A DNA stretch of 64,000 nucleotides, taken from positions 1 to 64,000 of the forward strand of contig JANWWK010000004.1 in the NCBI GenBank assembly GCA_025056175.1, read 5' to 3'. Shown here piece by piece: positions 1 to 64,000 of the stretch; positions within the stretch are counted from its first letter, which is position 1; the number at the start of each line of letters is the position of its first letter. A program made the position numbers and the translations under genes. Under the pieces are notes generated by a model, which was given only the letters and a program-made list of their open reading frames with translations, made no database searches and had not been told where the DNA came from. This DNA is from Anaerolineales bacterium. Its GTDB lineage: Bacteria; Chloroflexota; Anaerolineae; Anaerolineales; Villigracilaceae.

Positions 1-313
1 GCTGGTACGGCTCAATGGCGAGGTAGATGCCGCGCTGAAGGCAGTCTCACCCGAAGGCGAGCCGGTTTCGGTGGTGATGGAATCCAAAGCGCGGCTGGGT
101 GCCAGGGATGTGATACGCTGGTCGCAGCGGATGCGCTCTGCGGATTTTCAGAAACGGCTGGCAAAGGCCGGCTACCCGGCCCCGTATCTGGTGTATGCGT
201 ATGGGATACGGGTAGATGCGGCGGCACGTCAGGCAGTCCAGGAGACCGGCATCGGGCTGATACGCGGCGAAGGCGAGGTCTTCGCTCCGCGCGAATGGGT
301 AGGGAAGCGTTGA
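1..313 (+). CDS. C-terminal part of a PD-(D/E)XK-like hypothetical protein (5' end outside the window)
   Basis: An open frame is already running at base 2 and ends at a TGA at 311-313, so only the last ~103 codons are present; the ATG at 71 is internal. The visible stretch VVMESKARLGARDV has the E-x-K pattern followed by a DV helix that is common in the DUF3782/PD-(D/E)XK nuclease-like proteins of cyanobacteria and Chloroflexota. That assignment is an inference from one short motif; the catalytic Asp expected upstream is partly outside the window. No nearby gene helps to define its role. Confidence 0.5.
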   Translation, partial: LVRLNGEVDAALKAVSPEGEPVSVVMESKARLGARDVIRWSQRMRSADFQKRLAKAGYPAPYLVYAYGIRVDAAARQAVQETGIGLIRGEGEVFAPREWVGKR

Positions 314-427
314 GCCGCCATAGACGGAAACGGTGGGGGACGTAACAATTTTCTGCGTTGCTGCGTATTTGCTCAAAAATTCGCCATCGCTATTTGCCGA
401 ACGCTCTTTCTCCCCAGCGGCAGATAG

Positions 428-433
428 TACAAT
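428..433 (+). promoter_or_regulatory. Candidate -10 element directly before the FAD/Fe-S oxidase gene (possible leaderless mRNA)
   Basis: TACAAT ends six bases before the ATG at 440 and no Shine-Dalgarno sequence fits between. The -35 region (about 405-410, TCTTTC) is weak, so this is a tentative call based on the -10 match and on the same spacing seen at two other genes in the window. Confidence 0.35.
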
Positions 434-439
434 TGTGCC

Positions 440-3406
440 ATGAGTCTGCCTCCCGATTTTCTCTCTGAACTCCAAAAACACTTTCACGGTGAAATCCGCC
501 TGGACCGCGTTTCTCGCATCCTGTACAGCACCGATGCTTCCATTTACCAGATGGAGCCGCTTGGTGTTGTCATTCCCAGGCATCAAGAAGACCTGCACGC
601 TGTTGTTGAACTGGCGGCCAGATACCGGGTTCCGGTTCTTCCACGCGGTTCCGGCTCCAGTCTGGCCGGCCAGGCTGTTGGACGCGCTCTGATTCTGGAT
701 GTTTCCCGTTACCTTGACCACATCCTCGAAATCAACCCGGAAACCCGCACGGCGACGGTTGAACCGGGGGTTATCCTGGCTGCGCTCAATCGCGCTGCTG
801 CCCGGCATGGCCTGCAATTCGGCCCCGACCCGGCCTCCGCTGAACGCGCTACCATCGGCGGCGTAGTCGGCAACAATGCCACCGGCGCGCATTCCATTCT
901 TTACGGCATGACCGCTGACCATCTGCTCTCTGCAGAAGTTATTCTCGCGGATGGCAGCCTGGCCACCTGGGGAGAAATTCCGCTTACGCTTCCGCCCGTC
1001 TCCCCATCTACACATCAGGCGCAGTTTGTTCGCACGCTTCTGACGTTGCGTCAGACGCACGCGGAAGCCATTCGCACCCGCTGGCCGCACTCCTGGCGCA
1101 ATTCTGCCGGCTACCGGTTGAATTACCTGCTGCCCTGGTCGCCCTCAGCGCCGCCTTTGTGGGAAGCACCCTCTGCGTTGTATGCCCCCCAGTCACATGC
1201 CAAAGTACCTGACACCATCAACCTGGCGCCCCTGCTGGCCGGTTCCGAAGGCACGCTGGCCGTCATTCGCCGCGTCACGCTCAACCTGGTGCCGCGTCCT
1301 CGTCACACCGTTCTGGCGCTTTTGCAATACGAAAGCATTCCTGCCGCTTGCGATGATGTTCCGCGCCTGCTCCAACATCATCCTTCGGCAGTGGAACTCG
1401 TCCCACAGTTGCTCATTCGTCTGGCGCGTGGCGTTCCCGCTTACGCTGCCCAGATGGACTTCGTGGAAGGCGACCCGGCAGCCCTGTTGATTGTCGAATT
1501 TTCTGGAGAAGACCCCGTCGAGCTGGAGCGCCGCGCCCGGCAAATCTCAGCGGATGCCAGCATCGCCGTTGCTCCGCAGGCCCAGACCCGCATCTGGAAC
1601 GTTCGCAAAGTCGGCCTGGGTATTTTCGACTCTCGTCCTGCGGCTGCGCGTCCGGTGGCTTTCATCGAAGATTGCGCCATTCCCGTTGAACATCTCGGCG
1701 ATTTTGTTCGTGAAGTTGAGCGCATTCTTGCCGAACATGCTACCACCTCGGCCATCTATGCCCATGCTTCTGCCGGATGTCTCCACATCCGTCCCTTGCT
1801 CGACTTGCGTACCGGCCCCGGTGTGCGCGCTTTGCGTTCGATTGCCGAACAAGTTCTTGCCCTGACCCTGCGATTAGGTGGTTCGATGTCGTCTGAACAC
1901 GGCGACGGTCTGGCGCGCTCCGAATGGCTGCGCGCCACCTATGGTGACGACATTCTACAGGCTTTTGCGGCCCTCAAACACGCCGCCGACCCGTACAACC
2001 TCCTCAACCCCGGAAAAATCGTCTCTCCACCGCCGATGGACACCCATCTGCGCTACAGGCAGGCTGCCCAACCTTCCACCTGGTCACCTGTTCTGCATTT
2101 CGAGGCTGGTCTTGCTACCGCCATCGAACAGTGTAACGGGCAGGGGGTTTGCCGAAAACAGGGCGGTATCATGTGTCCGTCTTTTCAGGCCACGCGCGAA
2201 GAGATGCACTCCACGCGCGGACGCGCCAACCTTCTGCGGGCGCTCATTCTTGCCGCTCCTACCCTCTCCCAGCAATCGTCACCCTCCGATTCGTTTGTGG
2301 AGATTGACGCCGTGAAGCAGGCCCTCGACCTGTGTCTGGCCTGTAAAGGCTGTAAGGCGGAATGTCCCAGCGGCGTGGATATGGCAAAACTCAAATACGA
2401 GTTCCAGAATCACTACTACTCCACCCGCCGCCGTCCCCTGCGTGACTATCTGTTTGCATATATCAACCAGATTGCCCCCCTTGGTGTCCCTTTTGCGCCG
2501 CTCATTAACCGGGTTGCCCGCTGGCAGTGGTTTCGGCGGCTGACCGCATGCTTTGGGATAACCGAACACCGTCCACTTCCGCGCTTTGGGAAACGCAGCA
2601 CATGGCCGCGTGTTAGCCCGGCTGCGCGTGAGCGAGTTCTTTACCTGCCCGATACGTTTACCCGTTTTTTCGAACCGGAAGTTGAAGCAGCGGCCTTGCG
2701 CGTTCTCGCTGCCCTTGAGATTGCCCCCCTTTCTCTGCCAATTCTTGGCGCCGGGCGCACACTGCTCTCCAAAGGCTTTCTGGAACCGGCACGCCTTCAC
2801 GCTGAGACCCTTCTCGAAGCCATCCGCCGCCTGGACCCGCGCGGTGAATTGCCTGTCATCGGGCTGGAGCCCTCTGAAATCTACACCCTGCGTGACGAAC
2901 TGCGCGACCTGTTGCCAGCCCGTCGTCTCGAAGCGGAGGCCCTGGCAGCCCGTGCCTGTATGATAGATGAATATCTGGTACGCCCGGGTGCCTCCACCGG
3001 CGCACCGCGTGTCACTGCGTTGCCCCTCTCCAGCGCCAGGCCAACCGCCTCTGTTCTCTTGCATGGTCACTGCTACCAGAAAGCCCAACCACCCGCTGCC
3101 GATGGCTATCCGGTGGGACAGGAAGCCACAGCGGCCCTTTTGCGCGCCATCGGATACCAGGTTGAAATCGTCCCTTCCGGCTGTTGTGGCATGGCGGGGG
3201 CATTTGGCTACGAAAGCGAGCATTACGAACTCTCCCGCCAGGTTGGCGAACTTGTTCTCCTTCCGGCGGTACGCCAGGCCAAAACCGAAGACAGGCGCAT
3301 CGTTGCTGCAGGCACCTCCTGCCGCAGTCAGATACACGATGGCGCGCAAACCACTGCGCTGCACCCCATTCAGCTGGTGGCCGAACGCCTGAAGTTCGAT
3401 GGATGA
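440..3406 (+). CDS. FAD-linked oxidase / Fe-S oxidoreductase fusion (GlcD- or D-lactate-dehydrogenase-like)
   Basis: 988 residues. The N-terminal half is a PCMH-type FAD domain: LPRGSGSSLAGQAVG (about residues 67-81) is the FAD pyrophosphate loop and GGVVGNNATGAHSILYG follows near 140. A FAD-oxidase C domain ends with SSEHGDGLARSEW. The C-terminal half holds ferredoxin-like cysteines (around 565, then CLACKGCKAECP near 632) and a CCG-type domain ending GCCGMAGAFGYE near 914. Such fusions oxidise 2-hydroxy acids (glycolate, D-lactate, D-2-hydroxyglutarate) and pass electrons through Fe-S clusters to quinone; the substrate cannot be read from sequence. TACAAT at 428-433 sits 6 bases before the ATG, so the mRNA may be leaderless. 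Stands alone. Confidence 0.88.
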   Translation: MSLPPDFLSELQKHFHGEIRLDRVSRILYSTDASIYQMEPLGVVIPRHQEDLHAVVELAARYRVPVLPRGSGSSLAGQAVGRALILDVSRYLDHILEINPETRTATVEPGVILAALNRAAARHGLQFGPDPASAERATIGGVVGNNATGAHSILYGMTADHLLSAEVILADGSLATWGEIPLTLPPVSPSTHQAQFVRTLLTLRQTHAEAIRTRWPHSWRNSAGYRLNYLLPWSPSAPPLWEAPSALYAPQSHAKVPDTINLAPLLAGSEGTLAVIRRVTLNLVPRPRHTVLALLQYESIPAACDDVPRLLQHHPSAVELVPQLLIRLARGVPAYAAQMDFVEGDPAALLIVEFSGEDPVELERRARQISADASIAVAPQAQTRIWNVRKVGLGIFDSRPAAARPVAFIEDCAIPVEHLGDFVREVERILAEHATTSAIYAHASAGCLHIRPLLDLRTGPGVRALRSIAEQVLALTLRLGGSMSSEHGDGLARSEWLRATYGDDILQAFAALKHAADPYNLLNPGKIVSPPPMDTHLRYRQAAQPSTWSPVLHFEAGLATAIEQCNGQGVCRKQGGIMCPSFQATREEMHSTRGRANLLRALILAAPTLSQQSSPSDSFVEIDAVKQALDLCLACKGCKAECPSGVDMAKLKYEFQNHYYSTRRRPLRDYLFAYINQIAPLGVPFAPLINRVARWQWFRRLTACFGITEHRPLPRFGKRSTWPRVSPAARERVLYLPDTFTRFFEPEVEAAALRVLAALEIAPLSLPILGAGRTLLSKGFLEPARLHAETLLEAIRRLDPRGELPVIGLEPSEIYTLRDELRDLLPARRLEAEALAARACMIDEYLVRPGASTGAPRVTALPLSSARPTASVLLHGHCYQKAQPPAADGYPVGQEATAALLRAIGYQVEIVPSGCCGMAGAFGYESEHYELSRQVGELVLLPAVRQAKTEDRRIVAAGTSCRSQIHDGAQTTALHPIQLVAERLKFDG

Positions 3407-3438
3407 TGCGTTTTTTGTTCAGCAGTATCCGTTGCTTT

Positions 3439-4134
3439 TTACCCATTCAGCGCCCATGCCGCAATTGCAAAAGCCACTTCCACATTCAGTGAACGCTTCT
3501 GTCCACGCATCGGAATATAAAAAATCTGCTCGCACAAATCCAACAGCGCCGGGTCTACGCCGGTGACTTCGTTCCCGACCACCAGTGCCACCTGCTGTTC
3601 GCGGGACTGCTTTTCCGCAATTCGATTCGTTTTCTCCAGGCGCAGCGCTCGCGCATCCTGCTCCAGCCCCCAAAGCGCGCACCCTTCCGCCTTTAAGCGT
3701 TCAGCCAGTTTTACCGCATCGCGCGCGTATTCCCACGCGACGGTTTGCTCTGCGCCCAGGGCTGTCTTTTGGACGGCGGCATTTTCTGGCGTGGGTGTGA
3801 TGCCGCACAGATAGAGTTTCTCCACCCCCAGGCCGTCTGCGGTGCGGAACATCGCTCCGACATTCCAGGCAGAGCGGATATTGTCCAGAACGGCGTGTAG
3901 GCGTATTCTGGCAGGTGCATTTTCGCTGAAGACTGCCAGCTCTTTGACATGGGTCATTCTTTCGGCAGGGAGCGCCTTCATCGCCGCCAGGCGTGTACCG
4001 CCCAGACAAACCGGGCAGCGTGTCCCAAAGGGATGACCTTCCACCAGCGGATAGCGCAATCCGCAAGTCGGGTTTTCGCACACGCGGATTTCGTAAAAAG
4101 TCTCCAACAGGGGCAATTTCTGGCATTCCGTCAT
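3439..4134 (-). CDS. SpoU/TrmH-family RNA 2'-O-methyltransferase with N-terminal zinc ribbon
   Basis: 231 residues from the ATG at 4134; the frame is open further upstream but that part is unlike protein. The N-terminus has C-x4-C and C-x2-C pairs (CENPTC, CPVC) suggestive of a zinc ribbon. The SPOUT domain carries all three family motifs: NIRSAWNVGAMFRTAD (motif 1), LVVGNEVTGVD (motif 2) and IPMRGQKRSLNVEVAFAIA (motif 3), so it should bind AdoMet in the trefoil knot and methylate a ribose of tRNA or rRNA. The target nucleotide is not deducible. It is convergent with the FAD/Fe-S oxidase, 32 bases away. The zinc-ribbon/SpoU combination is less usual than a bare SpoU domain. Confidence 0.88.
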   Translation of the reverse strand: MTECQKLPLLETFYEIRVCENPTCGLRYPLVEGHPFGTRCPVCLGGTRLAAMKALPAERMTHVKELAVFSENAPARIRLHAVLDNIRSAWNVGAMFRTADGLGVEKLYLCGITPTPENAAVQKTALGAEQTVAWEYARDAVKLAERLKAEGCALWGLEQDARALRLEKTNRIAEKQSREQQVALVVGNEVTGVDPALLDLCEQIFYIPMRGQKRSLNVEVAFAIAAWALNG

Positions 4135-4180
4135 GTGCCGTTGTGTACGTCGCCGTGCAGAGTCTGATTTTAGTGAACCC

Positions 4181-4207
4181 ATCCTGTTTATCCTGTCTAT
4201 CCTGTTT
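4181..4207. repeat. Three tandem 9-bp repeats, consensus ATCCTGTTT
   Basis: ATCCTGTTT, ATCCTGTCT and ATCCTGTTT follow each other without a gap in the space upstream of the RNA methylase. This is one of several short intergenic tandem repeats in the window with different unit lengths (7, 8 and 9 bp). Confidence 0.7.
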
Positions 4208-4293
4208 GTTTGGGTTAACGTCAGGCCGATTAAAACACACAAGACGGGATTTCTCCCATCTTGTGTGAAACTTTAGCCCGTTTCAGCCATCGT

Positions 4294-7050
4294 TCACAAA
4301 TTCATCACCGCTTCTACCATGCCGGTTTGCGGATTGGTGCTGATGGTTGAGAACTCTAACTTGCGGCACAGACGCAGGAAGGCCTCATTATCGGGAGTGG
4401 TGGCGGCAATGATGCGCTTGATTTGCTCCTGGCGGGCCACTTCGATAATCCGCTTCATCATCTCTTTGCCCAATCCCTGACCCTGATACCGGTCACTGAC
4501 CAGCATCGAGAGCCGGGCAGTCTCTTCTTCGCCGCGCAGTTTGCTTAATCGCACCACGCCATAGATGGCGCGTTCTCCATTCTCTTCGCCTTCCACCACC
4601 AGCGCAATTTCACGGTTGTAATCGTTGTGCGTCATGCGCGCCAGCCGTTCGTGTGTCACACGCTCGCTGAGCATCATTGGCGAAAGATAGCGCAGATACA
4701 CCGTGCGGTCGGAGAGATGCTCATGGAATTTACGCATCAGTGGCTCATCTTCGGCGCGGATGGGGCGGATGATGACCTGACGACCGTCTTTCATTGTCCA
4801 GGGAGCGACGTACTTGTTCGGGTAGGGGCGAATTGCCAGTTTGGGCAGTTCGCTTTCGGGCGTGTCTTTATCGAACAAGACCACACGTGCATCCAGCGCC
4901 AGGATGGTTTCGTGCGAGGCAATCAGTGGGTTGATGTCGAGTTCTTTGATATACGGCTGCTCCGCAATCAACTGGCTGAAGCGCACCATCAGTTTTTCCA
5001 GTGCCGAAATATCCACCGGCGGGCGTCCGCGCACGCCTTTGAGCGCAGTGTAAATTTTGGTGTTCTCAATCATGCGCCGGGCGATGGTTGTGTTGAGCGG
5101 GGGCAGTCCAAGCGCACGGTCTTTGAACACTTCCACCAGCTGCCCGCCCGTGCCGAACAGGAGAACCGGCCCAAACTGCGGGTCAATCGAAGAACCCACA
5201 ATCAGCTCATATCCTTCGACCTTGACCATCGGTTGAACCGTGCAGCCCAGGAAGTGTTGCGGTCCGGCCTTTTCGCTCACCGAAGTGCGGATGGCTTCAA
5301 ACGCTGCCCGCACCGCCTCCGCGTTTTGCAGGTTCAGCTTCACCCCACCCACGTCCGTCTTATGCGTGATGGTTTCCGAGTGCAGCTTCAGCACCACGGG
5401 GTATCCCATCTCTTCGGCAGCGCGGATGGCTTCTTCGGCGCTTTTAGCAACCACGGTGGGCGTGGTCGGAATGCCATAGGCGGCGAGTAACTGCTTCGAT
5501 TCGGCTTCGGTCAACAGCGTGCGTCCGGTAGCATGGACGTGCTTGATGATTTCCTCCGCCCGCTGACGGTCAGGCGCGCCCAAGGCGTCATCTGGTAGTT
5601 CTGGGGTTTCGTAGAGCAGGCGCAGGTTTTGCGTGTACTGCCACATGTAGGTAAACGCTTTGGCCGCATCGTCAGGGTAGGGGAAGGTCGGAATGCCAGC
5701 CTTGTTCAGAATGGCTTCACCGGCGGCCACTTCTTGCCCGCCCGACCAGGAAGCCAGCACGGGTTTGTCGAACTTCTTGGCGTAATTCTTCAGAAGTTCT
5801 GCCGTTGCGGTCGGGTCGGTCATTGCCTGCGGGGTCAAAATGACCAGCAAACCATCGCTGTTGGGGTCTTCAGCGGCCACCTCCAGCGCTTTGGCGTAGC
5901 GTTCGGGGCTGGCATCGCCGATGATGTCAATTGGGTTGTTGTGACTCCAGGCCGAAGGCAAAAATTCGTTGAACTTTGCCATGGCCTCCGGCGAAACCGG
6001 CGCGAGTTCCCCGCCGTTGGTAATCAGCGCATCGGTGGCAAGCACGCCCGGTCCACCGGCGTTGGTCAAAATCGAGAGTCGTGGTCCCTTCGGGCGCGGC
6101 TGACGTCCCAGCACTTCGGCCATCGAGAAGATTTCGCCAATAGTATTCACGCGCAACACGCCACAGCGGCGGAAGGCTACATCCAACACTTCATCCGAAC
6201 CGGTGAGCGAACCGGTGTGGCTGGCAGCAGCGCGCGCGGCCCCTTCGGTGCGTCCCGGTTTGATGACGATAATCGGTTTGGTCAGCGCCACTTCGCGCGC
6301 GGCAGACATGAACGAGCGCGCATCTCCGATGGTTTCCATGTACATCACGATACTTTCGGTGTGAGGGTCGTTACCCAGATAGTAAATCAGGTCGCCCCAA
6401 TCCACATCGAGCATGGAACCGACCGAGACGAACGCGGAGAAACCGACGTTTTCTTTGAACGACCAGTCGAGAACGGCGGTGCAGAGTGCGCCCGACTGGC
6501 TGATGAACGCCACCTTTCCGGGCCGCGCCATGCCTGCTGCAAAGGTAGCGTTCAACCCGCTGATGGGACTCATCACGCCCAAACAGTTCGGACCGACGAT
6601 GCGCATTTTGTACTTGCGGGCATTTTCCAATAGCTGGCGTTCCAGTTCCACGCCTTCTGGGCCAATTTCTTTGAACCCGGCAGAGATGACGATGGCGCCT
6701 TGTACGCCAACCTGACCGCACTCTTCGATGATACCCGGAATGGTGTTGGAGGGGGTGACAATCACCGCCAAATCTACGGGGTCAGGAATATCACGGATAC
6801 TGGGGTAGGCTTTTAACCCCAACAGGCTGGAGCGCTTGGGGTTGACCGGGAATACCGCGCCGCCAAACGGGTTGGAAATCAGATTCCACAGGATGGTGCG
6901 CCCTACGCTGCCTTCTTTTTCAGTGGCCCCAATGACGGCCACGTTCTTGGGCGCAAAAATGTGCTTGAGAGGGTTGTCGGTGTAATGATATACATCGTGG
7001 GCGGGGTCAAACTTATCGCGCCCGGTAGATGAAGTAGGGATGGGGGGCAT
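4294..7050 (-). CDS. ADP-forming acyl-CoA (acetate-CoA) ligase fused to a GNAT acetyltransferase
   Basis: 918 residues. Order: CoA-binding Rossmann domain (about 28-150, [10 protein letters not shown]), succinyl-CoA-ligase-like domains (about 160-480), ATP-grasp domain (about 505-730, [17 protein letters not shown] at its start) and a C-terminal GNAT domain (about 745-918, GQGLGKEMM for acetyl-CoA binding). The layout is that of protein acetyltransferase Pat/YfiQ. His278 in ASHTGSLTG corresponds to the phosphorylated histidine of active ADP-forming acetyl-CoA synthetases; by recollection it is lost in the regulatory Pat proteins, so this one may also make ATP from acyl-CoA. GAAAGGA precedes the ATG. 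Monocistronic. Confidence 0.9.
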
Positions 7051-7225
7051 AAAAATATCCTTTCGAGAGGGTTGATAGCAATTAGAAAAACCGTGTAATT
7101 ATACAGGGCAAGCGCGCAGGCAGACAAACGTCGCTGTCACGTTTTTCTTGTGAAAAATATCCTGACTTTTGCTTTGTTGTTTGTTTCATTCTAACACAGG
7201 CGGATGGAGATAAATTGTGAAAAAT

Positions 7226-7240
7226 GTAACAAGTTGTTAC
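7226..7240. promoter_or_regulatory. Perfect 7-1-7 palindrome upstream of the acyl-CoA ligase gene
   Basis: GTAACAA-G-TTGTTAC is a perfect inverted repeat about 175 bases upstream of the ligase start. It has the size of a repressor site, but it also lies close to the terminator of the zinc-binding protein gene, so its use is uncertain. Confidence 0.35.
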
Positions 7241-7250
7241 GATGAAAATA

Positions 7251-7281
7251 AGCAGAAGCGAGAATGGCTCTCGCTTCTGCT
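7251..7281 (-). terminator. Rho-independent terminator of the zinc-binding lipoprotein gene
   Basis: A 13-bp perfect stem (AGCAGAAGCGAGA with TCTCGCTTCTGCT) with a 5-base loop lies just after the stop codon. On the minus strand it is followed by TTATTTTC. The position directly downstream of the gene supports the call. Confidence 0.85.
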
Positions 7282-7303
7282 TTGATTGCGCTGAAGTGTC
7301 AGA

Positions 7304-8275
7304 TTATTTCAGGGCTTCCACAATTCTGGTCACGTTGTGTCTCATCATGTCGAGATAGGTGGGCGCTTTGCCGTTCGGCTCGGTCAGTGAGTGGGTGTAA
7401 ATATCCGTCACCACTTTTACGCCCGTCTCGGCAGCAATTTGCTCGGCCAGCTGCGTTGAACGGCCTGCCTCCAGGAAGACGGCCGGAGCGCCTGTAGCGC
7501 GGATTTGCTCCACCAGAGCCGCCATCGCCTGCGCCGAGGGCGAGGCTTCGGTGGTAGCGCTGGGAATGAGCGCACCCACCAGCGTAAATCCATAGCGCTC
7601 AGAAAAATAACCAAAGGTTTCGTGGTCGGTCACCAGCAGGCGGCGTCCTGGCGGAATTTGGTCCACCTGAGCCTTTATCCAGGCATCCAGTTCATTCAAT
7701 TTGGCAATGTAAGCGGCGGCGTTGGCCGTGTACACGTCTTTGCCTTCCGGGTCGGCAGCAATCAGCCCATCTCGAATGTTTTCGACGTACCTGACTACCA
7801 GGGTTGGGTCGAACCAGAAGTGGGGGTCGCCTTCATGACTGTGTGTGTGGTCTTCGGAATGGGAGTGGGCTTCGTCTTCGTGTTTATGCACCGCCTCGCC
7901 TTGCCTGGGTTGGCGCATCGTCAGCCCGGCGCAGGCCTCGATGACCAGGCGCTCGCCGCCTGCGTTTTCGAGCGTCTTCTCTGCCCATTGCTCAAAACCG
8001 CATCCGTTGAGAATGAGAACGTTGCTCTCGGCGATTCGTTGTACATCTTTGGGCGTGGGCGCGAACGTGTGCGGGTCTACACCGATGGGGAGCAGACTTG
8101 CCACCCGGGCGCGCTCGCCAGCCACGTTTTGGGCAATATCGGCCAGAAAGGTTTCGGCGGCCAGTACCTTGAGCGCAGAGGCAGGTTCAGGAGCTTGCGT
8201 CGCCGGACTGCACGCAACCAGTAACAGGGCGGTCAGCCACGCTGCTCCCAGGATACGAACGAATTTTGGCTGCAT
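7304..8275 (-). CDS. znuA: Zinc (or manganese) ABC transporter substrate-binding lipoprotein, ZnuA-like
   Basis: 323 residues. A signal peptide ends in the lipobox LLLVAC, so the protein is probably a lipid-anchored extracytoplasmic receptor. Metal-ligand regions of the cluster-9 family are visible: DPHTFAPTP, GDPHFWFDP, DHETFGYF and DIYTHSL. Between the first two is a His/Asp/Glu-rich loop (HKHEDEAHSHSEDHTHSHEG) typical of zinc rather than manganese receptors. A Zur-like palindrome lies upstream. No permease or ATPase gene is adjacent, so it must work with components encoded elsewhere. Zinc specificity is inferred from the His loop and the operator. Confidence 0.9.
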   Translation of the reverse strand: MQPKFVRILGAAWLTALLLVACSPATQAPEPASALKVLAAETFLADIAQNVAGERARVASLLPIGVDPHTFAPTPKDVQRIAESNVLILNGCGFEQWAEKTLENAGGERLVIEACAGLTMRQPRQGEAVHKHEDEAHSHSEDHTHSHEGDPHFWFDPTLVVRYVENIRDGLIAADPEGKDVYTANAAAYIAKLNELDAWIKAQVDQIPPGRRLLVTDHETFGYFSERYGFTLVGALIPSATTEASPSAQAMAALVEQIRATGAPAVFLEAGRSTQLAEQIAAETGVKVVTDIYTHSLTEPNGKAPTYLDMMRHNVTRIVEALK

Positions 8276-8300
8276 ATTTTGAGAAACTCCTTGCTTCAGA

Positions 8301-8321
8301 AAATGAAAATCGTTTTCATTT
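8301..8321. promoter_or_regulatory. Zur/Fur-type operator palindrome upstream of znuA
   Basis: AAATGAAAA-TCG-TTTTCATTT is a perfect 9-3-9 inverted repeat about 25 bases before the znuA start. The core TGAAAATCGTTTTCA resembles the Zur box known from actinobacteria (TGAAAATnATTTTCA type). Zinc-dependent repression is therefore likely; Fur or another family member cannot be excluded. Confidence 0.75.
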
Positions 8322-8362
8322 TACGCAAAGTGAGAAAAAAGTCAAGCCGCATTTAAAAGCGA

Positions 8363-8386
8363 AACCGGCAGGGTTTCCTGCCGGTT
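8363..8386 (-). terminator. Rho-independent terminator after the FmdB-family gene
   Basis: AACCGGCAGG pairs perfectly with CCTGCCGGTT across a 4-base loop. On the minus strand a T-rich run (TCGCTTTTAAA) follows. It lies 11 bases beyond the stop codon of the zinc-ribbon gene and separates it from znuA. Confidence 0.8.
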
Positions 8387-8397
8387 GGTTGATGAGG

Positions 8398-8661
8398 TTA
8401 TTCCGATTTACTGCCGGTTTCGCCGGATGCGCTGCTCGACTCTTTGCTTTCCGCTTTGCTTGCGCGGCTGGCGCCGGAGGGGGAGCGGTGGTCGGTGGCA
8501 TACCAGCCCGACCCTTTGAAGACAATCCCCGCCGGTGTGTACACCTTACGCAGACTGTTCTTGTTGCACTCCGGGCAGCGTTTGAGCGGCTCGTCGTGGA
8601 ACGATTGATGTCGGTCGAACTGCACTCCGCAGCTTTCACAACGATACGTGTAAACTGGCAT
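8398..8661 (-). CDS. FmdB-family zinc ribbon protein
   Basis: 87 residues from the ATG at 8661, chosen because MPVYTYRC is the family's standard start and GAGGTAGGT precedes it. CESC and CPEC are the two zinc-binding pairs (C-x2-C ... C-x2-C), followed by the family motif FKGSGWYATD. The tail is a low-complexity Ser/Glu/Lys region. FmdB-like proteins were named as putative regulators of formamidase/amidase genes; their actual role is poorly known and no amidase gene is nearby. Confidence 0.88.
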   Translation of the reverse strand: MPVYTYRCESCGVQFDRHQSFHDEPLKRCPECNKNSLRKVYTPAGIVFKGSGWYATDHRSPSGASRASKAESKESSSASGETGSKSE

Positions 8662-8753
8662 ACCTACCTCGCTTTCTGTCATTGGACGGCGCGTAATTAT
8701 AGCGTCTTTCCTGCGCCCTGACAAGATACATTCGCAATTTTGCCGCGCAGCGC

Positions 8754-8781
8754 TTGACAGGCGGGCGAACGTGATTATAAT
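8754..8781 (+). promoter_or_regulatory. Consensus sigma-70-type promoter of tRNA-Leu
   Basis: TTGACA (8754-8759) and TATAAT (8776-8781) are separated by 16 bases, both perfect matches to consensus. The tRNA begins 12 bases after the -10 element, which fits transcription starting a few bases before the mature 5' end. Confidence 0.9.
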
Positions 8782-8793
8782 ACGTCCTTGCTT

Positions 8794-8875
8794 GCGCTGG
8801 TGCTGGAATTGGCAGACAGGCACGTTTGAGGGGCGTGTGGCGAAAGCCGTGGAGGTTCAAGTCCTCTCCAGCGCA
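8794..8875 (+). tRNA. tRNA-Leu (anticodon GAG)
   Basis: The acceptor stem GCGCTGG pairs with CCAGCGC, with discriminator A at 8875. The D-arm AATTGGCAGAC and T-arm GGTTCAAGTCC are standard. The anticodon stem CACGT/GCGTG encloses the loop TTGAGGG, giving anticodon GAG at 8828-8830. The variable arm is of class II size, as expected for leucine. The CCA end is not encoded. Confidence 0.95.
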
Positions 8876-8882
8876 CAGAGAT

Positions 8883-8911
8883 AAAAAGACCGGAAGCGCT
8901 CCGGTCTTTTT
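8883..8911 (+). terminator. Rho-independent terminator of tRNA-Leu
   Basis: AAAAAGACCGGA pairs with TCCGGTCTTTTT around a short loop, eight bases after the tRNA. The T-run forms part of the stem, as in bidirectional terminators, so it may also serve the convergent CpXC gene. Confidence 0.9.
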
Positions 8912-8927
8912 GTTTGGGTTCTTTCGC

Positions 8928-10292
8928 TCACTGCCGTATGTTTTTCTCCATCGAGCGTTTTAAAACGGCGCGATAGACGGTTTCGAGCCGTTTCAGCACT
9001 TCTCCGGCGTTGGGGTCCTGGGCAGCCTGTTGTTCTACCTGGTTCATCAGCCCGGCAATCATACTGTTGAATTCTTCGGTCAGTTCGCCCTCGTGCTGTT
9101 GTAATTTATGCGCCAGCACGGTTTCATCATCGGCGGCATCGAGCAGCTCGTTGATGAGCGTCACTTCGGGCGGTGTGCTGGCTTGCTGCAGTATAGCCAC
9201 CAGTTGTTGCAGTTTCTGCATTCGGGCAGTATCTTGCTTGCGGCTGGCTTCTTGCAGTTTGGACTCCAGCACTTGCAGCGTCAGGTCGCTCTGGAAGGCA
9301 GCCAGGTTTTGCACAGCAGCCTTGAGAATGTCTGGCGCAGCGAGAATGGACTCGATTAACTTATCGGCCTGTTTCATCTGTTCTTCGATGGCCTTGTCAA
9401 TCTGGTTGACGTATTCGAGTAATTTCGTGCGTAAATCTTCCAGCCGGGCGCGTTCTTCGCCACGTGCGTGGTCAATTCGGTCGGTAAGAACCTGGAAGAA
9501 GGAATAATCCAATCCGTTTCGGGTCAGGCTGACCAGCGCCTTCAGACGTTCTTCAGTAGGAGCTGCCAGGAAAATCTCCAGCAGTTTTTCGCGCGTTAAT
9601 CCCTGTCTGGCCTGCTGAAGGGTCTTTACGGCGGCTTCCAATTCCCCCATTTGTTCGCGCACTTTGCGGCCGTAGTCGGAATGTTCAAGCAATTCTTCCT
9701 GCAGGGCAGCCATTGCCTGGGCGGTCTGTTGCTGTCCCGATTGCAGCGCGGCATCTATCAAGCGGTTGTAGAGCGCAAAAAACGTTTCATCCAGCAGGGC
9801 GGTATTTTCCTTGATAATTGCGGCGCGAACATCGGGCGAGGAGGCCTCCAGCAGGCGCTGAATCAGGCTTACGCGCTTCTGCTGTTCATCCAGCATTTCC
9901 TTGCTGATGCCGTCTTTTTCCAGAATTTTCTCAATCAGGCTCTGGTAGGTGAGAAAACTCTGGGGGCGCAACAGATAGGCTTTGCGTTTTTCAGGCGGCA
10001 GGCGGTTCATCACCTGCGAGATGAGTGGGCCAATCAGTTTTTCCTGTTCGTTTACGGGTAGGCCCAGTTCGGGCGGGAAGTAAGTGAGCAGGAGTTCTTT
10101 TTCGTTGTCATGATAGACAATCGGTGTCGCCAGCGGTCCCTCGAACTTGCAGTAGGGGCAGCGGGCATAGTTGGAGGTTCTGCCGAGCAGGCGCTGTTTG
10201 GCGCCGGGGTCAGCGGTGACATCGAAGAGCTGCTCTACCTGAGCAGGTATCATCTGGCGGCAGCGGGGACAGGCAATTTGAGTCTGGGGCAT
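8928..10292 (-). CDS. CpXC-domain protein with long coiled-coil region
   Basis: 454 residues from the ATG at 10292, chosen because the CpXC domain begins right there (IACPRCRQMIPAQVEQLFDV). A second pair, CPYC, lies near residue 48; together these form a likely zinc ribbon. The N-terminal ~150 residues match the CpXC family of unknown function. The remainder is very rich in Glu, Gln, Leu and Lys with heptad-like spacing and is probably helical or coiled coil. No transmembrane segment is seen. Function unknown; a scaffold or regulatory role is only a guess. Confidence 0.75.
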   Translation of the reverse strand: MPQTQIACPRCRQMIPAQVEQLFDVTADPGAKQRLLGRTSNYARCPYCKFEGPLATPIVYHDNEKELLLTYFPPELGLPVNEQEKLIGPLISQVMNRLPPEKRKAYLLRPQSFLTYQSLIEKILEKDGISKEMLDEQQKRVSLIQRLLEASSPDVRAAIIKENTALLDETFFALYNRLIDAALQSGQQQTAQAMAALQEELLEHSDYGRKVREQMGELEAAVKTLQQARQGLTREKLLEIFLAAPTEERLKALVSLTRNGLDYSFFQVLTDRIDHARGEERARLEDLRTKLLEYVNQIDKAIEEQMKQADKLIESILAAPDILKAAVQNLAAFQSDLTLQVLESKLQEASRKQDTARMQKLQQLVAILQQASTPPEVTLINELLDAADDETVLAHKLQQHEGELTEEFNSMIAGLMNQVEQQAAQDPNAGEVLKRLETVYRAVLKRSMEKNIRQ

Positions 10293-10415
10293 GGGATTTT
10301 TGAGGGTTAACGGATTGGGGATTTTTTGGGTGTGCTGTAAACAATTTTCTTGGCGCAAAGACTGTAGAGGTTTTTGGCGCTTTTACAGCGTCGAAGACAC
10401 TGTATTTTACCCCAC

Positions 10416-11954
10416 TTATCGCGGCAGCGAAAAGCAAATTCGCGCGCCTGTACCCGGATGCGGGTCCACCCACATCCGCCCACCGTGGGCCTCGACAATC
10501 GCGCGCGCCAGGTATAGTCCCAGTCCGGCGCCTTTGGTCTTGCGGACGGCGCCCTCCGAGCGGTAGAAGCGGTCGAAGATGTGTGGCATGTCGTGCGGGT
10601 CAATGCCGGGGCCTTCATCGCTCACGCATAAAATGACCTGTTCAGGGCGCACCTGCCCGCTGATGGTGATATTTCCTTTAGGGGCGTATTTGATGGCATT
10701 CGAGATGAGATTGGAAAGGACTTGTTCGATGCGCGTTTCGTCGGCCAGGATGATGGGGAATTCATCGGGAAACGAGACGTTGAGCGTGTGCTTTTGCGTT
10801 TGTGTCTGAAAACGCTCGGCCAGGCGTGCAGCCAGCAGGGGGAGCGAGACATCGGTGCGCTTGAGTTTGAGACCGCCGGCTTGCAGGCGCGAGGCGTCTA
10901 ACAGGTCTTCTATCATTTTCGCCAGGCGGTCGGCTTCTTCTTCGATGACGGCCAGAGAATCCTGGATGATGTGCCGGTCCCAGCGGGCGTCATCGCGCCG
11001 CAAGGTCGAAGCGTAACCTTTGATGAGCGCCACCGGCGTTTTCAGTTCATGGCTGACGATGGAAATGAACGTGGCTTTGATTTCTTCGGCGTTCCGAAAA
11101 TGGGTAATATCCCGCACGGTGACGATGATGTTTTGCAGGCCGCTTTCAAGAGTCATCAACGGAGCATAGGTGATGCCAACCGGCACAAAGGGCATCTGCT
11201 CATCGGCGCGCAACAGGTCGCCTTCCACGTAAAGATGCGCGTGCGGGGTCAGCGGCCAGCCGTTTTGCTCGGCTTCTTCCAGCGTCAGGCCTTCGGGCTT
11301 ACGCGCCCAGCGAATGACTTCTTCATGCCGCAGGCCGCGCAGTTCCTGGTCGGTTTTGCCGTAGAGCCGCTCAAAGGCATCGTTGACACGCTCGATGGTA
11401 TGGTCGGGGTTGAGAATCAGGATGCCATCGGCAGCGGAGTCAATCAGTGCATCCAGGCGCTGTTTTTCCAGCGTTACCTGCCCGTAAAGTTTAGCGTTGA
11501 AGACGGCAATCGCGGCCTGGTCGGCAAAGGATTGCAGCAATTGCTTGTCGTTGGCCGAGAACAAATCGGGATAAGAACGAAAGATGAAGATGACCCCAAT
11601 CACGCTTCCATGCGTCATGAGTGGGAGCGCTGTGCCGTTGAGCAACCCCATACTGGCGGTGTAGGTGAGTTCCTGCAACATGCGGTTGAGCTCAGCCACG
11701 TTCAACTCGGCGACCTGCTCCTCTTGTAGCAGCGGCTCCAGATAGCGCAAAAACGCCGGCGGAATGCCCTGTGCGGCGGCCACTTTCCATGATTTGGTCT
11801 CCCGCAAGGCAATCAGGCCGGCCTGCCCGGCCAGCATTTCAATTGAAATCCGCAAAATGCGTTTCAGCACCTTTTGCAGGTCGAGTTCCTGCGTAATGGT
11901 GCGGGCAATTTCCAACAAATAATCGCGCTGGCGGACGCGGAAATCGGGCAACAT
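10416..11954 (-). CDS. GAF-PAS sensor histidine kinase (soluble)
   Basis: 512 residues, no transmembrane segment. A GAF domain (about 10-155) is followed by a PAS domain (about 165-285, ADGILILNPDHTIERVNDAF), the phosphoacceptor motif FISIVSHELKTP (HisKA, about 295-360) and a HATPase domain with N box NLISNAIKYAP, G1 DEGPGID and G2 GAGLGLYLARAIVEAHGG. It should autophosphorylate in response to a cytosolic signal. No response regulator gene is adjacent, so it is an orphan kinase. TACAAT at 11961-11966 (minus strand) ends six bases before the ATG and there is no Shine-Dalgarno sequence: probably leaderless. Confidence 0.92.
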   Translation of the reverse strand: MLPDFRVRQRDYLLEIARTITQELDLQKVLKRILRISIEMLAGQAGLIALRETKSWKVAAAQGIPPAFLRYLEPLLQEEQVAELNVAELNRMLQELTYTASMGLLNGTALPLMTHGSVIGVIFIFRSYPDLFSANDKQLLQSFADQAAIAVFNAKLYGQVTLEKQRLDALIDSAADGILILNPDHTIERVNDAFERLYGKTDQELRGLRHEEVIRWARKPEGLTLEEAEQNGWPLTPHAHLYVEGDLLRADEQMPFVPVGITYAPLMTLESGLQNIIVTVRDITHFRNAEEIKATFISIVSHELKTPVALIKGYASTLRRDDARWDRHIIQDSLAVIEEEADRLAKMIEDLLDASRLQAGGLKLKRTDVSLPLLAARLAERFQTQTQKHTLNVSFPDEFPIILADETRIEQVLSNLISNAIKYAPKGNITISGQVRPEQVILCVSDEGPGIDPHDMPHIFDRFYRSEGAVRKTKGAGLGLYLARAIVEAHGGRMWVDPHPGTGARICFSLPR

Positions 11955-11960
11955 GGGTTT

Positions 11961-11966
11961 ATTGTA
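11961..11966 (-). promoter_or_regulatory. Candidate -10 element six bases before the histidine kinase start
   Basis: TACAAT on the minus strand ends at 11961, with the ATG at 11954. The spacing predicts transcription starting at or near the initiation codon. A CTGACA upstream is 20 bases away, too far for a good -35, so the call rests on the -10 alone. Confidence 0.35.
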
Positions 11967-12010
11967 TCATTGCGGGATAAGAGTTTTGTCAGCGCCGGAA
12001 TAGATTTGCA

Positions 12011-12442
12011 TCAATGCTCAAAGCGGACTTTTTCGGCTCCTACCAGGTGCGGTGCCGGTACGTAAATCCCCCGCCCGGTCACGGCCACAGAGCCATCAGC
12101 CAGGCGCAGTTCGCTGGTGGTCAGCACTTTGCGCTCGTGCCGCTCCTGGATGCGTGCGTGAATCGTCACGCGCTGGCCGAGCGGCACGGGTTGCTTGTAG
12201 TTGATTTCCAGGTTTACAGCCACCACGCGCAGGCCGGCAGTCCAGACCGCTGCACCCATCGCTTCATCCAGCACTGCCGCTGAAGCGCCGCCGTGTAAAT
12301 GTCCTGGCGGCCCTTGTTGACCTTCGTCAAAGGTGAACGCGGCGAAAATTTCACCCTCGGTCTCGAACCAGGTCAACCCGATGCTGCGCGGGTTTTCTGC
12401 TCCGCACACGAAACATGCACCATGTCCCGGCAGTTTTCTCAT
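12011..12442 (-). CDS. PaaI-family hotdog thioesterase
   Basis: 143 residues. HLHGGASAAVLDEAMG is the helix of the hotdog fold with the Gly-Gly turn and acidic residue used by PaaI-type acyl-CoA thioesterases. VNLEINYKQPVPLG is the following strand pair. A CxxC near the N-terminus (CFVCG) occurs in a subset of the family. The start overlaps the recJ stop as ATGA, so it is translationally coupled to recJ, although no functional link to DNA repair is obvious. Acyl substrate unknown. Confidence 0.85.
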   Translation of the reverse strand: MRKLPGHGACFVCGAENPRSIGLTWFETEGEIFAAFTFDEGQQGPPGHLHGGASAAVLDEAMGAAVWTAGLRVVAVNLEINYKQPVPLGQRVTIHARIQERHERKVLTTSELRLADGSVAVTGRGIYVPAPHLVGAEKVRFEH

Positions 12443-14715
12443 AGTTCCTCGATTGGGTTGGGATGTTGGGCAAATTGTCGGCGGTAGGCCGCCGTTTCCT
12501 GAAGCATTTTTTCGATGGCGACTTTCAAATGAGCGGCCCGGTGTTCATCTCTTTCGACGGGGGCGCTCTGAAGGAATACCATATCTCCCGGCTCAAACCG
12601 GACTGCCACCTGTCCCCGTTTCGACAGGTATTCCAGTCCCAGACGCACGGTCTTTGTGCGCTCGCCGGTGGCTGCGGCCAGCTCTGTAAGCGAGGTTCTC
12701 CCTGCACGCTGACGTAAGACGTAGTTGACCAGTCCCGCCAGACGTGGGAGGAAGTCCCAATCGGGTGGCTGGCAAATCAGAATCACTTTTTTGGGTTGCA
12801 CGTGCGCCATCACGGCGCGCAAAACGTCACCGTAGGGCGGTGTTGTCCAGAGGACCAGCGTGTCTGCGGGTTGCAGTTCGTGCCGGCCTTGTCCGTTCAC
12901 CGTGCGTTTGTGTTCGCCTTCTGCCCACAGTTGATAAGGGGCAAATGAGGAAAGATGGGTCAGGAGCGAGGATGGGTCTTGTTTCTCTGCTCGCAGGTCA
13001 ATCACTTCTACTTCAGGCGATTTGAGCGTGATTTGTGCGCTTTGGGTTGACCGAAAGGCCACCCATTCTATCGAGACCTGACGCTGGCCTTTGTAGTCGC
13101 TGGTTCGGAGGGTATACGCCAGGTCGAAACGGCCTTCGGGCAGTTCTTCTTCGCCGCCGCTCCACCACATGACGGTTGCCCGATGACCGGCCTCGTCTGA
13201 GACGGTCACCCTTCGGTGTTCGCCGTTTTTGCCCACCTGGTCATGCGATTCGAGTCTGACGCTGTGCGTTGCCAGAAGAATGGGCGGGTTTCCCGGCCCA
13301 AAAGGCGACAGCGATTCGATTTCAGCGGCCTGGGCCAGGGTGATTTCTTCCAGTCCCAGCCAGGCTTCAATTTCGAGCGCGGGTTCTGGTTGTGGGGCTT
13401 GCGCCAGCATACGTTCTGCCGTTCTCATCAATCGTTTGCGGAATTCCCCCAGATGTTCGGCGGGCAGAGCCAGGCCGGCGGCCATCGGATGGCCGCCAAA
13501 ACTGTGTAACAGGTCAGATTGGGCTGCAATGGCCTGGGTGATGTGTAAAGCCGTCACCGAGCGTGCTGAACCGCGCGCCAGCCCATCGGCGCCCAGGCTG
13601 AACAGGATGGCCGGTTTGCCGTATCGTTCGACCATTTGTGATGCAACGATGCCCAGCACGCCGCCGGGCCACTCTTTGCCGGTCAGCACCAGCACTGGCG
13701 CAGCCAGCAGGGAGGGGTCCTGGCGCAGCTGGGCTTCGGCGGCGCGTTCAATCTGGCTGCAAAGCAATTTTCGCTGGGCGTTCAGCCCTTCCAGGTGGGT
13801 TGCCAGCACCCGTGCGCGCAGAGGGTCTTGCGTGGTCAGCAGTTCGACAGCGGGATTAGCGTCTTCCAGCCGCCCCAGCGCATTCAGACGCGGCGCAAGC
13901 GTGAAACTGATGTGCGTTTCGGTCAGGTTTTCAGGAGACAGTTCGGCCAGTTCCAGCATGGCCTTCAGTCCGCGCCGTTGGGTGTTCCGCAACGCCTGAA
14001 TGCCTTTTTGCGCCAGGTAACGGCTGTCTCCGCGCAGGGTAGCCAGGTCGGCGATGATGCCCAGAGCGGTCAGGTCAAGCAAGGTCTCTGGCTGCAGGTC
14101 AGAAGAGTGCGTTTCAAGCAAGGCTTCGGCCAGTTTGAAGGCCACCCCTGCGCCAGGCAGGTGCGCCAGAGGATGTTCGGGCGGCAGGAGTTTGGGGTTG
14201 GTCACAGCGGCAGCGCGAGGCAGGGTCTCCTCCAGGTCGTGATGGTCGGTGATGACCATGTCTACGCCGCGCGAGCGAGCGTATTCAACTGCTTGATGTG
14301 CGGTGATACCGGTATCGCAGGTGATAATCAATTGCACGCCCTGTGCAATCAGTTCTTTCAGGCGCGGCAGATGAACCCCATGACCTTCTCGCGCGCGCAC
14401 GGGGATAGAGTAGGTCACATCGGCGCCGAGGGTGCGCAGGGTTTCGACCAGGATGGCGGTGGCGGTTTGTCCGTCCACATCGAAATCACCCCAGATGCAG
14501 ATGCGTTCCCGACGGCGCAAGGCGGCGGAGATGCGCTCCAGTGCCGAATCCATGCCTGGCAGGGCAGAAGCCGGCGTCGGCGTGTAGGACGCCGGGTCGA
14601 GAAACGCGCGTGCTTCTTCGGCAGTCCGTATTCCCCGCCGAAGCAGGGCGGCAGAGAGCAGGTCAGAATATCCTGCCAGAGTCAGCAGGGGGCGAGGAGC
14701 GTCTATCCAATTCAA
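12439..14715 (-). CDS. recJ: Single-stranded-DNA-specific exonuclease RecJ with C-terminal extension
   Basis: 758 residues. DHH-family motifs are clear: GDFDVDGQTAT (motif I), DTGITAH (motif II), ITDHHDLEE (motif III) and FGGHPMAAGLAL in the DHHA1 domain, with an OB-fold region after it (about 460-570). RecJ degrades single-stranded DNA 5' to 3' in recombination and mismatch repair. E. coli RecJ has 577 residues; the extra ~180 here include a region near 665-715 (LTELAAATGERTKTVRLGLEYL) that looks like a winged helix and could bind DNA. The start overlaps the stop of the upstream nuclease gene by 4 bases. Confidence 0.93.
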   Translation of the reverse strand: MNWIDAPRPLLTLAGYSDLLSAALLRRGIRTAEEARAFLDPASYTPTPASALPGMDSALERISAALRRRERICIWGDFDVDGQTATAILVETLRTLGADVTYSIPVRAREGHGVHLPRLKELIAQGVQLIITCDTGITAHQAVEYARSRGVDMVITDHHDLEETLPRAAAVTNPKLLPPEHPLAHLPGAGVAFKLAEALLETHSSDLQPETLLDLTALGIIADLATLRGDSRYLAQKGIQALRNTQRRGLKAMLELAELSPENLTETHISFTLAPRLNALGRLEDANPAVELLTTQDPLRARVLATHLEGLNAQRKLLCSQIERAAEAQLRQDPSLLAAPVLVLTGKEWPGGVLGIVASQMVERYGKPAILFSLGADGLARGSARSVTALHITQAIAAQSDLLHSFGGHPMAAGLALPAEHLGEFRKRLMRTAERMLAQAPQPEPALEIEAWLGLEEITLAQAAEIESLSPFGPGNPPILLATHSVRLESHDQVGKNGEHRRVTVSDEAGHRATVMWWSGGEEELPEGRFDLAYTLRTSDYKGQRQVSIEWVAFRSTQSAQITLKSPEVEVIDLRAEKQDPSSLLTHLSSFAPYQLWAEGEHKRTVNGQGRHELQPADTLVLWTTPPYGDVLRAVMAHVQPKKVILICQPPDWDFLPRLAGLVNYVLRQRAGRTSLTELAAATGERTKTVRLGLEYLSKRGQVAVRFEPGDMVFLQSAPVERDEHRAAHLKVAIEKMLQETAAYRRQFAQHPNPIEEL

Positions 14716-15512
14716 AACGCAATCTCTCCGATTTGTTCCGGGTCAAACTCGGTTTGAAAGTCGGCTTCTTCCGGCTCACCCGACCCGGCCTGAATGCCGC
14801 GATTGCAGTAGGAGCGGTAAATGCACCAGGTACATTTTTGTTCGTCTTCCGTGCGAGGAAATGCCGATGCGCTGGAAATTTCAGCGGCCAGTGTCTGGAG
14901 GGCATCCCAATCGCGGTGATATTGGGCGGTGGTGTAGGGAAAGAAGGCCGACTCGGTGGGAAAATCGGCAAACCAGTACACCATTGTGATTTGTTCCGGC
15001 GCGATGGCCTGTCCCTGGTTCAGGCAGTGACCGGCGCGCGCGAGCAGAGCGCGATAGACCCGCGTTTGCCAGCGGATGGCGAGGAACTCGTTGCGGGGGC
15101 GTTTGCGGTAAGTTTTCCAATCGTAGATGAGGAAGTTCCCGTCTGGCAGGCGCGCTATCAGGTCAAATTTTGCCACCAGGCGGTAGGGCGGCAGGGGCGC
15201 CGAGAGGCTGATTTCCGGGTAAAGCGCCTGCGGTGGTTGTGGAAACAGGCAGGCTGCCAGGAAGTGTTCCCACCAGCGCTGGAGGTTGGGCGTGTTTGCC
15301 AGGGGCGTGAGTTTTTCCGGCGGGATTCCAAGCAAGGATTGCTGTGCCAGGCGGTGAAACCGCTCGCCTTCCAGCGCGTGTTGTTCGTTTTCAAGGGCGG
15401 GTTCGGCTTCGATGGCTGGGTAGGCCAGTTCTTCGAGCCAGCGCAGTTGAAAGCGCTGCGCGCAGTCAGCGTAATCTTGCAGGCAGGATTGGCTCAGGGT
15501 GGTCAGTGGCAT
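14712..15512 (-). CDS. PD-(D/E)XK nuclease with probable 4Fe-4S cluster (RecB/AddB/Cas4-like)
   Basis: 266 residues. The nuclease core is visible as YRLVAKFDLIA (motif with D) followed by NFLIYDWKTYRK (D-x-K). Cys10 near the N-terminus and CTWCIYRSYC at about 237-246 give the one-plus-three cysteine pattern that holds a 4Fe-4S cluster in AddB, Cas4 and related nucleases. It overlaps recJ by ATGA and so is probably made together with it, suggesting a recombination/repair pair. No cas gene or CRISPR array is in the window, so it should not be called Cas4. Confidence 0.85.
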   Translation of the reverse strand: MPLTTLSQSCLQDYADCAQRFQLRWLEELAYPAIEAEPALENEQHALEGERFHRLAQQSLLGIPPEKLTPLANTPNLQRWWEHFLAACLFPQPPQALYPEISLSAPLPPYRLVAKFDLIARLPDGNFLIYDWKTYRKRPRNEFLAIRWQTRVYRALLARAGHCLNQGQAIAPEQITMVYWFADFPTESAFFPYTTAQYHRDWDALQTLAAEISSASAFPRTEDEQKCTWCIYRSYCNRGIQAGSGEPEEADFQTEFDPEQIGEIAF

Positions 15513-15514
15513 GG

Positions 15515-16153
15515 TCAGTAACGTAATTCAAGAATTTCGCTGTCTGGTAAGAGCATTTGTACCAGTCGGGCATGGTTGCGCGGACGTCCGATGGTCGAAA
15601 CGACCAGCACAAGCCCTTCTCGCGTTTTTTGTTCTTTTTGAGTCAACACGCGCAGGCCGACATGCCGAAACCGTTCCCGAATTTCTTCGGCGCGCTGGCT
15701 GTGGAGGGGCAGCAATACTTCGTAAGTCCGGGCTTCGCGCAGCAGGTTGATGCCATGCTCCAGCAGGGGAAAAAGCCACAGGATGAGCAGGATGAGACCG
15801 GTTGCCAGGCCAACCAGCAGATATTGCCCGGCGCCAATTCCCATGCCAAGCGAGGCGGCCAGCCAGATGGTGGAGGCGGTCGTCAGCCCGGCAACGCGCG
15901 TTCCTTCGCGGATGATGGCGCCTGCGCCCAAAAAGCCAATGCCCGTCACGATGTTGGCGGCCACGCGCGCGGTGTGGATGTTATCTCCCAGCAGGGGAGA
16001 GAGCATGGTGAATAACGCGGCCCCCAGCGTGATGAAGATGATGGTGCGAAGCCCGGCAGATTTGTCGCGGAATTCGCGTTCACCGCCAATCAGTCCGCCG
16101 ACCAGCACGGCCAGTCCCAGTTTCAGCAGGTCTTCAGGAGGAAAGATGGGCAT
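15515..16153 (-). CDS. MgtC/SapB-family membrane protein
   Basis: 212 residues. The N-terminal ~140 residues carry the family signature LVGGLIGGEREFRDKSAGLRT and at least four hydrophobic segments; GIGFLGAGAIIREG follows. The C-terminal ~70 residues form a soluble ACT-like tail. MgtC proteins in pathogens inhibit F-type ATPase under magnesium limitation; most environmental homologues have no defined role. Its stop-to-start distance to the nuclease gene is 2 bases, so the four genes down to the thioesterase may form one transcript. AAAGGA precedes the ATG. Confidence 0.88.
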   Translation of the reverse strand: MPIFPPEDLLKLGLAVLVGGLIGGEREFRDKSAGLRTIIFITLGAALFTMLSPLLGDNIHTARVAANIVTGIGFLGAGAIIREGTRVAGLTTASTIWLAASLGMGIGAGQYLLVGLATGLILLILWLFPLLEHGINLLREARTYEVLLPLHSQRAEEIRERFRHVGLRVLTQKEQKTREGLVLVVSTIGRPRNHARLVQMLLPDSEILELRY

Positions 16154-16343
16154 GGAGAGTTCCTTTCGGGTTAATTCTACTACTCAAAAGGTGAGTGGGT
16201 GGACATCTGCTGATTTCTGTTCAAGGCTGCGCAGGTTTTCTTTCGTTGCAAAGCCGGAAAGACGCAATCGGGGCTTTTGCGTTCCAAACTGTGGGCAAGG
16301 CTGGCATGGACATTCGTACGCCGAAGACAGCGGCGAATGCGCG

Positions 16344-16349
16344 TATAAT
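16344..16349 (+). promoter_or_regulatory. -10 element of the candidate structured RNA
   Basis: TATAAT matches the consensus exactly. No good -35 hexamer lies 16-18 bases upstream. It would place a transcription start near 16356, just before the paired region described as a candidate RNA. Confidence 0.45.
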
Positions 16350-16355
16350 TTCGAT

Positions 16356-16545
16356 TTGAAGTCGGAGTAGCGCAGTCACATCTAACCAGCCTGCCACCAG
16401 GCAGGTATCTAACGGATAACGCAACGCTGGTCTTTCAGTCCTTGGTCCCCGTCGCCCGAAGATTTATCGCTGTGCGAAGCCCCAGGCGACGGATGCGGTT
16501 GGTTGTGCGAAATTATTCCGCCCGGACATGAATGTCCGGGCGGTT
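16356..16545 (+). ncRNA. Candidate structured non-coding RNA of about 190 nt
   Basis: The 458-base space between mgtC-like and secF has no convincing reading frame but contains nested pairing: CGCA (16371-16374) with TGCG (16506-16509), CTAACC (16382-16387) with GGTTGG (16497-16502), hairpin CCTGCC/GGCAGG (16390-16405), and CCGTCGCC (16449-16456) with GGCGACGG (16485-16492). A strong 12-bp hairpin closes the 3' side and a TATAAT lies upstream. Size and closed architecture would suit a 6S-like or other housekeeping RNA, but I do not recognise the family. The strand is chosen from the -10 element. Confidence 0.45.
16518..16543. terminator. Strong hairpin, possible terminator of the candidate RNA or of secDF
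   Basis: CCGCCCGGACAT pairs perfectly with ATGTCCGGGCGG. On the plus strand TTCATCT follows; on the minus strand AATAATTT follows. It could end the small RNA, the secD-secF transcript, or both. The weak T-runs lower certainty. Confidence 0.5.
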
Positions 16546-16611
16546 CATCTAAACCTGTGTGAAGATGGCTATCCCCTGAGGGTGTCTGCCATTCGTTCCC
16601 CCAGCCGATTT

Positions 16612-17535
16612 TTATGCTGCCGATTCGGCTTTGCCACGCCGGAACCAGTTCTTCCATTCCTGCTTTTCCCACACCACCAGCACGGGGGCGGCGATGAAGA
16701 TGGACGAGTACGTTCCGCTGAACAGGCCGACCAGCATGATGACTGAGAACTCTTGTAAGGTCACACCGCCGAACAGGGCCAGCGCCAGCAGCAGGAACTC
16801 AACGGTCATCAATTGGGTGTTGATGGAGCGCTGCAGGGTCTGGACTACCGAGTGATTGACCAGCGTCTCGAAATCCAGACGGCGCAGAATGCTGGAATTT
16901 TCGCGGATGCGGTCGAAGACCACAATTTTGTCCTGTACCGAAAAGCCGATGACAGTGAGCAAAGCGGTCAGGAAGAGCGAGTCCATTTCCCAGCCCAGGA
17001 AGAGCGCCCCTAATCCGGCTACGCTGAAGACGACAGCCACGTCATGCACCATCGCCAGGATGGCGCACACGCCATAGCGGAACGAGTTAGCAACGCCGCG
17101 GAAGGTGATGGTGATATAGGCCACGACCACCAGCGCGGCAACGGCGACCGCCAGTGCAGCACGCGAGGTCACCTGCGCCCCAATCGTCGGCCCGACGCTG
17201 TCGAAGCGGATGACAGCTGGTTTTGCGCCTACGGTTTGTTCCAGCGTAGTCAGCACTTGTTCACGGACGGGGTCATCGAGAAACGTGGAGCGGATGACCA
17301 GCGTGCCGGAATCGGTAGTTTGCACCTGCGTATCTTTGACGCCCACCTGGTTATAGATGGCAATGATGTCGGCAGGTTGGGGTTGTTGGCCGCCAGGAAA
17401 CTGGATTTCCAGCAACGAGCCACCGGTGAAATCGAGTGCCAGGGGCAGGCCGCCGATGGCAAGCACCAGCAGGCCGGGGACGATAACGAGCAGCGAAATG
17501 GCGAAGAAAATGTAGCGTTTTCCGAGAAGGTTCAT
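16612..17535 (-). CDS. secF: Protein translocase subunit SecF
   Basis: 307 residues. The family start FAISLLVIVPGLLVLAIGGLPLALDFTGGS contains the conserved DFTGG motif after the first membrane segment; GFSVQDKIVVFDRIREN is the SecF signature in the transmembrane core. Six membrane segments fit the RND-like topology. With SecD it uses the proton or sodium gradient to complete export through SecYEG. The gene begins 12 bases after secD stops, forming a two-gene operon. Confidence 0.95.
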   Translation of the reverse strand: MNLLGKRYIFFAISLLVIVPGLLVLAIGGLPLALDFTGGSLLEIQFPGGQQPQPADIIAIYNQVGVKDTQVQTTDSGTLVIRSTFLDDPVREQVLTTLEQTVGAKPAVIRFDSVGPTIGAQVTSRAALAVAVAALVVVAYITITFRGVANSFRYGVCAILAMVHDVAVVFSVAGLGALFLGWEMDSLFLTALLTVIGFSVQDKIVVFDRIRENSSILRRLDFETLVNHSVVQTLQRSINTQLMTVEFLLLALALFGGVTLQEFSVIMLVGLFSGTYSSIFIAAPVLVVWEKQEWKNWFRRGKAESAA

Positions 17536-17547
17536 GGCTGCCTCCCA

Positions 17548-18921
17548 CTAAATGCCGAACCACAGTTGCAGGTTCTTCGGCTGGAAGAGTTTCAGCACCC
17601 CCGCCAGCAAGGTGCGGGTAACGAAGATGGCGGTGAAAAGGGAAATTGCCACGCCCAGCATCAGGGTCAGCGAGAAGCCTTTGACGATGGTGGCGCCAAA
17701 GGAGGAGCCGAACCAGAACAAAATGAGCGAGGTAATGACGGTGGCGATGTTCGAGTCGAAAATCGAAGAGCGCGCCCGTTGCCAGCCCAGTTCGATGGCC
17801 TGGTTCAGTTCGCGTCCGGCGCGTAGTTCTTCTTTGATGCGCTCGAAAATCAGGATGTTGGCATCCAGCGCCGAACCGGTGGAGAGCAGGAAGCCCGCAA
17901 TGCCCGGCAGGGTGAGGGTGACGGGAATCCATTTGAACAGGGCAAAGGCCACCGCCGCATAGAACAGGATGGAGACATCAGCCACAATGCCCGGCAGGCG
18001 GTAGTACAGCCCCATGAACAGGATGACAATCGTCATCCCCACCAGGCCGGCAATCAGGCTTTTGCGGAGCGAATCTTCGCCCAGGGTGGGGCCGATAATG
18101 CGGGTTTCCACGATTTTGAGCGGGATGGGCAGTGAACCGTAACGCAGTTGCACGGCGAAGGCGTTGGCCGATTCGGCAGTGAAGTTGCCGGTGATGGTGC
18201 CTTCTCCCTGCGTGATGGCACTTTCAATGCGCGGGCTGGAGATGACTTTTTTGTCCAGCACAATCGTCAGGTATTTCCCCACGTTAGCCGAAGTGTGCGC
18301 GCCGAAGATTTGTGCGCCTTTGTCGGTCAGGGTGAAGGCGATTTGATAGGTGCCGCCTAATTTGGCAGGGACGACCGTGACGCTTTTCAGGTCCGCACCG
18401 GTCATGATAGTGCGGTAAACGGTCGGTGTAGTGCCATCGGGCCCGGGCGTGGGTGCCGGAGCGGGTTCGCCCGTGGGGCTGTAATCGGTCAGCACCTCGG
18501 TGCCTTCTGGAAGCGAGACGTTGCCGGTATCAATGAACTCGAGCAGGCCGGTTTGCTGGATGGTTGCCAGAACGGCGTCGGTATCCTGCAGGCCGGGGAA
18601 TTCCCCCACGATGCGCCGGTCGCCAGCAACCTGAATGGAGTTTTCGGCAACGCCTAAGGCATTGGTACGGTTCTCCACAATGGTGCGTGCCACTTCCATT
18701 GCTTCGGCAGTGATGGTGGCGTCGGCAGGCAGGTCGGCTTCCATCAGCACTTGCAGGCCGCCGCGCAAGTCCAGACCCAGCCGGGGGCTGACATCGCGCT
18801 GATAGAGGGTGGTTTGGTCAATGGGGTTGGGAATGATGAATTGATTGCTGGCATCTACCCAGATTGCCAGGGCAGCAATTATCAGGATAACTACCAGCCT
18901 TGCAGTGAGGTTGCGAATCAT
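17548..18921 (-). CDS. secD: Protein translocase subunit SecD
   Basis: 457 residues from the ATG at 18921; the frame is open far upstream into the neighbouring divergent gene and that part is not protein-like. LGLDLRGGLQVLME is the SecD signature after the first membrane segment; the periplasmic P1 region (about 60-270) contains a short Pro-rich insert (PTGEPAPAPTPGPDGTTP). The C-terminal core carries STGSALDANILIFERIKEEL. It cooperates with SecF directly downstream. GGAGA lies upstream of the start. Confidence 0.95.
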   Translation of the reverse strand: MIRNLTARLVVILIIAALAIWVDASNQFIIPNPIDQTTLYQRDVSPRLGLDLRGGLQVLMEADLPADATITAEAMEVARTIVENRTNALGVAENSIQVAGDRRIVGEFPGLQDTDAVLATIQQTGLLEFIDTGNVSLPEGTEVLTDYSPTGEPAPAPTPGPDGTTPTVYRTIMTGADLKSVTVVPAKLGGTYQIAFTLTDKGAQIFGAHTSANVGKYLTIVLDKKVISSPRIESAITQGEGTITGNFTAESANAFAVQLRYGSLPIPLKIVETRIIGPTLGEDSLRKSLIAGLVGMTIVILFMGLYYRLPGIVADVSILFYAAVAFALFKWIPVTLTLPGIAGFLLSTGSALDANILIFERIKEELRAGRELNQAIELGWQRARSSIFDSNIATVITSLILFWFGSSFGATIVKGFSLTLMLGVAISLFTAIFVTRTLLAGVLKLFQPKNLQLWFGI

Positions 18922-19216
18922 GTACGGAACTCTCCATGCACAAAAAATACCAGCCATTGGCTGGCTTGATTGCAGGAAGAAATTATACTCCGATTGCGGA
19001 GAAATGGGGAAACGCTTAAGGCAGAGAAAGCAGGAAACGCCTGAAGTTTTTTGAATCTGTCGGTAGCTGGTGATTGGTATAATCAAGGTAACACGCTGCG
19101 TCGCCTGACGTGTTTTCAGCGAGAGTGTATGGTTCGCGCTCCTTACGGCGTTTTGGTATATCCGCAGGGAGTCATCAGGTTTTACCGGTAAAAAAGAGAT
19201 AAGAAAGGAGTAAACC

Positions 19217-20890
19217 ATGAACAAAACGGTGGTTGCCGCTGCGTTAGGGGAATGTGTGCATGTGGCAGGCGTTTCTAATTTCCTGCGTTTGGCCGAACAG
19301 GCAGGCTGGCGGACGGTCTTCCTGGGGCCGGCGGTGCCGCCGGAAGTGCTGTTAGAAGCGGCTCGCAAAGAAAAGGCTGCGCTGGTGGGCGTTTCGTATC
19401 GTCTCACCCCGGAAACCGGCGAGCGCCTTTTGGGACAGTTTGCCGAAGCCGCCAGTGATTTGCACGCAGCCGGCGTGCGTTTTGCGTTTGCCGGTACGCC
19501 GCCGGTTGCTGAACGCGCAGCAAAACTCGGTTTTTTCGAGAAAATCTTTGATGGCAGCGAAGAACCTGAACATGTCCTGGCGTATCTTAAAGGTCTTCCA
19601 GCACAGGCCGCCACCGAAGCCGATTATCCGCAGACGACGGTTGCCCGCATCCTGTGGAAGGCTCCCTACCCGATTTTGCGCCATCACTTTGGTCTGCCTA
19701 CGATGGAAGCGACGATTGCGGGGATTGAAAAAATTGCAGAGGCAGGCGTTTTGGACCTGATTTCGCTTGGCACCGACCAGGATGCGCAGGAGAATTTTTT
19801 CCACCCGGAACGTCAAGACCCACGCCGTAAAGGAGCTGGCGGCGTGCCGGTGCGCACGCCTGACGACTTCCGTGCGCTGTATCGCGCCAGCCGGCGGGGC
19901 AATTTTCCGCTCATGCGCGCTTATTCTGGCACCGATGATTTCATCCGCTACGCCGAAGTGCTGGTCGAGACGATTCACAACGCCTGGGCGGCGATTCCGC
20001 TTTTCTGGTTCAATCAGATGGATGGACGCGGCCCCTGGGATTTGGAAGGCTCCATCCGTGAGCATCAGCAGGTCATGGCCTGGTATGGTGAGCGGGATAT
20101 TCCGGTAGAACTCAACGAACCTCATCACTGGGGAATGCGCGATGCGCCGGATGTGGTTTTTGTGGCTTCTGCGTTTCTTTCAGCTTACAACGCCAGGAAA
20201 TACGGTGTGCGCGATTACATCGCGCAGATGATGTTCAACAGTCCGCCTGGAACAAGCGATGCGATGGATTTGGCCAAGATGCTGGCGGTGCTGGAGATGA
20301 TTGCGCCGCTGGCCGCTCCATCCTGGCGCGGAGAGAGAGACCAGGCGGGGGAACAGGATGTTTTTCGCATTTGGAAGCAAACCCGCATTGGCTTGCTTTC
20401 TCACCCGCTGGACCCGGATGCTGCACGGGGGCACCTGGCTGCCAGCACGTATCTGCAAATGTCGCTACGCCCGCACATTTACCACATCGTGGGGCATACC
20501 GAAGCCCATCACGCTGCCACCGCCGAAGACATCATCGAATCCGTGAAGATTGTGCGGCGGGCTATCAACAATGCGCTGGGCGCGCCCGATATGACCCAAA
20601 CGCCGGAAGTGCAGGCGCGCAAAGAACAGTTGATAGACGAAACGCGCATCTTGCTGGAAGCCATCCGCGAGATTGCCGCTCCCGGCGTTGAAGACCCCTG
20701 GGCCGATGCCGCCACGCTGACGAAGGCAGTAACACTGGGACTGATGGATGCGCCTCAGTTACGCAACAACCCGTTTGGGCGTGGACAGATTCGCACCAGA
20801 ATCATCAACGGGGCATGCGAAGCGGTGGATGAAGACGGGCATCCTGTGCCGGAGCGGGTTCGCGTTCAATCCATTCTTGCCCGTGCCTGA
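19217..20890 (+). CDS. Cobalamin-binding TIM-barrel protein, mutase-like, function unknown
   Basis: 557 residues with a clear AAAGGAG site. The N-terminal ~130 residues look like a B12-binding Rossmann domain: ECVHVAGVSNFLRLAEQAGW contains H15-x-x-G18 of the usual D-x-H-x-x-G motif, with the Asp replaced by Cys13. The rest (about 150-540) resembles the barrel subunits of glutamate mutase or aminomutases (MRAYSGTDDF, FWFNQMDGRGP). It is followed 51 bases later by an octopine-dehydrogenase-like gene, so the two may act on one substrate, perhaps an amino acid. I cannot name the reaction. No cobalamin riboswitch is recognisable in the 290-base space upstream. Confidence 0.65.
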   Translation: MNKTVVAAALGECVHVAGVSNFLRLAEQAGWRTVFLGPAVPPEVLLEAARKEKAALVGVSYRLTPETGERLLGQFAEAASDLHAAGVRFAFAGTPPVAERAAKLGFFEKIFDGSEEPEHVLAYLKGLPAQAATEADYPQTTVARILWKAPYPILRHHFGLPTMEATIAGIEKIAEAGVLDLISLGTDQDAQENFFHPERQDPRRKGAGGVPVRTPDDFRALYRASRRGNFPLMRAYSGTDDFIRYAEVLVETIHNAWAAIPLFWFNQMDGRGPWDLEGSIREHQQVMAWYGERDIPVELNEPHHWGMRDAPDVVFVASAFLSAYNARKYGVRDYIAQMMFNSPPGTSDAMDLAKMLAVLEMIAPLAAPSWRGERDQAGEQDVFRIWKQTRIGLLSHPLDPDAARGHLAASTYLQMSLRPHIYHIVGHTEAHHAATAEDIIESVKIVRRAINNALGAPDMTQTPEVQARKEQLIDETRILLEAIREIAAPGVEDPWADAATLTKAVTLGLMDAPQLRNNPFGRGQIRTRIINGACEAVDEDGHPVPERVRVQSILARA

Positions 20891-20941
20891 AGCGTTCCCT
20901 CAATCTTCCGGCGTAATGTTCTTTTTCAAAAGGAGAACTGT

Positions 20942-22042
20942 ATGGCCGAACGTTATACCGTCCTGGGCGCCGGTCATGGTGGCAAGGCAATGGCTGCTCA
21001 CCTGGCTGTGATGGGCGCAGAAGTTGCCCTGTGGAATCGCTCCTATGAGCATATCGAGGTCATCAAGAAACGCGGCGGAATTGACCTGGAGATTTCCGAC
21101 CAAAACGTGCATGCGTTTGGCAGCATCCCGGTCGTTACTTCAGATATTTCCGAAGCGGTTGCCTTTGCACAGGTTATTATGGTCGTTTTGCCGTCCTCAG
21201 CACATGCTGACGTGGCAAAGCTGGCTGCTCCGTATTTGCGTGATGGTCAGATTGTGATTTTGCATCCGGGGCGTACCCTGGGGGCGGTGGAGTTCGTGCG
21301 TGTCATGCGCGCCAACGGCTGCACTGCCGATGTGACGGTTGCTGAAGCCGAAACGTTCATCTATGCCAGCCGTGGAGATGGCCCGGCACAGGCGCGAATT
21401 TTTCGCATTAAAGAAGCTGTGCCGCTCGCCGCGTTACCTTCCACGCGCAATGAGATGGTGTTGGAGGCCATCCACCACGCTTACCCGCAATATATTGACG
21501 GGATAGACGTGTTACACACCGGTCTGAACAATATGGGGGCAATTTTTCATCCTGCGCTGACGCTCTTGAATGCTGGCTGGATAGAACATACACACGGCGA
21601 TTATCAGTTCTACATTGACGGAGTCACCCCCTCTGTTGCCCGTGTGCTGGAAGTGTTAGACCGCGAGCGGGTGACAGTGGCTTCGGCGGTGGGCATTCGC
21701 GCACGCACGGCGCTGGAGTGGCTCAAACTGGCCTACGATACCACCGGCGCCGACCTGCATGAGGCTATTCACAACCAACCTGGTTACTATGGCATCAAAG
21801 CCCCGCCTACCTTGAATCACCGCTACCTGTTCGAGGATGTGCCGATGAGCCTGGTGCCGATTGCCTCGTTGGGGATGCGGTATGGGGTGAGTGTGCGCGG
21901 CATGGATAGCATCATCCGCCTGGCGAGCATTATTCACAAAACAGATTACTGGCGGCGTGGGCGCACGGTGGAAAAATTGGGGTTGGAACAGTGGAGCGTG
22001 AGCGAATTGACGCGCTTTGTACAGGAGGGCGTGCTAGAGTGA
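20942..22042 (+). CDS. NAD/NADP octopine/nopaline dehydrogenase family protein
   Basis: 366 residues. The start YTVLGAGHGGKAMAAHLAVMG is a Rossmann NAD(P)-binding loop. The C-terminal half has the octopine-dehydrogenase fold with GLNNMGAIFHPALTLLNAGW, where N and H residues of the family's active site lie. Members reversibly form a secondary amine from a keto acid and an amino acid, or oxidise related opine-like compounds. AAAGGAG lies upstream of the ATG. It is co-directional with and close to the B12-dependent gene, so a joint amino-acid pathway is likely; the substrate is unknown. Confidence 0.8.
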   Translation: MAERYTVLGAGHGGKAMAAHLAVMGAEVALWNRSYEHIEVIKKRGGIDLEISDQNVHAFGSIPVVTSDISEAVAFAQVIMVVLPSSAHADVAKLAAPYLRDGQIVILHPGRTLGAVEFVRVMRANGCTADVTVAEAETFIYASRGDGPAQARIFRIKEAVPLAALPSTRNEMVLEAIHHAYPQYIDGIDVLHTGLNNMGAIFHPALTLLNAGWIEHTHGDYQFYIDGVTPSVARVLEVLDRERVTVASAVGIRARTALEWLKLAYDTTGADLHEAIHNQPGYYGIKAPPTLNHRYLFEDVPMSLVPIASLGMRYGVSVRGMDSIIRLASIIHKTDYWRRGRTVEKLGLEQWSVSELTRFVQEGVLE

Positions 22043-22059
22043 TGGACGTTGCTCGCCAG

Positions 22060-22090
22060 CCCTGTCGGGGTGATGCCCCGGCAGGGTTTT
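22060..22090 (+). terminator. Rho-independent terminator after the octopine-dehydrogenase-like gene
   Basis: CCCTGTCGGGG pairs with CCCCGGCAGGG (one T-G pair) across a 5-base loop and is followed by TTTTGGTTT. It lies 17 bases beyond the stop and closes the two-gene transcript. Confidence 0.9.
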
Positions 22091-22111
22091 GGTTTGAAAT
22101 GTGTCTTGTTT

Positions 22112-22855
22112 TCAAATGCTCCTGGGGAACGGGCGTTTTGCGCGCCAATCTTTTATCGCAAACGGCAGATACAACAACAGGCAGGTGAGCAGGCCAATCA
22201 ACTCAATGTAGGCAATGTAATAGGGCCAGGGCGGCAGCATATCGAGCAGGCTGGCGGTTTCTGGCTTGCGGGCGATGAAAAGATAATTCGAGCCAAGCCA
22301 TTGATTAATAAAAAAGACAGCAAGCATGTACACATTTGCCCCCACCAGCACCCGCCTGAACGATTTCCAGGTTGGCCGAAAGCCTTCTACAACGGTCAGG
22401 TAAACTGCGGAGGTGACAATCAGACCATGTGAGATAAAAGTCTGCCAGAAGCGGTAGTGTGGAAAACCGTAGACTCCCAAATCGGGCGTCAGAAGCGCCT
22501 GCAAAGCGCCCCCAATTCCCAGAAAATACAGAAATTCATAGATACGTTCACTGCGAAGCACCAGTCCCAGCGCCCCGACCCAGACCATGATAGAACACAG
22601 GTGCAGCGGGAGCATGGTTTGAACCGTCCACTGTTCGGTAGCGGCGTGCCAGATGTGCCAGCCGATTTCGTTCAGCCACAGGGTGAGCGCCATCGCCCAG
22701 CGAACCTGGCGGCGCGTCTTTTCGGAGGCCGCCCGGAAGCGCAACAACCACACATTCAGCAGCAAGACCGCCGCCAATGCGCTCAGGTGTGGGGTGTCGA
22801 ACAGGGTGAAGCGCGCCCCCGTCCAGTTGCGGGCGAAAAGCTGCGCTATCTCCAT
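22112..22855 (-). CDS. TIGR02206-family (YwaF-like) integral membrane protein
   Basis: 247 residues with about six or seven hydrophobic segments. LPLHLCSIMVWVGAL, the conserved HLC motif, and FPHYRFWQTFISHG with its conserved histidines are typical of the YwaF family. No biochemical function is established. It ends 69 bases after the convergent octopine-dehydrogenase gene and follows the cyclophilin gene by 3 bases on the minus strand, so the two are probably co-transcribed. Confidence 0.85.
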   Translation of the reverse strand: MEIAQLFARNWTGARFTLFDTPHLSALAAVLLLNVWLLRFRAASEKTRRQVRWAMALTLWLNEIGWHIWHAATEQWTVQTMLPLHLCSIMVWVGALGLVLRSERIYEFLYFLGIGGALQALLTPDLGVYGFPHYRFWQTFISHGLIVTSAVYLTVVEGFRPTWKSFRRVLVGANVYMLAVFFINQWLGSNYLFIARKPETASLLDMLPPWPYYIAYIELIGLLTCLLLYLPFAIKDWRAKRPFPRSI

Positions 22856-22858
22856 CGT

Positions 22859-23545
22859 TTATCGCTCCGCAATCACAATGCTCTCAATCACATCGCCCGC
22901 GTAGTTTGGGTTTTGCTGCGGGTCGCGACGGGTAATGCTGTTGACGACTTCCATGCCTTGAACGACCTGCCCAAAGATGGTGTAGCCGCCGTTCAGGTGT
23001 GGAGCCGGGCCGAAGGTAATGAAGAACTGACTGCCATTGGTGTCGCGTCCGGCGTTTGCCATTGCCACCACACCGGGCTTGTCGAAGCTCAGGTCGTTGT
23101 CTTCGTTCTTGAACTGATAGCCTGGTCCGCCCATGCCTGTTCCGGTGGGGTCGCCGCCTTGCGCCATAAAGCCCTCCAGCACGCGGTGGAAGGTTACCCC
23201 ATTAAAGTAACCCTCGCGTGCCAGGAAGACGAAACTGTTGACGGTGATGGGAGCTTTATCGGGGTACAGCTGGATGACAAATTCACCCCCCTTTGCCAGT
23301 TTGACGGTGGCAAAGTATTGTTTTCCCGTATCAATCACCTGGGGAGGGCATTCGGTGTAGCGTTTGGCTTCGTCGAACACACCCTGCGTAACGATATTAC
23401 ACGCGAAAGAGACGCTGGCTGGTTTCGGCCAGACAATCCAGGCAATGACGGCAATGACCAACACGGCTACTGCTATTCCAAGCCGCTGAATGATACGGGT
23501 GCGTTGCTCTCGCTGTTTACGCAGTTCTGCTTTGCGTTTGGACAT
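22859..23545 (-). CDS. Membrane-anchored cyclophilin-type peptidyl-prolyl isomerase
   Basis: 228 residues from the ATG at 23545, which has AAAGGAG at the right distance. A charged N-terminus and one hydrophobic segment (about 22-41, IAVAVLVIAVIAWIVWP) anchor the protein. The cyclophilin domain carries FHRVLEGFMAQGGDPTGTG and GSQFFITFGPAPHLNGGYT, including the catalytic Arg and the substrate-pocket residues. It probably folds exported proteins on the outer face of the membrane. Next gene: the YwaF-like membrane protein. Confidence 0.92.
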   Translation of the reverse strand: MSKRKAELRKQREQRTRIIQRLGIAVAVLVIAVIAWIVWPKPASVSFACNIVTQGVFDEAKRYTECPPQVIDTGKQYFATVKLAKGGEFVIQLYPDKAPITVNSFVFLAREGYFNGVTFHRVLEGFMAQGGDPTGTGMGGPGYQFKNEDNDLSFDKPGVVAMANAGRDTNGSQFFITFGPAPHLNGGYTIFGQVVQGMEVVNSITRRDPQQNPNYAGDVIESIVIAER

Positions 23546-23637
23546 GGCGCTCCTTTCTGTCATGCGTTTTCTTCCTGATGGGGCGCTTTGGACAAACAGG
23601 CGGGAATCTTGGTATGATTTGAGCAGGTCAAAAAGGG

Positions 23638-24570
23638 TTATTTTGTAAAGGGGTCACTGGCCTGGTCCAGGGCGCGCACCTGTTCCGGTGTCAGTCGCCA
23701 GCCGGCGGCTCCAGCGTTGGTTTCGGCCTGGCGGGCGTTCTTGGCGCCGGGAATCGGCAGGGCGCCTTTGCAGATAATCCAGTTAAGCGCAATTTGCGCT
23801 GGCGATTTGCCGCCTAAATCCTGTCCGATTTCGGTCATCAGACGCAGAAGCGGCTGAATGTCTTTGAGAATCGCGGCGTAACGCCCGCTTCTCATGCCGG
23901 GCGGCGGGTTCTGTGGGCCATATTTGCCGGTCAGCAGGCCCATTGCCAGTGGAGAGTAAGCAATCAACCGCACGCCCAATTCCTGGCAGCGTTCCAGCAA
24001 GCCGTTCTTTTCGACACGGCGATTGAGCAAATGGTACTCCACCTGGTTGGAGGCCAGCGGAAGGCCGTAGCGCGCCAGGGTGGTGATGGCGCGCTGCATC
24101 TGATTCTTGTCATAATTCGAGACGCCAATCGCACGGGTCAGCCCCAGTCGGTGTGCCGAGACCATTCCCTCCACGTATTGCTCGATGGGAACCAGCGGGC
24201 TGGGCCAGTGAATCTGGTATAAGTCTACCCGTTCCAGTTGCAGGCGTTCCAGGCTGTGTCGCAGGGCGCGCGTGACCGAAGCCCGCCGGATTCGCCAGGG
24301 CATCGGGAAGAATTTGGTTGCCACAATCACTGGCTGTTTCAATTTTTGAATGAATTGGCCGAGCAGGCGTTCCGAGCGGCCGTTTCCGTAAACTTCCGCA
24401 GTGTCTATCAGCGTAACGCCGTGTTCCACAGAAACGCGAAACGCTTCTTCAATGTCTGTATCGGCGTAGCCTTTGCCATACCCCCACACCAATCGGTCGC
24501 CCCATGCCCATGCTCCCAGACCGATTTCGACTTCGTGCAGAAAACGAACGGATTCGGGGATGTCTGTCAT
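23638..24570 (-). CDS. Aldo/keto reductase
   Basis: 310 residues from the ATG at 24570, supported by AAGGAG. The barrel shows the family's catalytic tetrad surroundings: LIDTAEVYGNGRSERLLG (Asp and Tyr), IVATKFFP (Lys) and LYQIHWPSP (His). C-terminal IPGAKNARQAETNAGA is the NADPH-binding segment. It resembles the plant/bacterial AKR group annotated as pyridoxal or general carbonyl reductases. Substrate unknown. Single gene. Confidence 0.9.
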   Translation of the reverse strand: MTDIPESVRFLHEVEIGLGAWAWGDRLVWGYGKGYADTDIEEAFRVSVEHGVTLIDTAEVYGNGRSERLLGQFIQKLKQPVIVATKFFPMPWRIRRASVTRALRHSLERLQLERVDLYQIHWPSPLVPIEQYVEGMVSAHRLGLTRAIGVSNYDKNQMQRAITTLARYGLPLASNQVEYHLLNRRVEKNGLLERCQELGVRLIAYSPLAMGLLTGKYGPQNPPPGMRSGRYAAILKDIQPLLRLMTEIGQDLGGKSPAQIALNWIICKGALPIPGAKNARQAETNAGAAGWRLTPEQVRALDQASDPFTK

Positions 24571-24658
24571 TCTGTGCGCTCCTTGAACGATTGCGCCGAA
24601 TTGTATCATTCCGTAGGAAATTTGGGGGATGCTGACTGGATTTGGATGCGCCGAAAAC

Positions 24659-24687
24659 TTGCCCGCCTCATCGGGCTGTGCTAAACT
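24659..24687 (+). promoter_or_regulatory. Promoter of the TPR gene, apparently leaderless
   Basis: TTGCCC (24659-24664) and TAAACT (24682-24687) are separated by 17 bases, and the ATG at 24694 follows the -10 by only six bases. No Shine-Dalgarno sequence can fit, so the message probably starts at the AUG. Confidence 0.45.
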
Positions 24688-24693
24688 CAAAGC

Positions 24694-26598
24694 ATGAACC
24701 CCGAACTGCTCCCGTCTGAACCTTCCCCGCAAGAGCGGATGCTGCAAACCGCCATTGAAGCCATCCGACAGGAGAACTTCGCCCAGGCGCGTGAAATTTT
24801 GACCAAACTGCTCAAAGCCGACCAGAACAACCCGGCGTACTGGGTCTGGATGAGCGCGGCGATGGAAACGCCGAAAGAGCGGTTGTACTGTTTGCAGACC
24901 GCCTATAAGCTCGACCCAACCGACCCAGCCGCCCGTCGCGGCCTGATTTTGATGGGCGCTTTGCCGCCGGATGATTCACTCCAACCTTTTCCGATGAACC
25001 ATCCGCGCCCGTGGGAGAACAAGCTCAAACTGGCCGATGAAAAACCCAAACCCAAAGGACTGAAGCGGCTGACGGGCAACCCGGTTTTCCGTCTGGCGGC
25101 GATTTTTGGTGTAGCAGGATTGGTGCTGGTGGGTGCGGTCATTGGGCTGGGCGCGTTGATTGTCAACCGTCCCCAGCCGACAGCGGTTGTGATGGGAACA
25201 CCACGTCCAACCGTGACTCCCTATCGCACCGAAGCACCGAACGTTCAGCCTACCCTGCCGCCGCTGGCAGCCCAGCTGGAAGCCACTTACACGCCCACCC
25301 CCATTTATGGCGCTACCCCCCATAGCGGCGCAGCGCAGGATATTTACCGCTCGGCGCAGCGCTCCCTGCTCGGCCAGCAGTGGGATAATTCAGTCATTAT
25401 GTGGCTGCAACTGGCAACCGTTGAACCGGGGTCAGCAGATGCGTTGTATTTTGCCGGTGAAGCCCGCCGTCTGGCGAAACGCTATGATGAAGCCATCGAG
25501 TTCTACAATCAGGCCATCCAGGTCAACCCCAATTATGCCCCCAGTTATCTTGGACGCGCGCGCGCCACGCTGGCAAAGAATCCCCGTCGCGACGTGTTGT
25601 CTGACCTGGATAAGGCCATTGCCGCTGACCCGAACTACGCCGAAGCCTATCTGGAGCGTGCGCTCTACTACCTGAAACGCGGCAATTATGCAGCAGCCAT
25701 GAACGATGTAGAAGACGCCGACGCCGTCAATCCGCAATCGCCGCTGATTAAAGTCACCCTGGCGCGGGTCTTGCTGGCGATGGGCGAGAATGAAGCGGCG
25801 CTTGAAGCCGCGCTTGAAGCCAACCGGCTGGATGTCACTATGCTCGAAGGCTATCTTGTGCTGGGGCTGGCTTACCGCGCCAATGGTGAGTTGCAAAAAT
25901 CGGTTGAAACGCTGGAAATTTATGCCAACTATCAACCCGATAGCGCGGATGCCTTTATGGTGCTGGGTTCTGCCTATTTCACCAACGGAGAAGAAGACAA
26001 GGCCCTCAAGAGCTTGCAACAGGCCATTCGGCTCGACCGCACCAATTCCGAAGCGTATTACTGGCTGGGTGAGCTGTATCTCAAAAAGAGCGCAGAAGAA
26101 GGCCTGGCCGATGCCCGCAGACAGGAATACCGCAATCTGGCGGTGGAAAACTTCGAGAAATCGGTGCAATACAATACCGAGTCGTTCCGCAATGCGGAAG
26201 GCCTGGCGCGGGCGTATCTGGCTGTTGAAAAGTGGGGCAACGCGTATATCACCGTCGAAAAAGTCAAAAAATTCATTCAAACGGATGTTGAACGCGGGCA
26301 GTACCTTTACATCAGTGCCACGGCCAACCAAAAACTGAACGCCATCAGCGCCGCAATCCGTGATTGGAACGCCCTGCTGGCCTTACCTGAAGAAGCTGTG
26401 CCGCCGGAACGCCGCGCAGAAGCCGAAGCGCAACTACTGGTGTTGAAGACCCCCACCAAAGAACCGCCGACTCCCACCGAAACGCGCACACCGCAGCCCA
26501 CCCGCACAGTCACGCCTACGCCTACCCCGCGCGCCACGCGTCAACCGAGCGTCACTCCTTCGATTACCAGTACCCGCCAGCCGACGTCCACGCCGTAA
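24694..26598 (+). CDS. Membrane-anchored tetratricopeptide-repeat protein
   Basis: 634 residues. An N-terminal cytoplasmic TPR-like stretch (about 10-90) precedes one membrane segment (about 130-155, IFGVAGLVLVGAVIGLGALIV), a Pro/Thr linker, and then at least eight TPR units (about 215-560) with typical A-x3-Y-x-A-L spacing. The C-terminus is low-complexity Pro/Thr/Arg (about 585-634). Such proteins are scaffolds at the cell surface; partners are unknown. The repeats DEAIEFYNQAIQVNPNYAPS and DKALKSLQQAIRLDRTNSEA illustrate the register. Confidence 0.85.
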   Translation: MNPELLPSEPSPQERMLQTAIEAIRQENFAQAREILTKLLKADQNNPAYWVWMSAAMETPKERLYCLQTAYKLDPTDPAARRGLILMGALPPDDSLQPFPMNHPRPWENKLKLADEKPKPKGLKRLTGNPVFRLAAIFGVAGLVLVGAVIGLGALIVNRPQPTAVVMGTPRPTVTPYRTEAPNVQPTLPPLAAQLEATYTPTPIYGATPHSGAAQDIYRSAQRSLLGQQWDNSVIMWLQLATVEPGSADALYFAGEARRLAKRYDEAIEFYNQAIQVNPNYAPSYLGRARATLAKNPRRDVLSDLDKAIAADPNYAEAYLERALYYLKRGNYAAAMNDVEDADAVNPQSPLIKVTLARVLLAMGENEAALEAALEANRLDVTMLEGYLVLGLAYRANGELQKSVETLEIYANYQPDSADAFMVLGSAYFTNGEEDKALKSLQQAIRLDRTNSEAYYWLGELYLKKSAEEGLADARRQEYRNLAVENFEKSVQYNTESFRNAEGLARAYLAVEKWGNAYITVEKVKKFIQTDVERGQYLYISATANQKLNAISAAIRDWNALLALPEEAVPPERRAEAEAQLLVLKTPTKEPPTPTETRTPQPTRTVTPTPTPRATRQPSVTPSITSTRQPTSTP

Positions 26599-26662
26599 CT
26601 GCCTCCTTCGCCGCAGGACAGGCTGAGACCCGGGTTGTGGGCGGTTGCTTTCCGTCCGAATT

Positions 26663-27004
26663 CTATTGCCTTCTGCGGCAGGTCGGGCAGGGACACAGCG
26701 CACGCAGATAGTGCCAGTTGTAAATTCCGTAATCGTGGCCATCTTCCCAGACGAGGGTGATGCCATATGAGCCGGTGGCTTTGACGTTCGACAGCCGTGT
26801 AGACGGTGAATCTTCGAGTTCAACGGCAAATACTGCCGGGTCTGGCTCGGAGGACATGTTCTCGTGGCCACCGCGGCATTGTGCGCAGGGGCAGGCCGCC
26901 CGCAGCAGCGAAAACGGATAAATGCTCTTGTGGCCGTCTCCCCATTCGATGCTCATTTCCAGCGCCGGGCGGTTGGCGGTGATGTTGATGGGTTTTTCTT
27001 TCAT
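26663..27004 (-). CDS. DUF971 (gamma-butyrobetaine hydroxylase N-terminal-like) protein
   Basis: 113 residues. The domain begins LEMSIEWGDGHKSIYPFSLLR and has CPCAQCRGG and CPCPTC, giving Cys pairs that bind zinc in the N-terminal domain of gamma-butyrobetaine hydroxylase. Stand-alone copies are common in bacteria, often near Fe-S assembly genes; that context is absent here. The stop is 15 bases short of nothing recognisable, and the upstream SH3 gene lies 15 bases away, so both are probably one transcript. Confidence 0.82.
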   Translation of the reverse strand: MKEKPINITANRPALEMSIEWGDGHKSIYPFSLLRAACPCAQCRGGHENMSSEPDPAVFAVELEDSPSTRLSNVKATGSYGITLVWEDGHDYGIYNWHYLRALCPCPTCRRRQ

Positions 27005-27019
27005 GGTGTGTTTCTCCTT

Positions 27020-27508
27020 TCAGGGCGCGGGTGATGGCATGGCTTCTAAAAAGTTGGAGGCTGCCCAGCCAGCGCGTCCATCGTCATAGTTCGAGACGAT
27101 GTACCACCAGGTGTAGCCATCGCGTTCGCGGGGGCCATCCTGGATGAGAAAAACTTCAGTGTCGAAGCCCATGAAGCGCGGCGAGGCATCCAGCCCTGGT
27201 GCAGAGCGGATGTTCAACCCTACGCCGCCGGTGCCGACGATTTGAACGTACATGCCGGTTGTCAATTGGCCTGGGGCCAGTGTGGGTGTGGGTGTGGGTG
27301 CATACGGGTCAACCGTTGGGATTTGGGGTAAGGGCGTTCCGGTCGGAGCCGGGATGAGCGTCATAGCGGCCATCATGCCGGCCGGGTCAGGAGGCGGTGG
27401 CGCTGACCACGACATCCAGGCAAACGTTAATGCCAGCAGCAACAGGGCAATTAAAATGGCACCGGCAAACGCGCGCGGCGTAAGGGCGGAACGGAAATCA
27501 ACTTTCAT
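27020..27508 (-). CDS. Membrane-anchored SH3-like domain protein
   Basis: 162 residues. A membrane segment (about 14-34) is followed by a Pro/Thr-rich linker (about 38-80) and a bacterial SH3 domain (about 85-155, VGLNIRSAPGLDASPRFMGF then WWYIVSNYDDGRAGWAASNFL). Bacterial SH3 domains outside the membrane usually bind cell-wall or surface material. Same construction (TM, Thr/Pro linker, beta domain) as the larger protein at 29557-30801. Confidence 0.8.
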   Translation of the reverse strand: MKVDFRSALTPRAFAGAILIALLLLALTFAWMSWSAPPPPDPAGMMAAMTLIPAPTGTPLPQIPTVDPYAPTPTPTLAPGQLTTGMYVQIVGTGGVGLNIRSAPGLDASPRFMGFDTEVFLIQDGPRERDGYTWWYIVSNYDDGRAGWAASNFLEAMPSPAP

Positions 27509-27639
27509 GGCGGGTGAATTTTACCTACTTTTGTCCTTGCGTGCCACCTTTGTCTTCTCTTTGGCGTGTGCAGAATTTCATTCTCGTTGCACTTTATTTT
27601 CCTCACAATATCGTAGAGCGTCTAAAGGTCGAAGATGGG

Positions 27640-27645
27640 TATAAT
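27640..27645 (+). promoter_or_regulatory. -10 element before the Cache/HAMP histidine kinase gene
   Basis: TATAAT, exact consensus, 20 bases before the GTG start at 27666. No clear -35 hexamer is seen at the proper distance. It lies in the divergent space with the SH3 gene. Confidence 0.45.
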
Positions 27646-27665
27646 CTTAAGTTGAGGGTTTTGCT

Positions 27666-29585
27666 GTGAGCATTCGTTGGAAAGTTATTATTCCATATGT
27701 GCTTTTGACATTCGTGGTGGCGGTAATCGGGCTATACGTCATCACCCATCTGGTTGCTGTGCGTCAGGAGGAGCGGCTCAGAAACCAGCTGCTTGAAGCC
27801 GGGCGAATTTTTTCCACTCAATTCACTTTGCAAGAAAGGCGTCAGCTCCAAACGGCGCGTCTGATTGCCTATACAGTGGGCGTCGCCGACGCCCTGCAAG
27901 CCGGAGACCGCGCTTCTCTGGAAAAGCTTGTCCGCCCGCAGGTTGCAACCCATAAATTGAAACAAGTGTTTCTGATTGACCTGCAAGGTCAAGAACAGTT
28001 GCATCTGTTTCAGAAAGACAAAGATACTCTGGAGCTTATGGGAGATATGGGGATGGGCAAAGCGCAGTGGCTCTCTTCGTTGCTGATAACGAATTCCGAA
28101 TTGGCCAGACGGGTTTTAGCAATAAACCCACAAGATAACAAGTATTATCTTTACAGCGCACTGACAGTGATGTTAAATCAAAACGTTGTTGGGGTTGTGG
28201 TGGTCGGTACACCTGTGGATTCACTGCTCCAGAGTCTGAAAATGGTTTCGCTGGCAGATGTCGTTTTTTATGACACGCAAGGGAGGGTGATTCTCTCGAC
28301 ACTGCCACCAGAATCAGAGATCGAAGGAACGGAAGCAAACGACTACGCATCTCTGCAAAGCGCTTTTGGCCTCGACCAGATTGCACTGAACGAAATTTTG
28401 CAATCGCCCGAGCTTGTGCTGGGCGAGAACGTATTTATTGACGGGCGTGGTTACAGTATTGCGCGCGGCGTGTTGCAAATTGGTCGTGAGCCTATTGGTG
28501 TGTTTGGCGTTATTTTGCCATTGGACTTTGTGATTGCGTTCGCAGCAGAGAGCCGAAACTTTTATAGTTGGATTTTTATCTTCATTGTTTTGGGCGTTTT
28601 TTTGGTGGGATATTTCGTTTCCCACCCAATGATTGTTTCGCTACATAAGTTTCTGGTGGCCTCTCAGGTAGTGGCCGCTGGTGACTTGAGCCATCGTACT
28701 CACATCCGCACCAATGACGAACTTGGCGTGCTGTCGCAAACCTTCGATGAAATGCTCTCTAGCCTGCAAGCGCGCACTGCCGAACTGCAAAAAGCACACA
28801 AAATTCTCGAACAGATGGACCGAACCAAGGCGACCTTTATCGAAGTTGCTGCCCACGAGTTGCGCACGCCGCTGACCCTGGTGAAGGGATATACTCAGAT
28901 GCTCGCGCTGAAATTCAAGGACGAGCCGGAAACGGTTGCGCTGGCGCAGGGTATTCTGGAAGGCGCCGAGCGGATGCAGGAAATCGTCAGCAGTATGCTG
29001 GATGTTTCCCGCATTGATAGCAACATCCTGAAAATCGTCCCAGAAGAAGTTAACCTGGGCGTGGTGATTGGACGGGCGTATAAAACGTTTCAGGACGCGC
29101 TCAAAGAACGCAACCTGACCTTGACGATACAGGGCGTGGATGGGTTGCCGCTCATCCAGGCCGACCCCGACCAGCTCTACAAGGTCTTCTATCACCTGCT
29201 GATGAACGCCATCAAATACACCCCCGATGGAGGCCGCATCACCATTCACGGTCACCTGGTCGAAGGCGAAGGCGGTAGGGGAGAAGTCGAAATCATCGTC
29301 AGCGATACCGGCATTGGTATTGAACCGGAGCATCACCAGCTCATTTTTGAGAAGTTCTATCAAACCGGTGAAGTGTATATGCACTCTTCGGGCAAGACCA
29401 AGTTCAAAGGCGGCGGACCAGGGCTTGGTTTGGCAATTGCGCGTGGTATCATTCAGGCACATGCAGGCCATATCTGGGTCGAAAGTCCCGGTCATGACGA
29501 AGCTCGCTGCCCTGGCAGTCAGTTTTTTGTACGTTTACCCTTGAGGGCCGAATTCCATGAGCGCGACACAAGCTCTGTCCCATAA
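27666..29585 (+). CDS. Transmembrane sensor histidine kinase (Cache-like sensor, HAMP, HisKA, HATPase)
   Basis: 639 residues, GTG start. Membrane segments at about 8-28 and 300-322 enclose a ~270-residue extracytoplasmic sensor that looks like a double Cache domain. HAMP follows (about 320-372), then FIEVAAHELRTP with the phosphorylated His, and a HATPase domain with LLMNAIKYTPDGG, VSDTGIGIEPEHHQ and GGGPGLGLAIARG. No response regulator is adjacent. Its last 29 bases overlap the start of the secreted Thr/Pro-rich protein in another frame, so the two are translationally coupled, suggesting that the secreted protein is related to the sensed signal. Confidence 0.9.
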   Translation: MSIRWKVIIPYVLLTFVVAVIGLYVITHLVAVRQEERLRNQLLEAGRIFSTQFTLQERRQLQTARLIAYTVGVADALQAGDRASLEKLVRPQVATHKLKQVFLIDLQGQEQLHLFQKDKDTLELMGDMGMGKAQWLSSLLITNSELARRVLAINPQDNKYYLYSALTVMLNQNVVGVVVVGTPVDSLLQSLKMVSLADVVFYDTQGRVILSTLPPESEIEGTEANDYASLQSAFGLDQIALNEILQSPELVLGENVFIDGRGYSIARGVLQIGREPIGVFGVILPLDFVIAFAAESRNFYSWIFIFIVLGVFLVGYFVSHPMIVSLHKFLVASQVVAAGDLSHRTHIRTNDELGVLSQTFDEMLSSLQARTAELQKAHKILEQMDRTKATFIEVAAHELRTPLTLVKGYTQMLALKFKDEPETVALAQGILEGAERMQEIVSSMLDVSRIDSNILKIVPEEVNLGVVIGRAYKTFQDALKERNLTLTIQGVDGLPLIQADPDQLYKVFYHLLMNAIKYTPDGGRITIHGHLVEGEGGRGEVEIIVSDTGIGIEPEHHQLIFEKFYQTGEVYMHSSGKTKFKGGGPGLGLAIARGIIQAHAGHIWVESPGHDEARCPGSQFFVRLPLRAEFHERDTSSVP

Positions 29586-30801
29586 CCAGCGCGGCTGGTG
29601 GCTGCTTTTGCTGAGCATATTACTCGGCCTGGTTTCCTTGTGCGTTTCCGGTCAGCTGGCAATTCGTCTGGCGGAAAAGTGGGTACTCAAAGCCAGTATG
29701 CATCCTTCCCTGATGTCCGAGGAAACCTTTTCCGCCAGTTCTTCTTTGCCGCTTGCGCCGATTCGACCGGAGGCGGGTACTTTGCCTGCCTGGTGGGATA
29801 CCGAGCTCACTCCACAACCACCCTCTGACCTCTCCTCACCGCCGGTCATCGTGACTTTTGTCCCGCCGGCTACCCTTTCTCCTACCTCCGCCTTAACTAC
29901 TTCTGCGCCTTTTCCCATTGCTTCGGAAACTGTTGTTCTCCCCACAGCGACCTGGACGCCTTTGCCTTACTTTTCTTCGACCCCGGTCATCATCATCTGG
30001 CCGACCCGTACTTACACACCGTTCCCCACCCCCATCCCTACCCGTACCCGCACACCGACCAGTGCGTTTTCTTTAACCCCGACGTTGACCCCAACCTTGA
30101 CCCTGTCCCCAACAATTACGCTTACCTCCACTCTTACGCTGACTCCCTCTCTGACGCTCACACCAACGCTCACCTCCACGAGTACGCTCACACCGACAAA
30201 TACGTTGACCCCGACGCTCACGTCCACGCCAACCCTGACCCCCACCGCAAGCCTGACACCAACCGAGACGTTGACTCCGACCGACACGCTGACCCCTACA
30301 GAAACGCTCACCCCAACGCTGACAGCAACGATTGCTCCGCCGCCACCTAACCTGGAGATTGGTCCTGGGGATGGGGATTGGTACTGGCTCGTTGATGGTG
30401 GCGTGTTGATTGTAGATATGGGAACAATGTTGATTTCCACCAGCGGCAATGCCACGCCGGATATGGTGTTGTATGAATACTTGAACGGTCCTGGTATTTA
30501 CATGGACTGTATTGTGGTTTCGCTGGGCAATTCGGTCTCAGGCCCCTGGTACCAGGTGATGTACTGGTGTGATGGAAATGTGGACTTCAACACGAACATC
30601 AGTGCGTATCCTGAAAACGATAACGAATACATTGATGGGACGGTGCTTTACCACCCAACCTGGCCTCCACCCCGCAATGGCGTAACGATTGACATTGACC
30701 CCTTTGCTCCACCAGGCACCTACCGCTACGTGCGGCTGTACGCACCAACGGGTGTCTCTACAGACGGGGCAGATATCGATGCGATTGGGCTGTATCCATA
30801 A
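29557..30801 (+). CDS. Surface protein with Thr/Pro repeat stalk and C-terminal beta domain
   Basis: 414 residues. One N-terminal membrane segment (about 14-38) anchors the protein. Residues about 130-265 are Thr/Pro/Leu/Ser-rich with a repeating T-L-T-P-T pattern, like an extended, possibly glycosylated stalk. The C-terminal ~145 residues (from EIGPGDGDWYWLVDGG) have alternating hydrophobic and aromatic residues, two Cys and several Asp, compatible with a beta-sandwich that may bind metal or carbohydrate; I do not recognise the family. Overlaps the upstream kinase gene by 29 bases. Confidence 0.75.
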   Translation: MSATQALSHNQRGWWLLLLSILLGLVSLCVSGQLAIRLAEKWVLKASMHPSLMSEETFSASSSLPLAPIRPEAGTLPAWWDTELTPQPPSDLSSPPVIVTFVPPATLSPTSALTTSAPFPIASETVVLPTATWTPLPYFSSTPVIIIWPTRTYTPFPTPIPTRTRTPTSAFSLTPTLTPTLTLSPTITLTSTLTLTPSLTLTPTLTSTSTLTPTNTLTPTLTSTPTLTPTASLTPTETLTPTDTLTPTETLTPTLTATIAPPPPNLEIGPGDGDWYWLVDGGVLIVDMGTMLISTSGNATPDMVLYEYLNGPGIYMDCIVVSLGNSVSGPWYQVMYWCDGNVDFNTNISAYPENDNEYIDGTVLYHPTWPPPRNGVTIDIDPFAPPGTYRYVRLYAPTGVSTDGADIDAIGLYP

Positions 30802-30809
30802 CGACAAAC

Positions 30810-32489
30810 CTACAGGTTTTTTATCAGATACAACGCTCCCCGCTCGAAGCCCCGTTCAAGATAATATCGCCGCGTGCCAACTGCCGCAATGACGGCCATG
30901 CGGCGAAAGCCGTGTTCACGAGCAATGTGCTCGGCTGCCTGTAACAGCCGTGTTCCCAACCCGATATGTTGCGCTGCGCCGTTGCCTTCGGCACCCACTG
31001 GGAGCGATTGTCCGTACACATGTACTTCGCGGATGAGTGCAGCACCGCGCAGGTCATCCATGCCTGTATCGGGCGCATTGGCTTGGGGCAGAGAAAGACG
31101 CAGGAAGCCCGCAATCCGGTCATCGGGTGTGACGAACGAGAGAAAATGCTCTTGGGCGTAAGCAGCCGGATAGGTCAAGTTGTCCAATCGCAGGCTGGAA
31201 CTTTCAATCTGCGTTCCACGCACTTCACGGCAGCGAATACATTCGCACCGTGTCCCCCGTCGTTTCATCTCCTCGTGAACATCCTGTCGCAGCGAAGTGC
31301 GCTTGTTACCTTCGACCACGTTTGTAGAGGGAATATCCCGAATGACGCGATTGATTCGGCAGTAACGGGGTACGGTGGGCTTCAGGTCGGCAATCAGGTC
31401 AATCAACTCTTCGGTGGTGTAGGGGCGGTATTCGCCGCGTTTCCAGACTTCGTACAGTTCGGCATTTGCCAGCAATTGGTTGGGATAAATTTTGATTTCA
31501 TCCGGGCAATATCCCTGCCATAAGCGGCTGAAATCGGTACGGTCACTTTCGGGAGTTGCACCGTGCAGGTTGGGCATCCAATGCAGGACGATTTTGAACC
31601 CGGCGGCGCGTAACAGCGCCGTTGCCTGCAGGGTTTGGGCGGCGGTGTGTCCGCGTTGATTCATTTCCAGAATGCGGTCATCCAGGCTTTGTGCGCCCAT
31701 TTGCACTTTGGTTACGCCCAGCGTGCGTAACCAGGCCAGCTCGTTGGGGGTAATTTCATCGGGACGGGTTTCGATAACCAGGCCAACGTTGCGATGAGGG
31801 GCGGTTTCGTTAGCGGCCTGCACGGCGGCTAACTCACCGGGGGCGCAACGTTCGTTGGGATTGGCAAAAACGTTTCCCTGGTTTCTTTTCTCTTCTTGTT
31901 CGACCGTTTCTGTTCGTTCTGTTTCGTTCATCGCATCGAAACAGCGTTTGATGAACCACTCCTGATAATCGCGTCGGTAGGCGCTCCATGTGCCGCCGAG
32001 AATCAGAAGTTCGATTTTATCGGTAGGATGCCCCAGGGCTTCGAGCGCCTCGATACGCGCCCGCACCTGCCGATAGGGGTCGAATTCATGTTCCAGGGCA
32101 CGCATTGCGCCGGGTTCATCTGGCAGGTAGCTCTTGGGCATTCGCACATCGGTCGGACAGAAAATACACTTGCCCGGGCAAGGGTACGGCTTGGTCAGAA
32201 CTGTGACGGTGGTGACGCCGGAAAGCGTGCGGATTGGTTTCATGCGGATTCGCGCCAGGAGAGCCGGGTCGGGGGCAAGTTCTCCGCGCGCCGTCATTTC
32301 ATAATATGCAGCGACCAGTGCGGCTTTGGTCAGCACACCACCGCCTGGCAGCGGGTTATCGCGTAAAGCCTCCAACGGTTCTGCGCCGTTGATGATTTCA
32401 TCCAAAACCACCCGCGCCAGAGCGAGCTTCTCCGGCGTAATCGCTTTTTCCTGTTTCCAGCGAGTTTGACGTTCCTTCAAGTTCATCAT
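30810..32489 (-). CDS. elp3: Elp3-family radical SAM/GNAT tRNA U34 carboxymethyltransferase
   Basis: 559 residues. The radical-SAM cysteines are in YPCPGKCIFC (C-x4-C-x2-C context) and the barrel contains IELLILGGTWSAY and VIETRPDEI, as in Elp3. The C-terminal GNAT domain (about 395-559) has GLGTRLLQAAEHIAREHG for acetyl-CoA. Elp3 adds carboxymethyl to U34 of certain tRNAs; bacterial and archaeal single-subunit forms act without Elongator. Convergent with the surface-protein gene, 8 bases away. Confidence 0.93.
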   Translation of the reverse strand: MMNLKERQTRWKQEKAITPEKLALARVVLDEIINGAEPLEALRDNPLPGGGVLTKAALVAAYYEMTARGELAPDPALLARIRMKPIRTLSGVTTVTVLTKPYPCPGKCIFCPTDVRMPKSYLPDEPGAMRALEHEFDPYRQVRARIEALEALGHPTDKIELLILGGTWSAYRRDYQEWFIKRCFDAMNETERTETVEQEEKRNQGNVFANPNERCAPGELAAVQAANETAPHRNVGLVIETRPDEITPNELAWLRTLGVTKVQMGAQSLDDRILEMNQRGHTAAQTLQATALLRAAGFKIVLHWMPNLHGATPESDRTDFSRLWQGYCPDEIKIYPNQLLANAELYEVWKRGEYRPYTTEELIDLIADLKPTVPRYCRINRVIRDIPSTNVVEGNKRTSLRQDVHEEMKRRGTRCECIRCREVRGTQIESSSLRLDNLTYPAAYAQEHFLSFVTPDDRIAGFLRLSLPQANAPDTGMDDLRGAALIREVHVYGQSLPVGAEGNGAAQHIGLGTRLLQAAEHIAREHGFRRMAVIAAVGTRRYYLERGFERGALYLIKNL

Positions 32490-32503
32490 TCAACCTGCCT
32501 GTC

Positions 32504-32551
32504 ATCCTGCTATCCTGAAATTCTGCAATCCCACAATCCTGCAATCCTGCT
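32504..32551. repeat. Six tandem 8-bp repeats, consensus ATCCTGCA
   Basis: Units read ATCCTGCT, ATCCTGAA, ATTCTGCA, ATCCCACA, ATCCTGCA and ATCCTGCT without gaps. The array fills most of the space between the HIT gene and elp3 and its last base is the last base of the HIT stop codon. On the minus strand the unit TGCAGGAT contains an AGGA ribosome-binding-like core. Confidence 0.75.
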
Positions 32552-32901
32552 CACCCCATCGGGTATCTCATCCGCTGTCCGCCGATGACGTGCATGTGCA
32601 GGTGAAAAACGGTTTGTCCGCCATTCGCATTTGTGTTGACGATGATGCGATAGCCGCTGGCGGCGATTCCTTCCTGCTCGGCCAGATGGCGCGCCACACG
32701 GAAGAGACGTCCCAACGTGGGTTCATCTTCTGGGGTGACGAAGTTTACCGACTCGATGTGCCGGTTGGGGATAATCAGCAAATGCGTGGGCGCCACCGGG
32801 TGAATATCGCGGAAAGCCGTCACCAGGTCATCCTGATACAAAATGTGGGCTGGTGCCTGGCGTGCAGCGATTTTACAGAAGATACAGGCGGCGTTCATCA
32901 T
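32551..32901 (-). CDS. HIT-family (HINT-like) nucleotide-binding protein
   Basis: 116 residues. HLHMHVIGG is the histidine triad H-x-H-x-H, and CIFCKI at the N-terminus with a second Cys-poor region is standard for the HINT branch. [14 protein letters not shown] is the family's central strand. HINT proteins hydrolyse AMP-lysine and related adenosine phosphoramidates. Full length. It lies between the deacetylase gene and elp3 on the same strand. Confidence 0.93.
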
Positions 32902-32922
32902 GCGGCATCTCCAGCGGCATCC

Positions 32923-34140
32923 TTATGGCCCGACAACCGGCAAAGCCCCGTGCGCAGGTGCACAAACGATATCATAGTACTCGATTTCGACAGCACGCAC
33001 ACTTTCGGCATACATCGCGGCTTCAGCCCCAATCCGGCGCACGGTATCTATGTGATTGCGCGCATCGGGAGACCAATACCGCGGCAGAGTCAGCAGCGGG
33101 TCACCAGCCGGAACTTCGGGCAGATAGGAGGGACGCGCCGGGTCGCTTTGTTCGGCCTGCGGCACCCAATTGAACAAAACCGGCCCGCGTGGGTTAATTG
33201 TAAATCCCAACAGATAACCGTATTCACGTGCAAGTTGCACGGCGCGCGGCGTAAAACTGCCGCCCGGCCAGATGTACGCAATAGGCCGTTTGCCAAAATA
33301 TCTCTCGAACATCTCGAATGGCTTGCTCAGCTCCTGGCGCATGTACTCCTCGCTTGAGCTGGCGGTGATGTTGATGTTGTGGACGTAACCATGCGCCTGA
33401 TGGTCTACCCAGCCTTCGGCTTCGAGTTGTGCATTTTCCTGCCACAGGTCGGGACGTTCATCGAGCGTGATGTAAGAATTCACCACTTTCCAGCCCCAGG
33501 CCTGGTAATACTCGTAGAACGTGTCATCAAAACTCTGGCGGAATTTACGGTCGTCCACAATCAACAAAACCGAACGTTTAGGGATTTTGGCGTTCTTGTA
33601 GAGAAAATCGGCCGCTTGCTGCATGGTGATTGCCTCGAAGCCCTGCTCCTTCAGGTCTTTCATCAGGCGATGAAACTCATCCATTGTCATATCGTGATAA
33701 ACCCCGCCGGTGCCGGGGTTGATTTCGCCTTTGGCAATCCCGTGAAACATGATGGGCATCAGCACCGTGCCGGGTTCTGCGTTGTTGGGGTCCCATTTGG
33801 CGCGCAGGTACGCGCAGGTATCGTTGAGATAGGCACGTGGTTCATCCAGCGGCTTGAGCAGGTTGGTTGTGAATGCGGGTGGCAAAGGCGGCGGTGTGCG
33901 GCGCGGGTCCGGCGTGGCGGTGGGGAAGGGCGAGGGGGTTTGGGTTGGAAGGGCTGCCTGCGCGGTTTGCGAAGCGGCAGCAAAGACCGTTGCCGCAGCA
34001 TGTGTGCTGGCGGCCTGTACATCCACCGTGGGGACTGGCGGCAGAGTGGCAGGTGCGGCCACGCATCCGACCAGGAAGGCCGCCAGCAGGCCCAGGACTG
34101 GTGTGCAAATTCTTCTCAAGGGGATGTCCATTTCCATCAT
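32923..34140 (-). CDS. Polysaccharide deacetylase-family lipoprotein
   Basis: 405 residues. A lipobox (LAAFLVGC) near residue 25 and a Pro/Thr linker lead to a NodB-like domain. LLIVDDRKF fills the place of the usual T-F-D-D motif, HGYVH gives the H-x3-H metal site and YIWPGGSFT the R/W-x-P-x-G motif. Such enzymes remove N-acetyl groups from cell-surface glycans; with the altered first motif the substrate and even activity are uncertain. The ATG (two alternatives 3 and 9 bases further in) lies one base after the Usp gene's stop. Confidence 0.82.
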   Translation of the reverse strand: MMEMDIPLRRICTPVLGLLAAFLVGCVAAPATLPPVPTVDVQAASTHAAATVFAAASQTAQAALPTQTPSPFPTATPDPRRTPPPLPPAFTTNLLKPLDEPRAYLNDTCAYLRAKWDPNNAEPGTVLMPIMFHGIAKGEINPGTGGVYHDMTMDEFHRLMKDLKEQGFEAITMQQAADFLYKNAKIPKRSVLLIVDDRKFRQSFDDTFYEYYQAWGWKVVNSYITLDERPDLWQENAQLEAEGWVDHQAHGYVHNINITASSSEEYMRQELSKPFEMFERYFGKRPIAYIWPGGSFTPRAVQLAREYGYLLGFTINPRGPVLFNWVPQAEQSDPARPSYLPEVPAGDPLLTLPRYWSPDARNHIDTVRRIGAEAAMYAESVRAVEIEYYDIVCAPAHGALPVVGP

Positions 34141-34141
34141 T

Positions 34142-35002
34142 TTACCCGTTTGCTTTGTTCTCGGCGCGCGCTTGTTGTGGCAAAAAACGCGCTACCAGCA
34201 CAGGGCAGGCGGCATTTTCGGCCACTTCGACGGTGATATTTGGCGCTGCCAGTTGACGCAGGCTGTGCGAACTGTATGGCGACCCCATGCACAGCATCTG
34301 GTATCTACCATCCCGCAATTCGGCGCGAATTTCTTCAACCGTCTCTCCCTGGCGAGTGACCACGCGCGCTTCTACCCCGGCCTGACGGGCAATTTCCAAC
34401 GCCTGGCGCAGTGTACGTCCGGGCAACGTGTCGGTTTCGGCCAGTCGTTGCCAGTTCTGCCGGATGGCGCGCGCTTCAGGATAATCCAGGTCCATGGGGG
34501 GAACGACGGTGAGCAGGGTAAGCGTAGCCCCAAAGGCTTGCGCCAGCCGAACTGCCAGGCTTTCTACCGTCAGGCCATAGCCCAGTCCACCCAGACAAAC
34601 CAGCATTTTGCGAACAGGAAGTTCAACCGCTGGCACATACAAGAGCGGCTTCTCAACGCTTGCCAGGATGTGCCGAAATGAACGACCGGTCAGAAGACGC
34701 CGCAGGGGAGGTCGTCCGAGCGGACTGATGAGAACCGCTTCTGCTGCCTGTTCTGCTGCTTTGCGCGGAACGATGGCTTCGGCAGGTCCGCTTTCAAGCT
34801 GTAGCGCGTAGTCAATCTCATGTTGCTGGAACAGACTGACCGCACGGCTGAACATCTCCTCAACCGGGTCATTTTCGCCGTGCTGCTCCAGAACGCCCAC
34901 CAGTGTGAGCGGCACTTTCATTTGAGCCGACATCCAGGCCGATAACTCAATAGACGGCCAGGTGCTTTCGTTACCGTTAGTAAAGACGTAGAGTGACTTC
35001 AT
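34142..35002 (-). CDS. Universal stress protein (two tandem Usp domains)
   Basis: 286 residues from the ATG at 35002. Two Usp-like halves are seen: residues 1-140 (SLYVFTNGNESTWPSIELS...) and about 145-275 (MLVCLGGLGYGLTVESLAVR, then MLCMGSPYSSHSLRQL). The second half has a partial G-x2-G-x9-G(S/T) nucleotide-binding motif. Stress-related ATP-binding is the family role. The start overlaps the upstream chromate-transporter gene as ATGA, so translation is coupled to it. Confidence 0.8.
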   Translation of the reverse strand: MKSLYVFTNGNESTWPSIELSAWMSAQMKVPLTLVGVLEQHGENDPVEEMFSRAVSLFQQHEIDYALQLESGPAEAIVPRKAAEQAAEAVLISPLGRPPLRRLLTGRSFRHILASVEKPLLYVPAVELPVRKMLVCLGGLGYGLTVESLAVRLAQAFGATLTLLTVVPPMDLDYPEARAIRQNWQRLAETDTLPGRTLRQALEIARQAGVEARVVTRQGETVEEIRAELRDGRYQMLCMGSPYSSHSLRQLAAPNITVEVAENAACPVLVARFLPQQARAENKANG

Positions 35003-35535
35003 CGGAAAAAGAGAACTCCCAAAATACCCGCTCCCAGCAGCACCATTGGGGCTGGGACATCGAGCCAGAACGCCAGCGCCGCCAGTGCGGCAATGAACAG
35101 CGCGCGCATTTTTATTTTCTTCCCTGTTCCGGCACGGAAGAGTTCCCATCCCACCAGCACCATCAGCGCGGCCACTGCCGGACTCATCCCGCCAACGAAG
35201 CGTTGCAGCCAGTCTTCCTGTTGAAAGTACTGTAAGATGGCCGCAACCACCAGCATCATAACGGTCGGCGGCAGGATAGCGCCGAGCAACGCGGCCAGCA
35301 CTCCCGGCACACCGGCTGCCGCGTGGCCGACGAACATCGCCAGTTTGAGCGCCTCGCTGCCTGGCAAGACGTTCGAGAACCCCACCGCCTCTACGAACCG
35401 TTCTTCACTCATCAGTTTTCCGGCTGCTTCATCGTAGAGCAGGCCGATGGAAGCCGGCCCGGACGGGGAGAGCAGGTTTACCTTCAGGAACATCCAGAAT
35501 AACTTGAACCAGGTGGTCAATTGCGGATTGGTCAT
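34999..35535 (-). CDS. Chromate transporter, half-size ChrA subunit
   Basis: 178 residues with about five membrane segments. FLKVNLLSPSGPASIGLLYDE is the family's N-terminal motif and FSNVLPGSEALKLAMFVG its second one. It is one of two half-length homologues encoded in tandem, which probably form an antiporter as a heterodimer. ChrA-type proteins export chromate; many environmental homologues probably carry other anions such as sulfate. Overlaps both neighbours by 4 bases. Confidence 0.9.
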   Translation of the reverse strand: MTNPQLTTWFKLFWMFLKVNLLSPSGPASIGLLYDEAAGKLMSEERFVEAVGFSNVLPGSEALKLAMFVGHAAAGVPGVLAALLGAILPPTVMMLVVAAILQYFQQEDWLQRFVGGMSPAVAALMVLVGWELFRAGTGKKIKMRALFIAALAALAFWLDVPAPMVLLGAGILGVLFFR

Positions 35536-36047
35536 CGCAACAGAAGCACTCCTAAAATTCCGGCGGCCAATACCACAAGCCGTGCGGGAATATCAAACGC
35601 CATGATAACCAGGCTGACCAGTGCCACCACCCAGCCGAACCATCCGGTTTCGCCGCCTTTTTGAAAGATTTTCCAGGCGGTGAAGACCATCAGAATCGCG
35701 ATAGCGGGCGTCAGCCCTTCTACAAAACGCGCCACCCAGGCCTCGCGGCGCAGGCGGTGCAGAAGGGTAACTACCCCAAAGATAAGCACCGTCGGCGGCA
35801 GAATCGACCCGAGCATGGCAACCAGCCCGCCCGGAATCCCGCCTGCAGCGTAGCCAATGTACATCGCCAGTTGAATGGCATCGCTGCCCGGCAGGACGGC
35901 AGAAAATCCCACCGCCTGTACGAACTGGCTTTCCGTGATGAAGCGTCCTACCGTTTCACTGTGCAGCAGTCCTACGGAGGCCGGGCCAGACGTGCTGAGC
36001 AGGTTGACTTTTAGAAAAGTCCAGAACAAGAGGAGCAAATCGGTCAT
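35532..36047 (-). CDS. Chromate transporter, second half-size ChrA subunit
   Basis: 171 residues from the ATG at 36047, chosen because MTDLLLLFWTFLKVNLLST matches the start of the downstream paralogue. FSAVLPGSDAIQLAMYIGYAAGG aligns with the equivalent motif there. The two genes overlap as ATGA. Together with the Usp gene they form a tightly coupled three-gene set. The 280 bases upstream of it (36048-36327) show no gene. Confidence 0.9.
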   Translation of the reverse strand: MTDLLLLFWTFLKVNLLSTSGPASVGLLHSETVGRFITESQFVQAVGFSAVLPGSDAIQLAMYIGYAAGGIPGGLVAMLGSILPPTVLIFGVVTLLHRLRREAWVARFVEGLTPAIAILMVFTAWKIFQKGGETGWFGWVVALVSLVIMAFDIPARLVVLAAGILGVLLLR

Positions 36048-36327
36048 AGATGTCGGTATTGTAGCCGGATTGTGCCGCATGGCAAAGGGCAGGACGTTAC
36101 GTAATCTTCCCATCGAAACCAAAAGAGTCGGTAACTATCTGGCCTGCATCACCTCGCTGAGCAGGGTTGCCTCCGACTCCCCGCCTTGGGTGCGCTTCGC
36201 AGTCCCACAGGGAGAGGCGAGAAATAACCCGGATTTTCGCCGTTTTCGCCAGCGAAATCACCGATTTACGGCTGTTTCCATCTCCCTTTGCCCCCGATAC
36301 GGATGGTTTGAGGAGAATCGATGAGCG

Positions 36328-37722
36328 TTACCACACGCCGGTTCGCAGGTATTCGTCAATTGCCTGGGCAGCGGTTTTGGCCTGGCCCATTGCCAGGATG
36401 ACGGTTGCGCCACCGGTGATGATGTCGCCACCTGCAAACACCCCGCGTTTGGATGTTTTCATCGTCTTCGGGTCAACCACCACTGTGCCGTTGCGGGCAG
36501 TGGTCAGTTCGGGTGTAGTTTTGGCAAGGATGGGGCTGGGGCTTTGCCCGATGGCGATGACCATCACATCGGCTTCGATGTGAAAATTGGAATTCGGTAC
36601 CGGCACGGGGCGGCGGCGGCCCGAAGCATCTGGCTCGCCCAGTTCGTTCTTCAGGCATTCCAGCGAACGCACCCGTCCGCCCTGGCCGTGAAACGCAACC
36701 GGGGTGGTGAGAAAATAAAACTGGACGCCCTCTTCTTCTGCGTGGTGAATTTCTTCCTGGCGGGCGGGCATTTCGGCACGTGAGCGGCGATAGACAACGA
36801 TAGACTCTTTTGCGCCCAAACGCAATGCCGTGCGGGCGGCATCCATAGCGGTATTCCCGCCGCCAATCGTCACCACCCGTTCGCCAATGGCGATGGGCGT
36901 ATCGTATTCTGGGAAACGGTAAGCGCGCATCAGGTTGGCGCGCGTCAGATATTCGTTGGCCGAATACACCCCGCCCAGATTCTCGCCCGGAATTCCCAAA
37001 AACCAGGGCAGCCCTGCGCCGACACCCAGAAAAACGGCATCGAACTCTTCCAGCAATTCATCTACAGTGGCCGTCGTTCCTACAATGAAATCGGTGACGA
37101 TTTCCACTCCCAGCGCGCGGACGTAATCTACCTCGCGCTTGACGATGGATTTCGGCAGGCGAAATTCAGGAATGCCATACACCAGCACGCCGCCCGCTTC
37201 GTGCAGGGCCTCAAAGATAGTCACTTTGTGTCCCAACCGCGCCAGGTCGGCGGCGACGGTCAGACCGGCGGGCCCAGAGCCAGCAACGGCCACTTTTTTG
37301 CCGGTGGGCGGGGGCAGAGATGGCAGGGGCGGCGGCCCCTGGCGGGCTTCCCAATCAGCCACAAAGCGCTCCAGCCGGCCAATGGCAACCGGTTCGTACT
37401 TTTTCGTCAGCACGCATACACCTTCGCATTGCGTTTCCTGCGGGCAAACCCGCCCGGTGATGGCAGGCAAGGCATTCGTCTGTTTGATGAGGTCCACCGC
37501 TGCCTGGTAATTTCCCTCTCGAATGTGGCGGATGAAGCCCGGAATGTCAATTTTGACCGGACATCCCGGCATACAGGTTGGCCTGGCGCAATCCAGACAG
37601 CGGGCGGCTTCGGCCAGCGCTTCCTCGATGCTGTATCCGTAGGAGACTTCCTCGTAATTGCGGGCGCGAACCTGGGGGTCTTGTTCTCGCATGGGGGTAC
37701 GGGTGGGCAGAATTTTAGCCAT
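36328..37722 (-). CDS. NADPH-dependent glutamate synthase-like flavoprotein (NfnB/SudA type)
   Basis: 464 residues. The N-terminal Fe-S region has CLDCARPTCMPGCPVKIDIP and CPQETQCEGVC. Two Rossmann domains follow: VAVAGSGPAGLTVAADLARLG (FAD) and VVTIGGGNTAMDAARTALRLG (NADPH). It resembles GltD and, with its neighbour, the large subunit of NADH-dependent ferredoxin:NADP oxidoreductase (NfnB) or sulfide dehydrogenase SudA. It overlaps the small-subunit gene by 8 bases, so a complex is near certain. Nfn transhydrogenation versus sulfide reduction cannot be told apart from sequence alone. Confidence 0.9.
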   Translation of the reverse strand: MAKILPTRTPMREQDPQVRARNYEEVSYGYSIEEALAEAARCLDCARPTCMPGCPVKIDIPGFIRHIREGNYQAAVDLIKQTNALPAITGRVCPQETQCEGVCVLTKKYEPVAIGRLERFVADWEARQGPPPLPSLPPPTGKKVAVAGSGPAGLTVAADLARLGHKVTIFEALHEAGGVLVYGIPEFRLPKSIVKREVDYVRALGVEIVTDFIVGTTATVDELLEEFDAVFLGVGAGLPWFLGIPGENLGGVYSANEYLTRANLMRAYRFPEYDTPIAIGERVVTIGGGNTAMDAARTALRLGAKESIVVYRRSRAEMPARQEEIHHAEEEGVQFYFLTTPVAFHGQGGRVRSLECLKNELGEPDASGRRRPVPVPNSNFHIEADVMVIAIGQSPSPILAKTTPELTTARNGTVVVDPKTMKTSKRGVFAGGDIITGGATVILAMGQAKTAAQAIDEYLRTGVW

Positions 37723-38596
37723 GAGCGCGCTCCTTTTCCAGGGTTTCAGCGGCCTGGTCGAGGCGGCAGGCGTGGTCTTTCCAATGTTGCAGAGCGCGTT
37801 GTTCCTGTTCGCGGTAGAACGATAGCCGCTCCAGCAGGAGATTCCAATCTACGTTGTGACCGTCGAATTCCGGGCCATCTACGCACACAAACTGTGAGCC
37901 GCCGTCTGTAAAAGTCACGCGGCATCCGCCGCACATTCCTGTACCGTCAATCATGATGGTATTCAAACTGACGATGGTGGGTATGCCGAAGGGTTGGGTA
38001 GCTGCCGAAACGAATTTCATCATCACCGCCGGACCAATCGCCCACACGCGGGCAATATCTTTGCGCTGTTGCAGGATTTCTTTCAAGGGTTCGGTCACCA
38101 GCGCTTTGCGTCCCCGCGAACCATCATCGGTGCAGACAATCAATTCATCCGAATACGCGCGCATCCGTTCTTCCCAAAACAGCAGGGAGTGATTGCGCGC
38201 ACCGATAATCGAAATGACCTGATTCCCGGCCTGTTTCAGCGCGCGCGTAATCGGAAAAAGCGGCGCAATGCCTACGCCACCACCGACCATGATGACCGTT
38301 CCATAGTTCTCAATTTCTGTTGCGTGTCCGAGCGGGCCAACCACGTTGGCGAACGCATCTCCGACCTGGAATTGCCCCATCTGCGCGGTCGATTTGCCCA
38401 CTTCCTGAAAGATAATCGTAATCGTCCCCTGTTCGGCATCGAAATCGGCAATTGTCAGCGGGATGCGCTCCCCTTTTTCGTCATTTCGCACGATGACGAA
38501 TTGTCCGGCTCTGGCTTTGCGCGCCACACGCGGTGCATACACCACCATTCGCTTGACCGTTTCGCTCAAAACTTCTTTCTCCAGAATCTCGTACAT
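37715..38596 (-). CDS. Sulfide/dihydroorotate dehydrogenase-like FAD/NAD-binding subunit (NfnA/SudB type)
   Basis: 293 residues from the ATG at 38596, which has GGAGGAG six bases before it; a TTG further out is less likely. It has a ferredoxin-reductase FAD domain (GERIPLTIADFD), an NAD domain (MVGGGVGIAPLFPITRAL) and a C-terminal 2Fe-2S region with MCGGCRVTF and a later FVCVDGPEFDGH. Partner of the GltD-like subunit. Together they couple NADH, NADPH and ferredoxin in fermentative bacteria. Confidence 0.9.
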   Translation of the reverse strand: MYEILEKEVLSETVKRMVVYAPRVARKARAGQFVIVRNDEKGERIPLTIADFDAEQGTITIIFQEVGKSTAQMGQFQVGDAFANVVGPLGHATEIENYGTVIMVGGGVGIAPLFPITRALKQAGNQVISIIGARNHSLLFWEERMRAYSDELIVCTDDGSRGRKALVTEPLKEILQQRKDIARVWAIGPAVMMKFVSAATQPFGIPTIVSLNTIMIDGTGMCGGCRVTFTDGGSQFVCVDGPEFDGHNVDWNLLLERLSFYREQEQRALQHWKDHACRLDQAAETLEKERAHG

Positions 38597-38936
38597 GCCA
38601 TGCTCCTCCAAAGCGGCGAATAATCCTCGCAGTTCGTTCGTTAATAATAATCAAGGCGCTTTTTCCCTTATAGCCACGTATGTCACCAAACCGGAGGACA
38701 TTTATCACAAAACGGACAGGATGCACCCTGCTTTGACTTGTTAGAGTTGCGTAAACCTTCTCTGCCGGGGACACCGTCAGCAAGCGGGTATGGGTTAGAA
38801 TGTTATTTAGCCCGCAAAAATTGACAGTGTTCGAGAGTCTGTCTTCTTTACACTGACCAATACACCGCCTGCGCTGGTACTGAAAACAGGTCTCTTGAAA
38901 CAGCGCGACGTACTTTTTCGTTTTTGGAGGTAAGTT
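38597..38936. other. Divergent intergenic region between the Nfn-like pair and the efflux operon
   Basis: About 340 bases with no supported gene. It includes a TTGACA at 38821-38826 without a well-placed -10 and the Shine-Dalgarno GGAGG directly before the adaptor gene. No repeat or clear palindrome was found. Confidence 0.5.
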
Positions 38937-40337
38937 ATGAAAGGCAAAACCTGGTTGTGGCTATTGCTCATCGCTGCTTTGCTTGGCGGAGGTGGGTTTT
39001 ACTACTACAATCGAAATGCGCGGGCCGCGCAAACGGAATATCAGACCGTTAGCGCATCACGGGGTGATTTGCTGGCTCTGGTGGGTGCAACCGGCACGGT
39101 GCGCGCACGGCAAAGCGCGCAACTGACCTGGCAGACCAGCGGCACGGTCGAAAAGGTTAACGTCAAACCGGGTGATGTCGTCAAAGCTGGCGATGAACTG
39201 GCGACGCTGGATATGACCTCTGTTTCGCAGAACATTATCCTGGCAAAGAGCGACCTGCTCAACGCGCAGCGTTCTCTCGAAGACCTAAAGACCTCCAACC
39301 TGGCGCGTGCGCAGGCCGAACAAGCGGTTGTGACCGCACAAAAAGCCTACGATGACGCCAAAACACGCTACGAAGCCACCAACTTTCGCCGTGCAAGCGA
39401 TTCTTACATCGAGAACACTAAAGCCGAGCTCGACCTGGCGCGACAACAAGTGGCACTTGCGCGCCGCGCTTATAACCTGGTCAAAGACCTGCCTGATGGC
39501 GATGCCCGCAAGGCGCAGGCGCTTGCTAACCTGACCGCCGCAGAAATGCGGGTAGACCGCCTGGTGGCACAGTTGAACTATGCCACCGGACGCCCGGATG
39601 AGCAGGAAGTCGCCCAACGCAAAGCGGCTATGGAAGTGGCGCTGGCGCAACTGGAAGACGCCAAACGCCGGCTGGAGCGGCTTAAAGATGGTCCCGACCC
39701 GCTGGATGTGGCCGTTCTGGAAGCGCGTATTACTGCCGCGCAGGCTACGCTGAATCTCGCGCGCATTACCGCCCCGTTCGATGGTGTGATTACCGACGCC
39801 GAACCTTTGCCCGGTGACCAGGTGACGCCCGGCAAACTGGCTTTTCGGATTGATGACCTTTCACACCTGTTGGTGGATGTGCAGGTTTCGGAAATTGACA
39901 TTAATAGCATTCAAATCGGTCAGCCGGTGACCATGAGTTTCGATGCGATTTTGGGAAAAACCTACAACGGTGTGGTGGTCGAAGTTGGCCAGGCTGGCAC
40001 AGTGGTGCAGGGTGCGGTCAACTTTACGGTGACGGTTGAGCTGACCGATGCCGACGAACTTGTCCGCCCTGGCATGACTGCTGCTGTGAATATTCTCGTG
40101 CGCGAGGTCAAAGACGTTCTGGTGGTGCCAAATCGCGCTGTGCGGGTCATAGATGGTCAGCGTGTGGTGTATGTTCTGAAGAATGGCGTACCAGAGATGG
40201 TCAAAATTCGACTGGGCGCCATTTCCGACACTGTTTCGGAAGTGGTCTCCGGTGATTTGAACGTGGGCGACCTGATTGTTCTCAACCCACCAACCACTTT
40301 CAACGGTCCGATGGGTGGCCCTCCAGGGAGGCAGTAA
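38937..40337 (+). CDS. HlyD/MacA-family membrane fusion (adaptor) protein
   Basis: 466 residues, GGAGG before the ATG. One N-terminal membrane segment (about 5-23), a split lipoyl-like domain ([24 protein letters not shown] and [22 protein letters not shown]), a long coiled-coil hairpin (about 95-255) between them, then a beta-barrel domain. It joins the ABC transporter encoded directly downstream into a MacAB-like export machine. In a monoderm-like cell it would extend the transporter outside the membrane. Substrate unknown (peptide, lipid or antibiotic). Confidence 0.9.
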
Positions 40338-40338
40338 C

Positions 40339-41049
40339 ATGGCTGAAGCGGTCGTGATTGCCGAAAACCTGACCAAAGTCTATAAAATGGGTGAGGTCGA
40401 AGTTCACGCCTTGCGCGGATTGTCGCTCCAAATCTTCAAGGGAGAAGTTGTCTCCATCATGGGGCCTTCGGGGTCGGGCAAATCGACGCTGATGAACATT
40501 TTGGGGTGCCTCGACCATCCGACCAGCGGACGTTATATTCTGGACGGTGAGGAAGTTTCGCACCTGCGCGATGACCAGCTGGCAGAAATCCGCAATCGCA
40601 AGGTCGGTTTCATCTTCCAATCGTTCAATCTGCTGGGGCGGCAAACGGCGCTGGCGAATGTGGAACTGCCTCTACGCTATGCAGGCGTGACCAAAGGACG
40701 TAAAGAGCGTGCGCGCCAATCGCTGGTGGCGGTGGGCCTGGAAAATCGTCTGCATCACAAACCGACCGAGCTTTCTGGCGGTCAGCAGCAGCGTGTTGCG
40801 ATTGCCCGGGCGCTCGTCAATAACCCGGCCATCATCATGGCCGACGAGCCGACCGGTAACCTGGACTCCAAAGTCGGTCAGGAAATTATGGATTTGTTGC
40901 TCTCCCTCAACCGCGAGCGCGGCACGACGTTAATTATCGTCACGCATGACCCCAAAATCGCTGCGCAAACCCAGCGCGTCATCCGTATCCGCGATGGGGT
41001 CGTGGATGATACTCCTGAAGCCGAACGGGCAAAGATGGAGGCCGCATGA
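40339..41049 (+). CDS. ABC transporter ATPase, MacB/LolD-like
   Basis: 236 residues from the ATG at 40339, one base after the adaptor stop. Walker [10 protein letters not shown], signature [15 protein letters not shown], Walker [13 protein letters not shown] and the H-loop VTHD are all intact. It belongs to the MacB/LolD/FtsE group that drives permeases of the FtsX fold. The stop overlaps the permease start as ATGA. Confidence 0.95.
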
Positions 41050-42278
41050 CCCTCTTTCAGGCATTCATCGAGGCCCTCGAGAGCCTCAACTCCAACAAAC
41101 TGCGCTCTGGTCTGACCATTCTGGGAATTGTGATTGGCGTGGCGGCAGTGATAGCCATGCTTGCGATTGGACGCGGGGCGCAGGACTCGATTACCGGCGC
41201 TATCAGTGGCATTGGCACCAACCTGTTGTTTGTGTTTTCGGGGAATGACCAGGCCAACCTGCGTAATGTGCGTCCGCTCACCATTCAAGATGCAGAAGCG
41301 ATTGGCGACCCTTTCCTGGCACCGCATGTTGCCGCCGTTGCGCCTTTCATCCAGAGCGGGAATGTTATCGTTTCGGCAGGCGGTGAGCAGGCGCGCACCT
41401 CGCTGGGCGGTGTAACGCCGGAATACTTCAAAGTTCGCAATTTTCGCGTCGCCGAAGGCGAAGAAATCAACCAGGAACACTTGCTTGGGCGCGCTTCGGT
41501 GGCTTTGCTTGGCGTAGAAGTGGCCGAAAAACTTTTCGGACGCCGGGAAGGGTTGGTCGGAGAAACTGTCCGCATTGAGGGGCAGCCCTTTCGCGTGATT
41601 GGGGTGATGGAAGAAAAAGGCGGTTCTTCGTTCGGCTCGCAGGATGATGTGGTTTTTATCCCGATGACAACGGCGCGCACGCGCATCATCCGGCGTTCCA
41701 CCATCAACCGCGTGGATTTGATCCTCGTCCAGGCCGTTTCAGCCCGCGATGTGCCACAGGCTGCCGAAGAAGTGGCTGCCATTTTGCGCGAACGTCACCG
41801 CACTGAAGTCGGTGCGGACGACTTTACTATCCTCTCGCAGCAGGATTTTCTGCAAACAGTGGATACTATTTTGGGCGTCTTTACCACCTTTTTGGGTGGA
41901 ATCGCCGCCATTTCTCTGCTGGTGGGCGGAATTGGCATCATGAACATCATGCTGGTTTCGGTTTCGGAGCGCACCCGCGAAATTGGGCTACGAAAAGCAT
42001 TAGGTGCGCGCAAGCGCGATATTTTGATACAGTTTCTCACCGAGTCGTCCCTGCTCAGTCTCATCGGCGGCCTCATCGGTATTCTGCTTGGCTGGGTGAT
42101 TGCCTACATCGTGGGGCAGATAGCCGCAGCCACCGGCAACGCTTTTACCCCTGCTGTGGGACTGGATGCAATTTTGCTGGCGACTATCACCTCCACGATT
42201 ATCGGCCTGTTTTTCGGCATTTATCCTGCCAACCGTGCGGCGAATCTGGAACCGGTTGAAGCTTTGCGGTATGAATAA
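41046..42278 (+). CDS. ABC transporter permease, MacB/FtsX-like
   Basis: 410 residues. Four membrane segments in the MacB order: one near residues 18-40 ([20 protein letters not shown]), a ~230-residue extracytoplasmic domain, then three C-terminal segments. [20 protein letters not shown] and [16 protein letters not shown] are the signature coupling region. It uses mechanotransmission rather than classical substrate channels. Third gene of the adaptor-ATPase-permease set. Confidence 0.93.
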
Positions 42279-42852
42279 CCTGCAAATTCTCGAAATTACC
42301 CCCGAACGGATGGCCGATTACGAAGCCATCTCTCCCGCGTTCGAAGTGCGTGAAATGTTGGCTGTTTTCACGCCTGGCGATGGTCTGGGTGGCATTCATC
42401 TCGTACCGCAGAGGGTGGTGACGCCTTACATCAAAGATTACGATGCCTTCGGACCGCCTCGCCTGTGGCTGGCCGAGTTCAATACTGCCAACTGGGGCTT
42501 CTTTTTAGCCGAACAAGAAGGTTTGCCGGTTGGCGCAGCAGCGGTTGCCTGGAATACGAACGGTGTGGATATGCTCGAAGGCCGCCGCGACCTTTCTGTT
42601 TTGTGGGATTTGCGCGTGCGCCCCGAATGGCGGAAGCGAGGCGTTGGTAAAGCGCTTTTTCAGTACGCCGCCGCGTGGTCGCGCTCGCGCGGGTGTGTGA
42701 TGATGAAAATCGAAACGCAAAATATCAATTTACCTGCCTGTCGCTTCTATGTGGCGCAAGGTTGTGTGCTGGGGGATATTCGCCGTTTTGCCTATCGTCA
42801 TATTCCCGAAGCGGCAGACGAAGTACAACTGAACTGGTATTTTCGGCTTTGA
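42271..42852 (+). CDS. GNAT-family N-acetyltransferase
   Basis: 193 residues from the ATG at 42271, overlapping the permease stop by 8 bases. The acetyl-CoA loop is RPEWRKRGVGKALFQYAAAW and the following strand/helix LPACRFYVAQGC is typical. The coupling to an export system raises the possibility that it acetylates the exported compound, as resistance acetyltransferases do, but the substrate is unknown. Confidence 0.85.
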   Translation: MNNLQILEITPERMADYEAISPAFEVREMLAVFTPGDGLGGIHLVPQRVVTPYIKDYDAFGPPRLWLAEFNTANWGFFLAEQEGLPVGAAAVAWNTNGVDMLEGRRDLSVLWDLRVRPEWRKRGVGKALFQYAAAWSRSRGCVMMKIETQNINLPACRFYVAQGCVLGDIRRFAYRHIPEAADEVQLNWYFRL

Positions 42853-42908
42853 TTTGTGCATCTGGGTGGCTTTGGGGCGTGTGAAAGACCGCTTCGAGAT
42901 TGCATCTT

Positions 42909-42948
42909 AAAGCGAGGACGGCCTGCTGCCCAACAGACCGTCCCGCTT
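42909..42948. terminator. Hairpin between the convergent acetyltransferase and crtB genes
   Basis: AAGCG-A-GGACGG pairs with CCGTCC-C-GCTT with one bulged base around a 16-base loop. There is no T-run, so the call rests on the position between two convergent genes. Confidence 0.5.
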
Positions 42949-42971
42949 GCGGAGGAGATGTACCATGCGTC

Positions 42972-43937
42972 CTAGAGGCTCGTCAGTTTCAGCCACAAGC
43001 CCGGAATGCGGCTGAGTTTGCCCCAGGAAGAGAGATTGGCTCGTTTGGAAAAGACATCGTAATCGTTGGCTTCGATGGCATCCAGAATGCCCTGATAGAA
43101 AGTGGATGCTGCGCCGATGGCAAGCTGACCGTCCCGTTCCAGAAAACGGATGCCTTTTTCGGATTCGGCGTAGAGCGCACGTGTGCGCTCAATTTGGAAC
43201 TTCATGAAGGCGCGCCATTTGTCGTTGACAATGCCACGTGCTAAATCTCTCTCGGTGATGCCGTAGGCTTTGAGCTCGTCTTTGGGGAGGTAAACGCGCC
43301 CGTTGCGGTAATCTTCGCCCACGTCACGCAAAATGTTGGTCAGTTGTAGCGCAACGCCCAGCTTAATCGCGTAGGGGAGAGCATCATTCGATTTGAATCC
43401 CACGATGTACATACTCATCAGGCCGACGGTGGAGGCGACGCCATAGCAATACGTAGCCAGGTCATCGAAGTTTTTATAGCGAGTTTGTGTGATGTCGCGC
43501 GCCACGCCGTCAATCAGTTGCAAAGCGTATCGAGAGGGGATGTGATAGCGGTTGCGTGTATCGGCCCACGCTTGCGCCACCAGGTCGTCGGGACGAGGAT
43601 GCAAAATTCCCTGTGCGACGCCACGCCAGTAATCCAGTTCCGCGTCGCGGCCTACAATCGAGCCTTCATCTACGATGTCATCCACTGTGCGGCAGAAGGC
43701 ATACAAGGCGCGCGCCGCAGAGCGTTTTTCTTCTGGCAGCAGGCCGCTTGCAATGTAGAAGGACTTGCTGTGATGAGCGGCAATCTGTCCGCACAGTTCA
43801 TAGGCTTTTTCGAGCGAGGCGTCGCCTGCCCAGTATGAGTAGACAGGACGGGTGGACGGGTGCGGAACATTTCCGGCCAGGTCAATCAAATGTCGTTCCC
43901 AGTGTGCCTGCATGGCTGCCTCCATCAGGGTTTGCAT
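42972..43937 (-). CDS. crtB: Phytoene (squalene/phytoene) synthase
   Basis: 321 residues. Two Asp-rich motifs bind the diphosphates: RTVDDIVDEG and DVGEDYRNGRVYLP. SKSFYIASGLLPEEKR is the usual N-terminal motif. It condenses two geranylgeranyl diphosphates to phytoene, the first step of carotenoid synthesis; squalene synthase activity is less likely given the linked crtI. It is transcribed away from crtI from the shared promoter region, and CAGGA lies just before the ATG. Divergent placement with a B12-type repressor gene downstream of crtI suggests light control. Confidence 0.92.
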   Translation of the reverse strand: MQTLMEAAMQAHWERHLIDLAGNVPHPSTRPVYSYWAGDASLEKAYELCGQIAAHHSKSFYIASGLLPEEKRSAARALYAFCRTVDDIVDEGSIVGRDAELDYWRGVAQGILHPRPDDLVAQAWADTRNRYHIPSRYALQLIDGVARDITQTRYKNFDDLATYCYGVASTVGLMSMYIVGFKSNDALPYAIKLGVALQLTNILRDVGEDYRNGRVYLPKDELKAYGITERDLARGIVNDKWRAFMKFQIERTRALYAESEKGIRFLERDGQLAIGAASTFYQGILDAIEANDYDVFSKRANLSSWGKLSRIPGLWLKLTSL

Positions 43938-43952
43938 AAAATCCTGACTTTT

Positions 43953-43980
43953 ATTGTACAGATTTTTTATACCTTGTCAA
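43953..43980 (-). promoter_or_regulatory. Promoter of crtB
   Basis: Read on the minus strand, TTGACA (43980-43975) and TACAAT (43958-43953) are spaced by 16 bases. The -35 lies inside the palindrome CCTTGTCAAGG (43972-43982), so a bound repressor would cover it. Confidence 0.75.
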
Positions 43981-43999
43981 GGTTTTGCAAGGAAAAATC
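43961..43999. promoter_or_regulatory. Interrupted inverted repeat centred between the crtB and crtI promoters
   Basis: Left arm GATTTTT-(TATA)-CCTTG and right arm CAAGG-AAAAATC are complementary around an 11-base centre. It touches the -35 of crtB on one side and ends at the -35 of crtI on the other. A regulator could control both promoters from here; a CarH-like protein is the obvious candidate. Confidence 0.55.
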
Positions 44000-44027
44000 T
44001 TGACAAATAATGGACAAAGGCTATAAT
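44000..44027 (+). promoter_or_regulatory. Promoter of the crtI operon with an 11-bp repeated motif
   Basis: TTGACA (44000-44005) and TATAAT (44022-44027) are exact matches spaced by 16 bases. TGGACA (44011-44016) repeats the -35 word exactly 11 bases later. CarH of Thermus is known to bind 11-bp direct repeats of the form TnnACA over the -35, so this is a candidate CarH operator. Confidence 0.7.
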
Positions 44028-44072
44028 TCAAGGTGCAAGATATGCTTGCATTCTGCTCAAGGAGAAATGACA

Positions 44073-45608
44073 ATGGCTTCTAAACCCACCGCAATTGTGA
44101 TAGGCGCCGGCATTGGTGGCATTGCGACTGCTGCCCGACTGGCGAAAAACGGTTATAGCGTGACCGTCCTCGAGAAGAACGCCCAAGCCGGCGGACGCTG
44201 CAATCAGATTGTTCGAGAGGGTCATCGTTTTGATATTGGCCCCACTTTGTTTCTGATGCCCGAAGTGTGGGAGGAGACCTTTCAGGCGTTGGGAGAGCGC
44301 ATGAGCGACCATCTCGACCTGCGCCGGATTGACCCGACCTATAAAGTCCACTTTGAGGATGGATTGCAATTACAACTGACATCCGACATTGGTAAGATGC
44401 AAGACCAGTTAGAGGCGGTGGAGAAGACGGCCTTTACCGGTTTTTTGAGTTACATTGCAGAAGGTGCCAGGCATTACAAAATTTCCCTGGAAAAGTTCGT
44501 AGGACGCAACTTCTATAGCCTGTTGGAGTATTTCAGCCTGAGCAACCTACCGCTCATCTTTCAACTCAAGGCACTGGATAAGCACTACCGTAACACCAGC
44601 CGCTATTTCAAAGATGAACGGCTCAAGGCGGCATTTACGTTCCAGAATATGTATCTCGGCCTGAGTCCCTACGATGCCCCGGCTACCTATTCTCTGCTTC
44701 AGTATACCGAGCTGGCAGAAGGGGTGTGGTATCCGATGGGCGGTATGTATGCGGCCATTCAGGCGCTCACGCGGATTGCCGAAAAATTGGGTGTTCGCTT
44801 TATTTACAATGCGCCCGTCAAAACCATCCAGGTGCAGGGTTCACAGGTCTTGTTTGTTGAGACGGAAGATGGCGCGCGCTACGCCGGCGATATTTTTGTC
44901 GGAAACGCGGACTTGCCTTATATCTATGACCAGCTTTTGCCCGACCGCGCCGAAGCCCGCAAACTGGACGAAAAACTTTATACCTGCTCCACCATCATGT
45001 TTTACTGGGGTGTGGACAAACAATATCCTCAAATTGCTCATCACAACGTCTTTCTGGCGGGCGATTACAAAGCCTCGTTCGACCGTATTTTCCAGGACCA
45101 TACTTTGCCGGATGCGCCCTCGTTCTATGTCCACGCGCCAGCGCGTACTGACCCGGCCGCTGCCCCTGCCGGTCAGGATACTTTATATGTTCTCGTGCCG
45201 GTCGGTCATCTGGATGCTCGCACCCGGCAAGATTGGGACGCGATGGTGAAACGCGCGCGGGAAACCGTTTTTGCCCGCCTGGAAAAAGAAATGGGCATTA
45301 ACGACCTGCGCGAACACATCAAATTTGAAATCACGTATACTCCGCTTACCTGGCAGCAGCAATTCAATCTGCAAAAGGGCGCGGCCTTTGGTTTGAGCCA
45401 TAACTTCTGGCAGGTCGGCTATTTGCGCCCGCATAACCGTCACGCAAAATACAGGAATCTGTATTTTGCGGGCGCATCCACCCACCCCGGAACCGGCCTG
45501 CCGATTGTTCTGCTCTCGGCGCGCCTGACAACTGAGCGAATCTTGAAAGAAAAGGGTACAATTTCTGTGCAAAAGCCATCCACCGTTGCAGCGGCAGCCA
45601 CAGATTAA
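44073..45608 (+). CDS. crtI: Phytoene desaturase, CrtI family
   Basis: 511 residues from the ATG at 44073, eight bases after AAGGAG; an ATG two codons earlier is too close to that site. AIVIGAGIGGIATAARLAKNG is the FAD-binding loop and VLEKNAQAGGRCNQ follows as in CrtI. The C-terminus has GASTHPGTGLPIVLLSARLT, the family signature. It introduces double bonds into phytoene to give neurosporene or lycopene. First gene of the long plus-strand operon. Confidence 0.93.
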   Translation: MASKPTAIVIGAGIGGIATAARLAKNGYSVTVLEKNAQAGGRCNQIVREGHRFDIGPTLFLMPEVWEETFQALGERMSDHLDLRRIDPTYKVHFEDGLQLQLTSDIGKMQDQLEAVEKTAFTGFLSYIAEGARHYKISLEKFVGRNFYSLLEYFSLSNLPLIFQLKALDKHYRNTSRYFKDERLKAAFTFQNMYLGLSPYDAPATYSLLQYTELAEGVWYPMGGMYAAIQALTRIAEKLGVRFIYNAPVKTIQVQGSQVLFVETEDGARYAGDIFVGNADLPYIYDQLLPDRAEARKLDEKLYTCSTIMFYWGVDKQYPQIAHHNVFLAGDYKASFDRIFQDHTLPDAPSFYVHAPARTDPAAAPAGQDTLYVLVPVGHLDARTRQDWDAMVKRARETVFARLEKEMGINDLREHIKFEITYTPLTWQQQFNLQKGAAFGLSHNFWQVGYLRPHNRHAKYRNLYFAGASTHPGTGLPIVLLSARLTTERILKEKGTISVQKPSTVAAAATD

Positions 45609-45627
45609 TTCCCCATTGGAGATTTCG

Positions 45628-46944
45628 ATGCCCATCAGCAAAACTCCTGCGTTCAATCTTAAAGTCGTCTTGCGCGAAACCGGCCTGGCAGCCGATACGC
45701 TGCGTGCCTGGGAACGGCGCTATGGCCTGCCTGTTCCTGAACGCACGCCTGGCGGTCATCGCCTGTACTCGCAATACGACATCGAAACCATCAAATGGCT
45801 GATGGCGCGTCAGAATGAAGGATTGAGCATTTCCCGCGCGGTAGAACTCTGGAAAGATGAGGTTGCCAAAGGACGTGACCCACTGGCCCAAGTCGATACC
45901 CGTCCGGTGACGAGTCTTTCCACCTTTCAACAGCCGATTTTTCTGCCCCCGGAGACGAATATAGATGCGATTCGTTCGCATTGGCTGGCGGCCTGTCTGA
46001 ACTTCAACGAGCATGCCGCTGAACAGGCGCTTAATCAGGCTTTTGGTCTGTATCCGGTCGAAACGGTTTGTACCGAAGTGTTGCAGCGCGGCATGGCCGA
46101 ACTGGGGATGTTGTGGTATGAAGGCCGCGCTTCGGTTCAGCAAGAGCATTTCGCTTCCGGGCTTGCCATGCGGCGGCTGGACGCTTTACTGGCGGCGGCA
46201 CCGCTTCCAACGCGTTCAAAGACTATCCTGGTGGGGTGTCCACCGGAGGAATGGCACACCTTTTCTATTCTTCTGCTCACGCTGTTTTTACGGCGGCGTG
46301 GTTTGAACGTCATTTATCTGGGCGCAAACGTGCCGGTTTCCCGGTTCGAGGAAACCGTCTCAATGGTCAAAGCCGACCTGGTTTTGCTGGCTGCACATCA
46401 CCTGGTAAGCGCCGCGACCTTACAGCAAACGGCTTTACAACTGTCGGCGCAAGGCGCACGGGTGGTCTATGGCGGTCGTATTTTCAACCTGCATCCATCG
46501 TTGCATTATCGCATTCCCGGTCATTTTCTTGGGGAACGTCTCGATTCGTCTATCGAAAGTGTTGAGCGATTGCTGGCTGCCTTTCCGCAACCGGCTTTTG
46601 AGAGCGCGCTTTCAGAAGAGTACACTGCAGCCTTACGGGCTTTTCTCATCAACCGCCCATTGGTCGAGGCGGCAGTGAATCGGCATTTCCAGATTTCGGA
46701 GATGCCGCCTGCCTATCTGGAAACGGCTAACCGTTACATGGGCAATAACATTGCCGCCGCGCTCCAGCTGGGCAACATCGCATATCTGGATAGCGAGCTG
46801 GAATGGCTGCACCAGATGCTGGTCAGCCATCGGCGCGATACGCAAACCGTGCGCGAGTATCTGGCGTATTACACCGAAGCGCTGGAGCGGAACCTGCCCC
46901 CCCAGGCGTCGTTTGTCGTCTCCTGGATGAAGACCAAATCCTGA
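45628..46944 (+). CDS. MerR-family B12-dependent photoreceptor repressor, CarH/LitR-like, with C-terminal extension
   Basis: 438 residues. MerR winged helix at about 10-80 (LRAWERRYGLPVPERTPGGHRLYS). The helical B12-cap carries W163-x9-E173-H174, the light-sensor W-x9-EH motif of CarH, and the cobalamin fold has E208-x-H210, so H210 is the probable lower ligand. Two deviations: Tyr164 stands where Thermus CarH has His132, the ligand formed after light, and Ser213 replaces the Gly of the D/E-x-H-x-x-G motif. About 120 residues (320-438) extend beyond the usual CarH length of about 290. Expected to repress crt genes in the dark when adenosylcobalamin is bound. Confidence 0.88.
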   Translation: MPISKTPAFNLKVVLRETGLAADTLRAWERRYGLPVPERTPGGHRLYSQYDIETIKWLMARQNEGLSISRAVELWKDEVAKGRDPLAQVDTRPVTSLSTFQQPIFLPPETNIDAIRSHWLAACLNFNEHAAEQALNQAFGLYPVETVCTEVLQRGMAELGMLWYEGRASVQQEHFASGLAMRRLDALLAAAPLPTRSKTILVGCPPEEWHTFSILLLTLFLRRRGLNVIYLGANVPVSRFEETVSMVKADLVLLAAHHLVSAATLQQTALQLSAQGARVVYGGRIFNLHPSLHYRIPGHFLGERLDSSIESVERLLAAFPQPAFESALSEEYTAALRAFLINRPLVEAAVNRHFQISEMPPAYLETANRYMGNNIAAALQLGNIAYLDSELEWLHQMLVSHRRDTQTVREYLAYYTEALERNLPPQASFVVSWMKTKS

Positions 46945-46951
46945 ATTTGCC

Positions 46952-47806
46952 ATGATGCTTAAAAACAGAATTATCGTCATCACCGGTTCTACACGTGGGC
47001 TTGGTTTCGCTACCGCAAAAGCCTGTCTGGCGGCAGGGGCGACGGTTGTCCTGACGGGCAGAAATCCACAGGCAGTGGAGCAGGCGCTCACGGAACTGCA
47101 CTCGCCAGACCGTACCGCCGGCTTTCTGGTGGATGTGCGTGATGAGGCACAGGTGCATCGTCTGGCTCATCAGACCATCGAACGCTTTGGCCGCTTTGAT
47201 ATATGGATTAATAACGCGGGTTACTCTTCGGCGGCTGGGATGATTCTCGATATGAATCCCCGTGAGGCGCTTGACATGTTTCTGGCAAATGACCTTGGCG
47301 CTCTCTATGGAACGCAAGCCGCCATGAGCCATTTTCTCCCGCGTCAGACGGGCACTCTGGTCAATATCTATGGAAATGGTTCTTTTCTACGCCCTGCGAC
47401 GCCGGTTGCTCTTTATGGCGCGACCAAAGCGTGGTTGACTTCTTTTACGCGCTCCCTCGCCAGAGAAACGGCTGGAAGCGGTATCCGCATTGTGGGTTTC
47501 AGCCCTGGCATGATGACCACCGAGATGCTCACTCGTCCGCGCGTGGTAGGCCAGAAAGCGCATGAACAAATGGAAAATTTCGGCTTTGTGCTGCGTTTTC
47601 TCAGTCAGCCACCAGAAATTCCGGCTCGCAAGCTGGTGCAGCTGCTGGCCTCGCAGCAGGCAGGCTTTGTCGAATACCAGATGTTCAAACCCTGGACGCC
47701 TTTGCTGGGCCTTATCCGTCTGGGCTGGGAAAATCTCACCAAAACCGCCCGAACGCCGACTCTTGTGATGCAGGATGAACCGGCCTACCGTTTTGAGCCA
47801 AAATAG
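46952..47806 (+). CDS. Short-chain dehydrogenase/reductase
   Basis: 284 residues. VITGSTRGLGFATAKACLAAG is the NAD(P)-binding T-G-x3-G-x-G loop, INNAGYSS the N-N-A-G motif and ALYGATKAWL the Y-x3-K catalytic pair. It begins 8 bases after the carH-like gene. Role in the carotenoid locus unknown; oxidation or reduction of a carotenoid end group is possible. The next stop-to-start distance is 13 bases, so it is in the operon. Confidence 0.88.
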   Translation: MMLKNRIIVITGSTRGLGFATAKACLAAGATVVLTGRNPQAVEQALTELHSPDRTAGFLVDVRDEAQVHRLAHQTIERFGRFDIWINNAGYSSAAGMILDMNPREALDMFLANDLGALYGTQAAMSHFLPRQTGTLVNIYGNGSFLRPATPVALYGATKAWLTSFTRSLARETAGSGIRIVGFSPGMMTTEMLTRPRVVGQKAHEQMENFGFVLRFLSQPPEIPARKLVQLLASQQAGFVEYQMFKPWTPLLGLIRLGWENLTKTARTPTLVMQDEPAYRFEPK

Positions 47807-47819
47807 AGAGGAGCTTTCT

Positions 47820-48194
47820 ATGACGAAAATTAACATTGGCCGTATCAACGACTTTGAGATTGGCAAACCGCGCGTTGTACGCGCAGGCGGTGCGACGATT
47901 GTTGTCAATCGCACCGAAAACGGGTTTTGCGCCGTCGCCAATCATTGTCCGCACCTTGGTTTGCCGATTGCCGGTGGCAAGATTGAGGGCAACGTTATCA
48001 CCTGTCCGTTTCACGGCAGTCGCTTCGATATGTGTACCGGCGAAAACCTGGATTGGGTCACCAGTTTTGCTGGCGCCAAACTGCCCGAATGGTCGCGCCG
48101 CCTGGTGGCGATGGGCAAAAAACCCACTCCCATCGAGACATTTGCGGTGACGCTCGAAAATGAAAATGTCTTTGTGACCATCCCAACCGCATAA
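47820..48194 (+). CDS. Rieske 2Fe-2S protein
   Basis: 124 residues from the ATG at 47820, preceded by GAGAGGAG. C-P-H-L (CPHLGLPIAGG) and C-P-F-H-G (CPFHGSRFDMCTGE) give the two Cys-His pairs of a Rieske cluster. Ferredoxin-like size, with no membrane segment, indicates a soluble electron carrier. In this locus it is a candidate electron donor for the P450 or for an oxygenase acting on carotenoids. This link is only by neighbourhood. Confidence 0.92.
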   Translation: MTKINIGRINDFEIGKPRVVRAGGATIVVNRTENGFCAVANHCPHLGLPIAGGKIEGNVITCPFHGSRFDMCTGENLDWVTSFAGAKLPEWSRRLVAMGKKPTPIETFAVTLENENVFVTIPTA

Positions 48195-48211
48195 CTGAAT
48201 AACCAACTTCC

Positions 48212-49432
48212 ATGAATAAACAACTCTTCTCGGTCTTCCTCATCGTCTTCATTGACCTGCTCGGTTTCAGCCTGATTTTGCCGCTGCTGCCTTACTATGC
48301 CGAAACCTTTGGCGCAAATGAGTTCGTCACCGGCTTGCTGGTGGCTTCGTATGCTGCCATGCAGTTGATTGGCGCGCCCATTTTAGGGCGGCTCTCCGAC
48401 CGGTTTGGACGCCGTCCTATTCTGCTGGTCAGCATCTTTGGCACGTTTCTGGGTTTTCTGCTGCTCGGTTTCGCCAACGCACTGTGGATGCTCTTCGCCA
48501 GCCGCATTCTGGATGGTTTTACCGGTGGCAACCTGAGCGTGGCGCAGGCCTATATTGCCGATGTGACCGATGAGAAAAATCGTTCCAAAGGCCTGGGGCT
48601 GGTTGGCGCGGCCTTTGGGCTGGGGTTCATCATTGGCCCGGTCACGGGCGGTTTCCTCAGCCAGTGGGGATACGCATTCCCGGCCTTTGCCGCTGCCGCG
48701 CTGGCTTTTGTGAACCTGGTTCTGGTGGGCTTCTGGCTGCCCGAATCGTTGACCCCTGAAAAACGCGCCGCCATGCCCGAAAAACGGCCCCCGGTGACAC
48801 TGGCCGCTCTTCTTCAGGCGCTGCGGCGTCCCTTTACCGGCCCTCTGCTGATTACCCGCTTTTTCTTCGGGCTGGCATTTGCCATTTTCCAGACCATTTT
48901 CGCGCTCTACGCGCTCAAAAAGTTTCAACTTGATGCCCGTCAGACCGGCCTGGTGCTGACGTTTGTGGGCGTCCTGTCGGTCTTCGTGCAGGGCTTTCTG
49001 ATAGGTCGTCTGACCCGCCGCTTCCGCGAGGATGTTTTGATTGTTGTTTCCGTGATTGTCATGGCTTTGTCTTTGTTGGGCTGGGCGGCAGCCCCGTCTG
49101 TGGTCTGGCTACTGGTCGTTCTCGTCCCAACGGCCTTTGCTGGCGGTGTGCTGAATACTGTCCTTGCCAGTACGTTGACCAAAGCAGTCGCCCCCCACGA
49201 GGTTGGCGGCATTCTCGGCCTGGCTGCCTCCATCGAGAGCCTGACGCGCGTCCTGGCTCCCACGCTGGGCGGCGCATTGCTCGGAGAATGGGGCACCTGG
49301 TCGCCGGGTGTCTTTGGCGGCGTGCTTCTCCTGGTGTTGAGCGTGTATGTTGCGCGCGTCATTTACAATCACCCTCTCGCTGCTGAGATTCACGCCCGCA
49401 AGGATGCAACCCCTGCTCCCGTCAGCCACTGA
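48212..49432 (+). CDS. Major facilitator superfamily transporter (DHA1/TetA-like)
   Basis: 406 residues, twelve membrane segments. GRLSDRFGRRPILLVS is the loop 2-3 motif of the superfamily and GLVGAAFGLGFIIGPVTGG the motif C region of antiporters. The best general match is the tetracycline-type proton antiporters, but nothing points to an antibiotic; with carotenoid genes on both sides a lipophilic or pigment-related substrate is conceivable. It is followed by five heptamer repeats before the next gene. Confidence 0.88.
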   Translation: MNKQLFSVFLIVFIDLLGFSLILPLLPYYAETFGANEFVTGLLVASYAAMQLIGAPILGRLSDRFGRRPILLVSIFGTFLGFLLLGFANALWMLFASRILDGFTGGNLSVAQAYIADVTDEKNRSKGLGLVGAAFGLGFIIGPVTGGFLSQWGYAFPAFAAAALAFVNLVLVGFWLPESLTPEKRAAMPEKRPPVTLAALLQALRRPFTGPLLITRFFFGLAFAIFQTIFALYALKKFQLDARQTGLVLTFVGVLSVFVQGFLIGRLTRRFREDVLIVVSVIVMALSLLGWAAAPSVVWLLVVLVPTAFAGGVLNTVLASTLTKAVAPHEVGGILGLAASIESLTRVLAPTLGGALLGEWGTWSPGVFGGVLLLVLSVYVARVIYNHPLAAEIHARKDATPAPVSH

Positions 49433-49435
49433 TGA

Positions 49436-49470
49436 CTGCTCACTGCTCACTGTTCACTGTTCACTGCTCA
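49436..49470. repeat. Five tandem heptamers, consensus CTGYTCA, ending at a start codon
   Basis: CTGCTCA, CTGCTCA, CTGTTCA, CTGTTCA and CTGCTCA run without gaps from just after the MFS stop codon. The last A is the A of the ATG of the CrtI-like gene, so no Shine-Dalgarno sequence precedes that gene. The same heptamer fills the space before the SDR gene at 53193. Confidence 0.85.
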
Positions 49471-50915
49471 TGCACGTCCTCATCATCGGCGCCGGCATTG
49501 GCGGATTGACCACCGCCGCCCTCCTGCTCAAGCAGGGCTGGCGGGTGACGGTCCTGGAAGCCGGAACTTACCCCGGTGGCTGCGCCGGAACGTTTTTTCA
49601 CAAAGGCTACCGTTTCGACGCGGGCGCGACCCTGGCCGGTGGTTTCGACCCCGCCGGGCCGCATACCCGCGTGGCCGAAATTCTTGGCCTGGAATGGCCG
49701 GTGACGCCCATCCCCGATGCCGCCTGGGTGACGCACCTGCCCACCGAATCCGTCTATCAGTGGGTGGACCCGGCCCGCTGGCGCGAAGAGTACCTTACCA
49801 GATTCCCTTTTTCGGCGCGCTTCTGGCAAAAGCAGGAACAACTCGCCAGAATCGCCTGGGACATCGCCTCCCGCGACTTCCCCTGGCCGCCCGCCACCAT
49901 CGCCGAAGCCCTGCGCCTGCCGCTGGCCCTGCGCCCGGAGACGTTGGCCGCTGCGCCGTATCTCTTCCGCAAAGTGCGCCATCTCCTGCCGCGCGAGACC
50001 ACCCCGGCCTTCAAAGCCTTTGTGGATGGCAACCTGCTGATTTCGGCTCAGGCCATCAGTGACCACGCCGACGCGCTCTATGGCGCATCGGTGCTGGATT
50101 TGCCTCGCCGGGGCGTGATGCACGTGCGCGGCGGCATGGGCGCGATTGCGGAAACGCTCGTCTCGTGGATACAGGCCAATGGCGGCGAGGTGAAATACCG
50201 TCAGCGGGTGACGCACCTCGAAACGGCCAACGGGCGGGTGCGGGCGGCGGTAACAGCCAGGCAAATGCGCTTCGAGGCCGACGTGTTCCTCGCCAACCTG
50301 ACCCCCTGGGGTTTGGAAGCGCTGCTCGGCGAAGCCGCGCCGGGCAACCTGCGGCGGGAGACATGCTCCCGGCCCTGGATGTGGGGCGCCTTTGTTGTCC
50401 ACGCCGGGGTGCGGGCCGAGAAAATCTCCACATCCATCACCCATCATCAGGTGATTGTGGATGTGAACCAACCGCTCGGCGAGGGCAATTCGGTCTTTAT
50501 TTCGCTTTCGCCGCTCGATGACCCCTCCCGCGCCCCGGCAGGCATGCGCGCCGCCATTCTCTCGACCCACACGCGCATTGCCGATTGGCAGGGACTGGAC
50601 GAGGCCGCTTACGAAGAACGCAAGGCGGTTTACACCCAAAAAGTGCTGACTGCCGCCGAGCGCGCTCTGCCGGGTTTTCGCGCCGCCGCCGAACTTGTCC
50701 TGCCCGGCGCGCCACACACCTACGAGTTCTACACCCGCCGCCCGTTTGGCATGGTCGGCGGCTTCCCGCAGACTTCACTCTTCGCCGCGCGCGGCCCGCA
50801 GACCGGCTTCGGCAATCTGTGGTTGGTGGGCGATAGCATTTTCCCCGGCCAATCTACCGCCGGGGTGACGCTCGGCGCAATGCGCGTGGCGAGGCTGGTG
50901 AACGGAAAAAGTTAA
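49470..50915 (+). CDS. CrtI/CrtD/CrtH-family carotenoid oxidoreductase
   Basis: 481 residues from the ATG at 49470. VLIIGAGIGGLTTAALLLKQG is the FAD loop and GGCAGTFFHKGYRFDAGATL the region typical of the CrtD/CrtH/CrtO branches. C-terminal VGDSIFPGQSTAGVTLGAMR closes the family. It may be a carotenoid desaturase at C-3,4, an isomerase or a ketolase; the sequence alone does not decide. It is not a second phytoene desaturase by obvious similarity to the crtI upstream. Third-position C is more frequent than in crtI. Confidence 0.82.
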   Translation: MHVLIIGAGIGGLTTAALLLKQGWRVTVLEAGTYPGGCAGTFFHKGYRFDAGATLAGGFDPAGPHTRVAEILGLEWPVTPIPDAAWVTHLPTESVYQWVDPARWREEYLTRFPFSARFWQKQEQLARIAWDIASRDFPWPPATIAEALRLPLALRPETLAAAPYLFRKVRHLLPRETTPAFKAFVDGNLLISAQAISDHADALYGASVLDLPRRGVMHVRGGMGAIAETLVSWIQANGGEVKYRQRVTHLETANGRVRAAVTARQMRFEADVFLANLTPWGLEALLGEAAPGNLRRETCSRPWMWGAFVVHAGVRAEKISTSITHHQVIVDVNQPLGEGNSVFISLSPLDDPSRAPAGMRAAILSTHTRIADWQGLDEAAYEERKAVYTQKVLTAAERALPGFRAAAELVLPGAPHTYEFYTRRPFGMVGGFPQTSLFAARGPQTGFGNLWLVGDSIFPGQSTAGVTLGAMRVARLVNGKS

Positions 50916-50938
50916 GCAGGTAAATAGGAGAACCAATC

Positions 50939-51514
50939 ATGCAAAAAGACCTTCTCAGTAATTTTTTTGGCAAATTGATGCCACTCTTTCCTCCACGCAC
51001 CGAGGCCTTTCTCAAGAGCGCCAGGCGCGAAGACCTCAACCGGGTCAATTTTCGCTACATCTTCACCGTGCAGGGGATGGTCGAAATCAGTCACATGATT
51101 GAAGATGCCATTGTTGCCAGCCCGGGCGTTTCTGAAACGCACGTTTCGTTTCAATACTTCTCCCGTGTGGCCGACCAGGAAGAGCGCTATCACCGCGTTG
51201 CGCAGGCTTCGGTGGGTTTGTGGCTGTATGGCGTTCCCGATAAACCCCTCCCGAATTTTGTTCGCACGACAGCGGTGGATACCAGCAATACTCCTTTGGA
51301 AAACTACTGGTTCGTGATTGCTTACGGACCGGGAATCCACATGACTCTGCTGGCAGAAGAAATCAATCCTGGCGACCGGCTGCCTGGCGAACCGCGCATG
51401 TACGAGGGGTTTTACACGTTTGACCCTAACTTTGCGTATAAGGTCATCACCGTCATGCACAAACTTTTCCCGGAACAGGTGAACGTGCCAACCCTGCCGG
51501 AATTGTTAGAGTAA
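50939..51514 (+). CDS. Stand-alone DICT sensory-domain protein
   Basis: 191 residues, AGGAG before the ATG. The stretch from about residue 75 to 180 matches the DICT domain as I know it: SFQYFSRVADQEERYHRVAQ, LWLYGVPDKPLP, NYWFVIAYGPG and MYEGFYTFDPNFAYKV. DICT domains occur in cyanobacterial light-response and signalling proteins, usually fused to other domains; here the protein has no partner domain. The first ~50 residues are a basic N-terminal region of unknown kind. Neighbour genes suggest a sensory or accessory role in the light response, which is inference. Confidence 0.7.
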   Translation: MQKDLLSNFFGKLMPLFPPRTEAFLKSARREDLNRVNFRYIFTVQGMVEISHMIEDAIVASPGVSETHVSFQYFSRVADQEERYHRVAQASVGLWLYGVPDKPLPNFVRTTAVDTSNTPLENYWFVIAYGPGIHMTLLAEEINPGDRLPGEPRMYEGFYTFDPNFAYKVITVMHKLFPEQVNVPTLPELLE

Positions 51515-51529
51515 ACCGCGAGACCCGCA

Positions 51530-52171
51530 ATGGCCGAGACCAGCCTGACCCGTTACGAGCTGCCTCCTCAGGGAATCACCCTGCTCGGCTACATCGCGCG
51601 CCGGATGCACAAGACCCGCCTGCTCGTTCCGATAGCGGGAATGCTCTCAGCGGGGAACTCTGCCGCCGCGCTGGAGCAGGTTGCCTGGTATGCGGCAGCC
51701 GCTTCGGTTTCGTATGGCCCGGCCTATTACCAGCCGCGTTTCAACCGCCTGGGCGAGGAGCTGGTCGAAGCCGACCCGGCCACCGGCTGGGATGTGTGGG
51801 CGCGGCTCGAAGCTGTCTCTCCGCATTATCTGATTGCGTATCGCGCCCTCGCCCCCGATGGCAGCGCGGTTTTCAGCGGGCGGGAGGAAATCACTGGCAC
51901 CACCATCGGCCTGCGCGGACTGGGCATGCCCGCCCCCTCGAAATTCCATTTCACCTGTGGCGGCTACCAGGCCACGCTGACCGGTGTCATCACCAGCGAA
52001 CTGGTTTTGTCGCTGTTCGGCCCTACCCGCATTCGCGCGCATGGTTTCCTGAACCTGGCCGATAGCGCAGGCAACAGCGGAAAACTTCGCCTTGACCGGC
52101 GCGGCAAACTGACTCTTGAAATCAACGGTCAGCCGCCCATCATGTATGCCCTCGACCAGGACACGAACTGA
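51530..52171 (+). CDS. Conserved-looking hypothetical protein of the photoprotection locus
   Basis: 213 residues, 15 bases after the DICT gene and one base before uvsE. No family is recognised. It has no signal peptide or membrane segment; there are few Cys, and the C-terminal half looks beta-rich (LRLDRRGKLTLEING). Codon use resembles its neighbours and no overlapping frame competes, so it should be a real gene. A weak GCGAGA is the only ribosome-binding candidate. A role with the DICT protein or repair is possible by position. Confidence 0.6.
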   Translation: MAETSLTRYELPPQGITLLGYIARRMHKTRLLVPIAGMLSAGNSAAALEQVAWYAAAASVSYGPAYYQPRFNRLGEELVEADPATGWDVWARLEAVSPHYLIAYRALAPDGSAVFSGREEITGTTIGLRGLGMPAPSKFHFTCGGYQATLTGVITSELVLSLFGPTRIRAHGFLNLADSAGNSGKLRLDRRGKLTLEINGQPPIMYALDQDTN

Positions 52172-52172
52172 C

Positions 52173-53066
52173 ATGCGGATTGGCTATCCCTGCGTTTCAC
52201 GGCTGACCGGGCGCACCACCAACCACGAAACCATCCTGCGCGCCGCCACGCCCGAAAAACTGCGCGCTCTCGCCCGCCAAAACCTGGCTGACCTGCGCGA
52301 AATTCTGCGTCACAACCTGGCGCACGGCTGGCTGCTCTTTCGGATTGGTTCGAGCGTTATTCCCTTTGCCTCGCACCCGGTCAACACGCTCAATTGGCAG
52401 GCAGAATTTCGAGATGAGTTGACCGACATCGGCGCTTTTGCGCGTCAGCACGACATGCGGCTCTCTTTCCACCCCGGGCAGTACACCGTTTTGAACTCGC
52501 CCGACCCGGAAATTGTCCGCCGCGCCATCGAAGAAATTGCTTACTCTGCCGCCTTTCTCGATGCGCTGGGGATGGATACCACCTGCAAAATCGTCATCCA
52601 CCTGGGTGGAACGTATGGCGACAAACCCGCCGCGCTGGGCCGCTTCGTCGAGACGGCGACCACCCTGCGCGACTCCCTGCGCCGCCGCCTGGTCATCGAA
52701 AACGATGAGCGTTGCTACGCCCCGGCGGATGCGCTCTGGGTGTCAGAACGCACCGGGTTACCGGTCGTCTTCGACAACCTGCACTATGCCGCCAACCCCG
52801 GCCCCGGCGCGCTCGATGACCTGCTGGCGCGAGTCTTTGCCACCTGGAAACCCGCCGATGGCGTCCCGAAGGTACATTTTTCCTCGCAAGCCCCTGGCAG
52901 CCGGCCCGGTCACCACGCCGACTACGCCCACCCGGACGAATTCCGTGACTGGCTGGTGCGCTGGTCTCGTTTTGGCGATTTTGACCTGATGCTTGAAGCC
53001 AAAGCCAAAGATGCCGCCCTCCTCGCCCTCTCCCCCGACCCTCTGACCCTGCTCCCTGCTCCCTGA
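52173..53066 (+). CDS. uvsE: UV damage endonuclease UvsE/UvdE
   Basis: 297 residues from the ATG at 52173. The barrel motifs of UvdE are clear: MRIGYPCVS start, FRIGSSVIPFASHP, LSFHPGQYTVLNSPDP, IVIHLGGTYGDK, IENDERCYAPADAL, VVFDNLHYA and VHFSSQAPG with HHADYAHPDEF. Metal ligands (His and Glu/Asp) lie in these segments. The enzyme nicks DNA 5' of UV photoproducts and needs no light. It is 120 bases before the next SDR gene and 700 before photolyase, so light-independent and light-dependent repair are side by side. Confidence 0.95.
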   Translation: MRIGYPCVSRLTGRTTNHETILRAATPEKLRALARQNLADLREILRHNLAHGWLLFRIGSSVIPFASHPVNTLNWQAEFRDELTDIGAFARQHDMRLSFHPGQYTVLNSPDPEIVRRAIEEIAYSAAFLDALGMDTTCKIVIHLGGTYGDKPAALGRFVETATTLRDSLRRRLVIENDERCYAPADALWVSERTGLPVVFDNLHYAANPGPGALDDLLARVFATWKPADGVPKVHFSSQAPGSRPGHHADYAHPDEFRDWLVRWSRFGDFDLMLEAKAKDAALLALSPDPLTLLPAP

Positions 53067-53069
53067 CCA

Positions 53070-53181
53070 CTGTTTACTGCTCACTGTTTACTGCTCACTG
53101 TTTACTGCTCACTGCTCACTGTTCACTGCTCACTGCTCACTGTTTACGGTTCACTGTTCACTGCTCACTGATTACTGCTTA
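53070..53181. repeat. Sixteen tandem heptamers, consensus CTGYTYA
   Basis: 112 bases of perfect 7-bp periodicity (CTGCTCA, CTGTTTA, CTGTTCA and variants) start four bases after the uvsE stop codon. The last part of uvsE (CCTGCTC-like words) already has the same period, so the array seems to have spread into the coding end. GGAG of the next gene's ribosome site lies immediately downstream. Resembles short tandem heptamer (STRR) repeats known from cyanobacteria. Confidence 0.92.
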
Positions 53182-53192
53182 CTGGAGTCCCC

Positions 53193-53825
53193 ATGCCCTC
53201 AACCCTCCTCTGGGGCGCCGCCGGTGGAATCGGCAAAGCTCTGACCCAACAACTGACTGCCTCCGGCCACATGGTGGTTGCCGTCTCCCGCCATCCCGCC
53301 GAAATGAAAGCCCTCACGCCGCACGTTATCGCGGCAGATGTCACCCAACCGGCGCAGGTCAGCGCCGCCGCGCGCATGGCCGCCGGCATGGGCGCGCCCT
53401 TCGACCTTTTCATCTACGCCGCTGGCGACATCGCCTCGCTCAAAACCGCCGAAATGACCCCCGCTGACTGGAATCGGATACTCTCGGCTAACCTGACCGG
53501 CGCGTTTCTGACCGCGCAGGCCAGCCTGCCGCACCTGAAAGCCGATGCCCGCCTGGTCTTCATCGGCGCGGTGCATGAACGTCTGCGCCTGCCGGGTCTC
53601 TCGGCCTACGCCGCTGCCAAAGCCGGCCTGGAAGCCTTCGCCGAAGTCCTGCGCAAAGAAACCCGCCTGCCCGTCCTCGTCGTCCGCCCCGGCGCAGTGG
53701 ATACGCCTTTTTGGAAAAAAGTGCCGTTTTCCATGCCCAAAAACGCCCTCAGCCCGCAAACGCTGGCCGAAAAGATACTGACCGCGCTCGAAGAAGATAA
53801 AACCGGCATGCTTGATATTGGGTAA
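53193..53825 (+). CDS. Short SDR-family oxidoreductase
   Basis: 210 residues with GGAG six bases before the ATG. LLWGAAGGIGKALTQQL is a shortened NAD(P) loop, YAAGDIASL replaces the N-N-A-G region and SAYAAAKAGLEAFAEVL holds Y-x3-K. It is shorter than the SDR at 46952 and unlike it in detail, so not a recent duplicate. Carotenoid end-group or general redox role unknown. Confidence 0.85.
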   Translation: MPSTLLWGAAGGIGKALTQQLTASGHMVVAVSRHPAEMKALTPHVIAADVTQPAQVSAAARMAAGMGAPFDLFIYAAGDIASLKTAEMTPADWNRILSANLTGAFLTAQASLPHLKADARLVFIGAVHERLRLPGLSAYAAAKAGLEAFAEVLRKETRLPVLVVRPGAVDTPFWKKVPFSMPKNALSPQTLAEKILTALEEDKTGMLDIG

Positions 53826-53860
53826 TTCGTAATTTGCGATTGCTCATTCCAATCCACTTG

Positions 53861-53884
53861 CCAGCTACCAGTTACCAATTACCA
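53861..53884. repeat. Short tandem heptamers, consensus CCARYTA, before the photolyase start
   Basis: CCAGCTA, CCAGTTA and CCAATTA followed by CCAAC lead straight into the photolyase ATG at 53887. No Shine-Dalgarno sequence is present. Same unit length as the CTGYTYA arrays nearby but a different word. Confidence 0.6.
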
Positions 53885-53886
53885 AC

Positions 53887-55398
53887 ATGACCTCTCTCTG
53901 GTGGATTCGCCGCGACCTTCGTCTCTCCGATAACCCGGCCCTGCACGCAGCACTCAAGCACGGGCCGGTTATCCCTGTTTTCATCCTCGACCCGCATCTG
54001 CTGGAACGTACCCCGGCGCGCCGCCAGCATTTCCTGTTCGGCGGGCTGGCCGAGTTGGACGCCGAACTCAAAAAACGCGGTTCTGGTCTGGTGATTCGGC
54101 GCGGCAAGCCAGAAATCGAACTCCTGAACCTCATCATCGAAACCGGCGCGCAGGCCATCTTTGCCGAAGAAGACTACACCCCCTACGCCCGCGCCCGTGA
54201 CGAGCGCATCGCCGATTCTCTGCCTCTGACCCTCGTCCACGGGCAAACCGTTCATCATCCTGCTTCGGTGGTCAAACCGGATGGCAGCCCATACACCGTC
54301 TTTACCCCCTTCAGCAAAGCCTGGAAAGCCCTGCTGCCCGCCAGCCTGACCCCGCTCCCCGCGCCGGAACATTTCCCCCCCGTCACCCTGCCTGCTTCCA
54401 CTCCTGCCCTCCGTTTCTCTGATTCATCCGCTGTCGAATCCGTTTCTCCGCCTGACTCCGTTTCCGCTCTCCGTTTCTCCGATTCATCCGCTGTCGAATC
54501 CGCTTCTCCGCTTGATTCCGTTTCCGCCCCCCGTTTCTCCGATTCATCCGCTGTCGAATCCGCTCTCTTTCTTCCTGGCGAAAAAGAAGCCCAGCGCCGC
54601 CTGTACCAGTTCACCAAATCAAAAAATCAAAAAATCACCCGATACCACGAAACCCGCAACCGTCTCGACCTGGATGGCACGTCGGCTCTTTCGCCCTACA
54701 TCCGCTTTGGCATGATTTCCATGCGCCAGGCCGCATCTGCTGCCATTCAGCAAATCGCCTCTCCCACCGCGCGAGAGACTGGGGGCGAGGGCGCCACCGC
54801 CTGGCTCAACGAGCTCATCTGGCGTGAATTCTACATTGCCATTCTCTACCACTTCCCTCACGTCAGCAAAACAGCCTTCAACCCGGCGCTGGCGAACATC
54901 CCCTGGCGGAATAACGAAACCGAATTTGAAGCCTGGAAAGAGGGACGTACTGGCATTCCAGTTGTAGATGCTGCCATGCGCCAGTTGCGGGCCACCGGCT
55001 GGATGCACAACCGCGCCCGCATGATTGTTGCATCTTTTCTGGTCAAAGATTTGCTGATAAACTGGCAGTGGGGCGAACGCTGGTTCATGGACAACCTGCT
55101 GGATGGCGACCCCGCCGCCAACAACGGCGGCTGGCAGTGGACGGCTGGCACCGGCACCGACGCCGCGCCCTATTTCCGCATCTTCAACCCCGTGCTGCAG
55201 AGCCAGAAGTTCGACCCGCACGGCGACTACATTCGCAAATGGGTTCCCGAACTCGCCCATTTGCCCCCTGAAAGCATCCACGCCCCCTGGGAAAAGCGCC
55301 TTCGCATCCCTGGCTATCCCTCCCAACCCATCGTTGACCGCGAAAAAGCCCGCGAACGCACCCTGAAAGCCTATTCCCTGTCCAAAACCGTCTTCTAA
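53887..55398 (+). CDS. phrB: Class I DNA photolyase with a repeat-expanded linker
   Basis: 503 residues. [17 protein letters not shown] starts the alpha/beta antenna-binding domain. The FAD domain has [46 protein letters not shown] and [14 protein letters not shown], the residues that bind FAD and the pyrimidine dimer. It splits cyclobutane dimers using blue light. The linker between the domains (about 174-226) is an imperfect 20-residue repeat absent from ordinary photolyases. It ends only 42 bases before the P450 gene. Confidence 0.96.
54406..54564. repeat. In-frame 60-bp tandem repeat inside photolyase (about 2.6 copies)
   Basis: The units begin at 54406, 54466 and 54526 and encode [21 protein letters not shown]-like 20-residue blocks. 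They are nearly identical in DNA, so the expansion is recent. The repeat is a multiple of three and leaves the frame intact. Confidence 0.9.
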
Positions 55399-55439
55399 CC
55401 AACCACATCACCGACCAACCAGCCCAGCAGCAAAACGAT

Positions 55440-56759
55440 ATGAAAAACCCCGGCTCCGACCCCGCAACCGGACGCGCAGTTCTCAAAGCGTTCCTGGCTG
55501 AAAAATCGCCCCTCGGCCCTCTGCGCGTGATGGCAGAACGGGTCGGGCGCTTTTTTCAGGTGCCGCTGCCCTTTTTCAGCCCCTACATCGTCTTTGGCCC
55601 CGAAGCCGCCCGCAAAGTGCTGGTCACCGAGCGGAAAAAGTTCCTGTGGCGCAATCACGACCCCGTCACCGACCTCCTGCGGCGTGGCGTGCTTATCACC
55701 GATGGCGAGGAGCATGACCACTACCGTAAACTGATGGAGCAATCTCTGCATCCCGGGGCATTACCGCGCTATGCCGGGATGATGCGCGCTCAGACCCGGC
55801 GCGTCAGCGCGACCTGGCAGGATGGACAGGTGATAGACATGCTGGTTGAAGCCCGCAAAATTGCCCTGCTCATCATCCTCCAGGCGCTCTTCAGCCGCGA
55901 CGCCTGGGACGACCTGCCGCGCATCTGGACGCCCATCCTGAAAGCCATCGAATACATCTCCCCCGGCGCCTGGATTCTCTGGCGCAACCTCCCGCGTCCT
56001 GGCTACAAAAAACATCTCGATGCTCTCGATGCTTATCTCTACGAAATCATTGCCAACCGCCGCGCCGCAATCACCAATCACCAGTTACCCATCCCCGATG
56101 ACCTGCTCCAGCACCTGATAGACGCCGGCCTCTCCGATGACATCATCCGCGACCAGATGCTGACCATGCTCATCGCCGGTCACGACACCTCCACCGCCCT
56201 GCTGGCCTGGGTCTTTGCCATGCTCGGCCAGCGCCCCGAAACATACACTGAACTCCAGCGCCAGCTGGCCGAAACCCCGCCGGAGAAAACCCCGCCCCTG
56301 CTCGACCAGGTCATCAAAGAGACCCTGCGTCTCTACCCGCCGATTCACATCGGCAACCGCATCGTAGCCGAAGAGGTCACCTTTGGCGAAGGCCAGACCA
56401 TCCCTGCCGGCGCGCGCATGTTCTACTCCATTTACCTGACCCACCGCGACCCGGCGATTTGGGAAAATCCCGACCAATTCTGTCCTGAGCGCTTTGCGCA
56501 TGGTCGTCAGACGCCCCCCATGGCCTACATCCCTTTTGGCGGCGGCCCACGCGCCTGCATCGGCGCCGCCTTCGGACAGGCGGAAGCCCGGATTGTGCTG
56601 TCTGAACTTCTGCAAACCTTTGATTTTCAACCCCTGAACCCCCACAACATCCACCCTCACATGGGCGCTACCCTCGAACCCCGTCCGGGCGTTTTGATGA
56701 AAGTCTTCCGCCGCCAGGCAACAACTAACAACTACAATCTGAAATCGAACACTGAATGA
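55440..56759 (+). CDS. Cytochrome P450, carotenoid-hydroxylase candidate
   Basis: 439 residues. I-helix AGHDTSTALLAW, K-helix ETLRLYPP (E-x-x-R) and the heme loop FGGGPRACIGAAFGQ with Cys373 are intact. The N-terminal membrane anchor is absent, so it is soluble as bacterial P450s are. In Thermus the related CYP175A1 hydroxylates beta-carotene and lies in a carotenoid cluster with LitR and photolyase, so beta-carotene hydroxylation is a reasonable inference. No Shine-Dalgarno sequence is seen before its ATG; its stop overlaps the cyclase start. Confidence 0.9.
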   Translation: MKNPGSDPATGRAVLKAFLAEKSPLGPLRVMAERVGRFFQVPLPFFSPYIVFGPEAARKVLVTERKKFLWRNHDPVTDLLRRGVLITDGEEHDHYRKLMEQSLHPGALPRYAGMMRAQTRRVSATWQDGQVIDMLVEARKIALLIILQALFSRDAWDDLPRIWTPILKAIEYISPGAWILWRNLPRPGYKKHLDALDAYLYEIIANRRAAITNHQLPIPDDLLQHLIDAGLSDDIIRDQMLTMLIAGHDTSTALLAWVFAMLGQRPETYTELQRQLAETPPEKTPPLLDQVIKETLRLYPPIHIGNRIVAEEVTFGEGQTIPAGARMFYSIYLTHRDPAIWENPDQFCPERFAHGRQTPPMAYIPFGGGPRACIGAAFGQAEARIVLSELLQTFDFQPLNPHNIHPHMGATLEPRPGVLMKVFRRQATTNNYNLKSNTE

Positions 56760-57550
56760 CCTACTTCAACTTCCTGCTTCTCTTTGTTGTCATCCCCATT
56801 CTGGTCTTGATTGCCATCACCTGGTTTGACCTGCGCGCCGGACGCCCAACCCCTGGGTTTGACGCAAAGAAAGTCCCGCTCATTATCTTCGTTCACGTCA
56901 TCCTGGCGCTTACCTACACCACCCCCTGGGACAACTACTTGGTCGCCACCGGCGTCTGGTACTACAACCCGCAACTGGTTACCGGCATCACCATCGGCTA
57001 CGTTCCTATCGAGGAATACATTTTCTTCGTGGTGGAAACCATTCTCGTTGGCCTGTGGTGGTGGTTCCTGGCAAAACGCCTGTCGTTGCCTGCCCCCGAA
57101 ACCTTTCAGCGCAACCGGAAAGGGGTCTATGGGACAACCGGGATACTCTTGCTGCTGTGGGCTTTCTTCACTTTCCAGTTCTTCTTCGCCGGGGATGAAT
57201 GGAACTACCTGGGCATCATCTTTGCCTGGGCGCTGCTGCCCATCCTGCCGCAATTCCTGTTCGGCGCGGATATTCTCTGGCATTATCGTAAACTCGTCTT
57301 CTGGTCTATCTTCGTTCCTGGCCTGTACCTCTCGCTGACCGACATCGTTGCCTTGAACGCCACCACCTGGCAAATCTCCAAAGACCAGACCCTTGGCATC
57401 AACTTCTTTGGCATTTTGCCGATAGAAGAAGTCGCTTTCTTCTTCATTACTTGTGTTTTGATTGGCTTCGGCATGACCCTGATGCTCTCCAACATCGGAT
57501 GGGAACGTTTCAGCGCCTGGCGCGCGCGCAAATTCAAGGGATTGCCCTGA
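56756..57550 (+). CDS. Lycopene cyclase, fused CrtYc-CrtYd type
   Basis: 264 residues, about seven membrane segments. Two homologous halves each carry the family motif: TPWDNYLVATGVWYY with PIEEYIFFVVET in the first, and the corresponding PIEEVAFFFITC in the second. Actinobacteria and archaea encode related halves separately or fused; they close the ends of lycopene to beta-rings. The start overlaps the P450 stop as ATGA. Together with crtB, crtI and P450 this gives a route to hydroxylated cyclic carotenoids. Confidence 0.92.
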   Translation: MTYFNFLLLFVVIPILVLIAITWFDLRAGRPTPGFDAKKVPLIIFVHVILALTYTTPWDNYLVATGVWYYNPQLVTGITIGYVPIEEYIFFVVETILVGLWWWFLAKRLSLPAPETFQRNRKGVYGTTGILLLLWAFFTFQFFFAGDEWNYLGIIFAWALLPILPQFLFGADILWHYRKLVFWSIFVPGLYLSLTDIVALNATTWQISKDQTLGINFFGILPIEEVAFFFITCVLIGFGMTLMLSNIGWERFSAWRARKFKGLP

Positions 57551-57661
57551 GCGATAACTGCTCATTTGAAAACCCTTCGATACCCCGCCTGGCGAACTGA
57601 CATCAGGTGTGCTATCCTCGCCAAAACGCTCCTCAGCACAGAAAATCGGAAAGCCGTCTCG

Positions 57662-60600
57662 ATGTCCACCTCTCTTGCCTCCAAACAATTTCTCACGATT
57701 GGGGTTTTGGCTGGCTGGCAATTTTACCGTACCGCCACCACGCTCAGCTACCTGGAACCTATTTTTCGGGGAATTTCTCACGCGGCACAAACCCTGCGTT
57801 GCCATCTTTTGCTTGCCTGTGGAATTGGCCCTTCGGCCAGCCCAGGCGACCCCTACCGACCGGCCTGGCCGATACCTTCTGCCGAACACGACTTTGTGCC
57901 GGTTGGCCCCTGGAATACCGATGGCCTGATTGTCGTCCCCCCGCTTCACTCTTCAGAGCGTTCGGCCTATATCGAAAAACTGCGCCTTTCTGGCTTCCCG
58001 ATTTTCTTCATTGGCTCTGGCGAAATTGGTCCCACCCTGTTGGCCGACAATGCTTCTGGCATTCGGCAGGCAGTCCAGCACCTGGCCGAACACGGGCGGC
58101 GCAAAATTGCCTTCATCGCCGGTTCGCCCGACGACCTGACCGGTGATTCCGGAGAACGGTTGCACGCCTTTCAGCAGGCCTGTCGTCACTTTGGTCTGGA
58201 ACAAGACCCCCGCCGCGTCCTGTATGGTCGCCACGTGTACGATGGCGGTTTTGCCGCTGCTCAACAATTTTTGCAGAGCGGTGTTCAATTCGATGCGCTT
58301 CTTGCCAGCAATGACGAATCGGCAATTGGGGCAATACATGCCCTTCGGCAAGCCGGGCGACGCATTCCCGAGGATGTGGCGGTGATTGGCTTCGATAACC
58401 GCCTGGAAGGGGCGGTACAACAGCCTGCGCTCACCAGTGTTCATATCCCGCTTTTCGAAATGGGGGTTCAGGCGACGCATGAACTCTGGCGTCATTTGAC
58501 CGAAGGTGTTCCTTTGCCCGAACGCCGGCGGGTTGAAACTCATCTGGTTGTGCGTCAGTCGTGTGGTTGTGGAGGCAGTCACGTCGCCAGAGTTTCCTCC
58601 TCAGCCGCATCCCTTGGCGCAGAAATTTGCGCTTACATTCATCCGCAGGTCTATGGCTTGCGTGAGCAAGACCTTTCCACCTTCAGCCACCGCCTGGTCG
58701 AAACCTTTGAGCAGAGTCTTTCCCAGGGGAACCCAATTGCCTTTCGTGCCGCACTGGAGGAGATTCTTACCCGTACCGTTCAATCCGGTGACGACGCGCA
58801 TCTGTGGCAGGAAGCGCTTTCGTTCCTCTCCAAAAGCCCGGTGTGGAAGCAACACCCACAAATGGCTGCCACCTTGCTCGATGAAGCCCGCCTCACCATT
58901 AGCGCACGAATGCGGGACGCTCACCGCCAACATGTTCTGGAAGAACGCTGGACGTTTAGCCGCCTCAGTCTGCTGACAGCCCGCCTGCTCACTGTGTTGG
59001 ATGAAGCCCAGGTGTACGACGTGCTGGCAAGTCATCTCCCCGAATTTGGCATTCAGACCGCCCTGGTTGCGCTCTTTGAGCCGGAAGGACAAGAACGTTT
59101 GGGTTGGAGCGTTCTTCGCGATGCCCTCAATCCTCGCCAGCCGCTCCTGCGTCTCCGCCCCCAACAATTTCCTCCCCCCACCCTGCTGACAGCAGAGCGG
59201 CCTTTCTCGCTTGCGCTTGTTCCCATCACCGACCAGACCGGCCAAATTGGTTTTATGGCGTTGGATACTGCACGCCTCGACCTGCATGGCGCAATTGTGC
59301 AGCAACTTGGCAGCGCACTCAACACAGTGCGCCTTTACCGTCAGGCTACCGAGGCCCGCCGTGCTGCTGAAGAAGCCAACCGGCTCAAAAGCCGTTTTCT
59401 CTCCACCATCAGCCACGAACTTCGTGCGCCGCTTCATCTGATTGTTGGTCTCAGTGGCCTGTTGTTGGATGAAAACGAAGCGCAGAGCGCCTCCCTGCCC
59501 GAATCGGCGCGCCGCGACATCGAACGTGTCCATGCTTACGCTCAACATTTAGGCGGCCTGATAAATGATGTGATTGACCTGGCCTCCAGCGGGGCCGGAC
59601 AGCTGCGTCTGCAATACGAACCACTGGATTTGACCGATACGTTACGGATTGTGGCCGAAAGCGGTGCCCAGATGGCACAAGATAAGGGCTTGACCTGGCG
59701 CGCCGACCTGCCGGAACAACCAGTTTGGGTGTGGGGGGACCGCACTCGTTTGCGTCAGGCCGCGCTTAACCTGGTCAGCAATGCCATCAAATTCACGCCG
59801 CGTGGTGAGGTACGGCTTTCTCTTCAGTGTACCGGCGGTCAGGCGCGCGTCGAGGTCAGTGATACGGGGCCGGGCATCCCTCCCCAGGAGCAAACGCGCA
59901 TCTTCGAGGCCTTTCATCGCACTGAGCGCAGTGTTGCCGAAGGTCAGCCTGGCCTGGGGTTAGGACTGACCATTTGCAAAATGCTGGTTGAAATGCACGG
60001 CGGTCAGGTGGGTGTTTCTTCCAGCGGCCTGCCGGGCGAAGGCGCTTGTTTCTGGTTCACCCTGCCAGAAATTTCTCCCGCTTCCCGGCAGCCAGCCCCT
60101 GCGGCCTCGTCCGAAAAAAAGGTGTTATTCCTGTTTCAATCACCTCTTGACCTGCCGCATTTGACCGAACGACTGGCTGGACAGAACATTCGCGTGCTGA
60201 GCGCTCCGCTGGCTCGCCCAGCCGATTGGCAGGCTTTGCTGGCGGTCTCTCCGCCTCAGGCCATTGCACTGGAAATCGAAGGTCAACCCGGCCTTGCCTG
60301 GCGGGCCATGCAGACGATTAAGAGTTTGCCTTCGGCTCAGGACATCCCCATCCTGTTTTATGCCGTCTCGGACCAGGGGGAAGCCTTGCTCAGCCTGGAC
60401 TACCTCACCAAACCTGTTGAGCCGGAGACTTTGCTTCGCGCTCTGGATGAAAATTTGCCTCCTGCTGAAACAGTCTCTCAACAGGTGCGTACTTTTCTGG
60501 CTGTGGATGACGATTTGTCTGCTCTGGAAATGTATGCCCGTATTTTGCGTTTACATAGCCCATCCAATCGTGTGTTGGCTGCCCAAAATGGTCACCAGGC

Positions 60601-61198
60601 GTTAAAAATTTTGCTCAAAGAGAAGATTGACCTGGTGTTGCTCGACCTGCAAATGCCTGAAATGGATGGCTTTGCTGTGTTGCAGGCTATGCGCGAAGCC
60701 GCCTGGACACGTGATATTCCCGTTATCGTCATCACTGGCAAAAATCTGAGTGAAGAAGACCTGAAGCGTTTGAACGATGGTGTGGCGGTGGTTTTGCAAA
60801 AGGGCGTGTTTAGCATGGAGGAAACAATTGCGCGCATCAGCGCCGCGTTGGAGCGCAAACGTCGCCTGAGCCAGGATGCCCAACGATTGGTGCGCCAGGC
60901 CATGCTTTATATCCATCAGAATTACGCTCAACCCATCAGCCGTGCCGAAATTGCCCGGCACGTCAACATTACCGAAGACTATCTGACCTTTTGCTTTCGA
61001 CAGGAACTTGGCACGACACCCATCAAATATCTGCAACGCTACCGCATTCAACAAGCCAAAACCTTGCTCAAAACCACCACACGCAGTGTTTCCGACATCG
61101 CACTTGAAGTAGGTTTTTCCGATAGCGGCTACTTCACCCGCATCTTCCACCGCGAAACTGGCCTGGCGCCAGAAGTCTTCCGCCATCAACCGACTTAA
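57662..61198 (+). CDS. Hybrid sugar-sensing regulator: LacI-like sensor, histidine kinase, receiver, AraC HTH
   Basis: 1178 residues from the ATG at 57662. Residues about 15-330 are a LacI/periplasmic-binding-like sensor (GVLAGWQFYRTATTL, IAFIAGSPDDLTGDSGERLHAF) with no signal peptide, so the sensing is cytoplasmic. A GAF-like segment (about 440-560) leads to ISHELRAPLHLIVGL (His near 584), HATPase (NLVSNAIKFTPRGE, GLGLGLTICKML), a receiver-like segment lacking the Asp (about 815-925), a true receiver (DLVLLDLQMPEMDG, Asp near 994) and an AraC helix-turn-helix (about 1085-1178). It precedes a sugar ABC transporter in the same direction and probably controls it. Confidence 0.9.
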   Translation: MSTSLASKQFLTIGVLAGWQFYRTATTLSYLEPIFRGISHAAQTLRCHLLLACGIGPSASPGDPYRPAWPIPSAEHDFVPVGPWNTDGLIVVPPLHSSERSAYIEKLRLSGFPIFFIGSGEIGPTLLADNASGIRQAVQHLAEHGRRKIAFIAGSPDDLTGDSGERLHAFQQACRHFGLEQDPRRVLYGRHVYDGGFAAAQQFLQSGVQFDALLASNDESAIGAIHALRQAGRRIPEDVAVIGFDNRLEGAVQQPALTSVHIPLFEMGVQATHELWRHLTEGVPLPERRRVETHLVVRQSCGCGGSHVARVSSSAASLGAEICAYIHPQVYGLREQDLSTFSHRLVETFEQSLSQGNPIAFRAALEEILTRTVQSGDDAHLWQEALSFLSKSPVWKQHPQMAATLLDEARLTISARMRDAHRQHVLEERWTFSRLSLLTARLLTVLDEAQVYDVLASHLPEFGIQTALVALFEPEGQERLGWSVLRDALNPRQPLLRLRPQQFPPPTLLTAERPFSLALVPITDQTGQIGFMALDTARLDLHGAIVQQLGSALNTVRLYRQATEARRAAEEANRLKSRFLSTISHELRAPLHLIVGLSGLLLDENEAQSASLPESARRDIERVHAYAQHLGGLINDVIDLASSGAGQLRLQYEPLDLTDTLRIVAESGAQMAQDKGLTWRADLPEQPVWVWGDRTRLRQAALNLVSNAIKFTPRGEVRLSLQCTGGQARVEVSDTGPGIPPQEQTRIFEAFHRTERSVAEGQPGLGLGLTICKMLVEMHGGQVGVSSSGLPGEGACFWFTLPEISPASRQPAPAASSEKKVLFLFQSPLDLPHLTERLAGQNIRVLSAPLARPADWQALLAVSPPQAIALEIEGQPGLAWRAMQTIKSLPSAQDIPILFYAVSDQGEALLSLDYLTKPVEPETLLRALDENLPPAETVSQQVRTFLAVDDDLSALEMYARILRLHSPSNRVLAAQNGHQALKILLKEKIDLVLLDLQMPEMDGFAVLQAMREAAWTRDIPVIVITGKNLSEEDLKRLNDGVAVVLQKGVFSMEETIARISAALERKRRLSQDAQRLVRQAMLYIHQNYAQPISRAEIARHVNITEDYLTFCFRQELGTTPIKYLQRYRIQQAKTLLKTTTRSVSDIALEVGFSDSGYFTRIFHRETGLAPEVFRHQPT

Positions 61199-61232
61199 GC
61201 AGGATGTACGGCGATATTTTTGCCTGTCATCG

Positions 61233-61274
61233 GCTTCTCGCTTTTCTCCACCTGCTTCGCGCTTTTCTCCAAGA
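61233..61274. repeat. Two 21-bp direct repeats upstream of the sugar-binding protein gene
   Basis: GCTTCTCGCTTTTCTCCACCT is followed by GCTTCGCGCTTTTCTCCAAGA, identical in most positions. The pair lies between the regulator gene and the transporter. AraC proteins bind such tandem half-sites, so it might be the target of the hybrid regulator; other explanations are equally open. Confidence 0.35.
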
Positions 61275-61364
61275 CGGGGGAAACCAGATTCCATAGAATG
61301 TGAAACAGGAACGACCTGCCCCCTGGGCGCACTCACCCAATCCTGTTTTGCAAGGAGATTTCCC

Positions 61365-62714
61365 ATGTCCAAGAAAATGTTCTCTTTCCTGAGCCTGCTG
61401 GTGGCCTTTGCCACCCTGCTGGCTGCCTGTGCTTCGCCTTCCACGCCCACCGCGGCGCCGGCTGGGGGCGAGAGCGCTCCGGCCCAACCTGCCGGTAAAG
61501 TGACCCTGCGCGTGCTGGTTCACCAGAATCCGCCGATGGTTGCTTTCATGGAAGAATTCAACAAGAAATTCCAGGAAAAGCACCCGAATATCGTGGTGGA
61601 TATGTCGGTGGTCAATGCCAACGACCTCAGCACCGTCTCCCAGACTCGCCTTTCGGCCAATGATATTGACGTATTGGATATTTTCGGCTTTTCCAATGCG
61701 GCTCAACCGTACATGAAGCAGGTGGACCCGCCCAACTGGCAACAGCTCATCGAAGCCGGCCTGCTGATGGACCTGACCGGACAGGACTTCCTCAAGTACT
61801 ACGACCAATCTGCCTTGCAGGATGCTGGTTCCTACAACGGTAAGGTGTACGCCGTCAATCTGGGGCGCGTTTCCTACAGCGGCATTTACTATAACAAGAA
61901 ACTCTTTGAACAGTATAACCTGAAGGTCCCAACCACCTGGCCTGAACTGGTGACGGCTTGCGAAACCTTCAAGGCTGCTGGCATTCCGTGCATGACTGCC
62001 GGTGGTAAGGATGGTTGGCCTATCTTCGTAGGCGCTTACGGGCTCATTGGCTCCATCTACCCCGACCAGGCTGCCCTCGTTGAAGGCTTGTGGACTGGCA
62101 AAATCAAATGGAACGATGAGAAATCGCTCGAAATGTGGCGGAAAATGCAGGTGTATGCCCGCGACATGATGGAAGAAGGCGCAAGCGGCATCGCTGGTGA
62201 TGCGGCTCCCGGTCGCTTTGCCTCCGGTGCGGTGGCCATGTTCCCCGGCGGCACCTGGTATGCTCCCGCCATCGAGGCTGCCCAGCCCGATTTCGATTGG
62301 GGTTATATCCCCTTCCCTGGCTCCGATAATCCTGAAGACAACAAATATCTCTTTGGCAAATATGACCAGGGATGGGCCATTGCGGCCAACACTCCCCACC
62401 GCGAAGCTGCTCTGCTCTACCTGGCCGAATTTTCTGAACCTGCCAATTACCAGGCCTTTGTGAACGCGGTTGGCTTCATCCCCACGCAGCCCACCGCCCA
62501 ACTCAACACCAAAATCGGCGCGGAAGTCGCCCCGTATCTTGCCAACTTCCGCGTAGGATACGAACAGTATTGGGTTGCTCCCAAAGGTGCCGGTCAGTTT
62601 GCGAACCCCTGGGCTTCGTACTTCAAGCCCTTCGGCACCGATGATGACCCCAAAGCACTGGCCGATAAAGTGCAGGCTGACCTGCAAGCCGGGTTGGACG
62701 CTGTCAACAAGTAG
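61365..62714 (+). CDS. Sugar ABC transporter substrate-binding lipoprotein (family 1)
   Basis: 449 residues, AAGGAG before the ATG. Signal peptide with lipobox TLLAAC, then a Pro/Ala-rich spacer. FNKKFQEKHPNIVVDM, YNGKVYAVNLGRVSYSGIYYNKKLFEQY and the C-terminal WVAPKGAGQFAN are typical of extracellular carbohydrate-binding proteins. Which sugar is bound is not visible. Followed by a strong hairpin and two permease genes; no ATPase gene is in the window. Confidence 0.92.
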   Translation: MSKKMFSFLSLLVAFATLLAACASPSTPTAAPAGGESAPAQPAGKVTLRVLVHQNPPMVAFMEEFNKKFQEKHPNIVVDMSVVNANDLSTVSQTRLSANDIDVLDIFGFSNAAQPYMKQVDPPNWQQLIEAGLLMDLTGQDFLKYYDQSALQDAGSYNGKVYAVNLGRVSYSGIYYNKKLFEQYNLKVPTTWPELVTACETFKAAGIPCMTAGGKDGWPIFVGAYGLIGSIYPDQAALVEGLWTGKIKWNDEKSLEMWRKMQVYARDMMEEGASGIAGDAAPGRFASGAVAMFPGGTWYAPAIEAAQPDFDWGYIPFPGSDNPEDNKYLFGKYDQGWAIAANTPHREAALLYLAEFSEPANYQAFVNAVGFIPTQPTAQLNTKIGAEVAPYLANFRVGYEQYWVAPKGAGQFANPWASYFKPFGTDDDPKALADKVQADLQAGLDAVNK

Positions 62715-62723
62715 CCCATCTCT

Positions 62724-62757
62724 CTCTGGGCTTCCCGCCGAGACGGGAAGCCCAGAG
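62724..62757 (+). terminator. Strong intra-operon hairpin between binding protein and permease genes
   Basis: CTCTGGGCTTCCCG pairs perfectly with CGGGAAGCCCAGAG around a 6-base loop. The following sequence is GTTCTTC, not a T-run, so it likely stabilises the upstream mRNA or only partly terminates, giving more binding protein than permease. Confidence 0.75.
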
Positions 62758-62785
62758 TTCTTCACCGAAAGGAACAGGTGTCGTC

Positions 62786-63712
62786 ATGTCCTACCACTTT
62801 GGACGCGGCTGGTCGAAACTGACTCCTTACCTTTTACTCTTGCCAGGCCTGCTGTTCTATTTTCTGATTGCGCTTGGCCCTTCTATTGCGACTGCCTTTT
62901 ACTCCTTCACGGATGCTACCGGCATTCGCAACGCCCCTGTGCATTGGATTGGCTTCGACAATTACCGTGAATTTCTCTTCATGGGACGTGCTTCCTTAGA
63001 TAACCTGGAAGCCCTCAAGCGCACACTCATTTTTTCGGCTGCAGTCACCATTATTCAGTTTGCGCTTGGTTTGTTTGTTGCGCTCATCGTCAACCAGAAC
63101 TTGAAGGGTGCCAACATTTTCCGCACCATTTACTTCATGCCTGTTATTTTGGGCGTGGTCATTCAGGGGCTCATGTGGTCGCTCTTTCTCTATCCGCTGG
63201 GTGGCCCGGCTGCCAAACTGCTCTCTCTGTTGGGCTTGCGCTCCGAATTTCTGGGCGGTCCACCAGCGCAGGCCTTTGCCTGGGTCATTTTCATCCAGAT
63301 TTGGGCCAATATGGGCATTACGATGATGATTTTCCTGGCCGGATTGCAAACCATCCCTGCCGAACTGTACGAAGCCGCCCGTATTGATGGGGCTAACGCA
63401 TGGCAATTGTTTGCGAACGTCACCTGGCCCTTGCTGACCCCCAGCGTCAACACCAATCTGCTGCTCAACATCATCGGTAGTTTGCAAGCCTGGCAGCTGT
63501 TTCTGGTGTTGGTCGGTTACCGTAACGGGACGCAAGTGTTGGGTTACCTGATTTATGCCACCGGCTTCGGCCAGACTTCCGGCAGTGTCACCAGCAGTTT
63601 TCGACAGGGGTACGCTGCCGCTGCTTCCATCGTCTTGTTTCTCCTGGTGCTGGTAATTGGAATGACCGTGCAATACGTCCTTCAGCGCAGAGAAGAGAGG
63701 ATTTTAGGATGA
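62786..63712 (+). CDS. Sugar ABC transporter permease, MalF-like
   Basis: 308 residues with six membrane segments. The EAA motif region reads YEAARIDGANAWQLFANVTWPLL, the cytoplasmic loop that meets the ATPase. The N-terminal segment is LLLLPGLLFYFLIALGPSIA. Partner of the permease downstream, whose start overlaps this stop as ATGA. Confidence 0.93.
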   Translation: MSYHFGRGWSKLTPYLLLLPGLLFYFLIALGPSIATAFYSFTDATGIRNAPVHWIGFDNYREFLFMGRASLDNLEALKRTLIFSAAVTIIQFALGLFVALIVNQNLKGANIFRTIYFMPVILGVVIQGLMWSLFLYPLGGPAAKLLSLLGLRSEFLGGPPAQAFAWVIFIQIWANMGITMMIFLAGLQTIPAELYEAARIDGANAWQLFANVTWPLLTPSVNTNLLLNIIGSLQAWQLFLVLVGYRNGTQVLGYLIYATGFGQTSGSVTSSFRQGYAAAASIVLFLLVLVIGMTVQYVLQRREERILG

Positions 63713-64000
63713 ACGCTCGAACCGTCTCCCATCACGGCCATTATCGTTCCACCCGCATTCCGTGGGGGGTAATTGGCTCGTACCTGGTCATGATTTTCTT
63801 TGCTCTCTTGTACGTTGGGCCGCTCTTCATGTTGGTCAATACTTCTCTGAAGACCATGCCCTCCTTCATGAAGGACGCCACGGCGTTGGCAACCGAATTA
63901 CACTTCCAGAATTTCATCGAAGCCTGGAACAAAGCCAGCTTCCCCAAATATCTGCTCAACTCGGTCATTTACACTGTGGCCGCCACCACCATTTACATCA
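63709..64000 (+). CDS. Sugar ABC transporter permease, MalG-like (3' end outside the window)
   Basis: The first 97 codons are present. A basic N-terminus is followed by a membrane segment (SYLVMIFFALLYVGPLFMLV) and the MalG-type continuation NTSLKT and LLNSVIYTVAATT. It begins by ATGA overlap with the MalF-like gene. The EAA loop lies beyond the window. Truncation is due to the window edge, not to a break in the gene. Confidence 0.88.
   Translation, partial: MNARTVSHHGHYRSTRIPWGVIGSYLVMIFFALLYVGPLFMLVNTSLKTMPSFMKDATALATELHFQNFIEAWNKASFPKYLLNSVIYTVAATTIYI

What the first reader, a model, noticed from the sequence alone, without database searches (positions are those of the whole stretch)
50939..51514. 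Free-standing DICT domain protein inside a photoprotection operon
DICT domains are usually parts of multidomain signalling proteins and have been tied to light response by genome context. A single-domain copy co-directional with photolyase and carotenoid genes is a simple case in which the function of the domain could be found.
Basis: inference. Interest (0 to 1): 0.62.

Follow-up and report, generated by a model that had tools for sequence, protein, structure and literature searches.

The report
Free-standing DICT protein beside CarH-like regulator
A small sensor-like protein of unknown function is encoded in one gene cluster with pigment, DNA-repair and vitamin-B12-binding regulator genes in Anaerolineae bacteria; in the genomes examined from its family it never occurs without that regulator, so this is a good place to learn what the protein does.

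Summary
The finding holds. ORF 50939-51514 matches Pfam DICT (36.3 bits, cut-off 23.8; no other Pfam family) and is the genome's only DICT. It is the seventh gene after a divergent crtB/crtI promoter, in a run with crtI, a CarH-like MerR-B12 regulator, UvsE, photolyase and lycopene cyclase. A scan found 43 orthologous loci in Chloroflexota (42-92% identity). The steady companion is the CarH-like regulator: 30 of 30 DICT genomes among 150 of the family (57 of the 120 others), 15 of 15 further ones, 40 of 43 in 400 phylum genomes (96 of 357 others). Eleven of 11 DICT frames of 703-927 aa in family f25 end in a CarH-type B12 domain. The predicted fold resembles TrmB's sensor domain and phospholipase D, without the HKD motif. 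Best reading: a non-catalytic sensor acting in trans with the CarH-like regulator. Contact, ligand and function are unproven; 57 of 87 regulator genomes lack DICT, and four DICT haloarchaea lack CarH. Single-domain DICTs are not rare; DICT-B12 fusions seem to be in print.

The parts
50939..51514 (+). free-standing DICT protein, 191 aa
   Evidence: PF10069 36.3 bits; 43 orthologous loci; dN 0.053, dS 1.50 against L116; AlphaFold2 pLDDT 91.5, phospholipase-D-like fold
45586..46944 (+). CarH-like regulator (MerR HTH + B12-binding_2 + B12-binding + C-terminal part, of which the last 107 aa have no Pfam match); ATG start probably 45631
43996..44017 (+). two tandem 11-bp CarH-type direct repeats (nnnnTnnACAn) over the -35 box (44000-44005) of the crtI promoter; -10 TATAAT at 44022-44027
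   Evidence: sequence; tandem motif in 28 of 34 crtB-crtI gaps, 0.6% of shuffled gaps; consensus from PMC9304148 and PMC8156234 (passages)
42972..43937 (-). phytoene synthase crtB (SQS_PSY), divergent
   Evidence: Pfam 269.9 bits
44010..45608 (+). crtI-family phytoene desaturase; real start probably near 44073
   Evidence: TIGR02734 513.9 bits, cut-off 238.1
46952..47806 (+). short-chain dehydrogenase
47775..48194 (+). Rieske ferredoxin-like protein
48212..49432 (+). MFS transporter
49347..50915 (+). CrtD/carotenoid-isomerase-like oxidoreductase; likely start 49467
   Evidence: TIGR02733 336.7 bits, below its cut-off of 549.7
51530..52171 (+). 213-aa conserved protein of unknown family
   Evidence: no Pfam or NCBIfam match; relatives at 7 other DICT loci of 43 and at 9 of 20 carH loci without DICT
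52116..53066 (+). UV damage endonuclease UvsE
   Evidence: TIGR00629 193.6 bits, cut-off 124.45
53193..53825 (+). short-chain dehydrogenase
53887..55398 (+). DNA photolyase
   Evidence: PF03441 293.1 bits
55440..56759 (+). cytochrome P450
56756..57550 (+). lycopene cyclase domain protein (CarR domain)
   Evidence: TIGR03462 106.1 bits, cut-off 39.4

Best explanation
The gene makes a soluble, single-domain DICT protein with a catalytically dead phospholipase-D-like fold of the kind that serves as effector-binding domain in the archaeal regulator TrmB. It is expressed from the crtI promoter together with the CarH-like B12 regulator and acts in trans with that regulator as a second input (small-molecule or protein binding) that tunes when the carotenoid/photolyase operon is switched on by light. 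Shown: DICT identity, gene order, co-occurrence with the CarH-like protein in Chloroflexota, DICT-B12 fusions in another family. Predicted: the fold. Inferred: co-transcription, action in trans, ligand sensing, effect on the CarH-like protein, light control of this operon.
For: Co-occurrence: 30 of 30 DICT genomes in 150 of the family have the CarH-like protein, against 57 of the other 120 (Fisher p 8e-9); 15 of 15 further DICT genomes, 9 of them without carH in the held stretch; 40 of 43 against 96 of 357 in 400 phylum genomes, or 37 of 39 against 99 of 361 if only DICT matches over the Pfam cut-off count. The link holds inside photolyase-positive (31 of 33 vs 41 of 78) and photolyase-negative (9 of 10 vs 55 of 279) genomes. 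Position: of 43 loci with neighbours called, DICT lies directly downstream of carH in 7 (three with four-base overlaps) and directly before phr (gap -7 to +20) in 16, while other neighbours change. Fusion: 11 of 11 DICT frames of 703-927 aa in family f25 end in a B12 domain with WHx8EH and ExHxxG; the one compared with the PDB hits Thermus CarH best. Operator: two tandem CarH-type repeats at the crtI promoter. Fold: models of two DICTs 23% identical both match TrmB (Z 11.1 and 10.6) and other chains that I recognise as PLD superfamily; HKD motif in 0 of 43 DICT rows, 20 of 20 PLD rows, 0 of 9 TrmB rows.
Against: 57 of 87 family genomes with the CarH-like protein have no DICT, so DICT is dispensable for it. 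On a quick CarH tree DICT presence needs at least 14 changes and is not clearly clustered (102 of 500 shuffles as low). The operator repeats are as frequent at loci without DICT (13 of 16) as with it (15 of 18). Four DICT haloarchaea and one Methylacidiphilales genome have no CarH. 3 of 43 DICT Chloroflexota lack a match. Profile comparison gives no sequence support for PLD or TrmB kinship (probability at most 2.6; controls up to 1.6), no PDB sequence matches, and Foldseek's best E is only 3.8e-4. No complex was modelled. Genomes are related, so p-values overstate independence.
Confidence: 0.45

Rival explanations
1. DICT is an antirepressor or feedback protein of the CarH-like regulator, working as CarS does on CarA in Myxococcus: it binds the repressor directly and no ligand is involved.
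For: Encoded in the regulator's own cluster; strict co-occurrence; CarS precedent read in passages.
Against: DICT is fused to kinase, cyclase, STAS and GAF modules elsewhere, which fits an input domain better; CarS has an SH3 topology according to a reference title seen, not this fold.
Confidence: 0.2
2. DICT serves carotenoid metabolism, for example as a binding or delivery protein for the CrtD-like enzyme or another pathway enzyme, not signalling.
For: crtD-like gene at 16 of 44 DICT loci (window included), often adjacent, and at 0 of 20 carH loci without DICT that were fetched; also where carH lies elsewhere (L145, L146, L148, L150, L154).
Against: Only 5 of the 30 DICT genomes of the family have the crtD-like gene at E<=1e-80, and 3 genomes have it without DICT; in one of these, G513, it lies on the carH contig about 2.2 kb from carH.
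Confidence: 0.15
3. DICT regulates a second-messenger enzyme in trans: it pairs with the DICT-cyclase encoded next to it and sets cAMP/cGMP output; elsewhere it pairs with other DICT proteins.
For: DICT-cyclase gene at 6 loci, directly upstream of free-standing DICT in 4; shared predicted DICT fold.
Against: The window's genome has no second DICT; the cyclase was seen at only 5 of the 44 DICT loci and at L082.
Confidence: 0.1
4. DICT is a PLD-type nuclease or phosphodiesterase that helps DNA repair beside photolyase and UvsE.
For: PLD nucleases NucT and Nuc are among the fold matches.
Against: HKD motif absent in all 43 rows; the invariant Trp124 falls on the catalytic Lys in a profile alignment that is itself not significant.
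Confidence: 0.04

Closest known systems
DICT domain, Pfam PF10069 (Aravind, Iyer and Anantharaman 2010; reference seen in PMC8612252; original not read)
   Same: Profile match over the cut-off; invariant E55, W124, L137 and near-invariant S51, F71, Q72, S75 shared with DICT kinase, STAS and cyclase proteins.
   Different: Own subfamily: helical N-terminus, HVSFQ, YW in place of EW, YEGFYTF; linked to CarH-like genes.
CarH AdoCbl photoreceptor-repressors (Thermus, Myxococcus)
   Same: The neighbour in the cluster has MerR HTH + B12 domains, keeps Wx9EH, and tandem 11-bp repeats lie at the promoter.
   Different: Tyr instead of the His next to the Trp, no Gly in ExHxxG, extra C-terminal part, NCBIfam score 148.6 against a cut-off of 400.
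DICT-bearing light-responsive cobalamin-domain proteins (SignatureFinder, PMC11796333, Fig. 9 legend; passages and section 8 read)
   Same: DICT is spelled out in the legend of the network figure of putative light-responsive B12 proteins; the f25 fusions carry a B12 domain of that kind.
   Different: Here DICT is a separate protein; a find for Chloroflexi, Chloroflexota and Anaerolin in that paper's main text gave 0.
TrmB effector domain (2f5t, 3qph)
   Same: Predicted fold Z 11.1, rmsd 2.8 over 125 residues; no HKD motif in 43 DICT rows or 9 TrmB rows.
   Different: No sequence kinship detectable; no DNA-binding domain.

Membership tests
DICT (PF10069) | Pfam score over the gathering cut-off | tested here: met
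   36.3 bits against 23.8
DICT (PF10069) | conserved core residues of the family | tested here: met
   E55 and W124 in 33 of 33, S51 and F71 in 32 of 33, Q72 in 31 of 33 aligned DICT rows
CarH (for the neighbour 45586-46944) | MerR-type DNA-binding domain followed by B12-binding domains | tested here: met
   PF13411, PF02607, PF02310 over cut-off
CarH (for the neighbour 45586-46944) | Wx9EH motif | tested here: met
   present once; definition from PMC8156234
CarH (for the neighbour 45586-46944) | ExHxxG B12 motif | tested here: not met
   EWHTFS: the His is there, the Gly is not; definition from PMC8156234
CarH (for the neighbour 45586-46944) | NCBIfam NF052513 cut-off | tested here: not met
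   148.6 bits against 400
CarH (for the neighbour 45586-46944) | AdoCbl binding and light-induced loss of DNA binding | not testable with these tools
   needs purified protein
phospholipase D superfamily (fold) | PLD-like fold | tested here: met
   on predicted models only: best Z 11.1 and 10.6, and the 50 rows shown in each list are chains that I recognise as PLD superfamily (naming of PPK1, FAM83, F13 and others as such is recalled)
phospholipase D superfamily (enzyme) | HxKx4D catalytic motif | tested here: not met
   0 of 43 rows
TrmB regulators | detectable sequence homology of the effector domain | tested here: inconclusive
   hhalign probability 0.16 and 0.11; shallow alignment of 9 haloarchaeal TrmB rows

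The most novel reading that the evidence does not exclude
DICT, an orphan sensor domain since 2010, is a catalytically dead phospholipase-D-fold effector-binding domain, and in Chloroflexota it is a dedicated second input to AdoCbl photoreceptor signalling, working in trans as a free protein in CarH-like operons and in cis in DICT-B12 fusion proteins.
Probability: 0.3. Interest if true: 0.72.

Novelty: new variant of a known kind. Interest (0 to 1): 0.52.

Why it matters
A 2022 review names DICT among putative sensory domains with no discernible physiological purpose (PMC8846402, passage). Here is a single-domain copy with one steady genomic companion of a kind whose mechanism is known, and a recognisable promoter, so its role can be tested with one deletion, one gel shift and one ligand screen. 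If DICT feeds into B12 photoreceptors, that would give substance to the old light-response prediction (repeated in PMC8612252, passage) and offer a new part for green-light optogenetics.

Tried and rejected
Sequence kinship of DICT with PLD or TrmB: hhalign gave probability 2.6 at best (PLD, broad DICT profile), in the range of the controls (up to 1.6 among the rows printed, 30 control families run), while TrmB against PLD, as a positive control, gave 84. A PDB sequence search with the DICT profile gave 0 hits. I therefore claim only a predicted shared fold. PADLOC: no match.

CrtD as the constant partner: rejected on the genome counts. Photolyase as the constant partner: weaker than CarH-like. 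Rieske (10 loci), the second dehydrogenase (8) and uvsE (6) were, like crtD (16), seen at DICT loci but at none of the 20 carH loci without DICT; I did not test these further, and lineage may explain it.

The Tyr-variant CarH or its C-terminal part as a DICT-specific trait: rejected. All 20 carH loci without DICT also show a 438-472 aa protein with Wx9EH and Tyr or Phe after the Trp.

Hidden distant DICTs in DICT-negative family genomes: a profile of the subfamily found the same 30 genomes and no more. One weak Pfam match (G464, E 0.008, three stops) was dropped from the count of 30. One of the 30 (G515) has only the DICT-cyclase. In the phylum sample four of the 43 DICT genomes (G159, G295, G311, G355) are under the Pfam cut-off; my own DICT profile found no DICT in the stretches fetched from three of them (L233, L234, L235), so the cut-off-only figures are given too.

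DICT-cyclase model: only the DICT part is reliable (block means 85-97 over residues 31-130); the cyclase part is not.

Neighbour calls: L135 was left out of the 43 neighbour rows because an overlapping photolyase frame displaced its DICT in the automatic gene choice.

Papers: searches for 'DICT domain', 'DICT sensory domain', 'PF10069', DICT+carotenoid+sensory domain, DICT+GGDEF+light+sensor domain, DICT+MEDS+sensor, DICT+photolyase, TrmB+phospholipase D+sugar-binding domain+fold and CarH+Chloroflexi+adenosylcobalamin listed no report of a free-standing DICT in a CarH-like operon or of a PLD-like DICT fold; most subscription papers, and the 2010 chapter, are not held.

Full report
OBSERVATION. 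The ORF at 50939-51514 is a real gene: 191 aa, ATG start behind a GGAG, and under purifying selection against its nearest orthologue (dN 0.053, dS 1.50). It matches Pfam DICT with 36.3 bits (cut-off 23.8) over profile positions 25-128 of 129, and no other Pfam family at E<=1. The genome (3.57 Mb in 95 contigs) has no other DICT match.

SURROUNDINGS. The genes from crtI (44010) to the sensor hybrid at 57566-61198 lie on the + strand. Most gaps are short or overlaps (23 bases before DICT, 15 after); the largest is 126 bases, before the dehydrogenase at 53193. In order: crtI-type desaturase, CarH-like MerR-B12 regulator, short-chain dehydrogenase, Rieske protein, MFS transporter, CrtD-like oxidoreductase, DICT, a 213-aa unknown, UvsE, short-chain dehydrogenase, photolyase, P450, lycopene cyclase domain protein, then a LacI-type/kinase/receiver/AraC hybrid. 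Phytoene synthase is divergent upstream. A single transcript is an inference.

PROMOTER. The crtB-crtI gap holds TTGACA (44000-44005) and TATAAT (44022-44027), and two tandem 11-bp repeats nnnnTnnACAn at 43996-44017. This is the CarH operator repeat described in passages of PMC9304148 and PMC8156234. The tandem pair occurs in 28 of 34 crtB-crtI gaps extracted (15 of 18 at DICT loci, 13 of 16 at loci without DICT), in 0.6% of base-shuffled gaps, and at 4.06 per kb in the gaps against 0.054 per kb over the whole loci, gaps included. The papers give three repeats for Thermus CarH and four for CarHBm; here I see two. So the operon is probably under the CarH-like regulator, with or without DICT.

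ORTHOLOGUES AND THEIR NEIGHBOURS. A scan of the genome-contig collection with a subfamily profile returned 49 loci: 43 orthologues (42-92% identity, L116-L158), Anaerolineae or other Chloroflexota by the organism names in the titles (for Brevefilum recalled), and 6 distant DICTs (one Chloroflexaceae, four haloarchaea including one unnamed archaeon that I take for one, one Methylacidiphilales). In the window plus these 43 loci, the held stretch contains carH in 30, phr in 30, crtI in 26, crtD-like in 16, and at least one of crtI/carH/phr/crtD/lycopene cyclase/uvsE in 39; L129, L147, L149, L151 and L152 have none (some stretches are short contigs). Among 43 loci with neighbours called (L135 missed), DICT follows carH directly in 7 (L136-L142) and precedes phr directly (gap -7 to +20) in 16; elsewhere it follows crtD, an MFS gene, a DUF1295 gene, a DICT-cyclase or others. 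In this sample the neighbours shuffle while the cluster mostly stays.

CO-OCCURRENCE. In 150 genomes of the window's family, 30 have a DICT (29 a free-standing one; G515 only a DICT-cyclase) and all 30 have the CarH-like protein (E<=1e-20), against 57 of the other 120 (Fisher p 8e-9). G464 (E 0.008, stops inside) was not counted. The genomes of L144-L158, nine of them without carH in the stretch, all have it: 15 of 15. L129's genome was not tested. In 400 genomes across the phylum, 40 of 43 DICT genomes have it against 96 of 357 (p 1e-17), DICT of any architecture; with DICT over the Pfam cut-off only, 37 of 39 against 99 of 361. Photolyase as a general light marker: 33 of 43 against 78 of 357. 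Within photolyase-positive genomes the DICT/CarH-like link remains (31 of 33 against 41 of 78), and within photolyase-negative ones (9 of 10 against 55 of 279). These counts are not corrected for relatedness. Against generality: none of the four DICT haloarchaea, nor the Methylacidiphilales genome, has a CarH match at E<=1e-5; the Chloroflexaceae genome does. And 57 of 87 family genomes with the regulator have no DICT.

LABILITY. On a quick tree of 49 CarH-like proteins, DICT presence needs at least 14 changes, 7 of them forced by well-supported branches; the label is not clearly clustered (102 of 500 shuffles as low). DICT is therefore optional for the regulator, yet where it was found in this family the regulator was always in the genome. 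That fits an accessory input.

FUSIONS. In family f25, 11 of 11 DICT frames of 703-927 aa (L098, L111, L114, L115, L226-L232) carry a CarH-type B12 domain at the C-terminus with WHRGE(V/I)SVAxEH and E-x-H-E-(I/L)-G; shorter f25 DICT proteins have other partners, such as a histidine kinase or STAS. The two scanned with Pfam show a weak GAF match between DICT and B12 (E about 0.001, under the cut-off). The one compared with the PDB matches Thermus CarH 5c8a best. In L111 the next gene is a histidine-kinase-like protein. This links DICT and a B12 photoreceptor module in one chain, an argument independent of operon position. It is probably not new: DICT is spelled out in the legend of the network figure of putative light-responsive B12 proteins in PMC11796333 (passages read; figure not seen).

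DICT-CYCLASE. Six loci (L117, L118, L119, L127, L143, L082) also carry a gene for DICT plus a class III nucleotide cyclase, in four of them directly upstream of the free-standing DICT. Pfam confirmed the cyclase for three of the six genomes; the others cluster with these.

FOLD. AlphaFold2 with 43 rows gives pLDDT 91.5, pTM 0.88. Foldseek's five hits under 1e-3 (best 3.8e-4) are the PLD nuclease NucT and TrmB. The 50 VIA-align rows shown are chains that I recognise as PLD superfamily (partly recalled): polyphosphate kinase 1 Z 11.1 (149 residues, 3.4 A), TrmB sensor domain Z 11.1 (125 residues, 2.8 A), TrmBL2, NucT 9.9. The DICT half of the DICT-cyclase (23% identical to the window protein) gives a similar list, TrmB first with Z 10.6. 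Models without a clear match typically reach Z 7 to 8, by the tool's note. The catalytic HKD motif is in 0 of 43 DICT rows, 20 of 20 PLD control rows, 0 of 9 TrmB rows. Profile-profile comparison does not support kinship. So the fold is a consistent prediction from two models, not a proven descent. That TrmB's domain binds sugars is in the title of entry 2f5t.

THE PARTNER IS CarH-LIKE. It has Wx9EH, but Tyr where Thermus CarH has the His that becomes the upper ligand after photolysis (PMC8156234 legend), EWHTFS instead of ExHxxG, a C-terminal part whose last 107 aa have no Pfam match, and 148.6 bits against an NCBIfam cut-off of 400. Both motifs are said to define CarH, so I do not file it as CarH. 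The Tyr/Phe variant is also at all 20 carH loci without DICT that were fetched. A few relatives do keep the Gly, for example at L118 and L153.

MECHANISM. Most likely the DICT protein is a non-catalytic sensor or binding protein that works in trans with the CarH-like regulator. That it belongs to the same pathway I hold at about 0.8; the full statement, with action on or through the regulator, at about 0.45. The ligand is unknown. The mended counts did not require a change of odds.

STANDING. DICT domains, their link to light by gene context (passage), and DICT-B12 fusions are known in outline. Not found in the library with the searches: the free-standing subfamily in CarH-like operons, the phylum-wide tie to CarH-like proteins, and the PLD/TrmB-like fold.

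Noticed in passing
window 45631-46944: CarH-like regulator with Tyr in place of the His that ligates cobalt after photolysis in Thermus CarH, no Gly in ExHxxG and a C-terminal part of unknown family; all 20 carH loci without DICT that were fetched carry the Tyr/Phe form too. Its photochemistry may differ from CarH.
   Followed up: partly
window 51530-52171: 213-aa conserved protein without Pfam or NCBIfam match, at 8 of 44 DICT loci (window included) and 9 of 20 carH loci without DICT; at many of these just before photolyase.
   Followed up: partly
L117:8656-9948, L118:8637-9995, L119:8501-9829, L127:7197-8540, L143:8642-9949, L082:53-1336: DICT + class III nucleotide cyclase protein in the carotenoid/CarH-like cluster, a possible link of photoprotection to cAMP or cGMP.
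   Followed up: partly
window 57566-61198: 1210-aa hybrid: LacI-type ligand domain, histidine kinase, receiver and AraC helix-turn-helix in one protein at the end of the gene run.
   Followed up: no
L109:7000-8118 and 9073-10215: A DICT gene and a separate B12-domain gene (WAQGEISVGQEH, ELHEIG) on the same strand with one frame between them.
   Followed up: no
L144:7596-8126 and others (cluster c32): Small protein, no Pfam match for the one tested, near DICT or crtD-like genes at 8 DICT loci and none of the 20 carH loci without DICT.
   Followed up: no
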